Positions 1 through 64,000 of a stretch of 64,000 nucleotides of DNA are shown here, piece by piece. The DNA is taken from assembly GCA_951230915.1 (NCBI GenBank), contig OX579642.1, positions 5,394,001 to 5,458,000 of the forward strand, given 5' to 3'. This DNA comes from Antitrichia curtipendula. Its lineage: Eukaryota > Streptophyta > Bryopsida > Hypnales > Leucodontaceae. The notes below the pieces were generated by a model. It saw only the letters and a program-made list of their open reading frames with translations, had not been told where the DNA came from and did not search any database. Numbering within the stretch: the first letter of the stretch is position 1; each line of letters opens with the position of its first letter. A program made the position numbers and the translations under genes.

Positions 1-63
1 ATCTACATGACGTTTTTTTGTAACATAAAAACATCAATTTCATTGCAAAAACATCATGTAGAT
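1..63. repeat. Long hairpin at the window edge
   Basis: Positions 1-17 and 47-63 are inverted repeats of each other (16 of 17 bases pair; arm ATCTACATGACGTTTTT), separated by about 29 bases. This could be one end of a foldback transposon cut by the window border, or an isolated palindrome. No coding sequence is seen here. Confidence 0.6.
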
Positions 64-660
64 TGTGTTCAAAGCAACATGGGTTTTTTAGTGGCCGTTT
101 GTTGAAAGTCACTACTAAGAAAATGGTGGAATGAAGCCACGATGAAAATGGTGGCATGATATAAATAATGGAATTTCAAAGCCAACAAAGAATTCAAAGT
201 CTTTTCAATTGAAGGAATTGAAAAGTAATTTGAAGGAGCAAATGGAAACCTATAGGATTTAATTACTTCACAAATCAAAGCCATAAAAGAATTGGGTTAA
301 AAAAAATATGAGAGTTGAAAGAGTCCACTATGCAATTATAGGGTCCAAATCTTTGGAGATCTTTGGAGTTTTTCTATTGACAAATATAGAGTTCAACGGG
401 AGCTATTGGTCAACATACACCTCCAAAGTCTAATATAATGAGTTCACACTTGCTAAAACTTCAATGTCATTAGATGAAATTCAACCATGTAGAGGGCTGT
501 GAATTCCTGGAGTTCCTAGACTGTGGGAACTCGGCCACAACAACAGGCTGATGTGGTTGAGAGACTGCCCATTGGATATAATAAATAAATAAAAATAAAA
601 TATATTTTTTCCAAAAAAATATTTTTTATAATACTTTTAAAATGTTTAAAAAAAAATCAT
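64..660. other. AT-rich stretch without recognised gene
   Basis: Only short ORFs of unremarkable composition are present. I see no splice-consistent exons, RNA gene or transposon ends. Confidence 0.5.
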
Positions 661-690
661 ATTTATTATTATTATTATTATTATTATTTA
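661..690. repeat. (TTA)n microsatellite
   Basis: About nine TTA/TAT units in a row, followed by several copies of TTTAATATTA up to about 722. Confidence 0.85.
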
Positions 691-891
691 ATATTATTTT
701 AATATTATTTTAATATTATTAATTATTTTGACCTACACTAGTTGTCTTACAATATTAGAAATGGACTTGAAACGGCCATTCAATGCCCCAAAAAAACATC
801 TAATGAAACTAAAGTCTAAAAGATGTGTAACCTTGAAAGGCCGAACCTACAATTATTTTCTTAAACCTCATTTTTCAAATTCCTTTAAATG

Positions 892-894
<3 letters not shown>

Positions 895-932
<38 letters not shown>
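895..932. repeat. (AT)n microsatellite
   Basis: About 19 uninterrupted AT units. A small plus-strand ORF runs through it as a YIYIYI string, which is an artefact of the dinucleotide repeat. Confidence 0.9.
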
Positions 933-934
<2 letters not shown>

Positions 935-1230
935 TTTTTTAATTTATTTTTAGAGATGTCATTACATGTCTTTTAAACCAATAGTTGTAAAAAATTCCAT
1001 TATTTTGGAAAAAATTTGAAATTTTCATAAATTTCAAAATAAAAAGTGAAACAATCCATATTAAATGCAATGATGCTCAAAAATATTGAAAGGTCTCTAC
1101 TAGTTTATATTATAGTGTCAAACATCATAGCGCATATTTTTTAATTTGTTTTGTCATTTTTAATTTAGGAAATTTGTGCTCCATGGTTGAAAGTTCATTT
1201 TTTCAAATTGCTAGTCAATATTTTAGAAAA

Positions 1231-1750
1231 CCTTTAGTTGGGCGTCACTAATAACACAAAGAGCAATGGAGCCCTAGTTCATTTATAAATTTGTTTTATG
1301 TATTCAGACTTTTAATTTTTAATTTTTAATTTTTAATTTTTAATTATTATAAAAAATCAAACTTGTGGGTAAATAAACTCATACATTAATTGAAACAATA
1401 GTTGTGATTGCACTCATGTGCCTTCTTTTCCCTTCATTTCATGTCTTCCATCGTGTAACATGATTTTGTCAAGTCCTTGCCCATGTTGTTGCTTTATTCA
1501 TGACTTTAGTCATTTGACCTCAAAATTCTATGGCCATATTCACGTGTCATTTTATGGCTTTAGTTGTGTTGCCTCAAAATTCGGTGGACATTTTGTGCCC
1601 AATCCAATCTAAAGATCATTATTGGAATTTGTAAATTAAATTTTAATGTTTCAAATAATTGTATAAATTGAGTTGATATTGATTGAAAACATGACATTAT
1701 TCACTAGGATTGTGCTACTCTCCACACTACTAGTGACACCCAACTAAAGG
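1231..1750. mobile_element. 520-bp MITE with 23-bp terminal inverted repeats
   Basis: The left end at 1231-1253 begins CCTTTAGTTGGG. The right end at 1728-1750 is its reverse complement with 21 of 23 matches. Weaker complementarity continues inwards on both sides for about 30 further bases. The interior has no transposase, so this would be a non-autonomous element. I could not identify a target-site duplication, so the superfamily is open. Confidence 0.65.
1310..1345. repeat. Short tandem repeat of TTTTTAA units
   Basis: About five 7-bp units of the TTTTTAA type lie inside the MITE at 1231-1750. This is low-complexity sequence with no function inferred. Confidence 0.8.
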
Positions 1751-2554
1751 TTGTAACTGATAGTTTGAAAATGTATAGTGTGAAAATTATCCTACAATGT
1801 TACTAATATTCACTATTTTTTTGAAAATTACAAATATTCAACCTACAATCAATTTTAAAAAGAAATATCCCACTTGCTCAATCTACAAATTCCAAGGTCA
1901 TTTTTTGGTCAAAAAAACAATCAAAACTGCCATTCCCAATAGAAAGAGAAAAATTGCTAAAATTTTGATTGTTTGCATATCTAATCATAGGACTCGGGGA
2001 GTTCACTTAGAATGTCCATGAGAAACCATGTGCAAACAAAACTTTGGACCCCCTATTTATTTTTTGAATTTTAAATAAAACAAAACAAAACAATTATGAA
2101 TAGATTTTCCTACTTTAAAAGTTTATGTTTTGAATTATTGATATTTTTATTTGTTAATAATAATTAGTTACAAATTTTTGAAGTAAAAAGATACACTGTA
2201 GAACTAAAAAATAACTTTCACACTCCTATATTATATAAGAAAAATTTGTCTAAAAAATGAACAAAAATTTTCTAAAAATAACTCTCTACTGAAAGCTCAT
2301 TTTGAGTTGAATATTGATTCAATGGTCATCTAAATGTGTTCTCTATAATTATTTGAGTTGAAAAACATGCTATTTTAGTTCATTTCTAACCTCTTTTAGA
2401 GATCATTTCTTATTTTATTTTATTTGGAAATTTTGGCAATAGAAACCTATAGTCATTATTAAACAATGCTCAAAATTTTAGGTTGAAATTATAGTTTATT
2501 AGAAACCACTTGTTTGCATGTGGTTTATTGTAGTAGAACTAAGTGCACCCCCCA
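1751..2554. other. AT-rich stretch, partly left part of a TTAA-family copy
   Basis: No gene is seen. Short stretches around 1,850-2,000 resemble the left interior of the TTAA-flanked family (as near 57,100), interrupted by unrelated sequence before the right-hand part resumes at about 2,555. Confidence 0.3.
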
Positions 2555-3374
2555 AGTCATAGGATCTTATGGTAGACTTGTATGAAAATATGGAAGAAAT
2601 TTCAAGAACTTTGAGAAGGTAGATTGCAAGATATTTGCATTTAAAGTGAAGAAAACGAATCATTTCTCACCTTACGACTTTGAATCTTTTTCATTATAAA
2701 ATTTTGTATTATAAAATTTTAGTTAAAAAATAAATATAATAAAGAATTGAGTTGAGAATTTAAGAAAAAATTCCCCCAAAGTCACTCAAGTTCTATTCTT
2801 CAAAATATTGTTAAGCATAAGCAAGTATCAAATTGAAGGAAAAACTAAGTCAATAACAATTTTAAGATTGACTTTAAACATACTAATTGAAAAGGTATGA
2901 TTTTTTTAACAAGAAAACTAAATCTTGTGTAAATTTATATCTTCTAGAAATTGTGAAAATTGAATTAAAAAATGAATCCAATATGTTATTTTTCCAAAAA
3001 GACGCTAATGACTACCCTCAAAACAAGATGCTCTATAACTTTCACAATACTAAACCAAATGGAATCAATCAATCTTTCTATATACATGCAAAAATATTAT
3101 TTATAAAAAATGATTTTTTTTTTAATTTATTCAAATTTTTGTGATTTTTCATGGTGTTAGAATTTAAGTATTTTGAACTTCATGTGGCATAATTTTAATC
3201 TCAGGCATTGATTTAAATAAAAATTATACTCCTAGAAAGCTAATTTTTTTTAATATATTTTTTAAGATTTCAAAAAATCACGTCCAAAATTGAGATTATA
3301 GAAATGTAATCAAACCTTCAAGTATTCCCCAATGGGACACTACAACACTTGGGACTTTATCTTGAATTAAAGGG
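2555..3374. mobile_element. Decayed copy of the TTAA-flanked repeat family
   Basis: This stretch aligns by eye with the interior of the elements at 10,479-11,393 and 40,164-41,039. Shared landmarks are an ATAGGATCTT block, GGAAGAAATTTCA, GCAAGATAT, and a right end with GGGACTTTA followed by TTAA (3375-3378). The left end is not clean, so this is a partial or interrupted copy. No coding potential is evident. Confidence 0.5.
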
Positions 3375-3378
3375 TTAA

Positions 3379-6145
3379 TCAGAGGTTTTTGAGTAAGCAT
3401 CCATCCATCTTGTAAATTAGAAAAATTAATGAATTTTTCAAGAGAATGTTCTAAGATGCCTGCATTGAGATGGAAATTGAAAGATTCTTATGACTTTTGC
3501 CATAATTATTGGAATAGCTTGAAACAAAGTTACATTTGTTGAAATTGATGATTAGAAATTACTCTAAAAATCATATGTAGAAATTTAAAAGTGTAAAGTC
3601 ACTAGAGTGTGGTCAAATTCTCAAAAAGCCTAAAGTTGGCTCCACAAAAATGTAGCATTAACAAATAGATTCTATACAAGTCAAGCTTTAAACCAACTCC
3701 AATTTAAAGGTTAACACAACAATTACATTATAACCCTTGCATTTTTTAATTACATTGAATTTCTATAGTACCCTTGGGATTTATTACTTTCTTGGAGAGG
3801 TCACTAGTCTAGGCCTAAAAAATACAGTCGAATCCAAAATAAGTTGCCATTTATGCTTAGTCACCAAAACTTATAAACTTTCATTGCTCCATCACTAAGC
3901 TCCAAAATTAAACAATTAAATTCTCTTTTTCATAAATTAGTGAATATTATATATTCTTTGATGAGGTAAAAAAATATGTGCATCTAGGCATGCCTTTTCA
4001 TCTTTGGCAACTATAACTCTCCCTCCCAACTTCAATGCTAAAGTCTCTAGATCAAAACACAAAGCTCCCAAACCTCCAATTGTTCATCATTAATAGTGCG
4101 GAGAACAACAAATGAGGTTGTTGTTGGACACAATGTGGTTGCTTCTTGACATTAAAAGTATGCTTAAAATTTGATTGCTTGCCCTTGAAGGCCTATTGTA
4201 CAAGTACGTTGTGGCCCAACAAATCCTTGTGAGGATTCTTGAGATAGCATATACTATAGACATTGTATTCTACATCCCGATGAAGACGTCGATTTACAAC
4301 ATGTAAATGATGAGGGCTTAAGTGAAAAAGTGCGTCGATCTTGGGATGTTCGCTTTGTACATGAAATCCATTTTTGACAATCATTATTTGGGGGCTCTGA
4401 TATTTGTGTAGAAAATCTCGTTGCCAAAATCTCCAAATCCTAAGACATAGTCTTCAAACCTTGAATTGGTCATCACTGGTAGTACAGAGACTAGTGGTGC
4501 CCTAGTTTTTCTTAAAGCAAATTCAACAAGTCTAAATCAAAAACAATTAATTCTTAAGTATTTATAATTTAGCAACAATACCAATATTATGAGTAGTTTT
4601 AGGCAAATCAAAGGCTTTGAAATAATTTTGTCAAAGTGTCCAATTCCATAGCTTTTTAGGATTTACAGCTTTTGTATTCAAGCTAAAATTTGTGTTTACT
4701 TCTTTATAAATTTTTGAGCACTTCTAACTTTTCATTATATGAAATTCATTAATAGAAAATATTGCATCCTTTTTTGAAAAAAACTTGCCATTGGTGGTAC
4801 CTGAAAAAATTTAAAAGCATAACCCAAATACAAGGGTAGATATTGAATGAATGACTTAAATTTTTCTCCTTCAAAAACAATCAAACAAGCTATTGATGCA
4901 AGCCAAACTTGGAAAAAATGTACATATTTGTTTTTATTGTTTTTATCTTCTCCTATAACCAAACTTCATTAGCTAAAGATTTATTACTTAATCAATCTAG
5001 ATATCTATTGATTATAGCTATCTCCATTGTTGAACTATGTTATATTTGTCATTCCTTTCTATCATTAAGAAAGGTACAAACCTTCTTATCTGTATTTCTC
5101 ATTGCATGATGAAATTAACATACATAGGTATAACCTGAGAGAGTAACAACACTACACAAAAGACTTTAGCACACTGCAACACTATTTTAGTACCAACCTT
5201 GGGTAGCAACCTAATCAAACTTCATCAGTCACTGTAGATGTAGCTTCTACCAACGCAAACCCCCCTCTCTTCTATATTCGTTTAAATTACTACTAATATA
5301 GTTACAAAGAAGAGCTCTTGCTGCTACTCAGACTTAACATTGCTACGATTGTTTTCAAAGTTACTTGAGCAAGGCTATAGCAATGGATCAAGATGGCATC
5401 CATGGATTTTTCAACGAGTGCCAACCTTTACTTGTTTTGGCACCTTGTCCTCCGTAACCTTCACAATCACAATCAAGAGCTTTTGTTAGTTCCAAGTAGT
5501 TGAGGTCCACATTCAAACAAAAGTTCGATACATACTTCATAGCCTTGGAATCAACATCCCTCTACGCAGCTTCTTGGGAACATAATATTGCTTGTTCATA
5601 CTACATTCTACATATCGTCAATTTCATTAAGTTTGTGAGATTTGGGGCGGCAAAAATTGTGACATTCATTTACACAAAGCTCTAAAATCCAAGACAGATG
5701 TAGATTTGCGTTTCAAGCTACGTGCCCCGGAAAGTACCAAAGCTTTAGGAATCTGCCAATTTATCGAAATAAATGTTACATGTTCGTTTAGGGTTTAGGT
5801 CACCAAAATCAGCCCTCTTTTGCAGGTGGCAATCATGCATTGAATATGGAGAGCATGCGTATATCTCCCAATCTTGTCCTTCTTTAGTGAGAAGTCCTTT
5901 TAATACTTTTGATTGAGCATGATTGAAAATCATCTAACAATTGAGGTTAACAATTGAGGTTACGGCCTGTAGTGTGAAAGCATACTCTTGTGATGAATAT
6001 AGCATCTCTCCTTTCAAGTTATAATATAGCATACCGTATTTCTCACCACGAAGCTCTCCTTTCAAGTTATCTAGTCCATGATCTGGTCATGTGGCTTCCC
6101 AAATAAATTGCAGTCTTGGAGTGTTGATAAACTCTTTTGACAACT
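3379..6145. other. AT-rich intergenic DNA, no gene recognised
   Basis: ORFs are short and overlap on both strands without recognisable motifs. GC content rises from about 5,700 towards the gene island. The last few hundred bases could hold the 3' untranslated region of the minus-strand gene at 6146-7861, but I see no defined poly(A) signal. Confidence 0.4.
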
Positions 6146-7861
6146 TCATTGCCTGCTTCTGGTGCATACAAGAGGTGGCGAGCAATTACCAAAATTCCGG
6201 TAGAAATTGTAACGTTGCGAAGGAGGTAGGTTAGCACCGCCTGCAGCAGTGCGTTTTAGATCCGAGGTAGCCTGAATCATGGATCCCTTTTGCTTCTTCG
6301 GAGCACCTCTGTGCTTCTGCAGAATCTTTCTCTTGCGAGGGCTAACCTGCTCGCGGTCCTTAGCAGAGCTGCTGCCCGATGAGTTTCGACTCTCCGACCT
6401 CGACACCAAGCATCGCAATCCACAGCCTGATGGCATTCCAGTTTTGCGGTGTTCCACAACTTCATTGTATTGATCGCCATCGTCACGCCTGTACAACAGA
6501 TGTCTCTGCTTGTAAGCCATCCAGAACACTAGTCTTGTAAACAAATTCTTGAGACCATGTATAACATCATAACTCACAGAATAAGCATAGTGAAATTTCA
6601 TGGTGAAGCTACAACAACGTAGAAAGCATATGAACATATCGGATCTTACTCGTTATTCCTGCCGTTTCGAAGTGATAACAATGGTAACTTTTGTCTTTCA
6701 CGCTTCACGCGATGTGCATTTTCTTCTTTTCCTTGATCCAACAGCATCTGAGTGTCATGTTCTTCTAGTCCGTTGTAATTGGTCTTCTTCTGTGTCTTGT
6801 ACATTTTTCTATGAGGAGGGCCTGGTTTGGTTGCAATTGTCCAGTCGCGCCTTGGCGAATTGGGTGATGTTTGGCAAGCCTCATCATGTATTATTACTGC
6901 CACACTCCAAATGTCGTATTAAAATGACAAATTATTGCTCATAATTGAAAAGTGAAGGTTGAGCAACGGCGAATTTGACGTCACTTAAACTTTGCACAAA
7001 CGGCCGCGTGCGAAATTATATCACATCATCGTCATAACGAAGCTTTTGTTCACCAATTCACCATTACTCAAATAAAAGCAAAGAATTTCGGATTTGGTTA
7101 CCGGTAGCTTGAGTCAATTTCACATTCGGCAGTGCATATGTCGGACCATCAACCCTTCACTTGCTGGGCCATAATGGTTCATTGATCACTTTACCTGTAT
7201 TTGAAGGAAATGAAGAAAACCTAGGTCTATGATCTAGATGCACGTGTTTGAAAACCTTGCGCAGGTGATGAAGGTTGGAAGCGATGGGTGTGTAAAAGAA
7301 ATCATGAAGATGGTAACAGAAAGATGCAACATCTGTGATCTTGGACAACGTTTAAAAATGTCCCGTAGAAAGATGTCCGTGACCGCCCGATGGACTGAAT
7401 CAAAAGATTAAATAAAAGTGAGTAATCAGGAATTGTACCGGGGCCACAAATGTGCCGATCACGTGAAAGCTTAAGCTTTTCCAGTTGAGCTCTAGCTTCT
7501 TGAAGTTCGTTAGTCAGTTCCTCACACTTTTTGAAGCATTCATTCTGCGCCTCTTGAATGACCTGGTAATATTTCATGCAGTCACCGTTTCATAGTTTCA
7601 GAATTTCAAACGAGAAGTAGCAAAAAAATTTGGAACCAAACAGGATAAGTTTTCTCTATGTTTTCTTGCTCCCAGATCTATTCGCCAAGGATTTGTTGTA
7701 CTTTGATAACAGTTTCAGAATTTGAAGGGGTAGTTGCAAGGAGAGTGGTTGTAGAACATTACCTCTCTCTCATGTTTTCGTACATAGAATTTTCCGTACT
7801 CCGAGTTCGAGGTTTGCCATCTCCATCTGTCCTTAGATTGACAAACAGCTGACTCCGACAT
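6146..7861 (-). CDS. Unknown four-exon gene, coiled-coil protein with basic C-terminus
   Basis: Four minus-strand exons join with matching phases: 7861-7763 (ATG start), 7562-7439, 6896-6650 and 6533-6146, giving 858 nt and a 285-residue product. Every junction is GT-AG. Residues about 34-75 form a Glu/Lys/Leu/Gln-rich coiled coil containing EELTNELQEARAQLEKLKL. The C-terminal third is Ser-, Lys- and Arg-rich with SPRKRKILQKHRG and PKKQKG, which resemble nuclear localisation signals. The higher GC than the flanks and the agreement of four phases argue for a real gene. An in-frame reading continues upstream of the chosen ATG to a possible acceptor near 7885, so further 5' exons are possible. 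I do not recognise the family. A nuclear coiled-coil protein is an inference from composition only. Confidence 0.45.
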
Positions 7862-7931
7862 TTTCAACATTGTGAAATGAGTTAGACACTAAAATGTCAG
7901 AAGGCTAATAGATTACAGTGTAAAATCAACT

Positions 7932-8172
7932 TCATTGCTCCAGAGCCGAAAGCCTGGCCGCAAGTGCACGAGCATCCTGCAAATCGACTCAACCTACTCG
8001 GACCTACTACGTCACTAATTAATAATTAAGAACCTTTGAGCCCTAAGAAAAACGCCTACACATCATCAACACTATCCAACATTGCAAGTAGGTGACGAAT
8101 CACACTGTTTTGGTTCATATCGGATTCGAGAGAGTCAGCAAATTGTGATTTCATGACCCAAATATTTGCCAT
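7932..8172 (-). CDS. Possible two-exon small ORF, unknown
   Basis: Exon 8172-8062 (from an ATG preceded by an in-frame stop) can be spliced in phase 0 to 7976-7932, ending at TGA, for 51 residues. The segments read like protein: SVIRHLLAMLDSVDD, then DARALAARLSALEQ, an amphipathic helix. It may instead be the end of a larger upstream gene, or part of the transcript that continues into 7861-6146. Only about 70 bases separate it from that gene. Confidence 0.25.
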
Positions 8173-10474
8173 TCAGGCAATGTTCTCAAACATCCACTGA
8201 CAATGGTCTCACGTAACATTGCTCAATGACACGTTGACTTCGTCGGATTTGAAACACATAATAGTTGTAAGTAATCATGGCAGACAGAAACGAGGGGTGC
8301 TTCCTACAGAAACTTAAAACCCTACTAATGTAGCCGAACGAAATTGCCAATGAGCTGCAAAAGAGTACTCCGGTCTAAAACTCCGAAAACTTACAGAATA
8401 AGATCAAAACAATAGATCAAATTGGGACAAATCTGAATATATTGCAAATCAGAGCTTAAGTCGGACACAAACTGAACGCGCAAGCTTTCACATTGTTGCA
8501 GCCACGGAAATGAAGGACGGAGGCTTGTGTGTACGCATACCTGGATTCACATGCCCCATCTCGCATCACAACCGATGACCTGCTCAAATACGGTAGCTGC
8601 TGCAGCATACAGCTCCTTCACCATTACAACTGAATTTTTTATTCTCTTGCAACGCCACGGACTGTAAGCCCATCCACCACCATATCCACAGCAGTACCAA
8701 ACCAGTTGTAGAACACCCTGAACTAGAGCCCCTTAATTAGCATTGCGATAATGTGATTTCTTGGCATATGGGAACAATATTACTGTAGCTACTCTTGCAG
8801 GTGCTTCATTTGAATACTCTTGGTAACTACGACAGCATTGAGAACATGGACGATGGAAGACGTAAACACGGTCAGATAAGAAAGATTAGGTATAGAGAGA
8901 AAAACTGAAGCAGCTACGTTGGCTGGCATGGACTTCGAGCTGCTGGTGTGACACAGGAAATAATAGCACTATAGTCATATTGGAAAAAATGACATGTTTC
9001 AAAGCTCCAAATCGTAACAAGTGCATAGAGCTCAAAAAACTAGGACACGTATAGATTTGAAGTTTCAAACGCTCGAATGAAAAAGTGGCAATATCTTGAA
9101 ATTTTGTCATGTATATGGCGCGAAGCAATCGTCCTAAGCAAGGGAAAGACAACTAAAATCTTAATCAGGAAGTGACGGTGGCCTACAAGTCTTTGACAAT
9201 ATAACGATCATCGACACATGTCAATATAATCGAACAACTGGAGATACGTACTTCACGTTGCATGAGTTGAGTCACCACCAGAGTTCGGGCTTTTATCAGA
9301 GAAGGGGTGCAGGAATGTACCTCAAGGATGTGATGATCCGCAGAGACAGACGATGAGAAGGGAAGCAACGGAGAACAAATATCAGAGCAGGTCAGCTTGA
9401 GGATACAAATTGACTGGAGCAGTCGAATTCATCACCCGCGCTCTTGTCATTCCTTACTGCAAACGGATCAGAGCCGATGTAACGCGCTGTGTGATATTCA
9501 AATTTAGGCCAGGCAACCAACATGCAGAGTATAATGCCTCCATCAAGGAGCTCTCTCACCAACCAGCCAACCTCCTACTTCAAGACACTTTCAAAACATC
9601 AACCAATTTCTCCTTCTACCAAAATCCATGCACGCACTGCGCCTTCTTCACCGTAATATCTGGAGCATTGCGCGCAATCACGACAATCTGAGAAACTTTT
9701 GAAAATTCCACGACAGAACTAGGGTTTAGGGTTGTGCTGTCTCGGCATTTCTTGACATGAGCTTGTCATGTCGGAAACTATACCCGGTATGCTCAATACA
9801 ATGTTGGCGATCTTACTGTGTTCTCAGACATGACCGAACCTAAATTTTTTTCTTAATTCTCACCAACATATTTTCAAAGCGAAACTGCAGATGTGCACTC
9901 TGTCTTAATCCCTCGATGTTCTCGATCGTTTGTGGATTCCGTAGGATCTAATTGATCGCAGAAAGTTCCGGGTTGCCATTAATCTCGTGCTGCATTGCGA
10001 ATTGGTTGCGACGGTGTGATGATCGTCAACCGCCTTCTGTGAACAATTTTTCTCGACCCCTTGGCTCTAGCTCCTCGCCTAATTCATTCAGGGACTAATT
10101 CCTTCCAAATTTCTAATCTCGCTGTATCGAGTGAGGTACAGTATGCTCCGGAAGTTGACGAGCGGACACAATCTCATCGAACGTCAATTGAGCGGAAGAT
10201 CTTCCCAAGTCAAGAACACCGACGAGATTATGAGTTTGATAACCTCTCTCGTCACGTCCGTTTGACACATTGTCGTTGGAAAAGTGAGGTCGAGGGTTTT
10301 GAGTTTTGAGTTTGAGTTTTGAGTTTTGCCGTTGGTTTTTATTTATTTTTATAAGCGTTATAAGGAGGAATAAAAGTGGTCTCTTTGCAAGTGCATCACT
10401 AAAAAACAATGGTTATAATTTCATTCCTTTTCACTCTTTTGGAGAATCGGAGATTTCAAGTTTGATAGTCTTTA
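8173..10474 (-). other. Higher-GC island with possible further minus-strand exons
   Basis: GC is clearly above the AT-rich surroundings and several exon-like pieces occur on the minus strand: one reading NWFGTAVDMVVDGLTV near 8,650-8,720, one reading RLLRAIYMTKFQDIATFSF near 9,060-9,140, and one reading ARTLVVTQLMQRE near 9,250-9,295 that ends at a good GT donor. I could not chain them into one frame and do not recognise a family. Part of 9,700-10,400 may be promoter or 5' untranslated sequence of the minus-strand gene(s). Confidence 0.25.
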
Positions 10475-10478
10475 TTAA

Positions 10479-11393
10479 CCCCTAAAGTCCCAAGGCCTCT
10501 TTTCCATCAAAAAACACTCAAACTATCATTTTTATTGCAAAGAGCAAAAAAACAAATTTAATGTTTTTTTAGCATATTTAACCATAGGATCTTGTACTAG
10601 ACTAGTACAAGAATGTGTGGAAGAAATTTCACAAAGTTTGACCATGTAATTGCAAGATATCTGCGTTTAAAGTGAAAGAAACAAGTTTTTTGTAAATTGC
10701 TCAACTACATTTTTTGGCTTTGAACCTTCTTAACTTAAGATTTTTCCTCTACTAATTTTGAATTTCTAATTTCACATGATAAAAAAATTGAGTTGAGAAT
10801 CTAGGAAAAAAAATTCAAAAAAAGAACACTTAATTTTCATGCATTAAAAAATTGTGAAACATAACTAGGTTCAAGATTGAAGGAAAATCTACATTGTTAA
10901 TAGCTCTAAGATGGAATTGAAATATACTAATCTCAACGGTGAGATTGTTCTAGCAAGAGGTCTTAACCTTGTATAATTTTTTTTTTTTTTTAACTGTAAA
11001 ATTCAAGGTCGAAAATGAATCTACAAGTTTTTTTTTTCAATAAGATGCTCTAATTGCCCAAAAAACAAGATACATTGTCCATAACTTTCACATAACAAAC
11101 TCAAATGGAATGAATCAAAGCTTCCCATATACACAAAAATATAATATACACAAAACAAAATTTTTAAATCTTTTACTTGAAGTTTTTTTTTTGTCCACCG
11201 AACTAAAAAAAAGACTTTTTGAACCATAACTTTGGCTCCCGTGCTCCTATTGAAATAAAAACTATATTTTAGAAAAGTTAATGTGTTTTTCTATATTTAC
11301 AAAAAAATTCAAAAAATCACAACAAATATTGAGACCACAAGAGCCTGCCCAAACTCCATTTTGTCCCCCGAAGGAACAATGGGACTTTAATGG
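10479..11393. mobile_element. TTAA-flanked non-autonomous element, copy 1
   Basis: It is bounded by TTAA at 10475-10478 and 11394-11397. The left end reads CCCCTAAAGTCCCA and the right end, read inwards on the other strand, ACCATTAAAGTCCCA, so the termini are inverted repeats with one offset. TTAA target duplication and C-rich ends are features of piggyBac-type elements. The interior has no long ORF. Interior sequence is shared with copies at about 2.6-3.4, 40.2-41.0, 57.0-58.5 and 63-64 kb. Confidence 0.55.
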
Positions 11394-11750
11394 TTAAGTT
11401 TGGAAAAGAGGTTTGTGTCCTATTCCTAAGCTAGCTTTTCCAACCATTATCTTGTGATTAAAGGTAAGTATACCTATGTTATTCTCTACCTATATTTATT
11501 TATGATTTCAATCTCTAAATCTTGGACTTGTTTAAATAGTATACACAATAGAAAAAGACCATATTAAGTATGCATATCTTTGTAAAGTTTTGTTAGTTTA
11601 GAAAATGGTCAAATCCTATGAATAAACTTTCATGAATTCTCATCACCATTTGGTCACCTTTGAACATGCATATTAGTATGTTCACACCATAATATTAGGT
11701 AAGAAAGAAGGTGCTAAAATTGTATGTACTCTAATTATCACATTCCTTAA

Positions 11751-12326
11751 CCCCTAAAACCCTACTTGTCCCCTCGGGGGACAATTTGGGTCCGGGTAGG
11801 TTCCTATTGTCTCAATTTGAAGTGAATTTTTTTGAGATTTTTTGAGGTTGTGTATCTTTGCCAGAGCTTTTTGGATATATAATTTTTGTTTCAATCGGAT
11901 GCCGGATGAAAAAGTTATGGCACAATGAGCAAGAAATGGAGATTATCGGGCAGCCCAAAAAAATTTACAGAAAGTCAAAATTATTTTTTTTGAATTTTTT
12001 TCCTAAAATATTATGTTTTTACCTATACGTGGAGATTTGATTCATTATATTTGGACTAGGGATGAAAAAGTTATGGACAATCTTAGTTTTCCGGGCAATT
12101 TAAGCATTTTCTTGAAAGAATTTTTTTTTGTTCAACTTTGAAATATCTTCCAATCCGTACGGTGAAATTTGATGAAATTTTTACTACATGATCTCAGACA
12201 AGTTAAGTACAAGATCCTACGGTTGAATTCACAAAAAACCAAAAAATTTGGTTTTCTTAAGTGAATACAATAGAAGTGGTAGTTTTGAGTGGTTTTTGGC
12301 AAAAAACACCCTCGGGGGTTTAGGGG
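11751..12326. mobile_element. TTAA-flanked non-autonomous element, copy 2 (different interior)
   Basis: TTAA at 11747-11750 and 12327-12330 bracket inverted ends that both begin CCCCTAAA and both carry a C-run/CGAGGG block within the first 30 bases. Length is 576 bp. The small plus-strand ORF inside (11858-12040) has no recognisable motif. The interior differs from copy 1, so it may be a second subfamily using the same termini. Confidence 0.55.
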
Positions 12327-12330
12327 TTAA

Positions 12331-13923
12331 TGAAGAATGGGTGATATACAAATTGTAATATCTATATCAACTATTAACACCAACAGTACAATTGTTCTCT
12401 TGGGGAACAAATTGAATTTGAATACATTCTTATGATCTCAAATTTTGGCATGCCATTTTTTACATTTTTTGTAGAAAATGTAGTTTTGTATTAAGTTTCC
12501 ATTGAATAAATTTTTATCAAATCCTACTCACAATTCAAAAGTTACAAGCAATTTTCAATGAAATGGTTCCACTAAGTAAAATTGGGCAAGTCAACTTTGG
12601 AGAGGCTAAAGAATAGGAAAACGAATCAATTGTGCAAAGGTAGCGAGTGGGCTTAGAGTCCTATATTGTACTTTTGGGATGAGATCCCAACATTGAGTTA
12701 GTATGTGGCATTGATTTGGATTTATGACATGAGGCGATGTGTAATTGCATTGACCATCTAATTGAAGGCCCATACCATTTGCCAAAATTGTCATTCAAGT
12801 CTAATTAAAGCCTATCACCATGGGCTAAAATTGCCATTGATATGAAAAGTGTGAGAAGTGGATTAGGAAGCAAGGATTGCAAAAAAGGATGGAGAATAAG
12901 ACTAGGTAAAGAATAGAAACAAGCTAGAAACGATTGCCACTCATTATTTGAAATTTTCAAGGTGGCCAAAAATACCATACTAAACTTCAAAAATAGGAAA
13001 TATCATAACCTCTTTTAATTGTTGTTATTCACTAGATATTGTGTATTTAGTAAAATAATATATTCTAGGATTGCAATGTCATCATCTTACACACCTAAAT
13101 GACCTATCCACTTTAATCACTTTCTCTATGATTGCACATTTCTTGTATATCTTGAGAATTTTTCCTATCTAGTATATATACAATTTGACATTGTCCACAT
13201 GCTAAATTTTTAACACCTGTACAAAAAACACTTTTTTCTATAGGCCAATGTCATGACATAAAATAGAATGTATATAAGCATTCTCAAATCTAGTTCGTGA
13301 ACATAAAGAAATTTATCAAAACCTCTAAAATCAAAAGAAATTATTGTGGCATGAAGAATTTTTTCTAAAATCAATTATTAGAGATTTTTTGATTTTGTAG
13401 TTATTAAAGTGTAAGTATTTCAGTTTCTAAAGATAAAAAAAGGCTGACATGATAGATGATTTGTGAGAAAAAAGTATTTACCTATTTTGTTTTTGTTTTC
13501 TTATAGACACTTTGGTATTGTAAATAGCTTTTGTATAATATTAAATACAACTTCTTTAATTTATTTAGAGTTTATATCCCACAATTTCAAGAGTGCATTT
13601 GAAATTGAAATAAAACTTTGTGTTACTCCAATGTTGGAGTTTGTGTTGTCTATGTTTCTAATTAATATTGACAAATTTACTTATAATATATGATGATTCC
13701 ACCAAATAATCAAATGTTCCTTTCTTCCTACTCTTATATTGATATGAATAAAATATGAGTAAAATATAACATATTGACTCTACAAAAATCAAATTTATCT
13801 TTATTGTTTTTTTCTATTGACATATGTAATACATGAATATATTTGTTTTTAAGAAAAATATTATATATCCTTGTAGTATCTTCTTCTTAAGGATCTCAAA
13901 GAAACGTGTTCTTCTCAAATGTG
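12331..13923. other. AT-rich stretch without recognised gene
   Basis: Only short, low-complexity ORFs occur. I see no exon chain or transposon termini until the inverted repeat at 13,924. Confidence 0.45.
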
Positions 13924-14088
13924 GCTAGTACGTGAGCCTGGAGCGGGGAGCAGGAAAAAAGAGAGCGGGGAGCAGGGATTGTTGTAAAAAATCCAAAAAT
14001 AAATAATTTTAATCCAAAATAGAATTTTTTCGTGATTTAAATTTTCAAAAATTTAAATTTAGTGAAATTGGGACCTATGACCGTGGGT
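13924..14088 (+). repeat. Left terminal inverted repeat of the giant element
   Basis: GCTAGTACGTGAGC at the tip, two copies of the GAGCGGGGAGCAGG block (13941 and 13963), an AT-rich spacer, then the conserved inner motif GACCTATGACCGTGGGT at 14072-14088. The spacer is longer than on the right (inner motif 148 bases from the tip, against 72). Confidence 0.7.
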
Positions 14089-14939
14089 TCAAAAGAGCCT
14101 ACTACCATCAAAAATTGAAGAAAGTACGTGTGAGAAAGAGGGAGAACTATTAATTAAGTTGGAAAAAGAGACAATACGACTATACGAGGAACAAAAAGAA
14201 AGACAAAGAATTTGAAAACTATGAAAAAAAATAATGGAAAAAACAAGAAGCTGGAGAAGGGGAGGAACAAAGACCGAGAGGGAGAGGAGGTGTCGGAGAG
14301 AGGAAGAACATAAACCAATAAAAAGGGCAAGGGAGAAGAAGAGTGAGAGTGAGGGAAAAATTAAAATATGGAAGATGAGAGAGGGAGAGGAAGAGTTTGA
14401 GAGACGGAGAGGGAGAGGAAGAGAGGGAGAAGTTGAGGGAGAAAGATGGAGAATAGAAAAACCCAATGAGTAAATAAAAGTGGATGAAAGAGAGGGCTAG
14501 AAGCAATATAGATTAAAAGGAGTTACAGATTCAAGTGTGCATTAGATGGACTTTAGCATCTTAGAAGCAACTTTTGAGAAAGTTGACACGTATCAAATTC
14601 CTAGGGCCATGTTCACTCCTGCCCAAACATGCATAATTCAATGTAGGCAATTTACATAATATTTTTCAACTTGAGCCTGGAGCTCACCTGCATTTAATGT
14701 ATTATGACAATAAGTATTTGAATAGCTAGAAATGTTCCAAAATTTGAATGGGTTCATCTAAATGGTCAATAAAAAGTACAACACAGGATTGGAATATGCA
14801 TACCATAATTCCTAATCACAGTTAGATTTAGTTACCAACATTTTCCACAGAACAATCAAATAGGGTTTACACATGATTTCCAAAAGCTGGTAGTGTCCCT
14901 TTTAGTCTCACTACCATTTTTGAATGAATTCCATAAGGA
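14089..14939. repeat. Polypurine tract and spacer 3' of the transposase
   Basis: Positions about 14,219-14,470 are almost pure purine on the plus strand (GAGAGGGAGAGGAAGAG-like repeats). This generates long Ser/Leu-rich ORFs on one strand and Arg/Glu-rich ORFs on the other, both artefacts of composition. The rest has no coding signal and may hold the transposase 3' untranslated region. Confidence 0.7.
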
Positions 14940-17900
14940 TTACATTTGGTGAATTTTTGGAATGCGATAAGCTAGGATACCGCTTTCTAGAATCTGCTTC
15001 ATTTCATTGAAGCTAAAAGTTGGTGCATGTATGAAAGCATCTCTCTCGGACTTTAGGCTACCTATAACAGTAAAAATAAAATAAAGATGCTTGCAACTTG
15101 CCCACCTCCCATGTCTGTCCAAACACTTTATTGCCATATCTTTGAGGTTCAGACAAGAGCATTCAGGGAAAGTGCCAATGGTGATCAAGTATTGTTGAAC
15201 TTTCGGTGGAGCTCCAGAATCAAGGGTGATAATACACCCATATCCTAGATGAGGAATCATCGTCATCTTACGTATTTGACCCTTCAAGGTGAGAGCGGAC
15301 GCACAGTTGTTGGCCTGTTGAATGTTGGGAGCATTGTTGTCCTTGCGGATGGACTTACCTGATCTGGTCTTAGGACAGTCATTTGCATTAGCTGGAGTGG
15401 GAAATGAAGCGAGGCTAAAGGGAAGCTCTACCGTCCTAAAGAGTCTCCTTGGAGAGATGACTGCGCGCTGTGGTAATTGGAAACCAGCACTCTCTAAATC
15501 AAGGATTTCCTTCTTAGAAAGGTTGGTCCCAATCTTCACTGGCCATATACTTGGGATGTACGGTCTCGACTGTACCCACTTTCGCTTTGTACCTTTGACA
15601 CAGCGTTTGACGTCATCGTTGCAGAAGAAGAACTCCATTGTCTTTGGCCTCTTTTTGTGAGCGTTTTGCATGACGCCAGTGTATGTGGGGGTTACAGTGG
15701 ATTTGTAGCACTGAACAATTTTGGCCTTGCACTTCTTCTTGGTGATAGCTTGCTGGGCAAAGCAAGCCTTTACTGAGGTCTTGTGCAGCCTTGCAATGTG
15801 CCACTCCGTCTCTTTACAAGCAGTTTTGTATACAACAGTCACATGACTAGTTCTCCCTATGTCGGTCGTCATGTCTTGGTTGTTGAGTGCTTCGTCCTCT
15901 TGCAGCTCGGGAGAGAGTTCTTCCATTACATCGGGAAGACTGCAGCTCGCATGGTTAGCTCGGCTTGACCTGGTTGCAATCCGTGGACGAGAGAAGTTTA
16001 CCTTATCCGGCTGGTGTGACTCGCCTTCAAAATTGAGAGGAACATCGGCTTTTTGCTTTTGAGAGCCAAAGACCTCTTCGCCAGCCAAATGAGGGTCACG
16101 AGTGCAAAAGAGCTCTATTCCTGGCAGTTTGGCCATAGCAACGTTTAGCACTTTGGGGTCCCCAGTTCGTTCGGCTGTGCGTTGGGCAGCGTGAAGCTGC
16201 AATTCTTCTTTTCCATGACCAGTGCCAACGTGGTCGTCCTTTAGATATTGATAATATTGGACAACCTGCATGAGTGCCCGGATGAAATCATCGACAATAG
16301 CAGTATACAAATCAGTTCCTCGATTGCCAAACTGCTGATTCCATTTGTGATGCATTGATTCGGCGAGATTACAAGAGGGCATCTCAGCAAGCTCCGATTC
16401 GGTGAGATCCTGCCCATGACCAAGACACAGACAAAAATCAAAGGGAAAAATGAAAAACCAGAATGCCACAAAGAGAAGACAGTGTCATATGCAAAGTGAC
16501 GAACAATAGCGAACTTACCAACTACATGAATCCACCCCATTGGCGATAGCGGAAGTGCCAAAATGCCAACCAGAGCTCCAGACGGCTCAATCCCTTCTCG
16601 GATGTGGCCCCCGAGGAGAGCCACCATGCACGAATGGCAAGGTATAGAGTTTCGGATTCTGAAGCTGAAGCTGCATTTTTGTACTGCCTACAGAGTTGAC
16701 GGTGCTGGTGTTGGAGGTTGGCACGGATATCAGCCTTCGTATGCTTTTCAAGGGATTGGGCCCAATGGAAGAGGCATGTCCTCTCTTGGTCCTTCATGGG
16801 AATCGTGGCATCACCACTACCGTAAATCACCCTAACATCATTCCAGTTTGCTTGCGCGCTGTCCGCCATGAAGCCCTTGAACTTCGGTGATGGAACACCG
16901 TGCCTTGCTATGACAGCATTCATGTTCTTCCAAAGTACCATCTGAGCAACAACATCCTCTGACTGCATATCACAGACCGCAATGGTCATGACTTGACAAT
17001 AAGCGGAGTTATACACATGGCAAGCCATAGTGGTCCAATGCTTGACCCTTTTGACGTGATCAAACATAATCCACAATTTCTCCAGATCTCCTCTAGGCTG
17101 CATTCGTTTGACCAAGTGAACCCCAGATCCGGGCCCCACCTCCGACATCTTGAAAATATATACCTTGTTTGAGTCGGAGCCTTGTCCCGGAAACTTGTTC
17201 TCCTGTATGTAGGCCCAATGGCTACAACCTCTGAGTGTGGCGATGCCGTCCATGACTCCAAATCTTCAAATGTACCTAAACGTAGTGACATCGTTCTTGA
17301 TGCTTGGGGAGCTTATGTACTTGCACTTCTCAAGAACAGGGACTAGCTCCTCCAGATCAAATTTTCGAACTAGCGCCCCTTCTGGATTAATGAGTAACAC
17401 ACCGACAAGCTCCTTACTAGCCTCCATGACAATTAGAGAGTTAGTGGCCTTGGGAGTCCTCTCGACCTGCTCCTCAATGAGCTGACGCATTTTCTCCTTG
17501 ATCTCCTGGTCTTCACCCACCTTTACAAGATGGTCATGAACTCCCAGATGCAGGCAAGCACGAGTCATGTTAGCATCTCCATAGACATAATAGACTCTAG
17601 CAGCACAAGTTGCAACACATGTTGGTGAAACTTTACAAATTTTGCAAACAAGTGTCGACCCAGCAAGTGCGGACTGGCCAGCCGGAATCGTCTTCACAAT
17701 GAATCCATCCCATTCCCTCTCATTGACCTTGGAGGTGCGATGAATGTGGGTAGTGTATTCACACTCTTGATTGTCACATCGGAGGTGGCCAATGCACGTA
17801 GAAGTGCGAAATGTCAAGCTGACATTACTCTTAATATTTGAAGTAATTGTTTTGGTCCAAGCATGACCATCATGACGGTTGTCCATTCCATGCATCATAT

Positions 17901-18635
17901 GGAATGGACCCGTCTTTAGTACTGGTGGTAATTCGAAAAGGACATCTCCACTAAATGTAGGAGGGAGGAACTTGACCCTCTGGATGTGAAGAGTGTCAAA
18001 ATCAAGTGTCTTGAAGACATTCCTAACTCCTTTAATAGCCCGAATCCTCTTCAAGGAATCAACAACACTAAGGCACTCATGAGTAAAGACGAGAGGTGAA
18101 AGATGACTCAACGGAGAAGGAGACTTCAAACATGACTCATGAAAAGTGCTATTGACCAATGGAGAAGTCACGGGAAGTGGTACTATTGGCAAGTTCCCGT
18201 CTGAATCTTCAATGAGAATTGTGATGAACTCATCAGCATGTTCTAACTTCACCCGTGTGGCCGAGGTGACCTAAACGGTGCTCGTGGACGATCGGTGGGG
18301 TGTGACAAACTCCGTGGAGGCGTGGATGCTTCCATGACTAACTGACTCACGCCGTATACTCGATATCTTCCAGCATTGAGCAACCATTTCTTGGTGGCTC
18401 CGTCACAAACTGGAGACTGGCCAATAGTATGAACTACATCTCCAGATTGTGCATCATAGACCTCTTCATCAATGAACATGATTTCCTCATTCATCTGGAA
18501 CCTGAGACTCAACCTCAAAGAGGTGACATGAGCTACTCCGTCATTGCCTAACGGAAAAGATATTGAAACCCTTTCACTACTAGAATAGATAACAGCGAAC
18601 CTAGGATTAGGGTCACAAGTAATATGAGCAGCCAT
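14940..18635 (-). pseudogene. Mutator-like (MULE) transposase, two in-frame stops
   Basis: Exons 18635-18351, 18270-16519 and 16409-14940 splice at GT-AG sites in phase 0, giving 1,168 codons before the TAA stop. Exon 2 starts with a Cys/His region (GHLRCDNQECEYTTHIH, later HLGVHDH) like the WRKY-GCM/FLYWCH-type zinc fingers of MULE transposases. It then enters the catalytic region with FKGFMADSAQANW and LFHWAQSLEKH. Exon 3 opens with SCNLAESMHHKW and ends with a SWIM-type zinc finger, CSC then CKH, near its C-terminus. DNA cut-and-paste transposition in the nucleus is the known role of the family. Two stops interrupt exon 2: TGA at 17268-17266 (natural reading CGA, Arg) and TAG at 16524-16522 (natural reading CAG, Gln). 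The rest is open, so inactivation is recent. A start at 18788 is possible but gives an unlikely hydrophobic extension. It is divergent from the ParB/methyltransferase gene. Confidence 0.8.
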
Positions 18636-19542
18636 GGTGAAACGAATGATTGAGAATGTGAATAGTGCTATGAGCATTTCCATGAAACCACAGAAATCAT
18701 GGAACGGCCAAACGTATGGGGTTGTGAAGCTGTCATAGTTTTCAAAAGAAAGACGTTTATGACTGTAAATTAAAGTAGGAATCGCCAAAATGAGGTTGTG
18801 TCAAACAGGAAGCTGAGTTCGGTAACACACAAGTAATGGAGAGATATTTAAGAATGTAGGTCCGTGATGTTCATTGCATGTTGCAATTGGTAAATGTGAG
18901 TAGGATCTATATACAGTAATTCATAAATGAAGGAAGTACCTATATCAATGGGGTAGCCTGCTTAGCATTTCAATATTGGGAAATATTATTTGTAGATCAA
19001 TGTTGCCGTTGAAATTCACATTTTCGTAGAAGTATATTATGATTTATGATTTAAACATTAGTATTAGGGCTAATACTATAACTTCTTCTATTAAAAGACT
19101 TCAGAGGACTTTACCACACTTAATATATTTTAGTTTATAGTGCCGATGTGTAATATGATTTACATTGTAGCTAATGCCCAAGAAGCTCAATAATAACATT
19201 AGATAAAGAACTCATAATCTTCTATGTTAATTAGTAGAAGTGGGTTTATTCGTACTTAGGTGAAGCACATACTTGCTATTCTCAAAAACAATAGAGTGTA
19301 GGTTTAAGGAAATTACAAAGCACCTAAAGCATTCAGGATTTATTGCAAGTATTTTGTCCATGACAGCGGGAGTTTAATTTTTCTATCAGTATTCTATCAA
19401 CATAATTAAAGCCATAATCACCATCCTTAAATTATCTGACATTTTTGGCGCAGCTGTCACCTTAGTAAACAATATATGATGGGCCTCTTAGGACACATCC
19501 TCATAATATTTGAGGCTAGGAGTTTACATTTTTCTAGGGCAA
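18636..19542. promoter_or_regulatory. Divergent intergenic region of the giant element
   Basis: About 900 bases of AT-rich sequence separate the transposase start (minus) from the first plus-strand reading frame. By position it should hold promoters for both genes. I see no unambiguous TATA box or repeated operator-like motif, so this is inference from layout only. Confidence 0.35.
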
Positions 19543-19858
19543 ATGAATGAATTAGATGAGGCTCTTGTGTCCAATGAGACCAGGAAGAGGAGGGACGGTC
19601 AGGATTTAGATATTCTAGCAGGAAAGTTTTGCAGCGATCAAGAGTGAAGAGGGAGTCATCTAAATTTGGAGAAATTCACTTGGAGTCGGTTACCAAGGTA
19701 TTATCATTTCCATGTGAGATTGGTGACACTGACCATCATGACTTTGCACCAGGATCGAGTCTTCAACCATGCCTTCATAGTATTGAGGAACATGATGGTG
19801 ACAGAGTAGTGCTAAGATGTGGAAATGTTATTTCTTCTGAGAGATGCAATATAAAGGT
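19543..19858 (+). pseudogene. Candidate first exon of the plus-strand gene, frameshifted
   Basis: An acceptor-like TTTTTCTAG precedes an ATG at 19543 that starts MNELDEALVSNETRKRRDG. The frame closes at about 19,646, while the next frame carries on as QRSRVKRESSKFGEIHLESV and stays open to a GT donor at 19859. One missing base near 19,625 would join them. The product is acidic/basic and soluble-looking with no recognised domain. It may be the 5' end of the ParB/methyltransferase gene or an unrelated exon. The linkage is unproven. Confidence 0.35.
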
Positions 19859-20595
19859 TAGTATCGTATCATTCTTGATGAATTGTAAACCGTAAGGGAT
19901 TAAGAAGTTGTTTATTATGAACAGAGGTTAGAGTCAACTTCTTCCATGTAAATGTCACCACTAAATTGTCTATGAACTGATCCTATATTATTTCTTGAAT
20001 CAACTCTACAGACTTGATTTTCTCCTTGTTCATATTAGTTCTTGAGAACGTCCATGTAATATTCATTATGAATTCATCAGATTAAGTCTGGATTTCAGGG
20101 TTTAGGGTCCATGATGTTTTCCGAAGCATGTGTGTGACAGATCCAAAGATGAATTCCTTCTTCGCACTTAGAGCTCTTCACTGGGTGTTTTGATATAGTA
20201 TATTCTGGATTGTGGCCTTATAATGTTCCGATAGTCCTTACTGAGTTACGAGGTACGATTGAATGTGCTTTCCCCGAGAAGCGACTAAAGAAAGTTCAGT
20301 GACAGTAAGCATTTGTCTAAGACTTCGAGGACTAGAAACTCTAATACATAAAACAAGGTCTACACTGAGAGAAGGAAAAGCAACCACCATAAACTAAATA
20401 TAACGAACCTTTAGGCCTAATTAGTATCTGTTAGTATTTAACTGGACGAATTTTTGGAAATTACGCAGTTAGTATCACCTGATTAGAGTGCACGTGGTTT
20501 ACCCTAAACCTCCGTTGACCAAATTGGAGAATGGGACTGCGCGAGTACCTAAGTATTCAGGTGATCATTGATTTTTGCCTCATATCTTCTAGCCT

Positions 20596-21006
20596 ATGAG
20601 CGACCCTTTTCCTCCTAACATCCAACCTGTGAGCAATTCTTTACCTTTTATCTTCCAGCCTGTGGGTGCGCGCTTTGAGACTACCCGGATTTTTTCAAGT
20701 GCGGGAGAGAGCGGGAGCGGCCGACTGAACTGCATTTCGGAGGCAGAAAGAAGCTCGCCAAGTCTGAGAGGGAGCGGGAGCGGCCGACTGGTTCAAATCG
20801 CGGAGGCACCCGACATTTCGTTGAGTGCGAGTGGGAGCGGGAGCGGCCGAGAGGATCTTGTTCCGGAGGCATCAAAAAGTTCGACGAGGGCAAGAGGGAG
20901 CGGGAGCGGCCGACAAGAGCTTGCTCCGGAGGCACCAAAAAGATTGACAAGGGCGGGAGGGAGCGGGAGCAGCCGACGGGATCATACTAAGGAAAATGTA
21001 AACTGA
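20596..21006 (+). CDS. ORF of GSGSGR repeats, unknown
   Basis: A 136-residue reading frame from ATG to TGA follows an acceptor-like CATATCTTCTAG. Residues about 38-130 are five copies of a 21-residue unit with core GSGSGR followed by an EA pair. Such low-complexity Gly/Ser/Arg repeats are typical of disordered regions. A donor-like GT (AAAAT then GTAAAC) lies just before the stop, so it could be an internal exon of the long plus-strand gene. Function unknown. Confidence 0.4.
   Translation: MSDPFPPNIQPVSNSLPFIFQPVGARFETTRIFSSAGESGSGRLNCISEAERSSPSLRGSGSGRLVQIAEAPDISLSASGSGSGREDLVPEASKSSTRARGSGSGRQELAPEAPKRLTRAGGSGSSRRDHTKENVN
20706..20980 (+). repeat. 63-bp tandem repeat, five copies
   Basis: The core GGGAGCGGGAGCGGCCGA recurs near 20,709, 20,771, 20,833, 20,896 and 20,959, a period of 62-63 bases that keeps one reading frame open (21 codons). 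The flanks of the core diverge between copies while the core is nearly invariant, which could reflect selection on the GSGSGR peptide or on a DNA site. Confidence 0.8.
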
Positions 21007-22768
21007 CTTAGAACTCGCCTATAGAGTCTGTTCAGTTATGATCTTCGCTTGATGTTTCTGGAGTTCGACGGGAACCCCACTGTCGTGCTTGTCTTCAGTA
21101 GAGCGAGCCTCTCGTCACGTCTTGGAGTTGCCCGGATTTAGCTTCGGCCCCAAGGACTACAGACATACGCCTCGGGCCGTTCTCAGAGGCAAAGGACTTT
21201 GAGCTGACCTAATGCCCATTAGTCCTTATCTCCCGCACTGTCTATTGGTTTTTGATTGATTCCTTGTACCCTAAACACATGAATGAGTAGCCGCGGAGGC
21301 ATCAGTATGTGTTCCGTAACAATGAGCCACGGGAATTGGACCTTAGGTAGTTGACAGTGAACCGCGAAGCATAAGACAGAACCCAGAAATGAGCTCGAGA
21401 AATAAAACCTGAACTAACAACTTCTGTCGCTGTAGACGTCCTCTGGCCCAGCCATAAGCCCATGACAGCCTCGCCGCCGAGGATTCATCTACGGCAGCTT
21501 CGGACATGACTTGCGGCACCACATTAAGACAGTCGTAGTTGCGAGGACGGCGAGACGGCGAGCCTATCTTCATCAATGTGAGAATGAATTTGAGCCGATA
21601 GCCATAGGGTTTTGGTCGGCTTGGGGTAGATGTGTCGAGGTTTGTTTGCGCTTGGAGTGAGTTGAGTTAGAAGGTAGGATTTGCGTTTTATCAATGTTCC
21701 GTGCGTATAGAAATTGGAAGACTTCCGAGCTTCTTCTCGTCTCTGGTGAACGCCAGCAAGTGGCCTCGGCGCCGAGCGATCCTCAAGATCTCCCCCGGAC
21801 GTTAGATGTTGCAAACCCAGTCCTGAGCAGAATCGCGATAATGTTCAGATATACCCTTCTGCTGATGACGTCCGCATGTCCTGCCGGAGTAGCCTCGCCG
21901 CCGAGGGACCTTCGCCTACTGTGCAAGATGCCATGTGTGGCAGTGACTTAGACTTCTGGATCAAATCACAAACGGCAAGAGCTCGTGACCGATTCATACT
22001 TATTACTTCGTCAGCCCCCGTCAGCCCTCATCAGTCGTCAATACATTGGCAGCCTTCATGAGCCACAGAGTACGGCGATCCGTCTTGACATTATCAGATT
22101 GGGGGAGATCAGGAAATAAGAATCTCATGGGTTGTAATTGGCGTCAAGGTCTTGTTTCTTGCCTCTGCTATCTTCCGGGGATCTGGCCAGGGCAGCCTCG
22201 GGGCCAAGGTGTCCCAGAGAATCTCCGGGAACGTCTTGCGCAGGTACTTGCACGACTCGTGATCGTGTAGTGTTCGCTCTAGGGTCACGTATTTTCCTTT
22301 TCCCGTGTTAGAGAACAGGTACGGTGGTATTTGGTGAATGATAGAATTGTCCTCACGGTCAATATTATCTCTTAGCGTACGCACTGAATTCGTCTTCAAC
22401 GTTCAATCTGGGGTCAGAAACTCAGAGAGTATATTTCTAACTCTTCTTCATGCATAGCCATTTGATTCTGCAGAGCCTTCATGAATATGCCCAGCCTCTT
22501 GATTTGGACCCCTAGCTAAGTATGGTTGTTTTTCTTAAATACTTTTGGATTTTTTGAGTCAGCCTGGATTTCTCTATGATGCATAGCCTTTGTGAGTATG
22601 CTCGGATTTCCTGATGATGCTCGATTTTATTGCTTTTCAAGGCCTTCGTGATTATGTCTTTATTTTTTGAATGTGCTCAGTGATCGTCATTTGCACTGAC
22701 TTAGTGATTTTATGTGCTTCATTATTTCAAAATACGGAAATGTAAATGTAGTTGAACTTATATTGTAG
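21007..22768. other. Mixed, locally GC-rich segment without resolved gene
   Basis: About 21,000-22,400 is richer in GC than its surroundings, with short ORFs on both strands that share no recognised motif. It could contain additional exons or introns of the long plus-strand gene, or a nested repeat. I could not decide. Confidence 0.3.
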
Positions 22769-23399
22769 GAACGAGTGGAGAAACGTGAAGACATTGCTAG
22801 CACTCTAGTCAGCCCTCGGTGGAATCAAGTAAGTGGCACACATAGAGCACAGGTATTAAATATAACACTCCTCCGTCCAAAGCTGAACTTACCTACTCAA
22901 ATGCTTAGTCCTTTTAAATTTCTAATACTGCTTCCCGTAATTGGTATAGGGTCTCTCCTTCGGTGATCTCGAGGCTCGAAATTTATCACCGTTGAAGGTG
23001 AGATTCTAGACATCTCATTCTCCAAATGCATGATTTTTTATAATATTTGAAGGTCTGTTGCTCGAGTATTCGCTTTCCTAATGTGCGTATATATTCTCGT
23101 GAATTTAGGAATGTACATATGAGAAGAAAGTTGTATGGTCCTTATATACAAGGTGCAAGTTAATGATAATCTAATTACTTGGATTTGTCGGGTAGATCAT
23201 GGTTCAAATAGGGGACACTCCGCTACATCCCGAGCTTTGTGGAGAGGGCACCTCCGAGCCACGGACAGCGATCGATGTCAGTGAGGATGAGGCAGAGGAG
23301 GCCCTGTTTAAGCTCAATGAAGACGAGTTGTGTAACCAGCAGAAGTCAAACAGCATCCATTGCATCGAAGCCATGAGGTTAGCGCCGAAGGAGGCCTCA

Positions 23400-23833
23400 A
23401 GGTTTGAGATACCGCTATGTCGGATGGTGTATATGCCATTAGTCCGCCCAACTCTTGCCCATGACATCAAGAGGTTGGAGGCAGAGTTTACCCATGGATA
23501 TAGGCCGGGAGCATCCGTGTTCTATGTATCCACAACCAACAAGAATGGGGAGGAGAGGCTTGTGAAGGATGTGGACACTAGTAACTGGAGACCTCAGTGG
23601 ACCTCAGTTAATGATGAATTCAAGGCCAATTTGTCCTTAGACCCTAATCTCATGTTTCTATGTGGTCGTATGTTCTTCATTTGTGATGGGAACCATTGTT
23701 TCAAGGCGTGGACAAAATACATTGACCGGCTTCATAGGAATGAACGGGAGTGGCATTACTCCGTGGATAGCATTTGCCTCGATACGAAGGGCAAGGTGGC
23801 CCTCCTAATGAACGCCATGCACGACATCAATAA
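23400..23833 (+). other. ParB/sulfiredoxin-like segment
   Basis: The stretch runs from a Pro-rich MVYMPLVRPTLAHDIKRLE start to a strand-turn with DGNHCFKAW (DGNHC at 23685-23699) and a following basic helix. ParB-type and related nuclease/NTPase domains have a G-N/E-H-R box at this place. Here Arg is replaced by Cys (TGT, one C-to-T change from CGT). Assignment is by pattern, not by alignment. Confidence 0.45.
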
Positions 23834-26261
23834 GTAAGATTTCTTACTACATTTTTTTGGATTTTCTATTTTTTTCTACAAGTGCTTGTTTCTTACTATC
23901 ATTTTGTATCTTCAGGTCCAATGAGCACTCCCATGTGAAGACGAGCATGGTGCACACACTATACCGTGTGAAGTCTGTCGGGTGCATGCCACTCGAGAGC
24001 CTCAAGTCTTGGCTCACTGAGGAGGAATACAGGAGGTGTGTAAACAGCCCCGACATCGAGAAGACATGGTATCATCTGACAACCGATGTCTTTGTTGCGT
24101 TCCTCTTCAGGGTAATAATCCTACTGACTCATTGTGTTAGTCAAATTTCTATATTTCATAACATTTCTTAATCATCCATGCTAATGCTACTCACTCATTT
24201 TCAATTGCAGCAAGAGATTGGAGAGGCCTCTGATGATGCGGCAAGAAGGTATTATGATGAGACACCTAAGGAGGTCAGGACCGACGCCGGCGTTACTACG
24301 GCCATGAGGGCTGCAGCAAGGATCAAGCATCAATCGTTCAAGGGCCAATTCTTCAAGTATCTTTCGATTGCCAACCCGAAGTTCGGTGACAAATTCCTTG
24401 AAGAGGTTGGTTTTTCTCTTTAGACTCCTTTGCGGGACCTTCTTGTTAATTGATTGTAATGTATTAACATCCCTGTGAGTGTTTTAATCTCCCCCCTTCA
24501 GAGGTAAAACGTGCAAACGGATTCTAGCGGCATGAAAAGTAATTTCTAAGGGATGAAATCAAACGTAGTGTTCTTTGGCCTTCCAAGCAATGGACACTTT
24601 TTGTATTTATTTTGATATAGTCTAAGTAATTTGAAACATGCTAATGGTTAAAGAATTAAAACTTCTATGGTTAATTGAATGCAATCAAATTTCTATCTAA
24701 ACCAGAATCTATTCTAAGTTACTAATCTAATTTTAGGGATTTCTGAATTCTAACTAGCTATTTGGGTTTCTAATTGTTAATTTTGATTTTAAAAATCTAA
24801 TCTAAAGAGTGAAGAGAGAAGTCAAATGAATTTTGAAAATCATACCTCGGTATCTGTGGGTGCAAGATTATGGGCCCTTGGTAATCGGGCGAACACCGAC
24901 CAGGTTCTATGCCTTTATCCACCTTTTAAATATATGGGGGTGTTGTAAGCGCGGTCCACTGTGCCTTCCAAGCAATGGATCTTTTTGTGCTAACGTTTTC
25001 TAAGTGTCGTGGATGGCAGCGAATACTACTAGAAATGCATGGGTGGCTAACAAGCTGACTGCAATGATCAAAGGTGATAGAAAATTCTAACTTTTAAGTT
25101 TTAACTAACTACCCTCTGTCTGGGGTTGGTTGGATAGTTGGCGTCATTTCTAACGTCCTTAACTACGTGAAAGGGGAGCCCCCGCGTTCCTTCTACGAAC
25201 CTCTAAGACTACTTTGCTTGGAAGTTCCAATTCTACAAGCCAATCCTGAGCTTGGTTTTTACTCAAATCTCTAACCTCTAAATGTAACTATGGATTTTTA
25301 CTCTTGGATTTGACTCCTAAATTAATCCTAGATTTTTACTCCTAAACTAACTCTAGCTTTTTATTCCTAAATTTTACTTCACCTACCACGGATTACTATT
25401 CACGGAAAGAGGGTTTAAGGTTAAGGGAAGAATCAAAAATTAACTGGGAACACACACCCAAGATTAAATAAAAAACTCACACCTTCGCTGCCGGTATCGG
25501 AGAGAAGTTCGTCCCCGTTCGTATGCACATTCTTGTGCTCCATGGTGGTCCTTGATTTCGGTTGAATTTCTTCGAGCTCACCCCTTATTTTTGGGGAAAA
25601 TTATGACCCCGTGCGATCTAGACCTTTCTCCTTCCCTTCCTCCTTCTTTCTCCTTCCCTTCTTCCTCTTTTTCTTTCCCTTCTTCTTCTTTCTTCCCTAA
25701 CACTATTCTACCTAAGTCTTTAAGAATGTCTTACAACTATAGACTCTAACTTCGAGGAGGGTTAATGTCCCTCCTACCCTCTTACACGACCTTGCTTTTG
25801 TGTCATTCTAATCCGCCTTCTAATGGTCGCTTGCAAATTCTTGAGATTTCCTCCCCTAAGTCTACTTACAGTACTTAGCCACGCCTAGGTCACTATTTAT
25901 CGTCTCTCCCACCTCCTATCGTATTTCATCCTACTTCCCTCTAATCCTCTTCCATTCTCGTTGGGTTCAATTTGGTGTAGAGAGAGATGGTCCGTGAATA
26001 TTGTGTGCAGGTTTTTTTAAGGCAAATCAACGTATGACTCCCTTTCTCCCCCTTTCCTTTTTTTTCCTCTCTCTCTTGGTATTTTGCGTTAGATTCTTTG
26101 TTTTGTCTAAGTCAAGCCTTGATCCTTAGTTTCTAGATTTTTAAACCAACCTTCTAAACACAAAAAAATGATGGAGAGACCCCGATTCCCCAAAGACCCC
26201 GACTCCCCAAACTTCCTGGACTCCCTGGACCTCCGGGACTCTGCGACTAGTGACTCCCCGA

Positions 26262-26475
26262 CCTGCGACCTGGCTGACCCCCGACTTGTGACCTGGCTGA
26301 CCCCCTCTTGCAACCTGGCTGACTCGCTCAAGCTGAACTTACTGGATTGTAACTTGCTCAGCTAAATTTAACTGGACTGACTTGCTCAAGCTAAACTTAA
26401 CTGGACTGTAACTTAATCAAGTTGAACTTAACTGGACTGTAACTTAATCAAGCTGAACCTAACGGGACTCTATAA
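26262..26475. repeat. Degenerate tandem repeats of about 20 and 35 bp
   Basis: A GACCTGGCTGACCCC-type unit (three copies from about 26,265) passes into four to five copies of a CTGAACTTAACTGGACTGTAA-type unit up to about 26,475. Copies diverge gradually, as in an expanding and decaying minisatellite. Confidence 0.7.
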
Positions 26476-28084
26476 CTGATTTTAAGCTAAAACTCAACTG
26501 GCCCCAACCCACTTTTAACAGAACTAAGGGGGGGGGGTGGTTGGGTTTTTTTTTCTCTCTTTTCTTCTCCAAATTAGAGTCCTGGGTTTGGGGTGTGGAA
26601 ATAACTAGGGGGAGTATTCCGCTGGTTGAGGGGGACTCTAAGGTTCTCACTACGGCTCTTGTCCTTAATATTTTTTGGATGCTAAACTTTGGTATTTTCC
26701 AAACACGTTTTGGAAACTAAACTTTGGAGTTGGGAATAGGAGGAGCTCAAAGCTTTATGGTCTTGGTGGCTTTAACACCAATTCTAGGACTTCCTAAGGA
26801 CCCTAGGTTCAAAGCTCCCTTGTTGATTACTATTTTAACACACGATCTAGGACTCCTCGATACTGACAGGTTCAAAGCTTCGCCGTCTCTTAGGGGTCCC
26901 ACACTCCCACTCCCACACACAATCTAGGACTTCTGACACTGACAAGTTCAAACACAAATCTAGACCAAATACTATAATGGGTATGTTACAATCCTATTTT
27001 GGTTCTACACTCTTTTTATGGCTTTTTATATATTTTTCTTAACTTTAAATTGCAAATTTCCAAAAAAATAATTCTACAAGTCCCAAGTAACAAATTGGAA
27101 GCTTACAGTATCGAAGACATCAACAGTTACGTCGTCGCAATACACAAACATGATTGTCTCCTCGTAGTTCTCCATTGCCTTTCATGAGTCACATCATTTA
27201 GTTAAATTTGAGTCAATTGTTGTTGAGTTGTAGTTCTAAATCCTATTTAAAAGTCAAGTTTTGTTAGTTTTGGCAATTGAAAATAATCCTTTGGTTTTAG
27301 AAATTTAAATTAAATGATAAATTTAATTCAATTTTCCTAAGTTTTCAATGAATAGTAGGTTTATTCGATTGCCAATTGTTTAATAGTTATTTTATTAAAT
27401 ATTCCAAGATATTAGTTGTTGTTTGTTTGTATCTATTTGGCTTATTAGGCCTAATAAGACAAAATCCCAACAACAAAACAACCAACTAATTTGTCTTTGG
27501 AATCCTAATTAATAATTAAAACCAACCGTATGAATAGTAACCTAATAGAATAAGCTAAAATAATCAAAACAAATCTATCGATGAATAGTAAAAGGAATTT
27601 TGCAATCCAAATAATCGAACTTCAATAGTAAGATGCTAACGAAAAGAATAGAATAATCAAAACAATCCAAAATTCAATAGTAAGATACTAACCTTTTATT
27701 CTTCGTCTCTCCTCGCTAATCTTCTTATGATCTCTCCTTTCTTCTCCTCCTTATTTTGTTGTTGTTGTTTGACAAGCTATGGTGTTAGAGGGAATTGTGA
27801 ATTTGATGAGAATTCTTGGTGTTCAATTTCTTCCCATAAACTCAAAATTTTGGTGTGCGTGGTGAGCAACGGCCTTGGCTTATGAAATTTTGAGTTGTGA
27901 ATGAATGATTTTGGAGATAATTTGGACTTTGCAGACTCCTGGACTTCCCTTTCTTTCCAACCGGACCTCTGTGACCACCCCTTGCAAACTTCCTGGACTC
28001 AACGAACTGCTGCGACCTCCCGAACTCCCACTGCGTCGACACGTGGCCCCGTGATTGGGCAATCCCACCCCCACCCCCCGGTTA

Positions 28085-28312
28085 CCACCTGCTCCCCGTC
28101 GTCTTGGTCCTCCCGTCTTCTGATCTCCGTCATTCCGATCGGCTCACCACCTGCTCCCCGTCGTCTTGGTCCTCCCGTCTTCTGATCTCCGTCATTCCGA
28201 TCGGCTCACCACCTGCTCCCCGTCGTCTTGGTCCTCCCGTCTTCTGATCTCCGTCATTCCAATCGGCTCACCACCTGCTCCCCGTCGTCTTGGTCTTCTC
28301 GTCTTCTGGGCT
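28085..28312. repeat. 62-bp tandem repeat, nearly four identical copies
   Basis: CCACCTGCTCCCCGTCG recurs at 28085, 28147, 28209 and 28271, exactly 62 bases apart, with about one mismatch between the first three copies. Related but shuffled CGTCTTCTGGTC pieces continue to about 28,400. The near identity indicates recent expansion compared with the decayed repeats around it. Confidence 0.85.
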
Positions 28313-28754
28313 TCTCGCTTCTGATCTCCGTCGTCTGGTCCTCGTCTTCTGATCTCTGTCGTCTCTGGTTCTCGTCTTCTGGTCTTCTCGGCTTCTGGCC
28401 TTGTTGCTTCTATGAACTGGATTTCTGTTTTTTGGCTAAAGACTAAATTTCTGGCTTTAAGGACTCAAGCAATTTTGGGAAAAAATACCACTAGAATAGG
28501 ACTAAGAAATAAAGGAAGTTAATTCTCATGCGTTGCAAAAGAATAAGGAAGAAACAAGATAAATTAATTGGTTGTGAGATTTAAAGATAAGCGAAATCTA
28601 GCGAATTCAATGGAAACGAAACAACAAGTATCCAATGTTGAAGCAAAAGACCTCCACCACGTATACCAACCGGAAGAGAATTAAATCAATGGTTTTGGAC
28701 TTTAAATAAGTTCTAAAAGAATCTTATTCCAGAAATTCTTAATTTGGCAAGTCA

Positions 28755-29025
28755 AAGCTCCGTCGTGCAAGGACAACCCCAGGATTTAACGGTCTCTTTA
28801 AAGGTAAAATTAAAAAGACAAAGCTTCGCCGTGCGGGAACAATCCCAGGTTTAAACGGAGCTTCTAGAACAAGTTTAAGTACTTTGAAAGTTAGATGCTA
28901 AAGGAGGTACACATGACAGTGTTTAACCGAACATTAGAATAAAATCTTCTAAAATTTCAAATAAAGTTAATCAATTAACTGCTAAAGGAGGTACACATGA
29001 AAGTGTTTAACCGAACATTAGCAAT
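28755..29025. repeat. Two pairs of short direct repeats
   Basis: An AAGCTCCGTCGTGCAAGGAC-like block at 28755 recurs in variant form at 28821. A block starting GCTAAAGGAGGTACACATGA at 28897 recurs at 28981 (about 40 bases, one mismatch in the first part). The spacings are 66 and 84 bases. No coding signal is seen. Confidence 0.65.
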
Positions 29026-32000
29026 TAAACCTCAAATTCCGTTATACAACAAACTTTGAGTAGGAAATTAGTCTAAAACACTTTTGGCAAAGTCAAGCCT
29101 CGCCGCTTTAAGTATTTTAGTACCAAATGCGTTCACGTGCTACAATGGATTAGTATTCAAGTAATCTTAAGCAAAGAATCAAAGTTTTGGGGCTTACAAC
29201 CTCCAAATTCAAAAAAAAAGCAATATGTTTTGAAGGGACCCTCTAGTCCTTCAAAACACAAGGGAAATAGCGAGAAATGCAAAGAAATAGAAGGGAATAG
29301 CCAATTTTTGGCTTAAAAGTGCTCCAACAACGTGTTGGTAGCACAACAGAGCAACAACAAGGAAATGAAAATGAAGACTAGTCTGACAACGTGTCAGTAT
29401 CAAGAAAAATGAGGATGAGGGTTACCGACAACCTTGAGGGGAGGCCTTTTATACTCGAGCCAAGCCCTCCCCGGTAAGTTGTCGGTTAAAAAACGTTTAA
29501 CTAACTACCTAATTAAATTCTAAACTACTACGAGATATTTTGCATTTAATCTTTGTTTAATGGGAAGGAAGGTTCTCAAGCAAGTTCCTTGGAGGTTCTA
29601 ATTAGCCTTGGAATCTTGCCTAAATCAAATCCTTGATTTTCCCCAAAGATTTTATGAAAATAACCCTAACTAACCTAGATATTTTGCAATTTAATCCTAG
29701 GTCAATTCCAAATATTCTTAGTTTAATCTAAATTGGCTTTTAAAGGAAAGATTTGACATCTTAACTAAATCCAATCTTCAATTTTCACCAAGATATTTTG
29801 TTAATTAACCTCGAATTACTGCTAATTACTCTAAAAAAATCAAACTAAGAGCTGGCCCTGTCTATCTTTTAGGAAAAAACTCCAAATTGAAAACTGATTG
29901 TGCCATCGCGTTTAGAAGACCCCAATTAGTCGAAGGGACCCCTAAACCCCTCCTTCCAAGCTGTAAATATTCGTAAAAACCACTAACAGTAATTCTAGAG
30001 AAAAGTCAAAATCCCAACTAATGGAATTTGAGTTTCCCGAGAAAACTAACTGGATAGGGTTGCTTGGAAGGTTTGTGAGAGTAAGAAAACATTCCTTGTT
30101 TGCGACATTCGGACACCGCTAGCTCCTGGCTCGCCGGTCAACCCACCGTCGTGTTGTAAATTCTTGTTAAATTTGATGTTGTTGCCGATTCGAGTACTTT
30201 TGACTATCAAAAAGTCTTCAAACTTGACATGTCGCTTATCTAATACATAAAACTCTAATCTAATTTTTAGTGAGATTTTACCGCACTCTGGATAATTTCT
30301 AGGAAATTACCATCAGTTTCAAAGGCGGTTGACTTCCCATGGAGTCATCGTGGAGTTTTGTAAAATCCCGAAACTTTTGGGCAATCTTTTGGGAAGTGTT
30401 CAAAGGCCAAAGGCAAAACCAAACCTCCAATAAGGATGCTAAGTTTAGCAATTCCTTAATAATTTCCGCCCGGGGGAAAATTATTCTAGTACCGGGGTTG
30501 TTGTGGATGATTAGCTCCGCTGTTGATCTTGGCATGCTTTTACCCTAAAATCACCTTTCTATAAGCTCCAATCACCTCGCCCTTCTTCTACTTTGCATTC
30601 TGATTCATTTCCTTCAACATTTATAGGTCTTCATGTAACTAGTCCATATTCTATATGAATTGGATCGAGATACTTCTAAACCTTGATATAGACTCTTGCA
30701 CTTTAGCCAGGATGTCACATGTACTCACATGTCAAGAGTTACATGGACAAGACACTAGGACTGGCTAACTCTCACATCTTCACATTTCTCTTAACACGTT
30801 AATATGGACTCTAAGACACTGAACTAAGACATAAACATAGAAAAGCAGAGTATTTTGTGCTTTCCATGAATTTAGGAAGGTTCCTCACTAATCTAGTAGG
30901 GACTTCTACCAAACTCCTCTCAACTACTAATTCATGCTATTTTGCATGAATTAACACCAAAAAATAACAGTAAATTGTAAAAAATAAATCCAGAGCTTCA
31001 AGTGCTAACTTGAGGGCTCACAATCCTCTATACTTGTTGCAGATCACGAAGCACTAGAGCAATAATGAGAAGCCAGAGATGTCTCTAGAGAAGCTTTAGC
31101 TCATTGCAACGACTTGTGCAGGTCCGGAGTTCAAAGTTAGGTGGCTTCAGAATTGGAATTCAAGCATCCACTCCCGTGAGGCATTGCACTTCCCTCCTAG
31201 GGGATTCACTGAAAAGGACTTCGAAGGTTGGCTAAACAAGGCCTCATTTTGGACAGGGGTGAGTAATCAAGATCTATAGTGATCAAATACTTGAATTCAT
31301 TATCAACTGTGATATTTGTTGACTCTATAAATTTAGAGTTAGTGTTTGTTGTACTCTTCATTTACTTCATTTCATATTTATATATGGCAGTGATGAAGTT
31401 GACATTATTCACCTAAACCCTGGCCATTGAGCTTTTCAATGTGTTTCATTTTTTTCATCTCCTACAGCTTGAGGACGATGCTGTTGATCTATTCTCGAAG
31501 AGCGTCAAGGACGATGGCTTGGCGATAAACATGGATGTCGCTCAGAAGCCAAGGTCCATCTCTCAGTACATCCAAGCTTGGCATAATCAGATTTGGGAAC
31601 ATGGATTTGTTGGCTTCTTTAAGGGCAAGGAGTCCTACACAAAGACGAAGGCATTCGTGCACCAGAAGCAAACAGACCTTGCTGTGAAGCGAGCCGTGTA
31701 TAGGTATGAACTCAATTCATAATTGGTTTATGTTTTTAGCATTTCATTGATATAGATGATTGTAGCATAATAATTTATTCTTTGTCTTCCTTCATTAGGT
31801 ACTTCAAGAGGGAGCTCCTCCCACTTGGTGCAATTGAAGAGCCCCGCCTTCCCCAATACTTGACCGCATGGACAGACAAGAAATCCGTTCTTTGCATGTA
31901 CAATGCTTGGCATACTTGCTTTTGGTCCATTGCACATCTCAGGGCATGTTGCTGGTACATTGAATGCGGGAAGTCCTTCTGCCAGTTGAAGAAGAGGACG

Positions 32001-32666
32001 CAAAGAAGGCTTCTGATGAAGCTGACAATGTTGCTCCCGACCAAGGTGATGTGCAAGAGGTGGACATCTCTACGCTTCCCGAGAAGGAGAGGAACAAGAT
32101 TCTCAACCAGAGGACCAGGGATGCGGAAAAGGCCAAGGCTAAGGCTGATAGGGAGGCCCAGAAGGTCAGGGACAAGGCAGAAAGGGATGCACAAAGGAAT
32201 GCACCAAGGGATGCCAAGAAAATTGGGCGATCAGGGAAGTCAAAGGCAGGTGATGCTTCTACTCCAGCACTTGTGTTCCCAGAGGCTTCCACTGGATCCA
32301 TGTCACAGAACCCTCGCAAGTGGGATTCCTCCTTTGTTGAGCTCTCAGCTTCAAGATTGCAGCAGTGTACATCACCTGCCTTCCAGGATTGCTTGGGGGG
32401 ACTTTGCATTTGGATGAGCTTTTCTTCTCATCATCTCTAGATGCCGTTGTATCTTATTATAAGCAGCACAATGCCTTCCCAAAGGAATGGATGGAATTGC
32501 AAGCCTTTCTTGAGAAGGTATTCCTCATCTCTTATTTTCCATTGCTTTATGATGTCATTGTGGTAGTATTGAAGTGAGTGTCATTCTAAATTTTCTTTGT
32601 CATGTGCAGCACAAATCTGACAAGGCGCAAGCCTTGAGAGGTGTTCAAGCCGCTGCCGGCCTTCTC

Positions 32667-33630
32667 GATCTTATGGTGGTGGACATTCCTGAAGGTCTTC
32701 CGATTCCAACGGTGACCTCTCATGGCTCATCCATTCCGGAGTGGAACAAGCTTCCAGATCGATTTGTGGAGACGGTTTTCGAGAGTGCTTGTGAATTGGT
32801 TCACGACAACGGGGTGCTCTACTGTTTCATCCACATGATCTTCAGATGAGGACTGATATTCGAGGCTGCCTGAGGCCTTACCACTTCTCACTCTTCAAGG
32901 AATTCATGGGAGTTAATCGCTTACCTCTGACTAGTGCCAGGACCGCTTCAAAGACTGTGAGTGAATCATGCATTTTCAATTTATTCTTGTCATTGGCACT
33001 TCACCCATTAACCTCTCTTTTACTAATTCCATATGTTGTTTCATTTATTTGTAGACTTTGAGATTCTGCATTCAACTTTTTGTGAGGAGCTTCCCCGGGG
33101 TACCAGCCTCCACCTTCTCCATTACGCCTGTGCCAGAGCTCGTATCTATCGGTATCAACGTCGCTGCTGATGATGTCCTCTTCAACTTGGTGACAAAGGA
33201 CACACAGCTGATGAGAGGCACTACTCCTTGGAGAGGAGGTAGGAAAAAGGACCCTATACTTCTTCAGACGCTGATTGAGTCTACCACGCAGTTTGGTGAC
33301 ATAGTGCTTGATTGCACTGCGTCCACTGGTAAGAGCTTCCTGCTGAATCTCTTTATCAAGGTGTTATGATTTCTTGTTCATTCACATTTCTTTACTTATT
33401 CTTGGATTTAATACAGGAGCTTTTGTCCACGCTTGTCGAAAGGTTGGTCGGCATTTCGTGGTCATGGAGGTGGATCAGCTGATCTTCAAGGCCATTCTGG
33501 AGCCCCTCGTCGTGGTCTCTGTCCCTGAGATCTCCAAGAAGCAACGTCTTGATGCTGGAGAGGCCTCTGAGGTCTTAGTGGATGAAGAGATTGCAAAGTC
33601 GACCATTGTTGCATGCCATAGATTCTGTAA
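32667..33630 (+). other. Beta-class amino-methyltransferase-like core
   Basis: A motif IV-like segment (DLMVVDIPEG, 32667-32696) precedes a recognition-like region. X (RKKDPILLQTLIES) and the SAM-binding motif I (GDIVLDCTASTG, 33295 onwards, split by an intron inside the Gly codon) follow, with the acidic residue of motif II in FVVMEVD. This circular order is that of beta-class enzymes. The usual DPPY/F catalytic tetrapeptide is DIPE here, and the FxGxG loop is CTASTG, so catalysis is doubtful while SAM-like binding is possible. Confidence 0.55.
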
Positions 33631-34379
33631 GTAAGTTTTTATCATGCTTTGAATATGGAGCTTTAAGTAAGTTTGTATTGCTACGCATTTATTTTACTCT
33701 TTCCTATACTAATCCCTTCATTGACTTCTTGTATGTTCAGCTCAAGCTTGAGGAGTCCAACTCCTACTTTCGCCTTGCAATCAGGATTGCTTCATAGCCC
33801 TGAGAAGTCTTTTTCCCTACCTGTCTATGCTAATGCAATGGCACGTGCTTCTCTCAAAAGTGGACCCACTTTTGCACCTCAACCTAGACTTGGAGTAGAT
33901 CGCAGGGTCCTAAAGTATCTTGACATAGATGTTGCTGTTGATACTTTGTTTCCATCAGATTGTTCAGATTCAGAATCCAGTTGTAGATCTGGTGATATCT
34001 ATGGAGACTGTAGTAGTGATAGTATGTCTTCTTAGACTTTTTGCAGTTCCACTGCCTACAAGATTGCTACCTTTTGTATTTCCATTCATGTTTTGCAATG
34101 AGACTAAAAGGGCCACTGCCTTTGATTTCTATGGTCTTGTCTTTGTTATAAAGACTACACATTTTCTTGACTGCAATTCTTCTGCTACATTTATTTGTTT
34201 TATACCGCGTTACCCTAAACCATTGCGTGGCCAGAACTTGTGGAATAGCATGTCATTTCTTATATTACTAAGTAATGTTGCTGGCATAAATTTATCCTTT
34301 TCTTATCACAGTTTATGTGGACCTCCTCTACAAAAATTGGTATTTTCTTCCGCTTTAGTGTTCTAGATCGTCATTCCTC

Positions 34380-34504
34380 ATCCACGGTTGTAGGTTCACT
34401 TTCCTACTACTCCCCTTCAGAACCTATTTTCATTACCACGGTAATAGATGCTACCTCCAATATTTTGTAGAAGTGCATACAATTATTACCCACGGTCATA
34501 GGTC
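34380..34504 (+). repeat. Subterminal repeats at the right end of the giant element
   Basis: Three related blocks, CCACGGTTGTAGGTT, CCACGGTAATAGATG and CCCACGGTCATAGGTC, lie at about 34,382, 34,436 and 34,490, spaced 54 bases. The last is the inner inverted-repeat motif that also occurs at 14,072. Repeated subterminal motifs are often transposase-binding sites. Confidence 0.55.
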
Positions 34505-34576
34505 TGCCTCTTTAGGTTTGTCAAAATTTCAAAACAATTAAAAGATGAAATCCCTGCTCCCCGCTCATGTACTAGC
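34488..34576 (-). repeat. Right terminal inverted repeat of the giant element
   Basis: Read on the minus strand, it begins GCTAGTACATGAGCGGGGAG, continues with CAGGGATTT, and contains GACCTATGACCGTGGGT 72 bases from the tip. The match to the left end is described under the whole element. Confidence 0.7.
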
Positions 34577-35409
34577 TTTTCCCCATTGTCCATCACCATA
34601 CAATTCTTACACATCTTGACAATTTTATTGGACATTGTCTATATTTTATGTTATTAACACTTGTACAAAAAGTGCACGCCTCTTTTGGTGTCAAATGTCA
34701 TGGTAGATAGTGGAACACTCATGGGTGCAAGAAATATGTTGGTTGAAAAGAATAGAAGAATTTGTCAATAAGTTTTAGTGTCACTCTAAAGTGTCATATA
34801 GAAAATGATGTAGGAACTTGAATGAATCAACTTTTATCATGTGTTGATTTATTGACAAATGGCAAAACCACAATTGACTAAAAACAAAATCATAGGATAA
34901 TTGACTACATTGCATTTAAACTACAATCTACTAAAACAAAAGGTGAAGGACGGTCTGAGAATTGTTGAGGGAGAGAAGAAGGTGCCAAATTTAACTTACT
35001 ATCTAATCTACCTATATAAAAAATTGAGCTTACATTGCCAATAGACAATCAACCTCATAAGCATAATGTTCTTGCCTACTTGCTCTTTGCCTTCTCTTCC
35101 AAGAACTGGAACTATAAAAATTTGAAACTATATATTTTTGAAGTTAAGAGATGTCAATCATGCACTAATACTAATGGAAATTGAGGGGATCTTTGCAATT
35201 TGAACTCTGTAATTTCATACAGATTTCACTCGACCAAGTAATTTGTATCATTACAATGTAACAAGTGTAACAATCATGAAATTAAACATTATGAATACAA
35301 GAGTAATGCGTACTTGTGATTCAAATTCTCTTGTCTACCGCACTAATATGTCTAATCTAAAAGTGTACAACTCATTATAATGATGACTTTCCATTTATTT
35401 ATTTTTGTA
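34577..35409. other. AT-rich stretch without recognised gene
   Basis: No exon chain, RNA gene or clear transposon terminus is visible in these 830 bases. Confidence 0.45.
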
Positions 35410-36440
35410 ATATATCATGTCAATATTGATGTGAGACCTTGACTCATGATATATGTTGGTTTTACCAAAGATAGACTTCTTTGGATACTCTACTATTATA
35501 ATGTATGATGATTCCACCAAAGATATCATAACTTTTTTGATAGCCTATCAACATATAATTGAAATCTTAGTATTTGTTGATTTTGGCAAAGAACCAAATG
35601 TTCTTTTACTCTCAACTTTGTCATAAAGATATTGATGTGAGACCTTCATTCATTGACAAATCTAAATTTTTTATATCTTTGCTCAATCATGTAGGCATTG
35701 ATGTGAGACCTAGAACAAATAAGCTCTTATTATATATTAATTTTACTAAAATTATTAAAATTTTATTTTTCTACTTTATTAACACAAATAAAATTTGAAA
35801 AAAATCTTAATGTTTGATGATTTCTACGAAGAATCAAATATAAGTTCACTACCTCTTACTCAATCAAGTAGGCTTAATGTAAACCTTGAACAAATAACTC
35901 TTATCATGTATTTATATCTCTACTCTATCATGTAGACATTTATATGAGACCTAGAACAAATAAACAATATTAGTTAATTTCACCAAAGTATCCTAATTCT
36001 TTTGTAAATTTATTGATACAAACAAAATGTGAATGAAATCTTTAGATATATGTTTTCTATTGTATATAAAGTAACTCTCAATATAGAATGATTGGACCTT
36101 GATATGTTGTCTTTCTTTCAAGTCAAATAACACAAATAGAATATAAATAAAATACTAATGTAAAATCTATATATTAAAAAATTAGACATTCTTCCACGCT
36201 CTCTACTTTGTCATGAGGGCACTGATGAAAGACCTTCAATACATAAATTCTTGATATAGGATGGTTCAACCAAATATCCTTTTTTTGAATTCTTTCACTC
36301 CTTTATTAACAAACTCAATATTAATAAAATTGTAAACACACCTTGATTCCACAAAATAAAATCGGATATTCTTCAACTTTCTCTATTCTGTCATTGGTGT
36401 AAGACCTTGAAAAAAATTCAGTTTTAACATTTGGTGATTC
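35410..36440. repeat. Decayed satellite with a GATGTGAGACCTTGA core
   Basis: The core or a variant occurs at about 35,421, 35,635, 35,701, 35,877, 35,944, 36,088, 36,220 and 36,397, each preceded by a CTCTACTTTGTCATGTAGGCA-like block and followed by GTTGATTTTACCAAAGAATC-like sequence. Spacing is irregular (roughly 65-215 bases). This fits an old tandem array broken by indels. ORFs crossing it are not conserved. Confidence 0.6.
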
Positions 36441-37198
36441 CACCAAAAAATAATATGTCTTATCTTTCTTTGTAGTCAATTGACACAAATAAAAAATGAA
36501 TAAACTATAATACACAGAACTAAACATCCTTTTTCTTTTTTTCTTTTCACAAATAAAACTCAAAATATCTTTCAATTTATACCATACAATTATTTATTAT
36601 CTACTAGTGTACTTTAAGTACCAAATAAGATACATCTAATTTCATCCAACCATTTTTCTAAGATTCTTATATTAATATCTTAACATTTTTAGGACATGAA
36701 TTTTTGAAACTCTTCATTAAAATTCTCTAAGAATTCAAGGAATCTAAGTTTATTTCACTTGGTTTAATGCTCATTTCTTCTATTTTTTAGGCTTTGTTTC
36801 TTTAGTAGGTTGTCTAGTAAGGTTTCAACAAACTATCCACACATTGAAGAACTACTATTGTTCCATACTTTTACAAGTAATTTTTGTCCTCCAAATTCTC
36901 TGTAATGTATGCATTCTAAAGCATAAAGCCTTAAAAGTTTGGTTTGCAAAGTTTGTGGCAATTGGTATTGCCAAAGATGCTTGGCAATTTTTTTTTTGGG
37001 GGGGGGGATAAGATTGCTTTTAATGCTTCCTTCTTAAGCTATAGGCTGTCTTGTGAACCATATACGAAGAGGCCAATGCCTGACTAAGTACTTAAGAATG
37101 TGTCTTCATTGTGGTCCCTAATACCTTCAAATTGTTATAATGCCCACATATTCAAAATGATGGAAGAAGGGATATTAACCAATGAAAATCTTTTGCAG
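36441..37198. other. AT-rich stretch without recognised gene
   Basis: It contains a T-run directly followed by a G-run of about 11 (near 36,988-37,008) and a TTTTGCAG acceptor-like end at 37198. Otherwise nothing is recognised. Confidence 0.45.
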
Positions 37199-37425
37199 GC
37201 AATCCATGTGATTGTGTAGTGGACACTGCAACGATTGAACTCATGGACTGGGTGGGAGGCATCATCCATCTCCGACGATCAACTTGTTGCAACGTTGAAG
37301 ACATTCCTTGAATGCACCCTCATCTACAAGTGGTGCAAGGAGTTCTTGCACAACATGCCCGAGCTTATTGTACTACGACTAGCTCAAGCAGATGTTGCTT
37401 CAACCCAAGTACAACATCATACATA
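37199..37425 (+). pseudogene. Isolated exon-like fragment, unknown, with in-frame TAG
   Basis: An open frame follows a TTTTGCAG acceptor and reads AIHVIV, a TAG at 37217-37219, then WTLQRLNSWTGWEASS and EFLHNMPELIVLRLAQADV, ending at TAA. The GC content is higher than the flanks, like the exons of the giant element. I do not recognise the family. It is probably a fragment of a transposon-borne gene. The TAG again sits where CAG would be natural. Confidence 0.4.
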
Positions 37426-37915
37426 AGGTAGGCACCCCAAAAATGGCACCTGACCTTAAAGTGCCATCTACAAGCTGTGTACATTTTCAAAATCAGTTAT
37501 GTACCTATTTGGATGGAGCGCTTTCAGAAACAAACTTTGACCCTTAATAACTTTTGCTTACGGTGTCCAAATGCCACGTTCTCTGGTGCGTTGGAACCTC
37601 CTTTCATTTGCCAACAAGAATATATGAAAATTTGACCAGTCTAATAGTAGTAACTAGGCTCAGTAGCAAAAAGTGGCGATTTTGGGTGTACCCACCTTAA
37701 TAGCAGCAGGCCCTCCTCGATTTCTTTGACACAAATTTGGCCTAGTAGTGCTAATCATGGGTCTTGAAAAATCTAGTGCTAAATCGTTTGGAAACATCCC
37801 CTCTCGGAGATTTAGGTATCTCCAAATTTATTGAAATACACAAGTGTTTGTAGGTAGGTGGGGTAGAAGATCTTTGTTCCTCGTGGCGGCGAGAACAACC
37901 TCAATTCTTCTATTT
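37426..37915. repeat. Dispersed repeat, second copy near 43,413-43,550
   Basis: The segment 37,590-37,700 (TGGAACCTCCTTTCATTTGCC and onwards, through GTCTAATAGTAGTAA to TACCCACCTT) aligns by eye with 43,438-43,550 in the same orientation at roughly 80% identity. No ends could be defined. Confidence 0.55.
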
Positions 37916-38044
37916 GGGTGACCCCAGCTCTAAGATTTTGAGTTTAGACTTTGTCATTGGGTGACCCCAACTTTGAGATTTTGAGTTTAGAGTTTGTTAG
38001 TGGGTGACCCCAGCTATGAGATTTTGAATTTAGGGTTTGCTAGT
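37916..38044. repeat. 43-bp tandem repeat, three copies
   Basis: GGGTGACCCCAGCT begins at 37916, 37959 and 38002 (exact 43-base period), followed each time by AGATTTTGAGTTTAG. A fourth, displaced GACCCCAACTATGAGATTTTG occurs near 38,265. Confidence 0.8.
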
Positions 38045-38700
38045 CGATTGATGACTCTGCTCTATGATTTTGAATTTTGAATTTTGAATTTGTCATTGCA
38101 GAATTCTACAACTTTGACACATTTTCTCTACATTCAAAACCAGAACATGTATACCATATTTAGGATTTTTTGGAGCATCAAATATCTTTAGTTTCCTACC
38201 TTAGACATTAATAATTATCTTGTTACATCATTGTGGCAACAATGTTAATATTTGTCAGTGCATGACCCCAACTATGAGATTTTGTTTGCAAGCACGATCA
38301 TAAATGTTGTTTATAAAATCTCTAGTTCTCATTTTCTATTATGTCATGTTTGTTTTGTCCTTATGTCCTTGCATGTTTCAATTAAATGAAGCTTTTAATT
38401 TCTTTCCAAGGTACTTTACTAAAACAACACTATTCTAGAGTTGATTGCTTGTCTATGGAAGATAAGCTCTTTGAAACAATCTTTAGATCAATTATATAGG
38501 AAGAAAAAAAAATTGACATCTAATCAAAGTTGTTTCATGTTTTGGAGACCTTTAGAGAATTAACTTAAATTTTTTTTAAGTTGAATCACAATGGTCATAG
38601 AAATGAATAAAGCAAAATGTGACTTTGTGTCATGATAAAAAATATTGTTTAAAAGCAAACCACAATGGATGCATGAAAATGTATCAAATCCCATGCATGT
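38045..38700. other. AT-rich stretch without recognised gene
   Basis: Nothing is recognised except the displaced 43-bp repeat unit near 38,265. Confidence 0.45.
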
Positions 38701-39781
38701 CACTACAAGAAAACAAGGGGTTATGCAACTACTGTTTGCAACTGGTTTTGTAGTTGCATGAGCCGTTTGCAACTAGGTAACAATTTAGAGCCGGCAGTTG
38801 CAGTGGACAAGTTGCACTAGTTGCAAAGCAATTGCAAAAAATTTCAAAGTTGTTTATCATTTGACAGTATACTTGAAAGTTCATCGATGAACTTTTCTGA
38901 CGTGGTTGCTTATGTGGAAGTCATTTATGTGCAACTTGTTTGCAACTAATGTGCAACTGGTTTGCGATTGATGTGCAACTAGTTTGCGTCTTTGTGACTT
39001 GTAGATTTGAAATTTGAATTTCAAAGATTTGTAGATTCTAAATTTCCGATCTATCTTTTTTTTTAGGTCGCCAAATCTAGAAATATCTTAAACTTCAAAT
39101 ATTTATAGATTTTTGAAGATTATAAAAACCTACAAATTGTAGAAATCTACAAAGTGTAAAAATCTACAAAATATATAAATATTAGAATTTCATTATCAAA
39201 ATTCATTATACAATATTGCTATAACTTACAATTCTTATATGTTCAACCTAATGGTATTCTTGACAATTGATGTGGGACAATTGATAAAAGACTTAATAGT
39301 AGTTGCATTTTAGTTGTTTTCTAGTTGCATGCTAGTTTTTTCAAGTTAAAGTCTAGTTGTTTTTAAGTCAAACACTAGTTAAATTGTAATTGCAATGTAG
39401 TTGTAGTTTAGTTGCACTATAGTTGCAATCCAATTGCAATCCAATTGCAATCCAATTGTAGTTCAGTTGCAATCTAGTTGCATTCTAGTTAAATTGCTAT
39501 CGAATTTAAATTATATGCAACTGTAGATAGACATATTGGACTCTACAGAACATAAAATTGTCCACATCGACAATTGTGATGAAGATTGGATGTAAAGTAC
39601 CTCACATCAACTCTTTTGTTACATTCCCGTATGCGAATTACATGTTGCGACTATTGTGCAACTATTTTGCAATTACATTGTAACTACATTGTAACTATGT
39701 CAAAGTTGGTGCAAATATAGAAGATTGTAGTTGCAGGGCAGTTGCATAGGACATGTAGTTGCATTTCAGTCGGTTGTAGTG
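38701..39781. mobile_element. CACTA-like non-autonomous element (1,081 bp)
   Basis: The left end CACTACAAGAAAAC is the classic start of plant CACTA (En/Spm-type) elements. The right end reads CACTACAACC on the other strand, giving an 8-bp perfect terminal repeat. Both ends carry many subterminal copies of a TTGCAACT/AGTTGCA motif in opposite orientation, as CACTA elements do, and a cluster of AGTTGCATT-like units lies at 39,300-39,500. No transposase frame is present. The flanks TGT and AAC do not show a 3-bp duplication, so the insertion may be old or the end slightly misplaced. Confidence 0.7.
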
Positions 39782-40159
39782 AACACATTTTTCTTTTAGT
39801 GTGTTTTGTTTATATTTATTTTCTAATACTTCTACTTTTATCTTGCTTTTTAATTTTTTCTTTATAATAATGTAGTGTACAAAATTTTGCATTAGCATGG
39901 AAATTATAAGTAATGATAAAGTGCTATAATATAGGTCATTTTTGCAAATTAAGTAATTATAGAGACCCTTTTGTTTCTACCTTGGAGATAAATACCCCCC
40001 TAAACAATACCCCATTGACGCATGTGGTGCACAAAATCTACATAGAGTGCACCGCCCAAGCAAAAAACACCTTTAATATAGGTTACAACTATTATAATGG
40101 TTGAAATGTTTTCCATACAATAAATAGACTAAAAGAATACTCTTGTAGTTCAAGGTTCT
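39782..40159. other. AT-rich stretch without recognised gene
   Basis: A 63-codon plus-strand ORF without motifs is the only frame; I consider it chance. Confidence 0.45.
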
Positions 40160-40163
40160 TTAA

Positions 40164-41039
40164 CCACTAAAGTTCCTCGATTATGTTTTTACCAAAATCT
40201 CTCCAAAATTGACATTTTTAGTACAAGTGTCAAATTTTAGAAAAAAAAACATTGTTGGACACATGTAACCATAGAATCTTGTAGCACACTGATTTCAAAA
40301 GATGTGGAAAAAATTTCAAAAATTTCCACCATGTGGATTGCAAGATATCAACATTTGAATTGACAAAAATCCTTTTGGGGGCCTTGCAAAAAAACAGGGC
40401 AGCTGCACTTCACAAGGTCACAATTGAATGAAAAAATGCCCATGTTGGTGGTTTATCTTTGGATTCATTTTTCAAGGCAAGTTGGCTACATACTCAAAAA
40501 AATTCAGATCATTTGGAATTGTACAACATATAGGAAAGAAATAGAAAGCAAAAAGAAGTAGTGAATGATTCAAAATACTAAATTGTTAACAATTTAGTTA
40601 TGGAATTGAAAAGTGGCAATCTCAATGGTTGTAATGTTGTAATAAACAATCTACACCTAATGTTTTTATTTTTTCCCAAAATACTAAATCCATAATTGCC
40701 CTCAAACTAAAACTCCTCATAACTTTCATCTCATCAACCAAAATAAAATGATTAAAAGATTTCTAGGTATAAAAATCATATAAAACAAATTCAAACTTTT
40801 GTTTTTGAAAAAAAGTGATTTTTTCTGATCTATTCAAAGTGCCCGATCTAAATAAAAAACTAAATATCATACAATAACTTTTGAACCATGTAGTCAAAAG
40901 TTTTGAAAATTGTTGGGCCTTAAAGAGAACCCTTGTCTATATGTTGTGTGAAAATTTCAAAGAAAAAAAAAATTGCATTCATAGCGAGCTGCCCGAAATT
41001 TTTTTGTTGCCACAAAAACGTAGTTTGGTCCTTTAGGGG
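40164..41039. mobile_element. TTAA-flanked non-autonomous element, copy 3
   Basis: TTAA at 40160-40163 and 41040-41043 flank ends CCACTAAAGTTCC and (other strand) CCCCTAAAGGACC. The interior shares blocks with copy 1 and very closely with 63.0-64.0 kb (ACACATGTAACCATAGAATC against its interrupted counterpart there). No coding sequence. Confidence 0.6.
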
Positions 41040-41043
41040 TTAA

Positions 41044-41944
41044 GTGTATGTTCAAAATGTTCTCATGGTTGGTAGGTCTTTCATACATAGGATTTTAAAG
41101 TACTCATTTTCTTTAAATTTTCATTTTTCAAGGGAATTAAATTACACTTGCAAAAATATAAGCTCTATAGAAATAGAAATAAAACAAGAATAAAAATAAT
41201 ATATAGCATATGTATAGTAAAAGTCACGATAGAAGTGTAAATCAATGTAAATCAAGCCATTATTACATTTTAAATCCATCAAAACAACTTTCATCCAAAA
41301 GTTGCAACTAATTTGTTTACAAGCAAGATAATTTTGTCCCATCAAGACCAACATTCAAATCAATGCAATTGGAAATTGGTACATCTCATCCTACGTGTTG
41401 CGAAAGGCTAAGTGCCCCCTAACAAGTGGTAATTGTGTTAGGAAGGTTTGCAATGGGCTCATCTACCTTATAACCATGTTTTATTTTGCTTGTCGTGACA
41501 AATTCCTTTGGATACTTGAGGAAAAATTTAAATATTATAATTTTAAGTCTTTCACTTGACAAGGTTGTGTATCACCACCTATCTTTGAATGTTGAAGAAG
41601 AAAAGGGACCTCCAACAAGCCATAAGAGTGTAACTATGAAGGTCTACAATGACATCTACCTTATTCCTTTTTACCAATACTTGCCATGACAACCTTCCTT
41701 GTGTGACTTGACCAATCAAATGCTTAGAACAAACAAAGAATCTTTTGATTGAACTACACTCAAACCTCTTCAATAGGACCTCTTCTAAATCTACATCTTA
41801 AAATATCCTATACACTTGTCACACTACCATCAGTTGTCATACACTTGTCACAATTTAAAACTATGTCGTGATCATTTCTTGGGGCCCCCAAAGCATGCAT
41901 CCCAAATATAAAAAAAAGGTCACTGCGTAAAGGCAATGAAAGAT
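41044..41944. other. AT-rich stretch without recognised gene
   Basis: Only short ORFs without motifs are present. Confidence 0.4.
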
Positions 41945-41983
41945 GCTCCCTGTCGGGAGCAAGCACGCACCCAGTTTGGGTGC
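41945..41983. other. Two adjacent perfect hairpins
   Basis: GCTCCC-TGTC-GGGAGC (41945-41960) and GCACCCA-GTT-TGGGTGC (41967-41983) are separated by six bases. Both stems are perfect and GC-rich in an otherwise mixed region. A structured RNA element is possible but not demonstrated. Confidence 0.4.
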
Positions 41984-43412
41984 AATGCTGTGCCTACAAA
42001 TGAAAAGATCTTGGAAAAAAACACAATTTTATCACAAAAGATGTACGTACACATTTGCAAGATCACCGAAACTCAGACCCCTCTCAGGAAGGGATGACCA
42101 CGTGACCTGCACTCACTTTGGTACAGACTGAACCGTGAAGGGAAGGGGGGCAAGTACGGCAAGTTAACGGCTTGCAGAGCTCTCGGCAAGGATATTTTTT
42201 TCTGAAATTTTTTTGAAATTTTTTTTCCTTCGGCAAACTTTGCACATACCGTGAGCGCGGCACTTTGTAAGTTATGATAGTTGGTCAGGTACATCCTTCA
42301 TCTCCGTTGAGCGTGGAATAAGTTAATAACTTAGAATGGGATTGAGTGCGTGACTTGTAGTAGTGTTATGCCGTGTGGTGGGAGATGTCATGCAATATTC
42401 TCTCTCCCTCTCTCTATCTCTCGCGTAGCTTTCTGCCCACTGGCCAAGCATAGCCTTGCTTTTTGTTGCTGATTTTTCTCCTTTCTGTAGTTTGTCACTC
42501 CCAGGCAGGTGTGAGGAGCCCATTGTTGATTTGGGTCATTCTCTGATCTTTGACCACCACCACCCTGCCGTGATTGGCTGCTTAGATTTTTTTGTACTTT
42601 GCATTCTCTTTCCAATAGAAAGGGAGTTTGATTTGGGCTCCATAAATATGCATATACATATAAAATGGAATGGAATAGCTTTGTTGACTGCACTGCAACC
42701 AGTGATCTGCTTTGCGTAGAGGCACTCAAAGAGCCCACCCAAAGAGCCACCCAAGTTCATGTACCATCCCTGACACTGGACTTCATTTTTGTGTACCATG
42801 GTCTTCATTATATAATTTAACAAGTACACTACTACTGTTGAGTGCTTTCAGGAGTCGGGGGTTGCAGTGGTGATATTTTAAGTTAACCCCTGTAAGAGCA
42901 TCCCCACTGTGACACACAACAGTTGGTCGGAATGTAATTGGGCAGGGCAGGGCTGGTTTTTTCTCATCGCACTGGCTGCGATCCCGCCAATGGGAACAAG
43001 GGAGCTCAGGCTCGCCAAATTTCAACCTTGGGGATGACAACCTTCCATGGCCGCGCAAAGGTTCAGTGCACCCATCCTTAAGAGTGATTCTTGATTGGAA
43101 GATGCATTAATTGACAAGAAAACAAGCTCCCGAACTGAGATACATTAGAGCATCGCCAGCCATTCTGGCCAAATGGACCTCGCCAAATGGGCTCCCCGGG
43201 GCTCTGTGGCAGACTTTCACCCATGGACTTGCCTGCCTCCCTCCCCATCCATTCCTGCCACTCTCTCGCTTCTGACAACTTGATGCGCCAACTGAGCTAG
43301 CATACAGGGTCGAATAATACTATTTTAGAGTCTGAAATTCTATTTGGTAGCTCAATTAACATTAAAATATACCCAAAAAAAAATCCTTCATAAATAGTAG
43401 TGTATGCTATGC
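41984..43412. other. Locally GC-rich segment without resolved gene
   Basis: About 42,060-43,300 has raised GC, a CT-rich microsatellite near 42,398-42,425, and overlapping ORFs on both strands with no recognised domain. Two AGAGCATC-C-C blocks (42,896 and 43,148) resemble the GAGCATC starts common in plant MITEs. I could not assign genes or ends. Confidence 0.3.
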
Positions 43413-43550
43413 ATATGTTGCATTCTTTGGAGTACTGGAACCTCCTTTTACTTGCCAATAAGAAATTGTGAAAATTGGACTAGTCTAATGATAGTAAATA
43501 GGCACATTAGCCAAAAGAGGCGGTTTTGGAGATACCCACTTTAAATGCCC
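43413..43550 (+). repeat. Second copy of the dispersed repeat at 37.6 kb
   Basis: The shared blocks with 37,590-37,700 begin GGAACCTCCTTTTACTTGCC and run to TACCCACTTT, in the same orientation. Confidence 0.55.
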
Positions 43551-44815
43551 ACGGCTAGTTTTGAGCTTCTTGAAATTTGCTTGGAATGTTTTGCTCAAAA
43601 TTGAACAAAAATCCAGGCAACGATTTGATAAGTTTTACCAAATTTCTTTGAATTGTAATTGTACAAATTAAAACTAGATATGTTAGAGATCACATGAGAA
43701 AAGAAAACACAACAATGTCACTCACGGATTAAAAGATTATAATGTTTGATCATGAGGGTGTTAAAATTGTGGATTTAAAGTGATTTGAAGTCTTTCAATC
43801 CTCTTTTTACATGTCAAATCTAAAATTGAGGTCACCAAAAAAATATGAGGCTAAAAGGACATTACATGTATAACCTCAATCGATTTTCATCTTCTCAAAA
43901 TCTACTCCACAATTTTCTTAAATGAATTTTTAATGTGCTTTCTTTCTCTAAGATCTAGTGTATTTGGGGGTCATTTCTAAGATTATTTTAAGAATCAAGA
44001 TTTGCAATGGACACCTTTGTACAAAGTCTTCAATAGAGAAATCATAATAATTCATTATCAAAATCAAAATTTTGATGCTAAAAATAGACTTCAAAAAGTA
44101 TATGCATTAAAAAAAAACTACAAAAATTGTTGTTTGGTAAGGTTTTGTTTAACTTCAAAGTTTTGTTGACACCCAAATTTGGTGCCTTGGGCATTTAGTG
44201 ATTGAGAGATAATCCACTCTACTAGTTGTTGTTTTTTCCTTCACTATGAATGAAAGTTTTAAGTTGCTAGCAAATATTGAAACGGGTGGAATATCTCTTT
44301 TAATTCCTAAAGGACCACAATGTTTTTAGGCCCAAAATTACTTTAAAATACTCATATTCACAGTAAAGCTAAAATCTTCATCTATATTTATTCATTAACA
44401 AATTCAACCATGGTATCTTTTAGTTAACTTGTTCAAGTTAATTCTCGTAAAATTTCAAAGTAAGAAACCTCACTAATTGCAAGTGATCCTCACAGTTTTA
44501 TTGTTATTGTTTGTAAACTTTTTTGAAGCCAACACAGGTTAAATTTGATAGAGATGCTAGGTACCGTATTTGATTCGTGTCAACCTTTGAACAAATTTCA
44601 ATTAAAAGTGGGATGAATGTTGAATGAAAGTTGAACATAAATTGTCATATTTGAGCATTTCCAAAATTTTCATAATTTTAGTATTATAAACCACCATATT
44701 AGTGCAAGCTAATGATTTTGAGTTCCAACCATTTTGCTCCTAGTAGACATCAATAAAAAATTGAATTGTGCAAACTTTCATTGTATTTGTTCTTAAATAA
44801 TGTTTTAAATAGCAC
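43551..44815. other. AT-rich stretch without recognised gene
   Basis: No exons, RNA genes or clear transposon ends are visible. Confidence 0.45.
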
Positions 44816-45180
44816 ATACCCCCCTAAAGGTCCAAATATTGTTTTTTGGCAACATAGCAATTTTGGGCAGCTCACCACAAATGGAATTTTTATTTACTTT
44901 TCTTTGAAATTTTCATATAACATCTGTCCGAGGAGTAGCTTAAAGGCACAACAATTTTCATAACTTTTGACTACATAGTTAAAAAGTTATTGCATGACAT
45001 GTCGTTTTCATTGCTTAGTAGGTAGCCTGGGCAACTCAAAAAACTTCTTTAAAAATCACTTTGAAAAAAAAAAAAATTGAAAATTGGTTCTCTAGATTTA
45101 TTTATAGGTGAAAAGCTTTTAATCCTTCTATTTTTATTAATGAGATGAAAGTTATAAGGAGTTTTAGTTTATGGTTAGGT
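44816..45180 (-). mobile_element. Inverted partial copy of the TTAA-flanked family
   Basis: CCCCCCTAAAGGTCCAAA at the left, followed by TTGGCAACATAGC and GGGCAGCTC, is the reverse complement of the right third of copy 3 (40,960-41,039). The similarity continues to ATAAGGAGTTTTAGTTT near 45,165. TTAA is not seen at the left flank (GCACATA), so the end may have decayed. Confidence 0.55.
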
Positions 45181-46600
45181 ATTGTTTTTCATTACTAGAT
45201 CCACTTCAAAAAATCTACTTAATGATAAGACACCAATTGAAGCACTAAATTTGATATGATTATCAGAGTAACTACTGAAATTAAAATTGCATAGGCCAAT
45301 CAAAGAAATAAAAATAAAAATTGATATAGAAAATTGGAGCCAATTCAACAAGGATTTGTCGAATGAGAAATCACCAACTACATTATAAACAATAAATTTT
45401 GACAATAAAGTAATTGTTAAACCTAAAATTTAAAATAGAATATGAAAAAGCATACTAAAGGAGGGCACTAGAGTCTTGACAACTCTATATTGTTTAACAC
45501 TATGCAGTGAAAGACATAGAGATAAGGTAGACAAAGAGAACAAAAACAAAGCAAAGAAAGGTAAAAAAGAGAAGCAAAGATGATTTGTGTCATGTGGTTC
45601 AATAAAGATATAAGTAAAGACAACTCAAAAGATATCAAATTTGGTACTACATTTATTTTTAATTAACATATAGATCTGGAACTACTACTAATCTAAAAAT
45701 CTATAAGTAAGTGTTAGACCTATTTTTAATTAATTTTTAGGCTAAGGCTAAGATTGTTGAAGTTAGTGTTATGTAGAACTATTTTCATTTGATTTTTTGC
45801 CTTAAAAATGTTTAAGTTGGTGTTTGATTTAGGCTAAGGCTATTCAGGGGTTGAGTTTGGGGGGTTGTATATTTGTAGGAGTAAAGGGTTTGCAGAAGGG
45901 TCCTTGCCCTGACTCGCTCAAGTGTTTAGGAAGACTCCAAACAATTCACAAGGAGATGAATTGTTCAAAAAAGAAGTATAAACATGATTATAGAGTAAAC
46001 TTGCCGATCACTGTGCAAACAAAATCCAAATCGTTCTCCACATAAATATAGAGACTTGCATGTTTTGAAATTTAGCATGACTATTAAATGTCATGTTAAG
46101 ATTCACCTTTCAAAAAATGCAAACAAATTTCTTCATACAAATTTTATTGCAATTTTAAAGCAATGAGGCTAAAATATAGTTAAAAATTCCTTGCAACCTT
46201 GGGCCGCACAGTGTACAGTCATTGGGTGGTGATACAAAAATTTGTTCCCACAACAATTGAATTGGTAGTTGAATTGTACAGTCATTGTTTTGGTAATTGG
46301 GACAATTGTTTTCCAGTTTTTGGATGTGTGTGGTAAAATGACAGTCCTACTCAAGATACAAAATGGACTTTGTATTAGAAGAAGTTCATGAGAGGTCTTT
46401 GTGCAGAGGAAATAACTCGAAAACTTTCTTTCATCTGTTGTATGTCATTTACTCGATTGCACGACATCCAAGAATTTCTACTCATGACTGAAAGAATGAT
46501 TGAATTTACGAGTTTATGGGTTACAAACACACATTCACACTTCTACACTTTTGATCAATAAAATTTATAGCACATCATGTGCGTCAAATTTTTGCTGAGG
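45181..46600. other. AT-rich stretch without recognised gene
   Basis: Short ORFs without motifs only. Confidence 0.4.
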
Positions 46601-47370
46601 CCCATAATCTGGATTAATTAGATTTAATTAAGTTACTGGCAATTTCAGTTTACAGACTCTGAGTTACTTCACTTTTACATGCATGAAGTGAAGTGAACTG
46701 AATGGTTCTCTCTGCACTAACCAGCCACATGGCCTGCTAATATTGATCTCCACCAGCATGGGCATGAAAGTGTGCAGGTAATTCTCACTTTAACTGTAGA
46801 AGCAGAAATTACTCAAGGTGAAAGTTTCTTGCATTTTTTCCTGCAGCCCAGCCAGAAGTCCGTCATTAACATCTTGTGGAGTCTGTAAAAAGCACACATG
46901 TGGAGCACAGTTTAGGAGCAGGCAAGAAAGCCAAAAATTTAAACTCATGAAAGACGTGTCCAAATGACCTTATCAGAAGGTAGGCCAGTTAATGTTACTT
47001 GAATTCTGGGGAAGCTGAATTTGGATTTATCATGTACACAAATAGCAAAATGGCAAGCCCACTGTTGAGGAGCATGAGAGCAAAATTTAGAGTACTGGGA
47101 AGCCTGTGTGTAAGTACGGTACCGCAAGCTAGGTGAACTAATTATGGTAAATGTCTGCAAGGTCGACGGAATTTGGGTTAATAAAGTTACCAGCATGTGG
47201 CAATTACACAATTACATCCCCAGTCAGTGGGCTCAGCAGACTGAGTCTGTTCATGCATTTTGCATATCTTTATGTTATGATGTTGCTCTGGTTGGCCACT
47301 TCCCTAATGGCAGGTGCACATGATGCTCAGTCCCAATCCATAGACTTGCATGGACTGCAGGAATAGCTTG
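46601..47370 (-). other. Possible minus-strand exons, unknown
   Basis: The minus frame 47,130-46,970 reads SLRYRTYTQASQYSKFC and IQVTLTGLPSDK and ends at a GT-like donor. About 80 bases on, an acceptor-like TTTTTACAG (46,883-46,891) opens TPQDVNDGLLAGLQEKMQE. Both look protein-like, but I cannot identify a family or complete the gene. It lies downstream of the DUF506 gene on the same strand. Confidence 0.25.
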
Positions 47371-48534
47371 CCAAACACTCAAGGGAGGATGGTACTTATG
47401 TTATTACAAAGAAAAATCAAAGTGAGAAGTAAAATGTTCAATTCTGTCGGTCCACTCTGCTCAACAGGAGCGCGCGAACTTCTTTGGGGAATGCATAGGA
47501 ACTGAGGAAGTCGTTTAATATTTCACTGCCTGATTAATTGTCTTTGAAGCAATAGCCATCAACATTGTTTCTAGAAGATCTATACTATTTTCTTAACCCA
47601 GCATTCTGCAGACAGAGCAACATCTAATCTTCTCAAGTAATTTGGCAAGGTAATATTTTGCGTAGAAGACACAGGCCTAGTACACACACTCACGGATCAC
47701 TGAGAATCCAATCACAGTTGGTTATCATGTTGTGTTCCAGCCAAAGAGTTGCACCCAAATTGGTTACTACTGGTTTTTTAATCTATTAGAGATTACACTC
47801 TACAGATGCACAAGTGGAAACCTGTTCCAGAAAACCCAAAGACGGAAGCAATTGATTTCATAAAAACTAAGGCAAAGTAGATGTGACAAGAAGATACAAA
47901 GCAGAGATATAACTTGGAACGCAAAGTGAAAACCCTCTGGCGCAGGTAGCGTTGATTCTTGCCTTAGTACTTAATTCAGTATGTAACTGAGGGAATCGAG
48001 ACACCTGAGTGAAGTGAAGAACTTATGATATGAAACGTAGGAAAAAGGTCATAATTTATATCGTGTATGTCGAAAACAAAAACTGTAGAGTCTTCATCTC
48101 TCAGATCCTACTCAAACTCCAAGCAAAAGATATATCAAGCTTCCACAAGAGATGGAGGTGTCTCTAAGCAAATTGTATTCTCACCAAACTAGATGCCTGG
48201 GCTGGGAACGTCTAATATGTAAGATTTTACATTTTCCCAAGGAGTTTATAGAAAGTGACAATGCAGAACTCGGGAGTTAAAATTAAGTATACAAAAACTC
48301 TTCGTCGAACGTTAGGTCTCCAATTCTTGCATCTGCCAATGTCTGGGAAAATTGAAAGGGTCTCAGTATAGTCCACTTCAGGATGCCGTGAGGTCTAGGA
48401 ACTAAACCTCTTCTCAAAGATCAACTGGTAGATAATATGTTCGACCTGCTCGTCGATACCAGGTTGCCGCATGTAAAATAAGAATCGATTCTCATCGATA
48501 AAATCCGAACAATAGTATGCCTTGTCGACATGAC
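47371..48534. other. Spacer 3' of the DUF506 gene
   Basis: No coding sequence is recognised. The part next to 48,534 should contain the 3' untranslated region and polyadenylation site of the DUF506 gene, but none can be pinpointed. Confidence 0.4.
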
Positions 48535-50478
48535 TCACAGGATGCTACGCTTCCCACGCGACTTCGAGTGCTGTCGAGTACCTCTTCCCTGCCCTAGGAT
48601 GTTCAGCTTTGAGCCATTCACTTCCGCAAGTAGAGAATCTTTCACACGTCGTAACTGCTCATTACATTGCCTAGTTTCAGGCATGGACGGAAGGTGTCCT
48701 TTCAAACTCAAGCTCGAAGAACCTCGAGGCGAACGCGGCCACGACTTATCTACAACCCGTACATGCGGCGACAGCCACTTGGAGGTCATGAAATCGAGAG
48801 TGCGCCAAGGCGGAAGGGCCATGGAATTCTGCTTCAGAGAAACTTTGACTGATTCCGACATAATTTGAAGAGTCTGCTCCAATCTCTTCGTTGTACCCAC
48901 AAAAACAGTGGGAAGAAGCTCGAGTGCAGTGAGGTGGTTGGGAGTGGCTCTCGCCAGTACAAACTGGTCCTGAAAATCTACATCGACTATCAAACGCTCC
49001 ACGGACTGATTGCAATACACTTCCACGTCGATGTACTCGTATTCACCCATTTGCACTGTTCCTGTACAAGCCAACAGAGTTACTAAATATGTCTTATCAG
49101 AGCCTAAGAAACTACTTCCCGTGAAACGATTCTGACTACACAAGCGGAGTGTGTATATTGTGTACCGCTTTGCAAGAATAACCGAGTCTCTTATAAACAG
49201 CTCGATCCCAAAAAATCACTCTTAGAAGAGAAAAGGGATCCATTAATTACCTCCGAGGGAACGTCCAGAGCCTTCCCACTTAGATTTGCACACAGCCGCA
49301 TCGTAGCCATCAGCACGCAACTGGCTAGCGACTAGGCGCTTGATACATCCACCTCTGCAGTCGGTTCCTTCAGAATTGCAAAAATCCGTGTCGACATCGA
49401 TGGCTAAAACTACCCTCCAAACGGCATTAAGAAGTTCTCCTTCGATGCCCCCATAGGAAGATGTCAATGCCTGCACCAGAAAAACGATCATGAGGGCCTA
49501 AGAGTTTAAGGCTTCACAACTCCAGATAGTCTCACGAAAAAGGTGAATTGGTTCTATCGACCTTCAGCACCGTCCATTCGTCACGTCTCCAACACAAACT
49601 AACGTCAATGCAAAATAAAGACTACTTTGGACGGTATGGCTCACTGCTAGGGCAACTTGAGGCCTTCGCATGATTACATAGCGAAACGAATAACGTGTTC
49701 TCCAGAGCGCGTAGACGAGTCAGCGCTCCAACAACTTTTCAACTAAGTACCGTGCGAGGAAGCCAAGGTTAACGCGCAACCGGCACAATTAGACGGAAAC
49801 AGTAGTCAACTATTTCAAATGTTTGCAAGGCACATCTGAACCGAGAACCAGCGGATGTAGCGGAACATACGGTACCACAGTCTGAAAAGCCGAACTCTAA
49901 ACCAGCCTGTCAGAAAACCCAGAACGGGCAGTGAAATCAACGGCGTTAGACACTACTCGCCATGTTTGGAAAGTCACAAGTGTAGCCAAGTTTCCTGTTG
50001 CGGTATGGACCATGATCAAATTCAATAATCGCAACACAACGCAATATACCTGCAAGGTGTTGCAAAGTTTTGCAATATTGGGAGGTCCACCGTCACTGTC
50101 ATATCCCTCAAGGAAGGTAGAAGAGCCGCTCTCGATGAAATCGTCCACCATGTCCGCAAGTCCGTCGTCGTAGTCATTGCCACCATTAACATGAGACGAG
50201 GAGCTGACACTCATAGGGCAACCAGTGCCACTGAACGCATTAGAAGCAGCGCCCGCCTTGCCTTTCATCCACTCCGCATAGAACTGAGGTGGACGGCATG
50301 CTTTGTGCATATTAGGGACGAACGGCACAGCATCCCCTGCTGGCAAGTGCTGAAAATTGACATCTACAGGCCGGTCCCAAGTGGAGTCTTTGCCGGTAGG
50401 CGTTTGAACATCTTGGAGGAAGGAATAGTTTCCATACGGCGAAGTTATAGTCGGCCCAGGGCAGCGGAGTCCAGGCAT
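48535..50478 (-). CDS. DUF506 (PDDEXK-like) family protein
   Basis: Exons 50478-50050, 49470-49251 and 49061-48535 join at GT-AG sites (phases 0 and 1) to a 391-residue protein ending in TGA. The first exon contains DMVDDFIESG, the second ends in GYDAAVCKSKWEGSGR, and the third begins EYEYIDVEV and continues VERLIVDVDF, LPTVFVG and LPPWRTLDFMTSKWLSP. These are the diagnostic conserved blocks of plant DUF506 proteins, classed with the PD-(D/E)XK nuclease-like fold. Length and exon number fit the family. Some Arabidopsis members (RXR1, RXR3) restrain root-hair growth and one class binds calmodulin, but which subgroup this belongs to is unknown. The C-terminal 100 residues are basic and Ser-rich without known motif. 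No frameshift or premature stop is seen, so this is the most secure intact gene of the window. Confidence 0.88.
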
Positions 50479-51955
50479 TCGTACTGATGGCGGCGCAATT
50501 GTGACTGGCTATCGAGATAATAATGGCTTAGGGAAACGTCTACTACTATGCAATTTACTTGACAAATGTATTCAGTGCACCGATATAAACCTTTCAGAGA
50601 TTTTGAGGAAATTATTCTTTCTCAGCTATACACAGAGGGCCGGTATCCAGAACTTTGCTCCTGATCAAAGAAAATAAAAATCGTCCAAGAAATAAGTGTG
50701 TATTTAACAGAATGTACGTTGGCTACAATCTCACTCTGCGGGACAAGATCGGATTAACTGTGGCTCAGGCAGGCAATTGATCAATGGTGAGAAACAGAGT
50801 GTGGATCATTTTTCGTGAATCCCGCTTATAACAGGCATATCCTTCGCCTTGGAAAGCAATAGTGGAAACTCGGAGATTTTCAGCAAGTGCAACAGCTGCA
50901 TCGAGGCATTTGCAATTGCAGCGAAGCGAAGCAAACCGCTACAGACATACAGAGCTTGCTGCTGGCGGAATTGATCGACGATATAGAGAAAGCTCTGCAC
51001 GCAAAACAAGACGGCAATCAATTCGAGTATCAAACCATGCACGATGACAATCAGCCGAACAAACTCCAACAAATCCACGCGCTGCATTTCTATTAAGGCA
51101 CGTTTCTAACACCCTCAGAGTCTAGTGCCCCTGGACTTGACCAAAACAACAGAAACACAATGCTCTCGATTCCCACCGTGTCAACAAACCGAAAGCCCTC
51201 ATTTCATCCAATTTACAGATGCGCCATTCCCAGTCTCACTTTCTATTTAAACGTGGCCTTAGCGCACCTGCCTCTCACACTAACCGTACCAACCAAGAAA
51301 CGCAGCACTCGATGACTCGCCACCTACCACTGCAATAACTCACTCCCCTTGACACCTCGATGAACCAGACCAGCACGACTGAAACTCTACAAAAACACCC
51401 TCCACAATAACCTCATTCTGCAAAACACATCATCGCTTTACAATCAACCACAGAAACCACAACCAATCTCCTCTCCTACCAAGCCCGTTCGCTCTCCAAC
51501 AGTCCAAAACTCCAACTCACATAATCTCTTCGGCTCCGAACTCCGCTACAACACCAGCAAACACTCGAGCTTCGAAACACTCTCTCTCCTTCGCCCACTC
51601 ACTTCTTTATAACAGCCTTTCCATCACCATCACTTACCAAACAAGCTCAACTCCAGGACGTACTCACTAAAACTCCACCAAAACTTGGTCAAAAAACGCG
51701 AGAAATGGCTCCAAATGACGCGGAAAATCCGAATGCGGGACCCGCAATGAGCTGCAGGAGCGACAGCGACGATCGCTGAGTAAGGAGAACTAGTTGTAGA
51801 GAAGACGGGGTGAGGCGAGCGCCGGCTATTGTAGAGAAAGCACACTGAGAAAGAGCCGACAGTGGCTATGGCTTTGGCCTTTGAGAGTGCTGCCTCAGGG
51901 ACCCTCGAGAAGCGTGTCTGTGCACGGGAACGAATGATTCCTGAAGTGGACGAAC
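50479..51955 (-). promoter_or_regulatory. Upstream region of the DUF506 gene
   Basis: The 1.5 kb 5' of the start codon keeps raised GC and contains no convincing exon. A TTATAAAG box on the minus strand near 51,606-51,613 followed downstream by a GA-rich stretch would suit a promoter with a long 5' untranslated leader. This is inference from composition; the start of transcription is not known. Confidence 0.3.
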
Positions 51956-51996
51956 GACGTCGCTACGGATGGATGTTTTGAATGGATGACGTCGCT
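51956..51996. promoter_or_regulatory. Two GACGTCGCT motifs
   Basis: GACGTCGCT occurs at 51956-51964 and 51988-51996, 32 bases apart in the same orientation. The GACGTC palindrome is a typical bZIP-factor binding core. They lie at the upstream edge of the DUF506 promoter region. Confidence 0.3.
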
Positions 51997-52282
51997 GTCC
52001 ACCAGTGCCGCGCGGATTGGTCTCTTTCCCAACCCCGCGGTTGAGTACTCTGGGGTTAATCCGAGCTGGCATTTCTTATTAGTGTGGACAGTAAATTACT
52101 TCGAATCCGTGTTTTGTTTGTGCGTGGAGCATGAACTTCCAATCGACTCTTGGGTGGAAGATGAATATTGTGACACTACTAACCCTCTAAGGGCCTCCTT
52201 GTGTTTTGGCCCGGTCCGGTGATTTGTGCGAATTGAAGTAATAAGATAAAATTAGCTTTACAAATTGACTTATTAGAGCAGG
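51997..52282. other. Spacer before the minisatellite
   Basis: A 78-codon plus-strand ORF crosses it without recognisable motifs. GC falls to the AT-rich background here. Confidence 0.4.
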
Positions 52283-53203
52283 TGGGCGAAAAATCAAGAT
52301 TTTCTAGTTTCATCAAAATCAATGGACAACTAGCTTTTCAATCTTGAAAAATCTTTGTTTCACCGGAATTAGTGGACAGCTGGTTGGTCAATCTTAAAGA
52401 ATCTTAGACTCACCAAAATTAGTGGACAGCTGGTTGGTCAATCTTAAAGAATCTTAGACTCACCCAAATTAGTGGACAGCTGGTTGGTCAATCTTAAAAA
52501 ATCTTAGACTCACCAAAATCAGTGGACAGCTGGTTGGTCAATCTTGAAGAATTTTAGACTCACCGAAATTAATGGACAGCTGGTTGGTCAATCTTGAAGA
52601 ATTTTAGACTCACCGAAATCAGTGGAGAATTGGCTAGTCAATCTTGAAGAATCCTTGTTTCACCGGAATCAATGGACAGCTGGTTGGTAAATCTTGAGGA
52701 ATTTTAGACTCACCGAAATCTATGGAGAATTGGCTAGTCAATCTTGAGGAATCTTTGTTTCACCTAACTAAGGGAACAGCTGGTTGGTCAATCTTGAAGA
52801 ATCCTTGTTTCATCTAACTAAGGGGACAACTGGTTGGTCAATCTGGAGGAATCCTTGTTCCACCTAACTAAGGGGACAACTGGTTGGTCAATCTGGAGGA
52901 ATCCTTGTTTCACCTAACTAAGGGAACAGCTGGTTGGTCAATTTGGAGGAATCCTTGTTTCACCCAACTAAGGGAACAGTTGGTTGGTCAATCTCAAGGA
53001 ATCTTAAATTCACCGAAATTAGTGGAGAATGGGCTAGTCAATCTTGAGGAATCCTTGTTTCACCTAACTAAGGGGACAGCTGGTTGGTCAATCTCGAGGA
53101 ATCTTAAATTCACCAAAATTAGTGGAGAATGGGCTAGTCAATCTTGAGGAATCCTTGTTTCACCTAACTAAGGGGACAACTGGTTGGTCAATTATGAGGA
53201 ATC
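52283..53203. repeat. 50-bp minisatellite, about 18 units, no indels
   Basis: TGGTTGGTCA or its variant GGCTAGTCA falls at 52381, 52431, 52481 and so on to 53181, always exactly 50 bases apart; the first degenerate match is at 52331. Three sequence types alternate (ATCTTAGACTCACC, ATCCTTGTTTCACCTAACT and a GGAGAAT-ending type). The last four units form two copies of a 100-bp dimer. The period is not a multiple of three, so the ORF through it is not selected. There are no unique spacers, so it is not a CRISPR array. Confidence 0.92.
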
Positions 53204-55300
53204 AATACGTGGAAAAATATAATTGTATCCTCCCCCATCGAATCCACGTGAAAGTGCAATTACTTGCTTGGACTTGTAGCACCCCCTTTCAAATTTGTCC
53301 ACTAGCAATGGAACATGTGAAGTGGCCCTAACTCCCATGCTAGGGTTCTTGGCCAAATCCATGTTTGCAGTCATCAGAATAGATATTTTTGTGCTATTGT
53401 TGAACTACAATTTAAAAAATATATATGATTATAGTTTTTTGTTTAGATATTGTATAGCAATGCCAATGAAGAATGCATATGTTGTTTTGTCAAATTGTTT
53501 GGAAAGAATTGTTGAAGAGGATGGATGCTAGATAAACTACTTTTGATGCCTTTTTTTGCATGCAAGGTGCTTCCAAATTAAATCTCAATTTTATATCCTA
53601 GTTGTTCTACTTATCATGTTAAATGGAATTCTTCTAGGTATTTTAGGAAAGAAAGAAATATATATATATAGATAGACAGAGAGAGAGAGAATTTTTTAGA
53701 AGATGAAAATACAAGGATATACTATGCATTCAAAAGAGGCAATAAAGCCTTATTATTTGCCACATTTCTACTTAGTAAAACTTTATGATATTAAGAAATG
53801 ATTCATGTATTATAAGTGTCAATAGAGGAGAGAGAAAGGATATCTAATTTTTCAATGGGGGGTGTAAAAATTAAAGTTCATTCATATTTTATTTGGATCA
53901 ATTAATTACCAATGCCAAAAGAAAATTTGGTTCTTCTATAGATTCATCAAGGACTAATAGAAAATTTGTTCAAGGGTGATGAAATACATAGGCTATACAA
54001 CCACCACAATTGGAGTTGCAACTTTTTTAATTAGACAATAGTAGGACCTAGAGCAACTTCCTTATTTAGTGCAATAGAATAGATGGTTTAAAATTCCTAC
54101 AATCATGGATCTTTTATACTTTATCCATGCTCTCCTACTTTATTGCCCATTTGTTGCACTACATATCCTCTATTCCTAAGTTCATGATGTCAACTTTAGC
54201 ATGCTACTACATTAAGTGATTTCACTCTCCATAGTGTTTTTCCACCCAATACACTCTATTTTTGCAGCTCTAGTAGATTTTTAGTTAGGTCATTGATTTG
54301 ATTGTTTGAGTTGTAATTTTTTACAATTTTTAATCTTCAATTTTTAGTTATAAATGGTTGTCGTGCATGATGAGATGGTGTTTTTTTTGTTGTCCCTTTA
54401 ATTACCTTTGGCTCTTAACCGTGAAGTTTATATATTGTGGTCCATTTCATACATGAATAAACTCATTTGTTTATAAGTTTCCCTTAAGTTTTAAAATCAC
54501 TTTTGAAATTCTTGCAAGTAAACTAAGAAAGAATTGGAAAAGTTGCAATTGATGTTACACAAAAGCTTTTGACATTGCCTAAATGTCAACAAAAAAATAA
54601 GAATAAAATAGGTAAGCACTTTTTGTTCCACAACTCATTTGTCATGTTGGCCTTTTTTCATCTTTAGAAATTTATTTTCTTTACTACAAAATTCAAAATG
54701 TCATTGCCAAATGTCTTAAAGGAAAAAAAAAATTGTCATACCTCCCTCATTTCAACTACCCCTAGTCATTTTGATAGATTTTTTTTTTCACAAATTGCAT
54801 TTGTGATCAAATGTTGATGTACATTCCACTTATGCCATGACATCAAACACGCAAAGATGCTCTTTGAAGAAATGCTAGAAACCTAAGAGGTGAACAATGT
54901 CAAATTGTATGAATTGGAAAGTTTCTCAAAATATATTATAAATATACAACATATAAAAAGTGATTAAAGAGGGCTCACTGTGTTAGAAGTTGACATTTTG
55001 ATCTCAAGATACATATTGCCATACTAATTAAATACATAATACCCATTAAACTCAATAATCACATGACATCATTGTAATTGGATAGTCATATTTTTTATTT
55101 ATTTATATATTATGGTATTTTTACCCCCTTGAAAGTTGCGTAGTAGCTTTTTACCACCTCTTTGGTTAAATTTGTGAGAAAGGACACATTAATTATTCAT
55201 CCATTGCAATTGAACAGCCCTTATTCATACTGCATACCATTCATATCAATGGAGAAGTGATGGGTGATGGAAATAAAATATTTAATGAACTTCCTTGATC
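53204..55300. other. AT-rich stretch without recognised gene
   Basis: It includes a short compound (AT)/(GATA)/(GA) microsatellite at about 53,659-53,691. ORFs are short and motif-free. Confidence 0.45.
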
Positions 55301-55981
55301 TCAATTTTTTATTTTTCCACGATTCTTTTCCTTAAGTGAATTTCTGTAAAGAAGATCATCAACCCAATGATAATCACAGCTGTAACTTAAAAACTTGATT
55401 TGAGTTAACCCCAGCTCGCTGCTGAGTGCTTCAAGATCTGGGAGTGATGGCTCAAATTTTCCATTGATAGTTTGGGTGATATTGATTGATTGATGAATCC
55501 CACATTCAAGCCACAACCACCCACCAAGTCTTGGCGTGTGTTGCTAAGCTTATGAAAGTCTCCAGCAGCGGTGTGATATGGGTTAGTTTGTCGTGACCTA
55601 AGTTCAGGTATCTCATGCGTTGCTCTCCCTCATAAATAGGTGGCGATGAGTGTTCAATGGATGGATGGCAGGTTTGTTAGGGACTTGTTACAACTTACTT
55701 ATATATTGTGCCAAGAACAAAGTTAACATGTCTTGTTTACGTATTAGTATTCATTCGTCTTGGCCTGTCAATACACAATTGGATTGTATGGGGGTGATGA
55801 CAGAATTGTAACCCACCAAAAGTGGAACACCGTGGTTGGTCGTGGAGATAAAGAATTGGTTCACTAAATTTGCGTGATAATTTTTACTATCAAAATTGAG
55901 TTTCAGTTCTCCAACTTTGGAAACATGGGTAGGCTGTTTCCAAGCATAAAATTCGGGTTTTGAGGGGAAATCTTTGACCAT
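55301..55981 (-). pseudogene. RNase H-like (RVT_3-type) relic
   Basis: The minus frame from 55981 reads AWKQPTHVSKVGELKLNFDS and HGVPLLVGYNSV, matching the opening of plant retroelement or stand-alone RNase H-like domains (W-x-P, K-L-N-F-D-G, then G-x-x-x-G). After an unreadable middle with LATHAKT, the frame from 55516 reads LWLECGIHQSINI (55,535 onwards, across a stop or frame change) and INGKFEPSLPDLEALSSELG, the second half of such a domain. The catalytic Asp after LEC is Gly here and the halves are not in one frame, so it is dead. It derives from a LINE-type or domesticated RNase H gene; no reverse transcriptase was found next to it. Confidence 0.45.
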
Positions 55982-57019
55982 CCCAAAGCTACAATATTGA
56001 CTGTCCTAAAAACAATCAGCAGGAGAAGCTATTTCCACGGTTCAGTGTGATGTCGCAACCAGGGCTTTGGGGTGGGGTGGGGTGAAATAGTGCCAGATTG
56101 CACCCGGAAAAAAAGTGGCTGAAAAATGACAGCAACTCATGAAGTTTATTTGCTAAAAAAACTTCAAATTTAAAAATAAAAAAACTTCAAATTTAAAATA
56201 AAAAAACTTGGATGAAATTACAAGATAGTGGATGAAAACATAATGAAGGATATGTGATATGTGCTAATTTAATATTTTCTATTCAATATATAGATGAATG
56301 TTGAAATTTGGAGCACCACTATAACATTTTATATTGCCACTTTGGTGCTTCACAAATATAAAGTAAAAACCTTGGTTGTAACCATTACTAGAGAAGGTTC
56401 ACCATTTTGTCATAAAGTGATTTAATTAAATTTTTAGAATTTAGAAATTTACATATTCCAATATCTACCCCCCTAAAGATTAGACATTCCAGCTTTGAAC
56501 GATGGATGAATGCAAAAATGCTCCAAGCACAAGAAGTTTTTTTTTTTCTTCACCCATTTAGATATCTGTGGATGATTGTCTTTATTCTCTTATGCCTGAA
56601 TGGTGTAGATTTAAAAAAACTTCTTTGTCCAAATATTCTACAATTTGAGAGATATGCTTGTATGGGAATGTTTGGCCTCAAAAAACAACTTATCCAAGTT
56701 AAAAAAAGACACATCAAAAACAACTTGAATAATTCTGTAAAAATAAAAATCTTGAAAAATCATCACGTGTAGAGCTTAACATTTTGAATTTAAAGGAAAT
56801 TTTTCTTTTGAAAATTATACATATTCAATCCATGTAATCTATTTTAGGAAAAAATAATAATTTAGTTTGAATTTAATTGCAGATTATCAATTACAGTAGT
56901 AGTAGATGAATAGATCCAACCATATGGATTTGATACGTGGATCATGTCTTACAACTTTTGTTTAGTTTCATCGCTAAATTATTACCCTAAATTGAATTTT
57001 ATGATACATCTTATCTATT
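55982..57019. other. AT-rich stretch without recognised gene
   Basis: Nothing recognised. A short direct repeat (AAAAAAACTTCAAATTTAAAA type) lies near 56,157-56,208. Confidence 0.45.
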
Positions 57020-58527
57020 TTGAAAATATGGATTATTTTTGGTACTAAAAGACCCATATAGTCAAACTTATTTTTTTTATCTCAATTTAGCCTTTCAATC
57101 TTTGAAGTCCTAGGGCCAATTCTTTGGCAAAAAAAGTAAAAACTGTCATTTTCAATGAAAAGAACAAATAGTTTTAAACAATTTTTTCTTTTGCATATGC
57201 AAACTTATGATTTTGCATTAGACTACCGTAGGAGTCTCTAGAAGGAATTTCAGAAACTTCGATCATATAGTTTAACCCTTTAGGGCCGAGCATGCCAAAT
57301 TTGGTCATTTTAAACTGAATTTTGGGAATTAGAACACTTTCCTAGCCTCAGTTGCCTATGAGGTGTGAACGAGATGTGAGGGCAGAGAAATTCCACTTCC
57401 AATGAGCCATTGGCCATTCAATTTGGAGCAACAATGATTTGTCTATGGCAATTTGAAGTTGGGATTTCTAGAGTTTCAAAATGCACTGTGGAACATGTTT
57501 CTCTATCAAATTTATTTGTGTATAACTAAAGAGAGCATGCCAACTTCACCATAATGTTCATTATAATTTCTTCTATTTTCTACCAAAATTTCATGGTAAA
57601 GTGAGCTTTTCTGTAATTACTATAAATTTTCAAAGATAGAAATCCTAAAAAATCTTATAAATTTCATTTTTTTTCCAAAAAATATTAAAATATCAGATCA
57701 AATAGAAGATATAAATGTTTATTTGGTAGAAAAATAATAATTAAATTAAATTATAAAATTTTAATATGCAAATTTGATTCCAAAAGAATTCAAGAGGTTG
57801 CTTGGGGCTCCTTAGGCCCTAAAGGGTTAATGTAAAGAAACAATTTGTTTTGCCCCTAGCTTGACTAGAATATAAGGCTTTGAATCCTTTTAACTTAAAT
57901 TGTTTGTACTACAAATCTTTAATCAAAAAAAATTATATTGAAGAATTGAGTTGAGATTTTGGATGAAAAAATTCACATAAACCCTCCTTCATTTCATTCT
58001 TTAAAAAAACATTTGGTCACAATAGATATAAGATAGAAGGGAAAAAAAAATTGTTAATAGCATAAAATTGAAATTGAAACACACAAATTCCAATGCTGAA
58101 ATTGTTTTAGCAAGGAAACTAAACCATGTGAAATTTATTTCTTAAAATTATGAAAATTGAGTTTAAACACAACTCTAATACAATTTTTTTATAAAGAATT
58201 TGCTAAGATTGCACATAACTTTCACATCACTAGTCTAGATGAAATGAATCAAATCATTCTACATGGGCATAAGTATAATCTATAAGAAATTAATTTTATA
58301 AAATATTTCAAATTTTTTTGATTGGCCAACCTAGCCTACATTTTAGTTTGGATCATATAGCTTCTTCTCCCAAGCAATAATTGAAATAAAAATCACACTG
58401 TCTTGAAGCTATTCACTTTTTGTATTTTGAAGAATTAAAAAAAAATCATGCCAAAAATTGAAATTACCTGAACTTATCCAAATTTCTAAAAGTTCCTCAA
58501 GGAGACTCTTGAGACTTTAGGAATTAA
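57020..58527. mobile_element. Host copy of the TTAA-family, split by a nested element
   Basis: The left interior (57,020-57,271) and right interior (57,831-58,527, ending GAGACTTTAGGAATTAA) align by eye with copy 1 at 10,479-11,393. They are separated by the element at 57,276-57,826. A short block present in copy 1 (ATTGCAAGATATCTGC) is missing just left of the insertion. Confidence 0.5.
57276..57826. mobile_element. TTAA-flanked 551-bp element nested in an older copy
   Basis: TTAA at 57272-57275 and 57827-57830 bracket perfect 12-bp inverted ends CCCTTTAGGGCC. The uninterrupted paralogue at about 10,660 reads GTTTAAAGTGAAAG, while here TTAA is followed by the element and then TTAATGTAAAG, so the target TTAA was duplicated. 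This is the signature of piggyBac-type integration. The interior has no ORF of note. Confidence 0.7.
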
Positions 58528-59399
58528 ATCATATTTGAATTTTAATGTAATGTTTGTTTTACATGATACTATTTGTTAGCCATCAATGTAAAAGATCTTA
58601 TTAGTTTCATAATAAATTATGAATTTTAACCTTATAATTTTAAATAAATTGATAAATTTTGCATATCCCTTGGATGAATTCAAATTAATTGATTTATTTT
58701 TACAAAATTTACATAATGAATTTTAACCTTACAATTTTAAATAAATCGATAATCAAAGTAGCCATGATGAATAGTATAAAACTTTTAAAGTAATTGTTTT
58801 TTTTTACAACCCCAAAACAATGTTGGTGATGACTTTTATTCTATTCATTCTATTCATAAATATTGGTGCTGACTATAAAGCTAATTTTGTAAAAATGATA
58901 GAATTTTCTTGATGGTTATTTTGTGATGACTATAAAGTTTGTTTGTTTTTAAATGACAGAATTTTCTTGATGGTTATTTTGTTTGAATAAAACACTTTTT
59001 CTATAGATGTTGGTCTTTTTAGAGTTTTTGATGAAAGAATAAAATGATTTTGATTTTAAAAAGTGAAATCTAAATAACTATATCAATTAGAACAAAAATT
59101 AGATTAATTTGAGATTTTGACAAAAATAAAGGTTAGAATGAGAAGCAATATTTTGTAATCTAAATTTAAAAATCATTTTTATAGAGGAAGATACGAATGA
59201 AATATAAAGGCAATATTGTTTTATTTGGATTTTAATATATACACTTTTCAATTGCAATAACCTGTTAAATTTTTAAATTTTTGAATGTTTTTGAATGGAA
59301 TAGAATTACAACTTATTATGCTTTATGCTCTAAGCTTAAATCAAAACCAAAAAAAATATTTGAAAGTTACAAACAAATTTGACCAAGATGCATTCACTT
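58528..59399. other. AT-rich stretch without recognised gene
   Basis: It contains local direct repeats (ATGAATTTTAACCTTA, ACAGAATTTTCTTGATGG) near 58,618-58,735 and 58,898-58,982. No gene. Confidence 0.5.
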
Positions 59400-60100
59400 T
59401 TTGGATTCAAGGATCTTTAGGGGTAAGGGGGTAAGGATTACAGCATTTCATCATCTCAAAGTCTCTTGAAATTTCCAAGATCTCTACTTTTATAATTTTG
59501 ATTAGTCCCTGAGGTCCTAGAATGGTTTTTTTTAAACAAATTTCAAGCAAGTTCTTATGGTGTCAAACTTTATTATAATTTTTTGAAACATTCTTTTAAA
59601 GAAAAGAGAATGTACTAGCTCCTGGAGATAATAGTTTTTATTTCAATCAATATGTGAGGCCAAAAATTATGCCCTCCTAAGTAAGAATACTATAGCCCAA
59701 GTATTTGAGTCTCTAAAAAACCCACAAAACTTCAAAATTAAATTTAAATTATTTTTTCTTATATAGTATGTTCATATGTATATAACAAGCTTTTATTCCT
59801 TCCATTTAAATGAGTGATATGAAAGCTATAAAGAATCTTGTTTGGGAGGCTATTAGTGCATCTTTATGTAAAATATTGTACAGAATTTTTTTTAACTCAA
59901 TGTAGATTATTTTCTACAATGATCTCATTTTCTACAAAGATTGAAACTTCAAAACTTTGTAGTACAAAAAAATGAAGTCAAGGGGATTCAAAATTTAAAA
60001 AATCTAGCAAAACAATTGCAAAAAAGAAATTATTTTCACTATGAACACTAATATCTTACAATCCACTAATGTATTGGATCTTATATTTAAAGGTGCTATT
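59400..60100 (-). mobile_element. Inverted decayed copy of the TTAA-family
   Basis: Read on the minus strand, it shows family landmarks in order: a GCAAGAT/TGTAAGATAT-like block near 60,055, TTCATATCACTC near 59,815-59,825, and a right end TACCCCTAAAGATCC at 59,404-59,418. No clean TTAA borders. Confidence 0.4.
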
Positions 60101-61423
60101 CAAATGGAGCTTGTAAAAAGAAATGTATGTGCAAAACAGAGTGCTTCCTACTTTTCTGACCCCATGATGTGCAACCATGACTTTTGACTTTGTCAATGTT
60201 AGGGTTGCCACTATTTGAATGTGCACAAGTTGCAAAATCATGGCACAAAGTGCCTCAAATTACTATAGAAATTTAGAGGCATAACATAAATTAGGCTTCT
60301 TACTGTTTTTTCATTCTTGCAGATGAGTTACAAAGCATCCTCAAAACATTTGTGTAAAAAAATAAAAATAAAAACATCCTCAAAGATTCATGTCACTCAA
60401 TTGCTTGACTTCCAAGTATATAAAACTGTAGTTGCGTAAGGAAATCGGGTAAGAATTTGGTATAAGGTAACTACTCCTAAAATTGCACAAATAAGCAGTT
60501 CAACATAGTTCCCATTACTATGTTGGAATTTTTTTGGTGGGGTCATGTTGGTAGTAAAAAAGAGATTCTAGATTCTCTTAGAATGCATTTTTTGGACACC
60601 ATATGAATAAACTATGAGTTTTCAAAGTGCTAAAAATATGTATTCATAAAAATGGACATAGACTCTCATGAACAATGGGAGTACATTTTAGGCAAGAATA
60701 TTCAATGTGCCATTTTAGCTAGCATGCCATTTTAGATGTACTTACCTTATTTGTATAAATTATCTGTATGAATAGGTCGGGTCAACCAAAATTCTTTCTC
60801 AAGCTTGTGTTGAGACTTGGAAGGTGAGCCATCAACGGTAAATTTAAGTTATATAGACTCTACATTATGGTTTTGTTAACCCTAAAGGACTTAACCCTTT
60901 AGTTGAAGGCGAGGTTGAAGGACATGGCCCCCATGATCAAGGTAGTCACCAAAATGCTCCAATTAAAGGATCAATAGGCACAATCTTTGTTTCTACAGTG
61001 AACAATTGAATGAAGTCATCCATTGGACACTTTTGGTCCAAGCTCTGCATTATAGTTTTGTCAACCCTTAACCTTTGAAGGACACTGCCCTTATTACCAA
61101 AATGCTAAAATCAAAATTCATCATACTCATTTTGTCTTCTATATCCATATTGACAAGGTTACCTCAAGTTATCTTATTTCTTTGTTGTCATACATCATAA
61201 TCATTTTTTCAACGTATGCACATTCAGAAGAATTGTATCGACTTGGCTAGAATATTTTTTAGATGAACGTAGACTACTTATCTATACATAAGAGCATGCT
61301 TATCAGTATATACTAAAACGTCATCAATTTTAGCAAGCCGGGCTACTTATGTATAGAACATGTCACTCTTTTGCCCCATCAATACAACTCAATATTAGAC
61401 TTCCAATTATTGACAACTCTTCT
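60101..61423. other. AT-rich stretch with partial internal duplication
   Basis: The block around 60,860-60,960 (CATTATGGTTTTGTTAACCCT and following) recurs in variant form at 61,050-61,110. No gene is recognised. Confidence 0.4.
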
Positions 61424-61503
61424 ATTGGGCAAATTAAGCCCTGAAGGTAAAATAAGTTCCCTTATTGGGCAAATTAAACCCTGAAGGTAAAATAAGTTCC
61501 CTT
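61424..61503. repeat. 40-bp tandem duplication
   Basis: A unit beginning ATTGGGCAAATTAA and ending AAGTTCCCTT is present twice, 40 bases apart, with one mismatch (AAGCC against AAACC). Confidence 0.85.
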
Positions 61504-62838
61504 AGAGCTTTTTGAAGGCTCAAGTAGGTTCATACAAAGTCATTTTTGAATGGATGAATGTGAATTTTTTACCAAAGATGTGTGCTTTGTGAAAATATAA
61601 TTTATTTTATGATTGGATAATTGGATAAAAAATTATAGGGTTTGAATGTTCATGAGAAGCTTGGGCAACATGCTAATAGTGATAGCAAGGAGCTAGGTAA
61701 ATTGTGAATATTTTTCCATTAATTTTGAATGCTTATATCTCACAATCTATGAAGTCAAAAGGGCTTAAGAGAACTCCAAACATTCTGAAGGTAGTATAGG
61801 TCAATGATATGTACGTGAAATTGGAAAAAAAAAAAAAAATTCTAATTTTGGCTCAATGCTCTAAAAATGGCAATTTCAGAATTATTATAGAACTATTAGC
61901 TCAAATTCTAGTGTTAATTCATGAATTTTTTTTCTATTTGATTTAGAGAAGGAAATATTTGAGTTGACGGTTGGGATTTTGATTCTTCTAAAAAATGAGT
62001 ACTCATTTATGTATTCAAAAAATGAGTATATTTTTTGAAATCTTACTCATATGGTTGCTTTTTTTTAGACATCTTTTGAATGCAAGATCCTTTGTATAAA
62101 TAGTATGTTACACACCTCTACTATTATTGAAAATTGGCATGCAAGTGACTAACATAACTATTTACCAAACGGTCTAAGTTCTCAAAGTTGGATACTACCT
62201 CCTTCTCCACAAAGTTGAGTCAAATTATGCTGACCTTGTTGGGAAGGTCCAAATTTATTTTCTTCTAACTTCAAACGTTATAATTTTGCAATCTACGACG
62301 TCAAATGACCTAAAAATATTTCACCAAATTTGGACAGTTGAAAGTTTGAAAAATGTTTTAATATTTTAGTTATGCTCACACACTATGAAATGATAGTTTC
62401 GAATACTTTTTTGTAAAAAATAGTGAAATAACTTTTAGAAAAAAAATGGTGAAAAAATCTACAAATTTTTTATTTGGAGTAAAAAATAGAGAAAAACCCC
62501 AACTCGGATCTTGAAAAAAACAGTTTCAGTCAATATGGAAATGAAAGGAAAATAGCTGGTGAAACTCAAAAAAATCCCCAACGCTGTTTTGAACTACACG
62601 CAATGTACGGAGTTTTTATTTTTAGTCTCCCGACTCTTTGGAGGTCCCAAGCAGGCTTTATCTGCTCCTGCTCGGAAGACATGTCACATGTGTGAAATTG
62701 GACTTGAAATAGAGTATCCCAAAATTAGTCTTACAGACAGTCATCCTGAGGCAACCGACGAAATCACCGAACCCCAAGAACTTCGGTGATGGTGGGGCCA
62801 TATGTTTACTACCTAGATTAAAAAGCCACAACACAGGG
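61504..62838. other. AT-rich stretch without recognised gene
   Basis: A 76-codon plus-strand ORF at 62,559-62,789 has slightly higher GC but no recognised motif. Otherwise nothing. Confidence 0.4.
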
Positions 62839-62988
62839 GGCCTGTTTACACAAAAAAAAAATTGGGGTTGGAGCCCACAGAAATGGAGTGTTTAGATTGG
62901 GTCTTCACTTTGGGTGGATAACTATCTTCCAATCAAAACATCCCATTTCTTAGGGCTCCAACCCAACACTTTTAGGTGTAAACAAGCC
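62839..62988. mobile_element. 150-bp foldback MITE
   Basis: GGCCTGTTTACAC at the left pairs with GTGTAAACAAGCC at the right. The arms continue inwards through TTGGGGTTGGAGCCC and AGAAATGG to about 60 bases each, so nearly the whole element is a hairpin. GGCCTGTTTACAC-type ends occur in plant hAT- or Harbinger-derived MITEs. No target duplication is clear. Confidence 0.6.
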
Positions 62989-62989
62989 T

Positions 62990-64000
62990 TGATTTATCCT
63001 TGACTATGTATTCACCAAAAATGCTCCAAAGTTTGTCATTTCTAATACAAGTGCCAAATTTTAGAAAAGAAACATTTTAGGACACATGTAAGGTAAATTA
63101 GCCTATGACAGGCCAACTGTCTAATGTAGACATCTACATAACCCCCCCATTACAGTCCATTTCAGATTTTTGCTTCTACAATTTAATTAGGTTGGTTAGT
63201 GGCCTACATTAGTGCATTAGGTGATTGTGATAGAATTAGTAATGACTGTCATAGGACACTTACACATTGTGAGTGTAAACTCATCATAGAGAGTTTTTTT
63301 TTATTCCTTTGTGTGATGGCCACATTAAAAATTCTTGTAGTTGTGTTAGGAAATCTGAAGACTGCATTAGGTGGTAAGATGACCATCATGAAGACATATT
63401 TTATTGATTTCAAGTAGTCTACAGACTGTTTTGGAAAAATACTTAAAAAATTCATAACAAATTCCTACTTTGTCCAAAAACTAAAATTTTAACTACTTCT
63501 TTCATTTCTCAAAGTTGTCTCTGCTAGAAAAAAATCTGATTTTATTTTGCTAATGGCAACATACCAAATCAATCATTCTGCCTGTCATAGGCTGGTTTAC
63601 CTTAATTGTAGGATCTTGTAATGTGCACATTTGAGAAGATGTGGAAAAATTTCAGAAATCTTCACCGTGTGGATTGCAAGATATTAGCATTTGGAAGTGA
63701 CAAAAATCTTTTGAAGGGCCCTGCAAAAAATAGGGCAATTGCACTTTACAAGGTTACATTTGTATGAAAAATAATCCAAAACGGTGGTGCTTCTTTAGAT
63801 TCATTCTTCAAGTCAAGTAGGCTACATGCTTGAAAATTATCAAATCATTTGGAATTCTACAACATATAGGAAAAAAATAGTAAGTAGAAAGAAGTAGCAA
63901 ATGATTCAAAATACAAAATTGTGAAGAATTTATTTATGGACTTGAAAATGCCAATCCCAACGGTTGTAATGTTGTGATAAATAATCTATATCCTATAATT
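62990..64000 (+). mobile_element. TTAA-family copy, interrupted and cut by the window end
   Basis: From about 62,990 (GACTATGTATTCACCAAAA) and again from 63,603 to the window end, it aligns by eye with copy 3 (40,164 onwards) at high similarity, e.g. GTGTGGATTGCAAGATAT. The two parts are separated by the nested element at 63,091-63,602. The left TTAA is not preserved and the right end lies outside the window. Confidence 0.6.
63091..63602. mobile_element. Nested 512-bp MITE with TA target duplication
   Basis: The left end AGGTAAATTAGCCTATGACA and the inverted right end AGGTAAACCAGCCTATGACA match at 21 of 23 positions. TA flanks both sides (63089-63090 and 63603-63604). The paralogue at 40,283 is uninterrupted at this point (ACACATGTAACCATAG), giving an empty site. 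TA duplication suggests a Tc1/mariner-type (Stowaway-like) element; a PIF-type TWA site cannot be excluded. No transposase inside; the ORFs at 63,199-63,455 on both strands are chance frames. Confidence 0.65.

Follow-up and report, generated by a model that had tools for sequence, protein, structure and literature searches.

In a plant genome, probably that of a moss, a DNA transposon family pairs a Mutator/IS256-like transposase gene with a ParB-methyltransferase-like one

What brings a transposase gene and a divergent gene that joins a ParB-like segment to an amino-methyltransferase-like core between one pair of inverted repeats, in a window of 64,000 nucleotides (the whole stretch of DNA that was analysed)? 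According to our analysis, the locus belongs to a repeated two-gene DNA transposon family in a plant genome, probably that of a moss. Its copies are bounded by related terminal repeats and measure about 14.0 kb, mostly show 10-bp target duplications where fetched, and carry a Mutator/IS256-like transposase and, divergent from it, a ParB-methyltransferase-like gene (gene 2), each ending near one terminus. The window holds an old, disabled member of it, enlarged by a nested insertion. For the explanation as a whole, that is the two-gene family together with the transposition and the gene 2 role that we propose for it, we would give a probability of roughly 0.6.

Comparison with eight two-ended copies places the whole element, nested insertion included, at 13917-34583 (20,667 bp), so that the ends set by genomic copies lie 7 bp outside the earlier 13924 and 34576. 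Its left terminal repeat (13917-14088, plus strand) reads AAATGTGGCTAGTACGTGAGC in the window and GGR or GAGTGTGG... in other copies, and the right one (34488-34583, minus strand) reads inward as GGGAAAAGCTAGTACRTGAGC...; their outer stretches are GCTAGTACGTGAGC versus GCTAGTACATGAGC. An inner motif, ACCTATGACCGTGGGT, stands at 14073-14088 and 34488-34503, with a three-mismatch variant at 34380-34395. The main inverted-repeat pairs are collinear, and two perfect inverted repeats are present, one of 18 bp (13963-13980 / 34549-34566) and one of 17 bp (14072-14088 / 34488-34504). A subterminal pair, 76% complementary over 38 bp and 91% over a 22-bp core, lies directly past the transposase stop (14889-14926, plus strand) and directly past the gene 2 stop (34083-34120, minus strand); these subterminal repeats, like the inner motif, are candidate binding sites.

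With up to three mismatches the 18-bp motif occurs at three places in the window, namely both arms and a partial duplicate at 13941, and nowhere in 100 shuffles. Perfect inverted pairs of at least 14 bp number 43 in the window, including a second one of 18 bp and further ones of 17 bp. When the two 500-bp arms are aligned with gaps the score is 38, a value that random pairs also reach (1956 pairs; median 22, top five 54-103). Repeat length or arm alignment alone is not decisive for an element, and we accept the ends because other genomic copies share both of them. Thus the sequence-only reading, which had proposed inverted repeats sharing their tips and a perfect inner 17-bp motif, was borne out by the sequence and settled by the copies.

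The copies were sought in the host genome (400 Mb, 303 contigs), where the window lies on contig C10 at 5394001-5458000. With the related transposase P0001 as the query, 1803 candidates gave 62 scored matches, of which 39 have 77-83% identity and 23 have 58-60%. Of ten further places that were fetched, eight contain the transposase together with exon 1 (ParB), exon 4 and the two methyltransferase pieces of gene 2, arranged and oriented as in the window; the remaining two have the transposase alone within the 20 kb fetched, with the nearest listed ParB partners at 21-22 kb. Both ends were found in the eight two-gene copies (seven of 13,876-14,054 bp and one of 17,617 bp), and the terminal inverted repeats are related in all eight of these and in the window. 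Target duplications match at 10 of 10 bases in five copies, at 9 of 9 in one, and at 9 of 10 and 8 of 10 in two; in the window copy 4 of 10 bases are alike, and a search at 8-11 bp found no duplication. The full-length copies that had been predicted, with the same TIRs, both genes and target duplications (mostly of 10 bp), are therefore there, and both ends belong to one family rather than being unrelated dispersed repeats.

The two genes are linked. A divergent ParB exon lies within 30 kb of 37 of the 39 close transposases, the window copy included, at 3,359-5,653 bp in 32 cases and at 19-25 kb in five; random placement gave a mean of 0.074 partnered and a maximum of 2 in 1000 trials. Conversely, of the 44 close ParB places, 37 are paired with a divergent transposase of the scored set, so the methyltransferase-like gene is linked to the transposase and the TIRs and does not always occur without them, the case that would have spoken against the earlier proposal. 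The protein combining ParB-like and methyltransferase parts is thus encoded inside a DNA transposon, on the strand opposite to the transposase. We counted against the family reading the missing target duplication of the window copy, the two transposases without ParB and the seven ParB places without a partner among the scored transposases; these seven may pair with unscored or lost ones. With up to one mismatch allowed, the genome matches the inner TIR motif 323 times and the reversed control 2 times. The 49 exact places of the motif include 15 at the 3' end of a listed transposase and, on the 3' side of a ParB gene, 6 at close and 2 at distant ones; the 26 left unassigned were also counted against the two-gene reading.

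Two divergent genes do lie between the repeats of the window copy, as had been read from the sequence, and both are broken here. Gene 1, a Mutator/IS256-like transposase at 14940-18635 (minus strand) with 85% identity to P0001, consists of exon 1 (18635-16519), an intron (16518-16410) and exon 2 (16409-14940), and bears internal stops and a frameshift. An intron within exon 1 (near 18276-18350) was considered and rejected: P0001 reads through this region, hence we take the feature for the frameshift. Reading TAG as Gln was likewise rejected, relatives carrying differing residues at the premature TAG stops. Gene 2, at 23199-34035 (plus strand), is homologous to P0059 of the moss Ceratodon purpureus and has ten exons (23199-23833, 23916-24111, 24211-24405, 31043-31258, 31468-31703, 31799-32517, 32610-32956, 33055-33328, 33417-33630 and 33741-34035). 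Applied to one fetched copy, the same exon map yields a 1114-residue frame free of internal stops; with it, two further copies show a single internal stop each. The intron between exons 3 and 4 harbours the nested insertion (24474-31022, termini TGTGAG...CTCACA), which is missing from copies e1 and e6; the family length without the insert is therefore about 14.0 kb (13.88-14.05 kb in seven copies), and of the 20.65-kb Mutator-like transposon first proposed the size was inflated.

The N-terminal domain of gene 2 (23199-24111, plus strand) has a ParB fold of the ParB/sulfiredoxin-like kind, with a DGNH motif at 23685; Pfam ParB matched none of the 47 members scanned. A database search returned 409 related protein clusters; among the best 120 of them the candidate nucleotide-binding signature of a domain that may be gated by CTP reads DGNHR in 89 and DGNH in 101 (the window has DGNHC). 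The named relatives of gene 2 among the matches listed, one of them within those 120, come from Ceratodon purpureus. A neighbouring open frame encodes a PDDEXK_6 domain (E 1.6e-34), a kind typical of plants, and together these two observations make a moss the likely host. By alignment, and by PF01555 in P0059, the amino-methyltransferase-like domain covers 32610-33630 (plus strand). The Pfam match is that of this Ceratodon relative (E 4.9e-7, 30.4 bits against a curated cut-off of 26.7); in the relative L004, the exon holding most of the methyltransferase part, scanned alone at E up to 0.1, gave no PF01555 match. Viral contigs held no relatives of either protein, and phages gave no ParB match and two short matches to the methylase part. 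A collection of genome contigs contained a single relative. Its contig is binned as cyanobacterial, but we read it as probable moss contamination because the relative's exons are spliced in a plant-like manner. The TIR motif, for its part, matched three viral contigs.

As to function, we favour a gene 2 product that would act as an element-bound clamp, marking or shielding element DNA. From what is known of the transposase family, gene 1 would bind the terminal and subterminal repeats and move the element by DDE chemistry. The ParB-fold domain would load on the element's own DNA, probably at the repeats in or near its ends, and the methyltransferase-fold domain would mark or occupy this DNA, which could protect the element from host silencing or prepare its ends for transposition; an anti-silencing role is speculation. 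Long-term spread would require both proteins, and for this reason, we propose, both genes are under selection and diversify together. In the three youngest copies dN/dS is 0.42-0.56 for both genes, a weak signal of constraint drawn from few changes.

Whether such a clamp is also an enzyme depends on the methyltransferase part. Amino-methyltransferases have the catalytic motif (D/N/S)PP(Y/F/W), which the window family does not: motif IV reads D-I-P-E (32682-32693) in the window, D-V-P-E and D-V-S-E in two diverged copies and D-V-P-E in L004, and D-T-P-F appears only in Ceratodon P0059. With this DPPY-like motif altered, methylation activity is doubtful. One version, which we entertain tentatively and at less than even odds, is a catalytically dead methyltransferase fold which, with the ParB clamp, would serve as a sequence-specific DNA-binding cofactor of anti-silencing or transposition, similar in action to VANC or MURB without being their kin. 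The motif IV glutamate common to the window family, the two diverged copies and L004, alongside purifying selection, argues for it, as do the repeated terminal and subterminal motifs as possible binding sites; however, the SAM-motif region is largely kept (from 33313 the window has CTASTG, L004 has ITASTG, and the diverged copies have CTAATG and CTAGTG), which suggests that the fold may retain cofactor binding. A slightly less likely version is that of an active enzyme, targeted by ParB and depositing N6-methyladenine or N4-methylcytosine as an anti-silencing self-mark. It agrees with the PF01555 match of the Ceratodon relative, with weak CcrM/DpnA-type matches and with a dN/dS of 0.21-0.35 in the methyltransferase domain, but has against it that no aromatic residue stands in motif IV of the window family or of the two diverged copies, a residue that would matter for base flipping. 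Its domain architecture is the one proposed for Ectocarpus Sola1-1_Ec32 (PMC12477816).

That brown algal element is the nearest described system. Like ours it is a large DNA transposon with a protein of about 1100 residues having ParB-like and N4C/N6A-type methyltransferase domains (PMC12477816), but its transposase is of the Sola1 type, whereas ours is Mutator/IS256-like, comes with duplications of 10 bp and belongs to a probable land plant. Similar proteins occur in transposons of green and red algae (Iyer 2011; Petroll 2025, Bostrychia), as cited in PMC12477816, which for red algae speaks of giant EnSpm elements carrying several accessory genes. Because algal transposons carry such genes, as that source describes, the idea of a ParB-methyltransferase cargo is not new and is already in print. 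It had been suggested that no plant DNA transposon was known with this cargo; this stands for land plants, and for Mutator/IS256-like elements, among the literature matches listed (subscription journals were mostly outside the search), while the cargo type itself was known from algae.

Other elements share parts of this design. VANDAL and MuDR are also Mutator-like and combine a transposase with an accessory gene, VANC or MURB, neither of which is known to be a ParB or methyltransferase protein. VANC counteracts the silencing of its own element (PMC10398659). Fungal DNA transposons with TET/JBP and Phytophthora Harbinger and MuDR families with SET likewise carry a gene for an epigenetic enzyme, but a 5mC dioxygenase or a histone methyltransferase, and in other hosts (PMC12730594). 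DNA methyltransferase domains are found in DIRS elements with a Dam-like methylase and in DNMT-carrying retrotransposons, with purifying selection reported for the Klebsormidium case; these are retroelements with Dam-like or cytosine enzymes, and a ParB domain is unmentioned in the sections of PMC5890265 at hand. Our results add a probable land plant, and an element of Mutator/IS256-like type, to the algal range of a little described class of accessory proteins, and are backed by copy number, linkage, target duplications and selection. Should the module mark or shield the DNA that carries it, mosses would offer a plant system to test transposon-borne epigenetic machinery and whether 6mA or 4mC plays a part there. 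A larger conjecture, more doubtful again, is that a transposon lineage of land plants has retained, as an epigenetic module of its own, a bacterial-style ParB clamp joined to an amino-methyltransferase of altered (D-x-P-E) form. This module would be nucleotide-gated, load at the terminal repeats, spread along the element, and label or shield it from cytosine-methylation silencing, and unrelated transposase superfamilies of algae and plants would have taken it up.

The transposase itself has a predicted DDE fold of the Mutator/IS256 type. Its best fold match is the IS256-family ISCth4, with which it shares an RNase H core with a helical insertion; ISCth4 is a bacterial insertion sequence not known to carry such cargo, and Hermes, P-element and integrase rank lower, matching in the RNase H core. 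Near the C-terminus the window copy and P0005 have a SWIM-type zinc finger pattern (C-x-C...C-x-H), a motif match without Pfam support, and the duplications of the fetched copies fall within 8-11 bp. Such duplications are the Mutator/MULE range, and SWIM-type fingers are present in many, not all, MULE groups (PMC6446971). The Pfam MULE model PF10551 matched none of the window pieces, and no MULE match appeared among 58 relatives, most of which lack exon 2, in a scan that lists 25 of 26 families and whose filters drop most matches above E 0.1; Transposase_mut PF00872 was matched in two of the 58, at best with E 0.034. The Mutator-like part of the initial proposal is thus supported by the predicted fold, the SWIM-type motif and the duplication length, and not by the Pfam MULE model. 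A transposase of another superfamily, for instance Sola1 or a new one, would account for the unmatched Pfam MULE model, and Sola1 carries a similar gene in Ectocarpus (PMC12477816); we considered Sola1, disfavour it, and judge any such reassignment improbable.

The Mutator-like family and its gene 2 have probably been associated for long. For three transposases at 58-60% identity, 10 kb on the gene 2 side were fetched: two carry gene 2, its pieces 36-47% alike to those of the close family and in the same order, and the third has none in those 10 kb. The left ends of these two were fetched as well. In one of them (C1, about 14.1 kb) the TIRs start GGTGCTAGTATGTGAGCGG and the ends carry a direct repeat of 11 bp or more; in the other (C4) gene 2 is present, and no TIR pair was found. 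The copy without gene 2 and the one without a TIR pair count against the two-gene reading. Further diverged transposase-ParB pairs number two among 23, with 64 ParB places compared, and of 29 ParB places compared at 46-52% identity, a set chosen partly by eye, 8 have the inner TIR motif facing in on their 3' side at a distance of 4.2-8.3 kb. From these diverged pairs and motif-flanked ParB places, the partnership is probably older than the lineage splits. It is very improbable, and we disfavour, that gene 2 is a passenger of the Pack-MULE kind, taken up a single time from the host or a foreign source and copied along with no part in the life cycle: MULEs do tend to acquire fragments of host genes (PMC6446971), but here all five segments of a whole multi-exon gene keep dN/dS far below 1 (0.09-0.42), and this gene stands beside some transposases only 58-60% alike and has the 409 related clusters described above.

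The ParB exon, exon 1 of the ParB-methyltransferase gene (gene 2), has 1266 candidate places in the genome in which the window was placed, 150 of which were scored, and these counts indicate that the ParB-carrying population exceeds the window's subfamily. One gene 2 relative, P0164, carries a UG locus tag of the moss Ceratodon purpureus and is annotated on a 112-Mb record; judging by its name, we take this tag to denote the U sex chromosome. Another relative, spliced and with open frames, is found on CADCWO010000058.1 (L004), a contig of a cyanobacterial metagenome bin, which is probably moss contamination of that bin.

Within a gene 2 intron lies a nested insertion of about 6.5 kb (24474-31022, termini TGTGAG...CTCACA), which includes a 62-bp tandem repeat (28022-28326). 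Our copy comparison located two of its pieces, 24855-25303 and 25431-25908, again past the terminus of transposon copy e6, so the nested insertion contains dispersed repeats. Between the transposase gene and gene 2, an open frame of 137 codons (20593-21006, +) consists of a 63-bp tandem repeat, with a GSGSGR-rich product that had no match in the Pfam scan; the same comparison aligned it in copy e1 and only partially in e6.

Outside the element, 48535-50508 (-) is probably a host gene. Frame 49897-50508, without a Pfam scan match, may be its further exon, and frame 48535-49215 contains a PDDEXK_6 domain (Pfam scan, E 1.6e-34).
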